Shown piece by piece: positions 1 through 24,079 of a DNA stretch of 24,079 nt (the stretch's first letter is position 1; each line of letters opens with the position of its first letter). Under the pieces are notes generated by a model, which was not told where the DNA came from, did no database searches, and worked only from the letters and a program-made list of their open reading frames with translations. Position numbers and translations under genes: made by a program. Origin of the DNA: a virus; the IMG/VR virus record IMGVR_UViG_3300046467_002393, positions 1 to 24,079 of that record. One strand, given 5' to 3'.

Positions 1-2704
1 GTTGCGAACTGGAAAAGGTACCAATCGCAGCGACTGAAGGGGGAACCCACAAGAGAGCGCCGTTAATAGTATCCCTAATCTGTACCCATGGATAATAAGC
101 ACATCCGTAACTTGAGTTAAGGCCTCGAGCTTTAAGATTGCTGAGCGTGGTCGCCGAGCTTCCTACACGATCTGAAAAAGCTTGACTATTTTCCGTCTTC
201 GGTACATAGCCACCCTTAAGATCGATAATTGCCATAGCATCAGCTCTATCTTCGCACGTATTAATCAAATGAGCCGTTAAGCCTTCGTTGGTTAGACCGG
301 GCATAGTAGCCAGATTCATCTCTACCATCTCGGGGTCAGCCAAAGAATCAATCGCGCGCTTAATGCTGTGATTAGCGTAACTGGTAAATTCAGTCGAGTC
401 CACCATGGCATTATTACGGAAAGGTTCTGATTCTGTTACATCTAGTCCATCAAATCCGCCATGCATTGGCACCGTAAAGCGGTCCCAGCCGGCGTCGAGA
501 ACGTTCGACCAAGTATTGAGACCGGCAGACGAGAGAGAAGTCCCGGCAACTCGATATCCGGCAGCCCACACGGCATTATTGGTGCCAGAACCGCTGAGAT
601 CATCTAGTGTAAAAGCTGTAGAAAGCTCAAGGCCAGCCGCAGTTGCGAACTGAGAAGAGCCCAAAGCGCCGAGAGGGTACAGAAGATCCAAGTTGGACTC
701 ATCAAACCGCAGCGGCGCAGCGGAGCGCCCAGTTTGATAACCCCAATATGCATCGGTGTAGTTGCCTAGCCCGCCATCGGAGCCTGTGCCACGCACAGAG
801 GGTTGTGGGAAAGCCACAGCGCCTGTTAAATGAGGGAATAGCGAGGTGATTATTTCGCCATACCCCGGGAGGCCGAGGGTGAAATTAGTACTACTCATGC
901 CCGCTGTGCCACTGTCTGTAAGAGTGACAGCTGTATTACCGGCGCCGCCGGCGATGGCTTGAGTAACCGTAACAACTGCCCCATCCGACGTAGCTGTAAA
1001 TCTAGTTCCCGATGGACCTGATGTAGTATTAATGACATTCATTAGGTTGGTTGCGGTAGCAGTATTTGAGGTTGTAGATTCCCATGTACCATTGACCGAA
1101 CTTTGGTCGCCATTGGTAAAGTTGTAGTTGGTGCCATCCGTAGCAATCAAATTCACTTTATCGCCAGTATTGAGTTGGCTGAAGGCCGTGATGGTTATTG
1201 TTGCGGTTGCGCCCGTGGCGCCGGGAGGTTGATACGCCGAGCCGGAGGAAGCAATGTAGCTATCAACTGCGGTGGTTGTGCCACTACCGGTGGAGCCCCA
1301 GGTGCCACCGGCCATAACGCTAGTGGTATACCAGGAAAAATCTTTATATTTAACCACTCCGAGGTTGCCAAACGGTAAAAATTTAGCATCTGTCACTCCG
1401 TTATCCACATCGGTGTTCATGTCGACACGAACATATCGCGAGTTGTTATCGTATTGTCCATAAACGCGATATCGCTTGTTGGTGGAATCCCATGAGCGAT
1501 ATCTGTCACCAATCTTGCGCGCAACATAGTTCAATGAGTTGGGATTCAAGTTGCAATCATTAAACTGCTCTAGTACCTCTACAACATTATCTGTATCATC
1601 TAGTTTTCTAACTACGACACTAAAAGAACCATGCGGCTGGAAATCACTTGTCGAAGCCTTAATGTCCTGGATGGATATTTTAATATTTCGGTTTGTCCAT
1701 GCTCCTGGTTCGTCTAGGGCCACAACCTTGAAAAGTTTTTGCATATTTGCCGGAGAATAGTTGGAATTATCGTCTGTTAGATCCTGAGAAATAATCCATG
1801 GAGTTTGCGCCGACAGCAGGGGAGTCTGATAATCTCCGGCATTAGCTGTGCCGGATAGCATCGGGACAATTGCGCCATAGTAATTCGAGGACGCGCCGGC
1901 AGTCACCGTATCAACCAAGTGACGATCAAAAGTTGGTCCAAGCCAATAGTTGGCAACATTAGAATTGATGTCTCTGTTGCTTAATTGCGGGTTAGTGTTA
2001 AACACCTTTCGAATGTAACGATCCGAGCTACGATCAAAGTTGAATGCCATAGTGCTGTCTGAGGAGCCCGTAGCGTTGCGTACTATCATCTTAAATTCAT
2101 AATTGGAACCAGCAGTAACGGACTGGATCAGCGCTGATGAACCAGTTATGGCTAATGAAGAACTGGCCGCGGTGCCACTTAAGGATAAGCTACAGTTATT
2201 AGCGTTGGTGGTGACGCTGGGAACATAAAAAATCGCTGCTAGCGCGCCGCGGCCAAGATCGTGCTCGGACGGCGAAAACCCAGCGCCCGAAGGCCAAATC
2301 ACCAAACCATAAGCACCCTGGCCGGATGTCGAATCGGCTGTGGACACTTTCCATCCGGCTTTTCCGGCAGATGTTGCATCATCACTCTCGGCGCCCATAA
2401 GGCGTACGTAGGTTAAAGGAGAACTGTTACGAAGATACGCCTGCGCAGCATACATGCCATAAGTTGGACCTACTGTGTTGCCGTCGCGCCAGATATCATC
2501 GCTGGAGCCCCCAGGAACAGGCGCCCCGAAAACATTAACAAACTCTGAAAATGAGTTCACTGTAACGGGTCTAAGACCCGGGCCGGATTTGGCGCGCCCT
2601 ACGACAACCGGGCCGATTCCGGCCGGAGACGCGGGGATTCCCGAGTTATCAATTTCATTGATAAAAACTCCGGGGGATACAAATCTGAATTTCTTAACCG
2701 ACAT
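1..2704 (-). CDS. gp18: Tail sheath protein, T4 gp18-like (C-terminus cut by window edge)
   Basis: Contractile tail sheath subunit, which polymerises around the tail tube and contracts during infection. The frame is open from the ATG at 2704 to the left edge, about 901 codons, and no stop is reached, so the C-terminus lies outside. The N-terminus has the sheath signature SPGVFINEIDNS (residues 10-21). NDCNLNPNSLNYV lies near residues 382-394, VPMHGGFDGLD near 745, and the last visible part reads YYPWVQI followed by VPPSVAAIGTF, as in the conserved C-terminal sheath domain. T4 gp18 is 659 aa; this one is much longer, mainly through a Thr/Ala/Gly-rich beta insertion at about residues 468-620. 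An AAGGAG ribosome site sits about 10 nt before the start. It follows the gp15-like gene by 80 bp. The tube protein (gp19) would be expected beyond the left edge. Confidence 0.93.
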   Translation of the reverse strand, partial: MSVKKFRFVSPGVFINEIDNSGIPASPAGIGPVVVGRAKSGPGLRPVTVNSFSEFVNVFGAPVPGGSSDDIWRDGNTVGPTYGMYAAQAYLRNSSPLTYVRLMGAESDDATSAGKAGWKVSTADSTSGQGAYGLVIWPSGAGFSPSEHDLGRGALAAIFYVPSVTTNANNCSLSLSGTAASSSLAITGSSALIQSVTAGSNYEFKMIVRNATGSSDSTMAFNFDRSSDRYIRKVFNTNPQLSNRDINSNVANYWLGPTFDRHLVDTVTAGASSNYYGAIVPMLSGTANAGDYQTPLLSAQTPWIISQDLTDDNSNYSPANMQKLFKVVALDEPGAWTNRNIKISIQDIKASTSDFQPHGSFSVVVRKLDDTDNVVEVLEQFNDCNLNPNSLNYVARKIGDRYRSWDSTNKRYRVYGQYDNNSRYVRVDMNTDVDNGVTDAKFLPFGNLGVVKYKDFSWYTTSVMAGGTWGSTGSGTTTAVDSYIASSGSAYQPPGATGATATITITAFSQLNTGDKVNLIATDGTNYNFTNGDQSSVNGTWESTTSNTATATNLMNVINTTSGPSGTRFTATSDGAVVTVTQAIAGGAGNTAVTLTDSGTAGMSSTNFTLGLPGYGEIITSLFPHLTGAVAFPQPSVRGTGSDGGLGNYTDAYWGYQTGRSAAPLRFDESNLDLLYPLGALGSSQFATAAGLELSTAFTLDDLSGSGTNNAVWAAGYRVAGTSLSSAGLNTWSNVLDAGWDRFTVPMHGGFDGLDVTESEPFRNNAMVDSTEFTSYANHSIKRAIDSLADPEMVEMNLATMPGLTNEGLTAHLINTCEDRADAMAIIDLKGGYVPKTENSQAFSDRVGSSATTLSNLKARGLNSSYGCAYYPWVQIRDTINGALLWVPPSVAAIGTFSSSQ
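845..1300 (-). other. Inserted beta-rich domain within the tail sheath
   Basis: Residues about 468-620 of the sheath are Thr/Ala/Gly/Asn-rich, with segments such as TGDKVNLIATDGTNYNF, then VVTVTQAIAGGAGNTAV and LTDSGTAGMSSTNF. This composition differs from the flanking sheath sequence and looks like an Ig-like or surface-exposed beta domain of the kind repeated in marine phage appendage proteins. The flanks (FLPFGNLGVVKYKDF before, LPGYGEIITSLFPHL after) resume sheath-like sequence. The boundaries are estimates by eye. Confidence 0.6.
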
Positions 2705-2728
2705 TCTTGGAGTTCTCCTTTAACATTT

Positions 2729-2744
2729 AACTTATTGTTAAGTT
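2729..2744 (-). other. Small AT-rich hairpin upstream of the sheath ribosome site
   Basis: Perfect 6-bp inverted repeat AACTTA / TAAGTT with a 4-nt loop in the gap between the gp15-like gene and the sheath gene. It lies about 10 nt upstream of the AAGGAG ribosome site. It is AT-rich and has no U-tract, so it is not a convincing terminator; it could be an mRNA leader structure or chance. Confidence 0.25.
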
Positions 2745-2756
2745 GTTTCTCATTAT

Positions 2757-2764
2757 TAAATAGT
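2757..2764 (-). promoter_or_regulatory. CTATTTA motif site 1 (upstream of tail sheath)
   Basis: On the minus strand this gap reads TATACTATTTAATAATG, about 55 nt before the sheath ATG. The ACTATTTA core recurs, in the same orientation, in three other intergenic gaps (5521, 8507, 15154). Candidate phage late-promoter or processing element; the role is inferred only from position and recurrence. Confidence 0.25.
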
Positions 2765-2784
2765 ATAAGACGGTGCGAAAGGTC

Positions 2785-3729
2785 CTATTCTCTATAAAAA
2801 CCTCGACTATCAATGTTTTCTGGGATGTCCCCTACTACAACACGCTCTCTGGCCATACGAAATTCGACTGCATTTTGTCGTTTTACTATCTTTGGACGCT
2901 CCTGATTGGGACCTTCGCCTATTAAATAGCCCAGGACTCTGGCTGTGATAGTGGTCTCATAGTTCCTTTGGTCCATCTCTAAGTTATTAGTATTGCTATT
3001 GTTTGTATAATCTCCTTCAAAAAACACTTCAAACTTATGATTGTCACGTTCAATCCTTGGAGGCATTGTGCTGTTTCCAGAAATTGTCACCCATGGCTGT
3101 ACAAGATCATTCATTTGTTGCTGATATTCAGTTCTCAAGCTAACCTCATAAGTGACCGTTATCCACGTAGGAAGCGGAATAGTTATGGTCTCGTACACAT
3201 TCTTAGAGGCCGTCATATTTCTCTTGTTGGTGCCGTACATAGAGGAGGCAACCTTGCCCGGGCCAAGCTTGCGGTTGGCCAGATTGTTTTGAAACTGGGA
3301 AGTTTTTTCTTGATTAAGGCGCCTGGCTATAGTAATGGAGCCGCCCTTCTCATCATTCTCGGGCATAATATTTGCCCATGGCAGACCTCTCTTGTTCGGT
3401 TCCTTTGCTACCGTTTTTCTTTCGACGGTGATTAGTGGAAGTATCAAAGTTTCCTCAGCATCACGCACATCCTTTAAATTTTTAATTTGATATGCTCTTT
3501 CGGTAGAGGCCCAAATAATAGGTACTTTTTTAAACCCTTCATTGGTAGTGGTAGACAGATTTAGCTTTTCATTAACAAAATCATAAAAAGCATAATCAAT
3601 TGTTTCCAAAGTAGAGGGCATCATTATTATTTCCTGCACTCTCCCTTCGGTGGTATCATTATCCATATACGCATATCGTATAGAAGATTTATTTTGTAGC
3701 TCTTTTTGTGTTTTTTTAACTGGCATCAT
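2785..3729 (-). CDS. gp15: Tail sheath stabiliser / tail completion protein, T4 gp15-like
   Basis: 314 aa. In T4, gp15 forms the hexameric ring that caps the completed tail and joins it to the neck. The family pattern is visible: KKVPIIWAS at residues 67-75 matches the RVPITYAS region of T4 gp15, and LILPLITVERKTV follows (95-107). Further along come PLPTWITVTYEVSLRTEYQQQM (185-206, a P-x-x-I-x-Y-E-x-S-x-x-T-x-Y pattern) and a C-terminal RNYETTITARVLGYLI (255-270). T4 gp15 is 274 aa, so the size is close. It overlaps the end of the gp14-like gene by 14 nt, implying translational coupling. Two consecutive ATGs occur at 3729 and 3726; the GAGG ribosome site is better spaced for the second. It lies between neck and sheath genes, as its role predicts. 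Confidence 0.82.
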   Translation of the reverse strand: MMPVKKTQKELQNKSSIRYAYMDNDTTEGRVQEIIMMPSTLETIDYAFYDFVNEKLNLSTTTNEGFKKVPIIWASTERAYQIKNLKDVRDAEETLILPLITVERKTVAKEPNKRGLPWANIMPENDEKGGSITIARRLNQEKTSQFQNNLANRKLGPGKVASSMYGTNKRNMTASKNVYETITIPLPTWITVTYEVSLRTEYQQQMNDLVQPWVTISGNSTMPPRIERDNHKFEVFFEGDYTNNSNTNNLEMDQRNYETTITARVLGYLIGEGPNQERPKIVKRQNAVEFRMARERVVVGDIPENIDSRGFYRE

Positions 3730-4222
3730 TTATACCTCGAAATGTTCCTCTGCGTGCACGTACGCAATCCGCAGTTACTTGAAACTTATGATCTACCTGA
3801 CCAAAATAGTACTTAGTATCATTATATGTCTTAGTGATCTCATATAATTTATCACCATACTGTACAAAATCTCCCGGGCGTACATAAAGATTCTGATCCT
3901 CTGTTAGTCTTTTGCGATGGAAATGAATCGTCAGTTTGCTTTGATATTCATAACTATATTTATCGTTTTTCTGCTCGTTATCGACTACTACATAGGCGTA
4001 CACACGCACCGGCGGTAGAAAGGTCTTGTTAAGCGCTTCTCCGTATAGCGAATGGTAGTTTGTTCTTTTAATATCAATAGGGTAATATACAACAGTTTGC
4101 CCAATGACTCGCTCTGCCAGCTCATCGTTGACTTGTTTAACCAGATCGCGCTCCTTTTTCCCAAAAAACATGGGAGGGGGTGGTGCGGCTGGTTGTTCCC
4201 ATTTATCGTCCGGATTGCCCAT
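3716..4222 (-). CDS. gp14: Neck protein, T4 gp14-like
   Basis: 168 aa. T4 gp14 with gp13 forms the neck that seals the filled head and provides the tail docking site. Similar features: ERVIGQTVVYYPIDI (residues 37-51) resembles the T4 gp14 stretch around CYYVPREYV, followed by LYGEALNKTF (59-68), an acidic then beta region, LYVRPGDFVQYGDKLYEIT (112-130) matching the P-x-x-G-D-x-x-Y pattern, and a YYFGQ motif (138-142). It is shorter than T4 gp14 (256 aa), lacking a C-terminal extension. The N-terminus has a Pro-rich stretch (11-17). It starts 4 nt after the gp13-like gene and overlaps the gp15-like gene by 14 nt, so the three are almost certainly co-translated. The assignment rests on motif order plus synteny. 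Confidence 0.75.
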   Translation of the reverse strand: MGNPDDKWEQPAAPPPPMFFGKKERDLVKQVNDELAERVIGQTVVYYPIDIKRTNYHSLYGEALNKTFLPPVRVYAYVVVDNEQKNDKYSYEYQSKLTIHFHRKRLTEDQNLYVRPGDFVQYGDKLYEITKTYNDTKYYFGQVDHKFQVTADCVRARRGTFRGINDAS

Positions 4223-4226
4223 CTAT

Positions 4227-5489
4227 CTACCCTACATATATGCCGGCTGGTATATCGGCCATAACTTTTTCTACAGCATCAGATATAGTGCCATCTGTTT
4301 CGGCCAACTTAGAGTAAGTAAGTTCATCAAAAGTAGTTTTAAGTTCCTCTCTCAGAGCATCCTGTTCTGCCTTAGCTTGACCCAAAAGATCTGCAGCATT
4401 TAATGTCACTGACTCGCCAGGTATGGGAACTGTTGCGAACTTGCCGCGAACTTGACCCAACATTTCTTTCGCAAGAGCCAATCCAAATCGTCGGATCCAC
4501 TGCTTTCCAATAGAATTGATACTATTATATGCAATGTTCTGAAATGGGAGCGTATTCATATTATTGATGCCTGTAACGGATTTTCCAGCTGAACCCGAAA
4601 GAGACCATGGAACACTTTCTACCGTAAAATTAAACCAGAACTTCTCCGGACTATTATTATTAGGAGTTGGGTGAATACGAACCTTGTTATCCTTAATCTC
4701 ATATGACCAATGAGAGACTCGCGTGTTTAAAGCGTCCTCGTAAGCCATTGATTGAAGCTTATTCTGCCAGACCGGTACTATATCAAATGTAGAGTCGTCT
4801 GCGTATTGCCCATAAGTTCTTAAGTTACCAACAGCACTAAAGCCCCCATAATAACCATAAAAACGCCACATAGCGGCAGGGGTCTTGTAAAACATTCTTC
4901 TAATAACAATTCTACGATCGCCAACTTTTCCGTAATAAGGCTTTGTTGTGTCGTTGCCGGCTGACGAAGAAATAATACTCTGAAGATCATAATCAGCTTT
5001 AGCACTTACTGTCGTCAGGGAACCCGAAAAGATCTCTGTCGTGCCGCCTATGCCTACTTCGGTGGCTGTTTTGTCAGCGAATCGTCGAATATATCCATAG
5101 TCAAACTTTGGATAACGTAACTCTATATTAGAGCCGGAAAGAGAATCACCAGCTTTAATCTGACCATCCTGATCAAACGAGGCCGTAGTGTGTCCCAGAA
5201 AACTAGAAAGCGAGTTCTTGGATTGGTGAACATTAACGATATAGGAATATTCTAAAACAGCCTCTTCATAGGCCGAATATATATTACCTTCAGTTAATTC
5301 AATATCTAGAATATCTCCGCCTAGCTTCTTATAAGTATAAGCTACTTGGTCTGCCGCTCCGGATAAAAAATCTGTCGAACTAGCATAAATCCCAAAAGGC
5401 AATGTGGCGGCCACGCTGCCAACCGTCCCGGTTGACGATAAAACGTTGGTATTCGTTGTAGAAGCGGGCTTTAGTACTGGAAGTGCCAT
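4227..5489 (-). CDS. gp13: Neck protein, T4 gp13-like
   Basis: 420 aa. T4 gp13 sits under the portal and closes the head after DNA packaging. Two conserved blocks stand out. LGGDILDIELTEGNIYSAY (residues 56-74) parallels the T4 LGAPIINVELTPDQIYDCI segment. Near the C-terminus, QWIRRFGLALAKEMLGQV is followed by AEQDALREEL and a terminal PAGIYVG, paralleling T4 RWVKDYATALAKELNGQ, KEALREEL and PPFGILVG. The protein is about 110 aa longer than T4 gp13, with extra sequence in the middle and at the N-terminus (Ser/Thr-rich, 1-50). A GAGGA ribosome site lies about 7 nt before the ATG. It is the first gene after the capsid-gene terminator. Confidence 0.85.
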   Translation of the reverse strand: MALPVLKPASTTNTNVLSSTGTVGSVAATLPFGIYASSTDFLSGAADQVAYTYKKLGGDILDIELTEGNIYSAYEEAVLEYSYIVNVHQSKNSLSSFLGHTTASFDQDGQIKAGDSLSGSNIELRYPKFDYGYIRRFADKTATEVGIGGTTEIFSGSLTTVSAKADYDLQSIISSSAGNDTTKPYYGKVGDRRIVIRRMFYKTPAAMWRFYGYYGGFSAVGNLRTYGQYADDSTFDIVPVWQNKLQSMAYEDALNTRVSHWSYEIKDNKVRIHPTPNNNSPEKFWFNFTVESVPWSLSGSAGKSVTGINNMNTLPFQNIAYNSINSIGKQWIRRFGLALAKEMLGQVRGKFATVPIPGESVTLNAADLLGQAKAEQDALREELKTTFDELTYSKLAETDGTISDAVEKVMADIPAGIYVG

Positions 5490-5520
5490 ATGTGTTCCTC
5501 AAGTTATAGTAGTTCTACCA

Positions 5521-5528
5521 TAAATAGA
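5521..5528 (-). promoter_or_regulatory. CTATTTA motif site 2 (upstream of gp13-like gene)
   Basis: Minus strand reads GCTTTCTATTTATGG immediately after the terminator stem and about 32 nt before the gp13-like ATG. It shares the CTATTTA core with three other gaps. A new transcript start here would make sense after a terminator, but the bases may simply be the tail of that terminator. Confidence 0.25.
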
Positions 5529-5557
5529 AAGCCCCGGCTCATAGAGCCGAGGCTTTC
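5527..5557 (-). terminator. Hairpin terminator after the major capsid gene
   Basis: A 14-bp stem with a 3-nt loop: minus strand GAAAGCCTCGGCTC, TAT, GAGCCGGGGCTTTC, then CTATTTAT. The single non-Watson-Crick pair is a G-U wobble in minus-strand RNA but would be an A-C mismatch in plus-strand RNA, so the structure suits the direction in which the genes run. It lies about 30 nt after the capsid gene stop. The trailing tract is only moderately U-rich. It probably ends or attenuates transcripts so that capsid mRNA exceeds neck and tail mRNA. Confidence 0.82.
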
Positions 5558-5588
5558 ATATTATTTGTCTAATAAAAGACTAGCTGTA

Positions 5589-7403
5589 TTAGCCAACAGT
5601 CATATCAGCGATAACAACTAAGCCATACATGTCGGGACGCACCATCTGCTTAGCGTACCGAGTCATCACGCCCTTGCGGGGCACGAAGTCTTCGACACCA
5701 AAGATGGTGGGGGTCGTCTGTAGCGGCACATAGGGAGCGTAAACATATCCGCTCTCTAGGAAACTACCTCCCTTACGACCAACGAGCACTAGGCTTCGAA
5801 GGAAGTACGGATCTACATAAATATCCCACTTCTTGGAAAGGCTACCAACCTTCACAGCACCGGCTGAGCCCTTGTCGCTGTCAACAGTGACATTGGCACG
5901 GAAACCGGCCGTAAACTCAAGGATGTTAGCAACTTCAGGTCCGCAGACGATAAAGTTGGCACCACCCCGTAGAGTCTTGCGGTGGATGTTAGCAGACACA
6001 TCATTGATTGTCTCAATGAGAGTCTCATACCACTCGCTTACATTACCGGTGAAGTCCGGAGTAACCGTAGAAGCACCGACCTCAATGCCGGTTACGCGAT
6101 CAAGGAATCTACCAGGTGCGCGTGACCAGTAACGAGTAGCGGCACTTGCATCAATGATAAGATCCTCAAGAATCTCGCGATCAATTTCTAGGGCGATCTG
6201 CTCAGACAGAATCTGAGTAAGCTCGACCTCAGCATCAAGGTTGTGGTAGGCGTTAAGATCTTGTCCTAACTCCGGGGTCCACTTGGCCTTGAGCTTCTTG
6301 GTAATCGCCGTAACAGCCACGGAATCGATCTTAATGTCGATCTCGGGGATGGACTCGTTATTTTCCAAAGCCCACGCACTCTGACCAATAACAGAGCCGA
6401 GTGCTCCGCCATTAGCAAAGTCATCGGACTGCGGCCACGAGATCGTAGTCTCGATCGTCGCACCCAAAACAGCTGATGCGGTAGTGGCCAAAGCCGTCGG
6501 TCCGCCGTTATTGTTGTTAACGACGTGAGCGCCGTTTGAGCCAGTACCAATGAAAACCAGATCAGTAGTGTTAGCGCCTTGAGAAGTCTTACGACTAAGG
6601 CGTCGGACCAGCCGAATAGCATCATTCGATTCTGCATCGGGATTTCCGGATCCTGTCATAGCGAGACCGTTGCCCGCAGAACAGCTAAGACTAATACCAA
6701 CTAGGTTTTGAAGATTCAGCTGATCTAGACCGGAGTTTAGAATAGTGACAACCGCCACATCAGTACCAGTGCCTAGGGCACCAGAAGTGAAGTCGGCATC
6801 AAATTCAACTGACGCGTCGTTTGCGCCACCAGCGCCGAAAGTAAAGCTTCTAACTGCGGCAACACTCAAAGTGACTGCATTGCTGAAAGAGCTACTAATC
6901 GGAGATGAATAACCATTATTCAGACCATAAGGGCCTGCCTCGGGATTACCGGCCGTACTAAGATCAACACCACCGGTTACTTCCTTACCAACCACGCCGC
7001 CACCAAATAGTGACGCTGCGCCGTCATATCCCAGACGTGAAGTCTGCGATCCGGTGCCGAGTTCTCGACTAACTGTAAAGTCAAGGAAGAAGATGAGACC
7101 ACTTGGTAGACTCATCGGTTGAACACTAACGAGATCGTTAGCAATCAGATTGCCGAATACACGGCGAACGAGGGGGAACGCAACTGCTGCGAAACCCTCA
7201 ACATCACCAGCAGCCATAGCGCTGGACTCACGGAGTAGTTCTTTTGCTTGGTTCTCAAGCAGCGAAGCCATTCCGTTTCGAAGATTATCGCTTTCGAGGC
7301 CCTCAAGGAGACCGGTCTTTTCCCACTTAGAAATAAGAGCGGCACCATCCTTAGAGAGATCGCGATTAACGATACCTTCGGTTAACTTTTGTACAATAGA
7401 CAT
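5589..7403 (-). CDS. gp23: Major capsid protein, T4 gp23-like
   Basis: 604 aa HK97-fold shell protein (T4 gp23 is 521 aa). Recognisable family blocks: FPLVRRVFGNLIANDLVSVQPM (residues about 76-97), matching the T4 MVRRAIPNLIAFDICGVQPM region; KAKWTPELGQDLNAYHNLDAE followed by LSEQIALEIDREI (about 371-412), matching the T4 block with ELAQDLRAVHGMDAD and EINREV; and GYVYAPYVPLQ followed by GVMTRYAKQMVRPDMYG near the C-terminus. (L/I)-x-E sites for the prohead protease occur at LTE (7-9) and LRE (57-59). Cleavage after E59 would sit close to the T4 cleavage at residue 65. A Gly/Asn/Ser-rich central region (about 120-340) is longer than in T4 and may be an inserted surface domain. It follows the scaffold gene, has the strongest ribosome site in the window and is followed by a terminator. 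Confidence 0.95.
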   Translation of the reverse strand: MSIVQKLTEGIVNRDLSKDGAALISKWEKTGLLEGLESDNLRNGMASLLENQAKELLRESSAMAAGDVEGFAAVAFPLVRRVFGNLIANDLVSVQPMSLPSGLIFFLDFTVSRELGTGSQTSRLGYDGAASLFGGGVVGKEVTGGVDLSTAGNPEAGPYGLNNGYSSPISSSFSNAVTLSVAAVRSFTFGAGGANDASVEFDADFTSGALGTGTDVAVVTILNSGLDQLNLQNLVGISLSCSAGNGLAMTGSGNPDAESNDAIRLVRRLSRKTSQGANTTDLVFIGTGSNGAHVVNNNNGGPTALATTASAVLGATIETTISWPQSDDFANGGALGSVIGQSAWALENNESIPEIDIKIDSVAVTAITKKLKAKWTPELGQDLNAYHNLDAEVELTQILSEQIALEIDREILEDLIIDASAATRYWSRAPGRFLDRVTGIEVGASTVTPDFTGNVSEWYETLIETINDVSANIHRKTLRGGANFIVCGPEVANILEFTAGFRANVTVDSDKGSAGAVKVGSLSKKWDIYVDPYFLRSLVLVGRKGGSFLESGYVYAPYVPLQTTPTIFGVEDFVPRKGVMTRYAKQMVRPDMYGLVVIADMTVG

Positions 7404-7413
7404 TTTTTATATA

Positions 7414-7420
7414 ACCTCCT
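7414..7420 (-). promoter_or_regulatory. Strong ribosome binding site of the major capsid gene
   Basis: Minus strand AGGAGGT about 11 nt before the capsid ATG, followed by an AT-rich spacer (TATATAAAAA). This is the most complete Shine-Dalgarno match I see in the window and fits the most abundant virion protein. It begins just after the scaffold stop codon. Confidence 0.85.
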
Positions 7421-7426
7421 AAAAAT

Positions 7427-8473
7427 TTATTGTTTTAAACCTGCCAAACGTAACATTCGATCCATATTTGGATCAACAGTAGTAGAAGCATCATAATGAT
7501 TGCCCCTATTTGAACCTAGAAGCATCGTAGTTGTAGGTCTGATAACAGCTTCGCGAAGTGATTCTGTGCGGCGACTCTCGCGAGGGCCCACTGCGCTTTG
7601 AAGTGTATCAAACAACATCTTCGTCTCTTCTACTGAACTGGCGTTACGAACAGCTTCGACAATATTTTCTTTTTGTCGCTCATTCAAGGAGGCGCTATTC
7701 AAAGCCTTATTTTGATATAGAAGTTTGGCGTTTTCCAGTATCAAAATGTTTAATTGATCCTTTGCTTCTCCAAGCAAAGATTTTAAATCACCGACCTCAG
7801 ATCTAAGGCCTGATAGTCGCGATTCATAAAGTTCTAGATATTTTTCTTTCTCGTCGGTTACTTCTTCCGACTGTGCTGCGGCCGCTTCTTCTTCCTCGGC
7901 CATTTCTTCAGCATGCTCTTGTGTTTCGCCACTAGCAACGGGCGCCCAGCCACCTAGGCGGGCTGCCACATCGACTGTGAGCTCTTCAGCAATAGCATCG
8001 ATAAGTTCATCAGAGACTTCTACGTCTTCCTCAAGGGGCGCAGGCTCTTCTAGGGCCGCTTCGCCCTCGTCGGGGAGGCCCAGGTCTTCTTCACCACCAA
8101 AAATCTCTTCAGCGGTCTCTTCAGAACCCATAAGCTCTGCTGCTTCGGGGCCCTCTCCGGCTTCCTCTTCGGCATGAAGGCGAGCTCTGAGATCATTAAA
8201 GTCAATCTCAATTACTTCATCGTCTTCTGGGCCTTCAATGTCGGTATCTTCATGAGCTAGCGGCACATCATCCATAAAGGAAGCATTTTCTGCCGGGGCT
8301 TCTGGTTCCAGGCCCATGCCCATATCCATGCCCACATCTTGCTCTAGCAAGGTGTCTAGAGCGGTCTTTACCTCGGTAGAATACTTCTCCAATACAGCGT
8401 TTTCGGCATTTTTGAGGGCCGCTTCTTTCAGGGCACCGGCATCAACGATGGCTTGTTCTAACAATGAGGACAT
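7427..8473 (-). CDS. gp22: Prohead core scaffold protein, T4 gp22-like
   Basis: 348 aa. Internal scaffold around which the capsid assembles; in T4 it is degraded by the prohead protease before packaging. Residues 1-45 are helical (SSLLEQAIVDAGALKEAAL). Residues 55-210 are very acidic and low in complexity (many Glu/Asp with Ala, Gly, Pro). Residues about 205-260 look like a coiled coil. A better conserved C-terminal block, NAKLLYQNKALNSASLNERQ (248-267) followed by EETKMLFDTLQ (282-292), resembles the gp22 segment containing LTESQREKVSALVEG. A possible protease site LRE occurs at 306-308. It is immediately upstream of the capsid gene, as gp22 is next to gp23 in T4. Low-complexity composition makes alignment weak, so position is half the evidence. 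Confidence 0.82.
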   Translation of the reverse strand: MSSLLEQAIVDAGALKEAALKNAENAVLEKYSTEVKTALDTLLEQDVGMDMGMGLEPEAPAENASFMDDVPLAHEDTDIEGPEDDEVIEIDFNDLRARLHAEEEAGEGPEAAELMGSEETAEEIFGGEEDLGLPDEGEAALEEPAPLEEDVEVSDELIDAIAEELTVDVAARLGGWAPVASGETQEHAEEMAEEEEAAAAQSEEVTDEKEKYLELYESRLSGLRSEVGDLKSLLGEAKDQLNILILENAKLLYQNKALNSASLNERQKENIVEAVRNASSVEETKMLFDTLQSAVGPRESRRTESLREAVIRPTTTMLLGSNRGNHYDASTTVDPNMDRMLRLAGLKQ

Positions 8474-8506
8474 ATAATTACTCCAAACTCTGACATGTAA
8501 TCAGAA

Positions 8507-8514
8507 TAAATAGT
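8507..8514 (-). promoter_or_regulatory. CTATTTA motif site 3 (upstream of scaffold gene)
   Basis: Minus strand reads GATACTATTTATTCTG in the 77-bp gap between the 527-aa fibre gene and the scaffold gene, about 34 nt before the scaffold ATG. ATACTATTTA is shared with the gap before the sheath gene. Candidate start point for scaffold and capsid transcripts; inferred only. Confidence 0.28.
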
Positions 8515-8550
8515 ATCTAAGATGAGGAAATGACTAATAATGTGATTATC

Positions 8551-10134
8551 CTAGCTCGTAGGCGCTGTTATCGAATAATAATAATACGCTATTCTCAGAA
8601 CGCCGGCACCTGGGGTTGCATTATGCGTTATAAGTAGATCGGAGGCTTCATGGAAAACCAAGTTCATGCCGCCTGCCGTTATGGTTGTAGTACCCGCGGC
8701 TTCAAGTTCGCCGTCAGACATGTCTCGACTACCATCATCAGACCCGGCAAACGCATTCGCATCGTGCTCCCAGCCAATCTTTTTTACAAATGCATTATTG
8801 GTGATTGCAGTAGTAACCCTGATTCCAAGTGCGACCGGAATGGACAATGCGGGGAAAAAGTTGGAAGACTCGGTCGTGACGTCACTGGTGCTGCAGGTAA
8901 CTGACGCTTCCTTGACCCTTAGCGCGCATATGGATCCGTTTGCTCCGACTGCAGCACTAATTATATCCCCTTCCGCGACATCGGCTTGAACAATTTCTAT
9001 CGGTATTGTCGCAACTGCAGCAGAATTCGAATTTGAAAGCTTAAGTAGTGCCCGGGCAGTAGTGTCAGTCGTGCTGGATGCAACACTAATTCCATCTCCA
9101 GAAGTCAGCGCATTGGCTGTAATATTGATTACATTTGCATCAATATTAGCAGCAACAATATTGAGCGCTATTTGATCTGTGTCATCATTATCAATGAGAA
9201 GCGCAGGCGCACCGGTGGTTGAATCATTTTCAATCTCGACGCCGGCACCGTCAAGCTTTATTCCTCCGTCGACAGTCATTGTAAGGTGTGCTGTCGCGCC
9301 GACGGTAGTATCAACAGTTGTTATTGTGGTAGCACCAGCAGCCCCAACGGCGACTGTACAATAATCAGTGGCATCGGCCGAGCTCATAATTTTTATATCT
9401 GAGCCGGCGCCGTTTTCGGCGGTGATCCTGATACCATCATTTGTAGTTGCATCTATAACCGTGAGGTCGATGCCAACGTTTGTATTGGTACCTTGCGTAC
9501 TGGCCGAATCTACATCGATATCCAAACCTGTCATAGTTACGTTGGAGCCGGCGTGATTCGTCGCAGCATCATTCATATCGAGATCGATCCCTATAAACGC
9601 AGATGTGGTTGAATTCGCCGTCACTCCGTCTTTGTCAAAATCAATGTGAAATGTTGTCGGAGTAACCGCGGCGGTGGCGTCATCATTATGATCAATAAAA
9701 AGTACTTTTCCGGTGGTCAAACAATCATCAGCCTCAATATCTATAATATTCGCCGTTGTCTGGGTCGCGGCAATATGAAGAGCGTTTTCATCAACATCCG
9801 CTGCATTAATCACCAAAGCCGGTAAGCCGTGGTTTGACGCCTGAGATACTTCAAGCACACCTTCGGGCGCGTTGGTCGAATTTCCAATACTTACCGCTTC
9901 GGTACCACCGTCAACAAAAAACGTATGCGTCATATTCAGAGATTCAACGCGGAAATCGTGATCGTAGCCGGATTCATTGGATATGAAACTGCCGTAGTTA
10001 ACAATCGTATTACTTCCAGAAACCGTAAGGCTTCCTGTAATAACAACAGGAAGCGCTCCAGCGGGCCCCTGTGTCAAAGAACCGGTACCGCTAAGAATTG
10101 TTTCGCCCTGAGAGCCACTAATAATAACAGGCAT
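8551..10134 (-). CDS. Fibre-like repeat protein (527 aa), shorter paralogue of the 1521-aa protein
   Basis: 527 aa, rich in Thr, Ala, Asp, Asn, Gly and Ile with very few basic residues, built of beta-strand repeats such as ALHIAATQTTANIIDIEAD and TTGKVLFIDHN. Residues about 55-115 (DFRVES, then HTFFVDGG, then VSIGNSTNAP) match residues about 123-185 of the upstream fibre protein. Residues about 113-290 match that protein's residues about 1273-1448, including a 71-bp stretch identical at DNA level. The C-terminal 150 aa are different, end in LRIAYYYYSITAPTS and may be a distinct tip or head domain. The start overlaps the upstream stop as TAATG, so it is translationally coupled. Likely a virion appendage, tail fibre or capsid fibre; the position between head genes makes either possible. 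No chaperone or peptidase domain was seen. Confidence 0.72.
   Translation of the reverse strand: MPVIISGSQGETILSGTGSLTQGPAGALPVVITGSLTVSGSNTIVNYGSFISNESGYDHDFRVESLNMTHTFFVDGGTEAVSIGNSTNAPEGVLEVSQASNHGLPALVINAADVDENALHIAATQTTANIIDIEADDCLTTGKVLFIDHNDDATAAVTPTTFHIDFDKDGVTANSTTSAFIGIDLDMNDAATNHAGSNVTMTGLDIDVDSASTQGTNTNVGIDLTVIDATTNDGIRITAENGAGSDIKIMSSADATDYCTVAVGAAGATTITTVDTTVGATAHLTMTVDGGIKLDGAGVEIENDSTTGAPALLIDNDDTDQIALNIVAANIDANVINITANALTSGDGISVASSTTDTTARALLKLSNSNSAAVATIPIEIVQADVAEGDIISAAVGANGSICALRVKEASVTCSTSDVTTESSNFFPALSIPVALGIRVTTAITNNAFVKKIGWEHDANAFAGSDDGSRDMSDGELEAAGTTTITAGGMNLVFHEASDLLITHNATPGAGVLRIAYYYYSITAPTS
9473..9543. repeat. 71-bp identical repeat, copy in the 527-aa fibre gene
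   Basis: Identical base for base to 10564-10634 in the 1521-aa fibre gene, a direct repeat with offset 1091. It is the best conserved core of a longer similarity (about 9265-9795 against 10355-10880). It encodes the segment ending in MTGLDIDVDSASTQGTNTNVG. It indicates recent duplication or gene conversion between the two genes. Confidence 0.95.
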
Positions 10135-13100
10135 TAGTCTTCGATCTCCTCCATCAAAAGTTTAAATCGCTTTCCGGTTTTATTACTTCTTATTGTTAAG
10201 TAGTTTTCTTCCTCGATTACAGTCCAATCGCCGCGTTCGTTTGCTAGATGAAGGTCTGCGGTGTAAACATTGGCCCAGCGTGCTGCACCGGAACCTAGAT
10301 TTCTGGTGCCATCTCCATCTGGCAACACATCGCCGCCGGCTGGGCCTAGAATGATATCGCCGTCGACTACAAAGTTAAGGTCCGCGGCAGCGGCGCCGTG
10401 ATCAACAGTTGTTATTGTAGTCTCGCCGGATGCTCCAACAGCAATTGTGCAATAATCCTCGGCGTCGGCGGATGAAATCATCTTGAGATCTACGCCGGCG
10501 CCGTTTTCGGCAACAATCCTGATGCCATCATTCGTAGTTGCATCTGTAACCACAATGTCTACACCAACGTTTGTATTGGTACCTTGCGTACTGGCCGAAT
10601 CTACATCGATATCCAAACCTGTCATAGTTACGTTAGCGTTGGCATGATTTGTCGCAGCATCGCTCATATCGAGATCAAGTGCTGTCCATGTAGATGTTAC
10701 ACCGTCGGCGACGACGCCGCTTTTATCAAAATCTATATGCATTGTTGTGGGAGTAACCGCGGTGGTGGCAGTATCATTATGATCTATGTACAAAGCCTTA
10801 CCTGTGGTTAGCGCCGCTACCTCGATATTAACAACGTCAGCATCGATATTGGCAGCATCGATATGAAATGCCATCAGATCGGTGTCATCATTATCAACAT
10901 GTAGGGCCGCGGCGGGGGCACTCGTGCCAATACCGACTCTTCCGTCTTCATCAATAACCATTTTCGTAGTAGCAACTTCGCTCTTCCCGGTCTGAAAGTG
11001 TAAGGCAGTTGAATTAACAGTATCTGAAAACGTAGCTTGTGCTATTGCTGCAATAGATGCTCCAATTTCATCTGAATCTAGTCCAGTATCAAGGGGTGCA
11101 TAAAAATTGATACGTCCTAAGACATCATTTGCTACAACCGTGGGTTCTTTTGTTCCAAGCGTTAATACGGCGCCAACTGTAGTGAGGCCGGCTTCTATTT
11201 CGAGGGTTGATATGGGAGTCATTGTGCCAATGCCAACGTTGCCCGCGGGGCTTATAGTCATCCGAGCTTCGGCGCCGGTGGACCAGGAATTCGCTGTTCC
11301 AAAAGTCAGATTGCTTCCGACGCTGCTGTCGGCCTCAGACCAGACACCGGCTTGTGTTTTATTAGCATGGGTCGCGAGGGAACCATCTCCGCCGGCGCCG
11401 AACGTGATACCCATCGAATAGCCGTCAGTAACTACCGACGGCTCCAAATGAAGCCCGGCGAAAGCGGCGGGGCCCATCGTGGGGTAACTAATGTCAGCAG
11501 ACTTGTTAATTGTCAGAGTAGTTAGTGACCCTGTGAGAGAGGTAGTACCGGGGCGCGAAGTCGGGCCAATACTGACAAGTCCGTCTTCATCGATGCGCAT
11601 TTTCGTAGTAGCAACCTCGCTCTTTCCAGTCTGAAAGACCAAAGCAGTTGAATTAACAGTATCTGAAAACGTAGCTTGTGCTATTGCTGCAATAGATGCT
11701 CCAATTTCATCTGAATCTAGTCCAGTATCAAGGGGTGCATAAAAATTGATACGCCCCAAAACATCATCTGCTACAACCGTGGGTTCTTTTGTTCCAAGCG
11801 TTAATACGGCGCCAACTGTAGTGAGGCCGTCCTCTATTTCGAGGGCTGATATGGGAGTTGTTGTGCCGATGCCGACTTTACCGGCACCATCAATAGTCAT
11901 GGCATTTACATCTGTACCATTAGTTCTCATTCGGAAATACATATTTGGACTACTGGAGTCACCTATACTATCAATATAAACATGTCCACTGGTGGTATCA
12001 GCCGTCAATTTCATTCCGTAGTCGTCCAGGCCGCCTCGTGTGAGAAGTATTGAGCTATCGTTACCGGCGCCCGGATGTCTTACCTGTAGTTCAGCCGTGG
12101 GAGTCGCCGTGCCGATGCCGACCTTTCCAGCACGGAAAAGAGCAGCGTAATTCGTATCTGCACCAGCAACATTTACATCCAAACCAATGTTTGATACTGT
12201 TCCGCCGGCGGATGCGGCAACAACATCGAGATCCATTCCCGTCATCGTTGATGTGCCAACATTAGTGGCGGCATCATTCATATCAAGGTCTAGACCAATG
12301 AAAGTGGATGTTTGCCCAGAGGCAACGATTCCAGTCTTATCAAAATCTACATGTACAATAGGACCAGCAGCGGTTGAAGTTGTTGTTGCATTGCCGGCAT
12401 CAATAAACAACGCTTTTCCAGTAGTTAGCGCTGTTGCTGCTACGTCAATAACATTTGCCGTTGTATTGGCAGCATCAATATCGAGCGCTATTTCCCCGGC
12501 GTCGTTATTATCAATGAGAAGCGCGGATTCATCTGTGCCATCATCGTTTTCAATCTCGACGCCGCCGCCGTCAAGCTTTATCAAACCTGCTGCGGTTTGA
12601 GTGATTGTCCCATCAACAGTAAAAGTAAGGTTTGCGGCTGCAGCACCGCCATCGACGGTGGTCAAAGTAGTAGCGCCATTGGTGGTGGTTGAAATTGAAA
12701 AGAAATCGGCTGTGTCAGCAGAGCTTACAGCCTTAAAGTCTGTTCCCCCATCAGCACAGTTGATAATTAAACCATTATTGGTGTCTGCGCCGGCGGAAGT
12801 AAGCTCCATGCCCGTCGATGTCGATGTTCCATATATGGACCCTGATGCCCAAATAACAGCACCTTTTACGATGGGTGTTCCGGCGTCAGCAGCATGAATT
12901 AACTTTGGCGTAACGTGAAGGCCAACCATGGTGTTGGAGCCATTAGTGGCGGTTGTATTGTCTACATCTACATTTATACCATAGATTGTATTATTTGATG
13001 TACTGGTTCCTGTTTTATCTAGATCTACACTTAATCCAGTCACAGTAGCCGCTGTAGTATCGGAAAAATTCTTATCTAAAGCGATACCAGTAATGCCGCC

Positions 13101-14699
13101 ATGAGACGAGACATTTAATGCTGTTGCGCCGATTGCCGCTCCCTCCTCTTGTGCAATCGCGACACTGTTTCTTGTGCTAGTATTAGCTGAATTGTCGTCT
13201 ACATGTAGCGCGTAGCCGGTTGTAAGGGCGGCCGTCGATATATCCAATGCTGCGCCAGTTGTGAGTGCGTTGCCATCAATTTCTGCAACGATGCCTGTCG
13301 TTTGTTCTGAGTCAATCCTAAGTGCGCGGCCGGCGGTTCCTGCAGCGCCATCAAAGTCTATATCTAAGCCGACAATTGCGTTTGAGTCAGAAAGATTGGC
13401 ATGATCTTTTACAATCTTGGCAACCGAATAAGCATCTGTAGAGGTTCCAGAAGCATTAGCATAAAGTAGATTAGCTCCACTTAAACCATTGCTTGTGCTT
13501 GTTACATTAACTCCATTTCCTGTCGTAAGTGCATCAGCAGAAAGGTCAACACCTGTTCCTGTAGTAAGAGCATCGCCATTAATCTCGGCAACTACGCCGG
13601 TTGTCTGCTCGGAGTCGATTCTGAATGCGCGGCCGGCGGTTCCTGCAGCGCCATCAAAGTCTATATCTAAGCCAACAATTGCGTTTGAGTCAGAAAGATT
13701 GGCATGATCTTTTACAATCTTGGCAACCGAATAAGCATCTGTAGAGGTTCCAGAAGCATTAGCATAAAGTAGATTAGCTCCACTTAAACCATTGCTTGTA
13801 CTTGTTACATTAACTCCCTTTCCTGTCGTAAGTGCATCAGCAGAAAGCTCGGCCACAATGCCTGTCGTTTGTTCTGAGTCGATTCTGAATGCTCTTGCGG
13901 CGGTGCCGGCCGTTGAGTCAAAATCAATGTCTAGACCCACAACGGCGTTGGAATCATGAGCGCGGTTGCCGGTCGCGGCAATTTTAACTACCGATCCTGC
14001 TGTGGTACTTGTACTGGTGCTTGTAATATTTAGCGCAGCACCCGATGTTAAGCCATCTGCGGTAATATCGATTACATTTGCGGTTGTTACAGCGTCTGCC
14101 TCAATATCAACAACGTCAGCATCAATATTAGCAGCATCAATATGAAGCGCCATTTTGTCTGTATCGTTGCTGTCGAGAATGAGGAGTGGGACGCCACCAT
14201 CGCTAGCGTTAGCGATTTCTAGCGTAGCAGCCGGAGCATCTGTTGAGTCGCCAATGCTTACTCGATTGGAAGAGCCTTCAACAAAAATCATGTGAGTCTC
14301 ATCTACTGATTCAACACGGAAATCAATATCCAATCCGGCCTCGTTAAATATGGCATGCTCGCCAGCGAGGCCGTTGGTGACCAGCGGGCCCTTTACTAAT
14401 ACCGAACCCGTAAACTTATGGAAGTCATCAGATGAATTACCAAACTCAGTTGAGCCCGACGAGTGAATGTTATAAACATTTTTTATTGTGTAGCTGCTGG
14501 CGCTAATTGCTCCCGATACGACCAGGGCGCCGGTTAAAACTAAAGTGCTTGCTGCATACCCGTGCACCGAAGCGGTATGAAACATAAAATTTTCGCTACC
14601 GCTGATTGAAGTATCATAGGTGTGAAACTGTACGGAACCAGTCGGGCCACTGCCCGTGGCAAAATCAGCGCATCCTACATATGCCCAGCCGCTAGCCAT
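10134..14699 (-). CDS. Giant fibre-like repeat protein (1521 aa)
   Basis: 1521 aa, the longest gene in the window. The N-terminal 115 aa (MASGWAYVGCADFATGSG) may be the virion attachment part. DFRVESVDETH then VSIGDSTDAP follows (about 123-157). Residues about 165-850 are many imperfect beta repeats of the form ALTTG-x(2)-L-D/N-I and A-x-x-GLDIDFD. Residues about 858-1265 contain four VGIGT-x(2)-P-x(3)-L-x-V/I units, a motif common in tail-fibre and spike proteins. The last 75 aa (NLGSGAARWANVYTADLHL, then GDWTVIEEENYLTIRSNKTG) resemble a C-terminal block frequent in marine phage fibres. Two internal duplications are recent (separate entries). It is coupled by TAATG to the 527-aa gene downstream. 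Likely a trimeric tail or head fibre for host recognition; the exact location in the virion cannot be read from sequence. Confidence 0.78.
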   Translation of the reverse strand: MASGWAYVGCADFATGSGPTGSVQFHTYDTSISGSENFMFHTASVHGYAASTLVLTGALVVSGAISASSYTIKNVYNIHSSGSTEFGNSSDDFHKFTGSVLVKGPLVTNGLAGEHAIFNEAGLDIDFRVESVDETHMIFVEGSSNRVSIGDSTDAPAATLEIANASDGGVPLLILDSNDTDKMALHIDAANIDADVVDIEADAVTTANVIDITADGLTSGAALNITSTSTSTTAGSVVKIAATGNRAHDSNAVVGLDIDFDSTAGTAARAFRIDSEQTTGIVAELSADALTTGKGVNVTSTSNGLSGANLLYANASGTSTDAYSVAKIVKDHANLSDSNAIVGLDIDFDGAAGTAGRAFRIDSEQTTGVVAEINGDALTTGTGVDLSADALTTGNGVNVTSTSNGLSGANLLYANASGTSTDAYSVAKIVKDHANLSDSNAIVGLDIDFDGAAGTAGRALRIDSEQTTGIVAEIDGNALTTGAALDISTAALTTGYALHVDDNSANTSTRNSVAIAQEEGAAIGATALNVSSHGGITGIALDKNFSDTTAATVTGLSVDLDKTGTSTSNNTIYGINVDVDNTTATNGSNTMVGLHVTPKLIHAADAGTPIVKGAVIWASGSIYGTSTSTGMELTSAGADTNNGLIINCADGGTDFKAVSSADTADFFSISTTTNGATTLTTVDGGAAAANLTFTVDGTITQTAAGLIKLDGGGVEIENDDGTDESALLIDNNDAGEIALDIDAANTTANVIDVAATALTTGKALFIDAGNATTTSTAAGPIVHVDFDKTGIVASGQTSTFIGLDLDMNDAATNVGTSTMTGMDLDVVAASAGGTVSNIGLDVNVAGADTNYAALFRAGKVGIGTATPTAELQVRHPGAGNDSSILLTRGGLDDYGMKLTADTTSGHVYIDSIGDSSSPNMYFRMRTNGTDVNAMTIDGAGKVGIGTTTPISALEIEDGLTTVGAVLTLGTKEPTVVADDVLGRINFYAPLDTGLDSDEIGASIAAIAQATFSDTVNSTALVFQTGKSEVATTKMRIDEDGLVSIGPTSRPGTTSLTGSLTTLTINKSADISYPTMGPAAFAGLHLEPSVVTDGYSMGITFGAGGDGSLATHANKTQAGVWSEADSSVGSNLTFGTANSWSTGAEARMTISPAGNVGIGTMTPISTLEIEAGLTTVGAVLTLGTKEPTVVANDVLGRINFYAPLDTGLDSDEIGASIAAIAQATFSDTVNSTALHFQTGKSEVATTKMVIDEDGRVGIGTSAPAAALHVDNDDTDLMAFHIDAANIDADVVNIEVAALTTGKALYIDHNDTATTAVTPTTMHIDFDKSGVVADGVTSTWTALDLDMSDAATNHANANVTMTGLDIDVDSASTQGTNTNVGVDIVVTDATTNDGIRIVAENGAGVDLKMISSADAEDYCTIAVGASGETTITTVDHGAAAADLNFVVDGDIILGPAGGDVLPDGDGTRNLGSGAARWANVYTADLHLANERGDWTVIEEENYLTIRSNKTGKRFKLLMEEIED
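10564..10634. repeat. 71-bp identical repeat, copy in the 1521-aa fibre gene
   Basis: Partner of 9473-9543; identical over 71 bp and in the same orientation. It lies near the 3' end of the 1521-aa gene. Crossing over between the copies would fuse the N-terminal part of the long fibre to the C-terminal part of the short one. Confidence 0.95.
10942..11228. repeat. Internal direct repeat B, copy 2 (offset 639 bp)
   Basis: About 287 bp repeated at 11581-11867 within the 1521-aa gene. Positions 11005-11114 are identical to 11644-11753 (110 bp); the flanks differ at scattered sites. The offset of 639 bp is 213 codons, so the frame is kept. It encodes the unit starting VGIGTMTPISTLEI and containing FYAPLDTGLDSDEIG. 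Confidence 0.93.
11581..11867. repeat. Internal direct repeat B, copy 1
   Basis: Partner of 10942-11228. It encodes the unit starting VGIGTTTPISALEI (residue about 938 of the 1521-aa protein). The two copies are separated by a unit with a different sequence (GPTSRPGTTSLTGS onward), so the arrangement is A-B-A' rather than a simple tandem. Confidence 0.93.
13323..13544. repeat. Internal direct repeat A, copy 2 (offset 303 bp)
   Basis: 222 bp matching 13626-13847 with 3 differences by my count. The offset of 303 bp is exactly 101 codons, so the duplication is in frame. It encodes the segment with LSGANLLYANASGTSTDAYS and IVGLDIDFDGAAGTAGRA (residues about 384-459). A third, diverged relative starts near 13861. 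Confidence 0.94.
13626..13847. repeat. Internal direct repeat A, copy 1
   Basis: Partner of 13323-13544, encoding residues about 284-358 of the 1521-aa fibre. The near identity shows a duplication much younger than the other, diverged repeats of the same protein. Confidence 0.94.
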
Positions 14700-14705
14700 A
14701 GTAGA

Positions 14706-15131
14706 TTAAACCCCTGCGGCGCCGGACCAGTTTGTACCATTGGGGGAGATGCCAGAGTTATTAATAGCATCAGTGCCAATAAACGTCAGGCCGGCCATAA
14801 CAGAGCAGTTTGTAGATCCACTAAGCCAAAGCTCCGATACTTTTAAATCCAAACGAGGAGTTGTAACGCCTCCTGAAATCTCTAGATAAGAATTCGCGTC
14901 ATGGCCCTCACAGCCGTTTGATGAAAATCCCACTTTGAGGTGCGGTCCGCGCGGTGCATTCGTTATGTCATTATTCGTTATAACAATCCACGACGTCACA
15001 CTTGGAAACTTGACTACAACCATCGGTAGGTCATCATTGCGACAAGTAATACTTCCCGTTGCAAATGGCTTGCCCGACACCTGGTAGGAACCTACATTGT
15101 GTAACCCCGCTTTATATTGAAAATTCGCCAT
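14706..15131 (-). CDS. Small structural-looking protein of unknown function (141 aa)
   Basis: I do not recognise a named family. 141 aa, predicted beta-rich, with Gly/Ser/Asn-rich ends. The N-terminus MANFQYKAGLHNVGSYQVSG is followed by a hydrophobic strand pair (MVVVKFPSVTSWIVITNN, residues 37-54) and a Ser/Gly-rich C-terminus (GTDAINNSGISPNGTNWSG). No signal peptide and no membrane segment are seen. A GGAG site lies 9 nt before the ATG. It sits 6 bp before the 1521-aa fibre gene and after bS21. Its context suggests a virion protein, such as a fibre adaptor or capsid decoration protein; that is inference from position and composition only. Confidence 0.7.
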   Translation of the reverse strand: MANFQYKAGLHNVGSYQVSGKPFATGSITCRNDDLPMVVVKFPSVTSWIVITNNDITNAPRGPHLKVGFSSNGCEGHDANSYLEISGGVTTPRLDLKVSELWLSGSTNCSVMAGLTFIGTDAINNSGISPNGTNWSGAAGV

Positions 15132-15153
15132 ACTAAATTTCTCCGAACTACTT

Positions 15154-15161
15154 TAAATAGT
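15154..15161 (-). promoter_or_regulatory. CTATTTA motif site 4 (upstream of the 141-aa gene)
   Basis: Minus strand reads GAAGACTATTTAAAGTAG, about 23 nt before the ATG of the 141-aa gene. Here the motif is also one arm of an 8-bp inverted repeat (15155-15179), so it may be part of an RNA structure rather than a promoter. Confidence 0.22.
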
Positions 15162-15179
15162 CTTCTATAATGACTATTT
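15155..15179 (-). other. 8-bp perfect inverted repeat spanning the bS21 stop codon
   Basis: Minus strand AAATAGTC, 9-nt loop, GACTATTT. The TAG stop of the bS21 gene is inside the first arm. The stem has only two G-C pairs and no following U-run, so it is weak as a terminator. It could mark an RNA-processing or stability point between bS21 and the fibre genes. Confidence 0.35.
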
Positions 15180-15389
15180 CCTTTTAAAGCGTTTTCTTTC
15201 TAAACGTTCTTTTTCTCTCCGTGCTTTTTTAGATTTGATCTTCCTTTTGACAGAGGGCTTTATGTAATAAGCGGTCTTGCCGCGATATGTCTCTAGAATG
15301 CCTTCTTTCTTAACTTTTTTGATAAATCTTCTGATTAATCTTTCTGAGTTTTCATTTGGTCTTCTCGTCACCATTACATTGTCTGCCAC
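15174..15389 (-). CDS. rpsU: Ribosomal protein bS21 homologue (phage-encoded)
   Basis: 71 aa, the same length as E. coli bS21. The family pattern is clear: RRPNENSERLIRRFIKKVKK (residues 9-28) parallels [20 protein letters not shown], then EGILETYRGKTAYYIKPSVK parallels [20 protein letters not shown], and the C-terminus is a very basic helix. bS21 binds the 30S platform near the 3' end of 16S rRNA and affects translation initiation. The start is GTG at 15389, chosen because AGAGGT lies 5 nt upstream, whereas the alternative ATG at 15374 is about 20 nt away from it. The ribosome site overlaps the stop codon of the preceding 150-aa gene. It is embedded in the structural operon, so it is expected to be made late with virion proteins. 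Phage bS21 genes are known from marine and large phages. Confidence 0.93.
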   Translation of the reverse strand: MADNVMVTRRPNENSERLIRRFIKKVKKEGILETYRGKTAYYIKPSVKRKIKSKKARREKERLERKRFKRK

Positions 15390-15394
15390 AGAGC

Positions 15395-15400
15395 ACCTCT
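15395..15400 (-). promoter_or_regulatory. Ribosome binding site deciding the bS21 GTG start
   Basis: Minus strand AGAGGT, 5 nt before the GTG at 15389. It overlaps the TAG stop of the upstream 150-aa gene, so translation of the two is probably coupled. It supports the GTG over the internal ATG. Confidence 0.75.
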
Positions 15401-15851
15401 ATTTTCCTGCATCGATATGAGCTTTCCAGTTCCTGCCAACGCTGCCGAGCAATCCTGATATATCTACTCCGGGATCGCTGGGGGCTACATTTGCCAGGGG
15501 GCCTTGCGCTGTCTGGGGGGCGCCAGGAGCAGTACCCGCGGAAGCTATCGGCGTCGTACCCTCAAATAGATTTACGCCATTATATGCGTTCTCCCCCATA
15601 GCGCCCATAAGCTTCTTTCTGTGCTCATCTGTTTTTTGTTTTTGTTCTTGCAAAGATTGCTGTCGCATCTCTGCAAAGTTGTTTTCTTTTGCTTTTGGCT
15701 GGGGCTGCTGAGCTTCAACAATTTGAATTCCACCCATTCCACGAGCCACTTCTGAAACTACTCCTGATAAAACGCCGTCCTCAAATATCACCTCCTTGAT
15801 ACATTCTTTTATCAATGGCTTGAGCAGCTTCTTTAGTTCTGTCTTGTTCAT
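15399..15851 (-). CDS. Unknown helical protein with repeated (I/L)-x-E motifs (150 aa)
   Basis: I do not recognise a family. Residues 1-30 form a strongly amphipathic helix: KKLLKPLIKECIKEVIFEDG, with IKE (14-16), IKE (18-20) and IFE (22-24), all of the (I/L)-x-E form cut by T4-type prohead proteases. Residues 45-85 are Gln/Lys/Glu-rich and probably coiled. The C-terminal part is Gly/Ala/Pro-rich (GTAPGAPQTAQGPLANVAP) and probably disordered. It overlaps the 1032-aa gene by 4 nt (ATGA), so the two are coupled and may act together. A small internal head or core protein is a reasonable guess, but nothing proves it. Confidence 0.72.
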   Translation of the reverse strand: MNKTELKKLLKPLIKECIKEVIFEDGVLSGVVSEVARGMGGIQIVEAQQPQPKAKENNFAEMRQQSLQEQKQKTDEHRKKLMGAMGENAYNGVNLFEGTTPIASAGTAPGAPQTAQGPLANVAPSDPGVDISGLLGSVGRNWKAHIDAGK

Positions 15852-18800
15852 TTAATCCCCGACAATGTTTTCCAACGCTCTAGTTCTTTAGCCTCTTGCT
15901 GCTGTTGCTGTTGTTGTACCTCGGCGCCCTGCTCTTGAAGCTCACCATAAACAAAATCAGCGATTGCCAGTGCTAAGGCTGCGGTTTGTTCAGCGTCGGG
16001 CCACTTTGTGAAAGGTTTGAGGGCCTGCTGACCAGATAGCTGTCCACGAAGAAAGTTTTTCAGGCTTTTTCTTACGGCGCCGGCGCCATTTTTATTAACA
16101 AAAAATAGTATCTTGCCATCGCGAACATCCCCTTTGGTTCGGGGTCTAAGTTTGGTACCAGAGCGCATAGCATCGCCCTTGACGCGAGCCAACGCCGTTT
16201 TTCCGGTTTCCGGCTCAAGCTGGCCGCCGGTCGCAGGATCCCGCAAACGAGGCTCTTCGCCGGCTGCAGGTGCCGCGAGCTTAAACGCCTTTGAACGGCC
16301 CTTGGTCCCGGCAGCGGCTTCTCTTAGTTCTGCAAGAGCTTCCAAAACAGTTTCTCTTAGATCTGCATCTCGCGATTGTTCTTCTCGTACGGAAACAACC
16401 GGTCGAGGTTGTTTTGGCCATTTGTCAACGTCAGCATTTCGAGCCAGTCCGTAAGCGCGCGCATTTGTCCACTCCATCCATTGCTCAACCCTGCCTAAAA
16501 GATCATCTAGGCCTGGGCCGCCGACTTTAAGACCGTTTTCGGCAGCAAAATCACGAACTGTTTTTTCTACAGAAGGTTTATCGGCTCCGTCCACCGTTAT
16601 CTCATATTGTTTTGGTTCGACTTCGATGCCGCCGCCAGGTCGCGACCCTGGTTTTACGCACTTGCCGTCATCGTCGCGAATCATATCCTCCGGACACGGC
16701 TCATCGAGAGGGTTCGTAATAATAATAATCTTCTGATCAATAAGATATTGTCTTATTTGGTTTATTTCAATTTGCGTAAGCTCTTTAGAATCAATGTCGA
16801 TATTAAGTTCTGTTTTAATGTTCTGGATTTGTTGATTAAACTTACTTTGATCTCTCTGATCAATATTAATATTGTCACCTTGCTTGACGAAGTAGTCTAC
16901 AAAGTTGTTGGTAACGTTGTTAACTACGGTTTTATCGCCACTTAGCTTATTTATCAGACTTACCAATATGTCGAAATCCGCAGTGGTGGTGATGTCGCGA
17001 CCCGTGCGCGGCGTCGACGTCGTGACACACTTCTGCAACTCTTCATCCCAAGATTCATCGTCTGGGCACTTCCCTTCTTCTTCATCCTTGCACCAGCCTA
17101 TTTCCTTCCAGTCATCCCAGTGTTCGTTCGGTACAAACTTCCCGGTATCGGGACATATGCATCCCGGCTTCTCCGGATCCTCGCTGTTACGAAGACCCAT
17201 ATAGCCGCAATCTTCAGCAATAATCTCATCTTTAATGCATTTGCCTTGACCGCCATCATCACGAGGTGATATTTCTGAGAACACATAGCCTTCGGGGCAA
17301 TCGCATTTCTTTTCCTCTTCATTCCAGTCCGTTTTGCCTTGCAGCTTTTCTTCATCAGTAGAAGGACACTTACCCGGCGGTGGCGGTGGCGGCGGGGGCT
17401 TCTCTTCGCACGGCGGTTCAGAACCATCAGGGCACTTTTCTGTTTCGTCGCAAGGTACATCTTTCATTGTGTCGACTTTTTTCTTGAGATAGGAGATGCG
17501 CGAGCCCCAGGTAAGCGCTTTGCCTTCCTCGTCTTTAGCACCGCGTCTCCAGAACGCAGCTGCGCCGCCAGCCGCGGCCATAGAGGCTGCTAGGCCCAAC
17601 AAAAATGGGGCCCCTACTGCTCCAACGGCTTTTAAGACTTGATTTTTAAGAGTTGCTGCCGGAACTTGCGCGGCTGCTTCCATTCCAGGTCCCACGGAGT
17701 CCTGTATGGCTGCTTCGAAATTGCCGGGATTTAGCCCAAATACAGTGCCCCCTTTGCCCGACATGTCGCCTGCAACAAATAACTTATGAGGATCTAGATT
17801 GTTGGTTATAGCCTGTTCTAAGGCTGCTGGGCCGCCGGCATCGGTCATGACGCCCTTGTGGGCAAACAATTTTCTCATGGCTGGCGTCAATGCCCCCAGG
17901 GCCGGGCCTCCGGGCCGGCCAAAGTCGGCGAAGTCTTCGCCTCCCATCGCGCGAACCGTTTTTATAATGCCATCTCCTTTGGAAACATTACCTATGCTCT
18001 GTTTAACCGCTTGCCTAACAGCTGTTCTGGCAGCTGCGGATCCAGGCGCTGCTTCCATATCGGTCATACCTGTTAATAGACTTTGGAAGAAATCCGAATT
18101 TACAACGAAACCGGCCACTGCAAAGCCCGCGGCCCATTTAAGGAGGCCAAGCGGAAGTTCTTTGCTGTATGCTGCCTCGTAACCCTTTGCGGTTGCTCCC
18201 TGTTTGGCGCCAAGGTCTGTTTGCTCGCTAAAGCCCATCCTATAGTAATACTGATCTTTCGTTCTATAGTCTTGAAAGTAAATTACTATATAACGCAGTA
18301 CTGCTATACGAATATTGGCCGTTACACAATTGATCTTCTCGGTTTCAAAATCCTTTACAATCGCTTCGTATACCTGACTAAGACGCTCGCTCTCGGACTT
18401 AAAGTCGCTGGCAGTTGGCTCGTTTGGAAAACGTCGTTTATCCAGCTGGGTATAAACATTTTGCATGATTGCGGCGCCTTCGGGATCGATCTCTTTTAAT
18501 TTCGTGAGTTGAGTCGCGACTTCTGCCTTTGCGTTGTCTTTCGCCTGCCTTCGCTCCTTAGAATGTAAAACCTCTTCGCCGCCAAGCAAGGTACCTTCTC
18601 CGCCGGCGCCGAGGACGCCTTCCGGGGCAAGGATATCCCACACACCCGGTAGGTCAACATTGATCTCAGTCCAGCCTTTCTTTTCTGCTTCTCCACCGAG
18701 ATCTTTAAGTATTTGTTTTAAAGATGTCTCATCGTGATCTTTGAGTGTATCAAAAGAATAAATTTTATACTTATCAACCAGCTTATCACCATTGGGATCT

Positions 18801-18946
18801 AAGGTTTTAATTTGCTTAATAAGCTTTCTTTTATAGCTACCAAATAGCTCGTTAATCTCTTCTTCAGTAAGAACTATGCCTTTTTCGGCAAACTCTTCTT
18901 TTATTATTTGCTTAACCTGGCCTTCAGTCAGCGACTTTTTACTCAT
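15848..18946 (-). CDS. Large virion-associated protein with membrane segments and Cys-rich region (1032 aa)
   Basis: No named family recognised. N-terminus MSKKSLTEGQVKQIIKEEFA has an LTE protease-type site at 6-8; a second LTE is at 26-28. Residues 30-260 are mainly helical and charged. Hydrophobic segments lie at about 264-283 (LPLGLLKWAAGFAVAGFVV) and 438-466 (KAVGAVGAPFLLGLAASMAA), separated by an Ala/Gly-rich linker. Residues 499-640 hold 13 cysteines in an acidic, Pro-rich stretch with an eight-proline run (517-524) and CPEGYVF- and CPDDESW-like loops. A two-Cys unit occurs at 751-763 (CPEDMIRDDDGKC). The C-terminus is basic and helical with seven glutamines (1011-1017). It lies 2 nt after the protease gene and overlaps the 150-aa gene by ATGA. 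Candidates are a capsid-internal or DNA-ejection protein that enters the host membrane, or a large appendage protein. The functional call is inference. Confidence 0.7.
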   Translation of the reverse strand: MSKKSLTEGQVKQIIKEEFAEKGIVLTEEEINELFGSYKRKLIKQIKTLDPNGDKLVDKYKIYSFDTLKDHDETSLKQILKDLGGEAEKKGWTEINVDLPGVWDILAPEGVLGAGGEGTLLGGEEVLHSKERRQAKDNAKAEVATQLTKLKEIDPEGAAIMQNVYTQLDKRRFPNEPTASDFKSESERLSQVYEAIVKDFETEKINCVTANIRIAVLRYIVIYFQDYRTKDQYYYRMGFSEQTDLGAKQGATAKGYEAAYSKELPLGLLKWAAGFAVAGFVVNSDFFQSLLTGMTDMEAAPGSAAARTAVRQAVKQSIGNVSKGDGIIKTVRAMGGEDFADFGRPGGPALGALTPAMRKLFAHKGVMTDAGGPAALEQAITNNLDPHKLFVAGDMSGKGGTVFGLNPGNFEAAIQDSVGPGMEAAAQVPAATLKNQVLKAVGAVGAPFLLGLAASMAAAGGAAAFWRRGAKDEEGKALTWGSRISYLKKKVDTMKDVPCDETEKCPDGSEPPCEEKPPPPPPPPGKCPSTDEEKLQGKTDWNEEEKKCDCPEGYVFSEISPRDDGGQGKCIKDEIIAEDCGYMGLRNSEDPEKPGCICPDTGKFVPNEHWDDWKEIGWCKDEEEGKCPDDESWDEELQKCVTTSTPRTGRDITTTADFDILVSLINKLSGDKTVVNNVTNNFVDYFVKQGDNINIDQRDQSKFNQQIQNIKTELNIDIDSKELTQIEINQIRQYLIDQKIIIITNPLDEPCPEDMIRDDDGKCVKPGSRPGGGIEVEPKQYEITVDGADKPSVEKTVRDFAAENGLKVGGPGLDDLLGRVEQWMEWTNARAYGLARNADVDKWPKQPRPVVSVREEQSRDADLRETVLEALAELREAAAGTKGRSKAFKLAAPAAGEEPRLRDPATGGQLEPETGKTALARVKGDAMRSGTKLRPRTKGDVRDGKILFFVNKNGAGAVRKSLKNFLRGQLSGQQALKPFTKWPDAEQTAALALAIADFVYGELQEQGAEVQQQQQQQEAKELERWKTLSGIK

Positions 18947-18948
18947 CT

Positions 18949-19551
18949 TTAGTCCCTCAGTGCTTCATTCAGGGCGCGATTAATGCGATCTGCTTTTGTA
19001 AATACTTCATTTATTCTATTCTTGTTTTCTCGCATCATAAATGCACCCGGGGTTGAAGGTTCCGATACCATATCAAAACAGATTAGCTGAAAATCATCTT
19101 CAACTATAGTTTGGCCGGAGCTCTCCGAGACGGATCCTAAGCCACGAGAAGAGATGCCGATAGAAACCCCAGAGTCTACTAAAGATCGGAGGATGCCTCC
19201 CGAAGGAGTATCAAGTACTTTCATCTTTCCCATCACCCTGTTATCGTCCATCCAAATATCAGTTATCTGATGAGAAACGTTTCGAAGATTAATGACTGAC
19301 TCTTCGGGATGGTCTAGCTCTCCGAGAGCGCGGTTGTCGTCAACAAGCTTCTTGTAGTTTTTCACTTCTCGTTCTAAAATCTTTTGAGGATAGATGCGTC
19401 CATTGCCGTTTTGGGTTTCTGCCATCTGCATCATACCAGATAGCATCATACCGCCAGCAGTAACAAACTTCTTTTCAGCTTCTGTAAGGAGATCCTGACA
19501 GGCACCTCCATCACAAAGCTCATAATATTCTCGGAGAAGTACCTTGGTCAT
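18949..19551 (-). CDS. gp21: Prohead maturation protease, T4 gp21-like (MEROPS S77-type)
   Basis: 200 aa (T4 gp21 is 212). Serine protease inside the prohead that cleaves scaffold and capsid proteins after (L/I)-x-E. Family features: NGNGRIYPQKILEREV (48-63); GELDHP (77-82) carrying the likely catalytic His81; GISSRGLGSV (132-141) carrying the likely nucleophile at Ser134 or Ser135; and CFDMVSEPSTPGAFM (158-172), the usual region after the catalytic Ser. LRE (6-8) and LTE (22-24) near the N-terminus could be self-cleavage sites. A weak GGAT ribosome site lies before the ATG, 3 nt after the 259-aa gene, so coupling is likely. The scaffold and capsid substrates are about 10 kb downstream instead of adjacent as in T4. 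Confidence 0.9.
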   Translation of the reverse strand: MTKVLLREYYELCDGGACQDLLTEAEKKFVTAGGMMLSGMMQMAETQNGNGRIYPQKILEREVKNYKKLVDDNRALGELDHPEESVINLRNVSHQITDIWMDDNRVMGKMKVLDTPSGGILRSLVDSGVSIGISSRGLGSVSESSGQTIVEDDFQLICFDMVSEPSTPGAFMMRENKNRINEVFTKADRINRALNEALRD

Positions 19552-19554
19552 AGT

Positions 19555-20334
19555 TTAATCCATGGCCGGCTCAGCAGCAAAGCCTCCCTCGGGCGGGGGC
19601 CCGTCAGGGCCTCCCATTGCCTGGTCGATGGCTTCTCTAGCTGCAGCCATTCCCGCCTCAAAAGCTTCTTCGGGAGATAACTGGCTGATGTCAGATGCGA
19701 CATCCCCTTCTTCGGAAGGACAACCCCCTTCGTGACTATGCTCCTCGGCTAAAGAAGCGCGCACAACCTGAATATCTTCAGCCGGAACGCTTTCCAAAAT
19801 AGTGCCATCTTGAAGCCTCATATCATAATGGGTAACTCTATTGAGCTTCCTGTCGTAATTATGATTAATAGCCTCGGCCATCTTAATCTGGCCTTCATGC
19901 TGTACACCACCGTGATGAACGCAATAATGATTGGGGGCAAATATGCTTTGTTCTTCGTGAAGATCGGCGGCCGGACCTGACCAACCGTCCCCCGTATGGA
20001 TGCTCCGTTGTTGAAGGTCCATTATGCCCTCTAGCTCATTTTGCACACCCTCTAGATCTAGGCCAGCTGGTTTATAATCATCTGGCATAATCATTATATA
20101 TTGAGAATGTGCGCCGGGAATGTCATCGATATTTTGGGCATATAAATTAGGATCTTCCGGTATTAAAGTTATACGATCGCCGGCGATGCCATATCCAACC
20201 AAACGGGTATTAGAAGGCAGCTTCGCTCCCTCGAGCGCGGCGCTAACCAAGCTGCTGATTCCCTCTCCGCGATTCACTGTCTCGTCCAAGAAGTATCTTG
20301 GATCTATTCTTTTTACATTTTTTCTGCGTGCCAT
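19555..20334 (-). CDS. Unknown protein with His/Cys cluster (259 aa)
   Basis: No family recognised. The N-terminus is basic (MARRKNVKRIDPRYFLDET). Residues 41-85 are mixed alpha/beta. A His/Cys-rich stretch NHYCVHHGGVQHEG (135-148; H136, C138, H140, H141, H146) is followed by KMAEAINHNYDRKLNRVTHY and a second small cluster, EEHSHEGGC (197-205). Together these could bind metal. The last 50 residues are acidic and Gly/Pro-rich. An AAGGA ribosome site precedes the ATG by about 9 nt. It directly precedes the prohead protease (3 nt). By position it could be a prohead core or protease-associated protein (T4 has gp67 and gp68 between portal and protease), but no sequence similarity to those was seen. 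Confidence 0.72.
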   Translation of the reverse strand: MARRKNVKRIDPRYFLDETVNRGEGISSLVSAALEGAKLPSNTRLVGYGIAGDRITLIPEDPNLYAQNIDDIPGAHSQYIMIMPDDYKPAGLDLEGVQNELEGIMDLQQRSIHTGDGWSGPAADLHEEQSIFAPNHYCVHHGGVQHEGQIKMAEAINHNYDRKLNRVTHYDMRLQDGTILESVPAEDIQVVRASLAEEHSHEGGCPSEEGDVASDISQLSPEEAFEAGMAAAREAIDQAMGGPDGPPPEGGFAAEPAMD

Positions 20335-20398
20335 AATATCATTCCTTTAAAGTAGTCAACTGCCCTTACAGCAGCGGCGGACTGGTTGTAACATCCAT

Positions 20399-20725
20399 TT
20401 AGTCATGTCGTTCTCCTTTTCCTATCTGTATTCCATCATCACAGATAATCACATTTAGGGCATATGAAGTGCCCGAGCTTAAGCAGCCAAGCAAAAACCC
20501 CGTAACAGGATTTAAGTTATCAAAAATAAATAGTTCCGTGTGGCCATTAACGCCCCATAGAAATATTCCTACCCAAAATCCTATACACATAGGACAAGAA
20601 AAGAAATAATGCTTAGGCCTGATACGATCTAAAATCTTAGAAAAACAAAGAAGCTGTGTGAGGCCATAGGCACACAAAATAAATATTAGAAGGCTCTCTA
20701 AAACAGGCCACATTATGACTTGCAT
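20399..20725 (-). CDS. Small membrane protein with CPMC motif (108 aa)
   Basis: 108 aa with three hydrophobic segments at about 6-28, 42-59 and 73-95. Between the first two lies RPKHYFFSCPMCIGFWVG (36-53), with a CxxC pair at 44-47. This resembles the C-P-x-C-x-G-F-W pattern of small uncharacterised membrane proteins of phages and bacteria (DUF1360-like); the family name is a recollection, not a search result. A soluble assembly role is unlikely; it probably sits in the host inner membrane. The start overlaps the upstream stop (TAATG), so it is translationally coupled to the 168-aa gene. A membrane gene inside a head operon is unusual. Confidence 0.75.
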   Translation of the reverse strand: MQVIMWPVLESLLIFILCAYGLTQLLCFSKILDRIRPKHYFFSCPMCIGFWVGIFLWGVNGHTELFIFDNLNPVTGFLLGCLSSGTSYALNVIICDDGIQIGKGERHD

Positions 20726-21231
20726 TACATCTTGTAGCGAAGCGGGATATAATAATATCCTGGCACCATCGCACCCTTCTCAGCTTGCTGCGGCACCTCT
20801 CCAAGCTCTGTCGAATCCAGATCGGTGGGCTCAGTAAAGTAATCTTCAAGATTCTTTTCGTATGTCTCGGCTCTCTTCAGAACGTCAGCTTCGACGGTAA
20901 TAAACTCTGATATAACATATACTGCTGCCTGAAGGGCATTAGCCTTCTTACTTTCTGGTATTATGCCCTCTAGAGAACTAAAAATATTGCCCCCCTGGAC
21001 ACTATCTCTCTCAACAACCCCCTTGTCGGCTAAAAAATCGAAAAGACGTGTTTGTGTTCCATAAGCATCCTCAACGGAGTGGCTCTTTGGAAATGCCACG
21101 ACCTTGCTACTTTCTGGCAACAGCACAATATCAATAATGTCGTGATCCATTATCAAAAGATTTCCATCTAATGTTTTACGAGCATGCAGTTCTACAGTCG
21201 CCTGCGGGCCGCCGACGTGGATTTTGATCAT
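20725..21231 (-). CDS. Unknown protein (168 aa) in portal-protease interval
   Basis: No family recognised. Residues 1-50 are beta-rich (MIKIHVGGPQATVELHARKT, then GNLLIMDHDIIDIVLLPES). The middle has DTLFDFLA-type helices (TQTRLFDFLADKGVV, 60-74) and NALQAAVYVISEF; the tail is acidic and ends in PGYYYIPLRYKM. No signal peptide, membrane segment or catalytic motif was seen. Both ends overlap neighbours through TAATG (21231 and 20725), so it belongs to a coupled unit of 272-, 168- and 108-aa genes following the portal. A head or core assembly role is possible from position alone. Confidence 0.72.
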   Translation of the reverse strand: MIKIHVGGPQATVELHARKTLDGNLLIMDHDIIDIVLLPESSKVVAFPKSHSVEDAYGTQTRLFDFLADKGVVERDSVQGGNIFSSLEGIIPESKKANALQAAVYVISEFITVEADVLKRAETYEKNLEDYFTEPTDLDSTELGEVPQQAEKGAMVPGYYYIPLRYKM

Positions 21232-22049
21232 TACGAATTTATTTCCCTAACAAGTTCTTGAATGTTTAGAATTCTCGTAACAACTTCTTGAGTCGGAGAT
21301 GCACTCTTAAAGCCTTCTAGAATGTTCAGTACTTTTTTGGTCTTCTCGACCATTTCCTCATCAGTAGAAACTTCTTCCATTTTTAGTGAGGCTGTGACTG
21401 TCTTCTTAAGTCGCCCTATTTCTTCATTTAGATACAACTTTAACTCTAAACCATTGTCGGCAAAAGAAGCAATATATTTACCAAGTAAATCTTTCTGTTC
21501 TTTAAGGAGACCGGTATATCGCTCATTAAACTTCTTTACGAAAGAATGATAAACGATATTATCGATTGGTTCTAACTTGTTCTCTTCTAACTTTTCTGTA
21601 GAGTTCATCATTTTAACCAACAGATCTTCATGCAAAACTCTCTGTTTCACGGGAGTGCTGGTATTGAAAATGGTAGCTACGGTCGCGAGAGATTTAAAGT
21701 TAGGAACAAAAGTATTCCACGCATCCTTGGAGAGCGCTTTATTAATCTTATTAATTATTTTAGTCTGCGTATCAAAAATACTCTTGCCATCTAAAAGCGA
21801 GTGAGCCATCTTAGTTTCTTGCAAAAGCTTCTCGGCTAGATATAACTCAAGATCGGTTGTTTCTACTAGCGTTCTATAATACTCCAACTCTCTTCCAAGA
21901 ATTGTCGAGGATCCAAAAGCTTCTTTTATAAGACTCGAAACAAAGTTCTTTCGCCTGGTATCTTTACCAACTATGGCGTCAGTTAACTCTTTTACCAACA
22001 CCTCATACAAAAATGCGGTGTTTCTTTTTTTATTGTGTTTTAGTCTCAC
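21231..22049 (-). CDS. Unknown helical protein (272 aa), GTG start
   Basis: No family recognised. Almost wholly alpha-helical and Lys/Glu/Leu-rich, with segments like RNTAFLYEVLVKELTDAIVG (9-28) and long heptad-like stretches near the C-terminus (EEMVEKTKKVLNILEGF), so coiled coils are likely. The start is GTG at 22049, supported by GGAG 10 nt upstream; it overlaps the 3' end of the portal gene by 20 nt. The next ATG in frame is much further in. It sits directly after the portal, where T4 has small prohead-core genes; a scaffolding, core or portal-associated role is a guess. Confidence 0.75.
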   Translation of the reverse strand: MRLKHNKKRNTAFLYEVLVKELTDAIVGKDTRRKNFVSSLIKEAFGSSTILGRELEYYRTLVETTDLELYLAEKLLQETKMAHSLLDGKSIFDTQTKIINKINKALSKDAWNTFVPNFKSLATVATIFNTSTPVKQRVLHEDLLVKMMNSTEKLEENKLEPIDNIVYHSFVKKFNERYTGLLKEQKDLLGKYIASFADNGLELKLYLNEEIGRLKKTVTASLKMEEVSTDEEMVEKTKKVLNILEGFKSASPTQEVVTRILNIQELVREINS

Positions 22050-24018
22050 TTATTATGATCTCCGCTTCTTTTTCTTCTAGTTCAGCAATTAGCTTTCGGA
22101 TACCTCTGGTATTCTCAAGTAATTTTGTTTCTTCATCATCTCTATAAATAGGTTCTAACTCTTCATAAAGTGCGTTGATGTTTAAAAGCTCGTGTCCTGG
22201 GAAGATATTTCTATGTGCCGTCTTGGCTCCGCCGCGGGCGTCGCTGCGCAACTTTCGTTTTGTGGGGCCTGATTTATTAGTTTTTCGAGTATCAGCTTTC
22301 TTCTTGTAATACTTCTTTCCTTTCGCTTGCGGCTGCTGGCTGGCTGTTGTTGGCTTATCTTCCCTCCGCGCTGGCGCCGCCAAGAGGGCGCTCTCGTCGC
22401 CTTCTGCCGCGGCGTCCCCGGTGGCCGCTTCAGGTTCACCACCAAGGTCACCACCAAGGTCACCACCAAGGTCACCACCAAGGTCACCACCAAGGTCACC
22501 ACCAAGGTCACCACCTAGATCGCCGCCTAGGCCGCCGCCGGCCATTCCTGCCGCGGCAGTCTCTGTAATAGCGTCAAGAGAGGCCTGATATTTACGATCG
22601 TAATAAGCTTCGCGCTGGTTACGTAAGAACTCTTCATCAGTTAGATTGAGAATGTTTTTAGCAATCCAATGCTTACTAAACATGCCCTCAACAACGTTGT
22701 TGGCAAGATCAAACTTAGTTCGCAAGTGCTCTATTTCCTGAAGTTCTGCGATCTTAGAAGGGTTGTTCAAAACTAACTTGAAAGAAATTAGATCAGGACC
22801 CCTGTATCCCAAAGTAAACAAATGAACTACAGCAATCTTCTCAAGCTCTGACAAGAAAGCTCTCTGAAGTCGCTGAATCGTTCGTGCAAAACGAACATCT
22901 TTTTGAGCGAGAGTTGACTTGTCTTCTTCGCCACCTTCGGTCATTGACAAATATGAATGAGGAATCTTGATAGCAGAGAATAACTTATCTCGAATATACT
23001 TTACATCATCGATATCATTAAGCTGAGATGCACCGGCGAGGGTGGTGATGTCTGAACCAACACCGCCGCGAATTGGAATAAAGTAATCTTCTTCAACGGA
23101 AAGGGGATTATATCGCAAGTCAACACGCCCCGTGGTGTCGTCGACCAGGGAGTTTCTCTTCAATGAAGTCTTAACTTTCTCCATATATTGCTCAACATCT
23201 TGCGGTGGAATATTGCCTACATCAATCTTAAACATACGACGCTCGGGGGCGCGCACAACACGATAAGCCAGCATTGCGTCTTCAATCAAAACTAACTGAC
23301 GCCATATGCGGCGCGCAGGATCCAAGACTGAGGTGCCATAAGGTGCATGTTTATCGTTTCCAAGAATGCGGAAGTGTGCCAGTTGCCAGTTCTCAAATGT
23401 CATATTGGCCGAATTCCACTGGTACTGAACATAGTTGGGGTTTGTGGGATCTTGCCCCTCGAGTCTTTCCACCTCTCCGGATGGAAGGCCGATAACGCTC
23501 TTGACTCCAAGAACTTCATCGATGTCTAAATAAAGAAAGAAATCCCCATACTTACACATTGTTCTTGCCCAACCAAAAGCATTAAACTCTATATTAAGGG
23601 CATCATAATAAAGGGCCTCTAAGATACTTTTGATCTCTTCGTTGCGACATTCAATCTTAATTAACTTATTAAACTCATTTGAGGTAGTCATCTCGTCGGC
23701 ATAAATGTCAATAGCCGATGCTAGCTCGGGCATAAACTCCATCTGATCGAAATCAATATATCGCTCGTTGCGATTCTGGTTCCGCATAGCTGCGGAAGTG
23801 AGCATGTTATAGTTTCTGGAAAGGTTATCGGCTGAGCGTTTGAACTGTTGTCCGCTAGCGCTTCTAAAGCGATACTGATATTTATCCAGCGCTGAGCGTC
23901 GTTCTTCACGAGTAAACTGGGCGCGATAGTTAATCAGAGGCCCAGAGAGGAGCCTGGTTAATCTCTTGAAAAGAGGTGACGCTGGGTTGCGTGGGTTGTT
24001 TTCGTCGTTGGCTGCCAT
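22030..24018 (-). CDS. gp20: Portal protein, T4 gp20-like
   Basis: 662 aa (T4 gp20 is 524). Twelve-subunit ring at the packaging vertex through which DNA enters and leaves. Family-like blocks: NRNERYIDFDQMEFMPELAS (82-101) followed by AIDIYADEMTT (102-112); HAPYGTSVLDPARRIWRQL followed by LIEDAMLAYRVVRAPERRMF (about 223-263); and DVKYIRDKLFSAIKIPHSYL followed by STLAQKDVRFARTIQRLQ (about 338-382). The extra length is mainly a C-terminal extension. This begins with LGGD repeats (about 495-527), followed by an Ala/Glu linker, a Lys/Arg-rich stretch (KGKKYYKKKADTRKTNKSG) and a final acidic helix. It has an AAAGGA ribosome site 8 nt before the ATG. The stop lies 20 nt inside the next gene. Confidence 0.93.
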   Translation of the reverse strand: MAANDENNPRNPASPLFKRLTRLLSGPLINYRAQFTREERRSALDKYQYRFRSASGQQFKRSADNLSRNYNMLTSAAMRNQNRNERYIDFDQMEFMPELASAIDIYADEMTTSNEFNKLIKIECRNEEIKSILEALYYDALNIEFNAFGWARTMCKYGDFFLYLDIDEVLGVKSVIGLPSGEVERLEGQDPTNPNYVQYQWNSANMTFENWQLAHFRILGNDKHAPYGTSVLDPARRIWRQLVLIEDAMLAYRVVRAPERRMFKIDVGNIPPQDVEQYMEKVKTSLKRNSLVDDTTGRVDLRYNPLSVEEDYFIPIRGGVGSDITTLAGASQLNDIDDVKYIRDKLFSAIKIPHSYLSMTEGGEEDKSTLAQKDVRFARTIQRLQRAFLSELEKIAVVHLFTLGYRGPDLISFKLVLNNPSKIAELQEIEHLRTKFDLANNVVEGMFSKHWIAKNILNLTDEEFLRNQREAYYDRKYQASLDAITETAAAGMAGGGLGGDLGGDLGGDLGGDLGGDLGGDLGGDLGGEPEAATGDAAAEGDESALLAAPARREDKPTTASQQPQAKGKKYYKKKADTRKTNKSGPTKRKLRSDARGGAKTAHRNIFPGHELLNINALYEELEPIYRDDEETKLLENTRGIRKLIAELEEKEAEIIISETKTQ
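22060..22063 (-). promoter_or_regulatory. Ribosome binding site for the GTG start at 22049
   Basis: Minus strand GGAG about 10 nt before GTG, within the 3' end of the portal gene. It is what makes the GTG the likely start of the 272-aa protein. Confidence 0.6.
22441..22512. repeat. 12-bp tandem repeat in the portal gene (six perfect copies)
   Basis: Plus-strand unit ACCAAGGTCACC repeated exactly six times, with two decayed copies adjacent (22513-22536). On the coding strand the unit is GGTGACCTTGGT and gives G-D-L-G, so the protein has an LGGD ladder at about residues 503-526. Perfect identity of the units suggests recent expansion by slippage. Each gain or loss keeps the frame. Confidence 0.97.
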
Positions 24019-24022
24019 CTAT

Positions 24023-24079
24023 TTATCCTTTAATAATTCCTAAGTATTGTTCGTTGAATGCTTTTGCTTCTTCTATTCG
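24023..24079 (-). CDS. C-terminal end of an upstream gene (partial)
   Basis: From the right edge the minus strand reads RIEEAKAFNEQYLGIIKG and then TAA at 24023-24025, in an open frame that continues outside the window. The stop is followed after 4 nt by the portal ATG. Eighteen residues are too few to identify it; in many phages the large terminase subunit precedes the portal, so that is the first candidate. Confidence 0.55.
   Translation of the reverse strand, partial: RIEEAKAFNEQYLGIIKG

Follow-up and report, generated by a model that had tools for sequence, protein, structure and literature searches.

A hypervariable slot beside the prohead protease gene of T4-like phages and its candidate capsid cargo

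What might a 1032-aa protein without recognisable domains do directly beside a prohead protease? The question is raised by a complete 24,079-nt IMG/VR record from a marine T4-like phage (the window, that is, the whole stretch of DNA analysed), in which the portal protein, the protease gp21, a gp22-like scaffold and gp23 are all encoded on one strand. The gene for the large protein (P0001) starts 2 nt downstream of the gp21 gene, and its 3' end overlaps the next gene (~150 aa). A first-pass annotation had noticed this open reading frame without giving its strand; the ORF is real and lies on the minus strand (Table 1). Long fibre-like genes lie at 8551-14699 of the window.

The reading favoured here, with a probability of roughly 0.7, is that P0001 is an accessory capsid cargo that resembles the T4 internal proteins (IPs) in logic. 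Terminal tags would target it to the core, gp21 would remove them, and the protein would then probably be ejected.

Table 1. Features of P0001 and of the surrounding head genes in the window.
Feature	Coordinates	Strand	Basis
P0001, 1032-aa slot protein, proposed capsid cargo	15848..18946	minus	ATG start, ORF call
N-terminal address segment (proposed), residues 1-36, SLTEGQVKQIIKEEF...LTEEEINELF, four (L/I)xE sites	18839..18946	minus	
LTE, residues 6-8, possible gp21 cleavage site before Gly9	18923..18931	minus	L/I-X-E specificity of T4 gp21 (PMC9026906)
Helical module, residues 121-235, common to slot proteins	18242..18586	minus	jackhmmer; AF2
Hydrophobic segment 1, residues 264-283	18098..18157	minus	Kyte-Doolittle
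Hydrophobic segment 2, residues 438-466, then Arg-Arg	17549..17635	minus	Kyte-Doolittle
Acidic Pro/Cys-rich region, residues 499-640, CP...C pairs	17027..17452	minus	composition
LQE, residues 1003-1005, possible gp21 site before C-terminal tag	15932..15940	minus	motif
C-terminal tag RWKTLSGIK, residues 1024-1032, common to gp22 scaffold	15851..15877	minus	sequence comparison, pattern scans
P0002, conserved gene of ~140-150 aa, MNKTELKKLLKPLIKECIKEV..., boundary of slot	15399..15851	minus	locus comparison
gp21 prohead protease, Peptidase_S77	18949..19551	minus	PF03420 E 4.7e-31; phrog_207 7.1e-56
gp20 portal protein	22030..24018	minus	phrog_213 3.1e-75
gp22-like scaffold, ends MDRMLRLAGLKQ	7427..8473	minus	directly before gp23; homolog family ending in same tag
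C-terminal tag of gp22-like scaffold, RMLRLAGLKQ	7430..7459	minus	
gp23 major capsid protein	5589..7403	minus	PF07068 E 7.4e-72

A hypervariable slot between gp21 and a conserved gene

The position of the gene was compared across 80 loci anchored on gp21. The slot is the interval between gp21 and a conserved gene of ~140 aa (P0002 in the window; consensus MKKxDLKxLIKPLVKECIHEVLLEEG), which is followed by the gene for ribosomal protein S21 (rpS21). It is filled in 31 of these loci, empty in 34 and unscorable in 15. The occupants range from 180 to 1048 aa and are mostly unrelated; most share just their ends. Even phages with gp21 proteins 83-91% identical differ in slot content, which may be one protein of 836, 329 or 322 aa, a pair of 697 and 163 aa, or nothing. 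That the slot is a hypervariable cargo locus is proposed here; its variability is itself observed.

The empty slots bear directly on the suggestion of the first-pass annotation that P0001 is a pilot or ejection protein. An essential protein of this kind, forming a DNA channel across the envelope like the ejection proteins of podoviruses, would share the capsid-targeting evidence discussed below, and the pair of hydrophobic helices, a conserved trait of the P0001 subfamily, would suit it. It is nevertheless disfavoured, and very unlikely: the slot is empty in 34 of the 65 scorable loci, including one (L007) whose gp21 is 86% identical, and hydrophobic segments are missing altogether from many slot occupants. 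The apparent dispensability of the slot argues for a cargo like the T4 IPs or Alt rather than an essential pilot protein.

Searches for relatives gave little. P0001 had nothing above cut-off in Pfam or PHROGs, as was the case for the other slot proteins scanned, and a tblastn search of 50,697 phage records was negative; within this scope (Pfam, PHROGs and the tblastn search), no homology to IPI, IPII, IPIII or Alt was found. A direct search of IMG/VR with P0001 returned a single relative (L002, 85% identity), and no cultured relatives of P0001 or P0002 were found. The gp22 profile search did not retrieve P0001; the gp22-like gene of the window is a separate one. Host-linked records amount to two MAG contigs, too few to name a host; one is assigned to Micavibrio, and its slot is empty.

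Anatomy of P0001

The best-defined part of P0001 is a helical module (residues 121-235; AF2 pLDDT 88, pTM 0.78). An iterated jackhmmer search of 5821 ORFs detected it in a large number of slot proteins and nowhere else. Foldseek gave no match at E<=0.001 in PDB or BFVD, and the sequence matches of the module in the PDB are designed or unrelated helical proteins. The model of the whole protein is almost all helical; its mean pLDDT is only 43, and confidence is low except at residues 135-228. It shows no fibre or baseplate fold, which was the outcome against which the first-pass annotation had set its proposal. The idea that P0001 belongs to the tail, a fibre or the baseplate and is encoded out of place among the head genes draws on the size of P0001 and on its proximity to the long fibre-like genes; it is extremely improbable in view of the helical model, which has no beta fold, the scaffold-type tag and the lack of any relation between P0001 and those fibre genes.

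The two segments that had been described as membrane-like (264-283 and 438-466) are indeed the most hydrophobic stretches of P0001 (Kyte-Doolittle 1.74 and 1.76). In the alignment with six relatives, including some with no more than 21-24% identity, both have counterparts, which are mostly stronger (KD 1.4-2.3). P0001 is at most a candidate membrane protein: the pair of helices is a conserved feature of the subfamily, but in P0001 itself the helices score as marginal on a Hessa-type insertion scale.

The count of 13 cysteines within 142 residues of an acidic, Pro-rich region was exact (499-640; net charge -24, 19 Pro), and placing the 16 cysteines of P0001 at random 200,000 times never reproduced such clustering. 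CBM_14, returned for this region with an E value of 0.08, is not credible. The C-terminus, which had been called basic and Gln-rich, fits that description over residues 901-1032 (net +7, 14 Q), but not over the last 50 residues, which are acidic (net -5).

A C-terminal tag common to slot proteins and scaffold

The key feature of the analysis, missed by the first-pass annotation, is the C-terminal sequence RWKTLSGIK. Many slot proteins end in (L/I)xES...RWKxLAGIK, and P0001 carries a C-terminus of the gp22 type, R(W/M)xxLAG(I/L)K, comparable to the end of the window's own scaffold. Among the 2126 ORFs of the gp21 loci there are 20 distinct tagged tails, nearly all on slot proteins or gp22. A regular expression recovered the gp22 tag in 10 of 11 gp21-anchored loci, and the eleventh gp22 ends in DRLQRLAGIKK. 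In six long contigs with 843 genes, the eight tagged genes are all gp22 or slot genes; where the slot is empty (G003), only gp22 carries the tag. About 17 of 42 slot proteins have no C-terminal tag; these 42 include one (L083) that is really a cyanophage gp22 directly after gp21, which leaves the C-terminal count unaffected.

The same association emerges when gene position is not used. Three DNA-pattern scans of 2.9 million IMG/VR viral contigs gave, in combination, at least 339 matches: at least 279 in gp22, at least 33 in slot proteins, at least 12 in others and at least 15 in ORFs too short to assign. Searching for (x)WKx(L)(A/S)GIK-stop yielded 105 matches (68 gp22, 28 slot, nine in ORFs <60 aa), with no other gene class among them; the 28 slot matches adjoin gp21 and/or the conserved slot-bounding gene. 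RM(K/R)xLAGIK was found in at least 116 gp22, at least two slot and at least two short ORFs, and RWxxLAGI(x)K in 95 gp22, three slot, four short and 12 other ORFs. Most of these 12 start with MKLTxxxLRxLIxEE, an N-terminus of the same kind as that of P0001.

Codon choice within the tag varies without changing the amino acids, and slot genes stop with TGA but gp22 genes with TAA; selection therefore acts on the peptide and not on a DNA signal. This rules out a chance or DNA-level origin, for example a late promoter or a ribosome site where the gene ends. Among cultured phages, the gp22 proteins of Flavobacterium phage immuto (VSRWQKLAGIIK) and Microcystis phage Mel-JY01 (VERMKKLAGIVK) carry the tag, whereas it is absent from those of T4 (which ends in YAKVASRF) and cyanophage S-RSM4. 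In the first 150 kb of phage immuto, gp22 is the only tagged protein.

The tag is accompanied by potential cleavage sites. T4 gp21 cuts after L/I-X-E (PMC9026906). Of 25 non-redundant slot proteins with the tag, 23 have such a triplet in the 25 aa that precede it, where internal windows of these proteins would predict 4.2; if the next residue has to be S, A, G, H, Q or N, the figures are 21 and 1.3. The usual site in slot proteins is LxES, 4-8 residues before RWK. P0001 departs from this: its nearest clear site in front of the tag is LQE, at a distance of 19 residues.

At the other end, (L/I)xE occurs within the first 35 residues of 34 of 37 slot proteins (9.6 expected), a motif count only. 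The N-termini are mostly of two kinds, WSSF...WRxFLxE and LTxxQLxxIIxEE, and an N-terminal tag is present on 29 of 40 C-tagged proteins other than gp22, compared with 45 of 586 background genes (p 4e-21). The LTE near the start of P0001, already noted in the first-pass annotation, is located at residues 6-8; on its own it constitutes weak evidence, because P0001 contains 11 (L/I)xE triplets. The proposal of a capsid-internal protein has nevertheless gained strong support at the level of sequence, from the scaffold-type tag, the paired gp21-type sites at both ends and the putative cargo slot beside gp21.

To judge from its distribution, the tag points to biology common to slot protein and scaffold, and its partner may be the scaffold, the shell, the portal or the protease. 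An alternative is that it recruits gp21 (or a chaperone) rather than binding to core or shell, and so marks gp21 substrates. The tag does occur on expected substrates of gp21, beside (L/I)xE sites, but the window's gp23 and gp21 lack it, though both are processed in T4. This alternative is unlikely; it would alter just the partner of the tag and leave the cargo reading unaffected.

Rather unlikely, too, is a core assembly factor that is never ejected, that is, a scaffold helper (like T4 gp67/gp68, or IPIII in its assembly role) that joins the core by its gp22-type C-terminus and is then degraded by gp21. The scaffold tail, the protease-type sites, the location of the gene within the core-gene cluster and the largely helical protein with its low-complexity regions would all be compatible with such a role. 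It is harder to reconcile with the slot being empty in about half of the close relatives although gp22 and P0002 stay, and with the turnover of slot content between closely similar gp21 backgrounds; the conserved pair of hydrophobic helices and the Cys modules would also be unexpected in a scaffold helper.

Proposed loading of cargo and comparison with known systems

In the favoured cargo reading, P0001 would bear an address label at each end: an N-terminal stretch that is amphipathic and contains (L/I)xE sites, and the C-terminal RWKTLSGIK. These would bring it into the scaffold core during prohead assembly. Cleavage by gp21 at (L/I)xE sites near both ends would then leave the mature protein free inside the head, to be ejected, probably, with the DNA and to act at or across the host envelope. 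We infer core binding via the tag, cleavage, presence in the virion, ejection and membrane action from the features described above; ejection into the host is plausible by analogy with T4 IPI and Alt, and a membrane-associated action is plausible by analogy as well, resting also on marginal hydrophobicity.

The odds are about even that this extends to a wide group of uncultured T4-like phages, in which a cleavable two-ended code (WRxFLxE or LTxxQLxxIIxEE at the N-terminus, and a copy of the scaffold tail, RWKxLAGIK, at the C-terminus) would load a fast-changing repertoire of passengers into the head for delivery to the host. If so, any protein in these genomes that ends in the scaffold tail would be predictable as capsid cargo.

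The capsid targeting signals described in the literature consulted are N-terminal (PMC9026906, PMC5694885, PMC9024508, PMC10052503). A search of open-access papers brought up no C-terminal signal that the scaffold also bears, and a scaffold-type cargo tag at the C-terminus appears to be undescribed. If the proposal is true, a peptide that scaffold and cargo have in common at the C-terminus would account for the choice of cargo in the absence of homology, and sequence alone would suffice to recognise capsid-delivered proteins in uncultured marine phages, which are abundant. The slot, as a hypervariable locus, is a likely place for anti-defence or host-takeover proteins, and the tag is a short candidate loading tag that is open to experiment.

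Among known systems is that of T4, in which a capsid targeting sequence (CTS) at the N-terminus takes the IPs and Alt into the core. The IPs purify together with gp22, have their CTS removed by gp21 at L/I-X-E, and are ejected; Alt undergoes a further cut, at the C-terminus (PMC9026906). Conservation of the IPs among relatives is poor (PMC9026906, PMC5694885, PMC9958956). Like IPI, IPII, IPIII and Alt, the slot proteins are apparently dispensable and hypervariable and have an N-terminal peptide with an L/I-X-E site; their apparent link to gp22, here through the tag, parallels the gp22 association of the IPs. In contrast to the IPs and Alt, they are mostly far larger, have no detectable sequence relation to them, are encoded directly after gp21, and carry a C-terminal tag common to the scaffold, which T4 gp22 lacks.

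The ejection (E) proteins of the giant phages SPN3US and phiKZ are likewise internal head proteins whose propeptides are removed by a gp21-type protease (PMC5694885, PMC10052503); unlike the arrangement in slot proteins, these propeptides are N-terminal and often exceed 100 residues. P1 DarB offers another case of an accessory protein whose loading into the capsid relies on a signal at one end (PMC9024508). In this case, however, the signal is N-terminal, and P1 has no identified separate scaffold.

P22 gp7/gp16/gp20 and T7 gp14/15/16 are stored in the head, are membrane-active after ejection and are essential; to our knowledge, they have no scaffold-type tag. In engineered P22 loading by fusion to the scaffold protein, cargo enters via the capsid-binding C-terminus of the scaffold. 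Compared with the slot proteins, that system is engineered rather than natural, uses a different scaffold and involves no release by a maturation protease.

Tagged proteins beyond the slot

In one compared locus (L054), a 351-aa protein carrying the C-terminal tag is encoded on the opposite side of gp21, the prohead protease gene, from the slot, so that cargo would not be restricted to the slot. This protein contains Asp-rich DTDGDG repeats of the calcium-binding type. In other phages (L470, L362, L383, L419 and L444), non-slot proteins combine an N-terminal LRxLIxEE with a C-terminal ERWQKLAGIIK; some of these phages are represented by contigs of 200-300 kb. A start similar to the slot N-terminal tag, MKLIMENWRxFLxE, is found on proteins elsewhere in three of the compared genomes, and some of these proteins resemble Nudix or HAD-type enzymes, as judged by eye only. 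It is possible that they are further capsid cargo.

Coordinates of tagged proteins and of slot-neighbourhood features
Feature	Source	Position	Strand
Tagged protein, LITESRFDRWREIAGLLRS	L054	6941-7996	+
Two adjacent doubly tagged genes	L470	698-1693; 1707-2663	
MKLIMENWRxFLxE start	G008	61113-61523; 76410-76847	
MKLIMENWRxFLxE start	G005	66993-67592; 67564-68043	
MKLIMENWRxFLxE start	G002	90096-91055	
Gene before gp21	Window	19555-20334	-
GGDL repeat run, portal C-terminal	Window	22182-22520	-
Two long, repetitive fibre-like genes	Window	8551-14699	-
Phage-encoded ribosomal protein S21 (PF01165, E 9.9e-13)	Window	15174-15389	-

Genes around the slot

The gene preceding gp21 encodes 259 aa in the window, whereas in G001, the closest relative, its length is 99 aa; similar CVHHGGV segments occur in the 259-aa gene and in the L024 slot ORF. 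The number of GGDL repeats in the portal protein differs between the window and a relative (L002). The module that closes the 1521-aa fibre-like protein (RWANVYTADLHLANERGDWTVIEEENYLTI...) is found again in relatives, and the S21 gene is conserved in its place beside the slot in the relatives.
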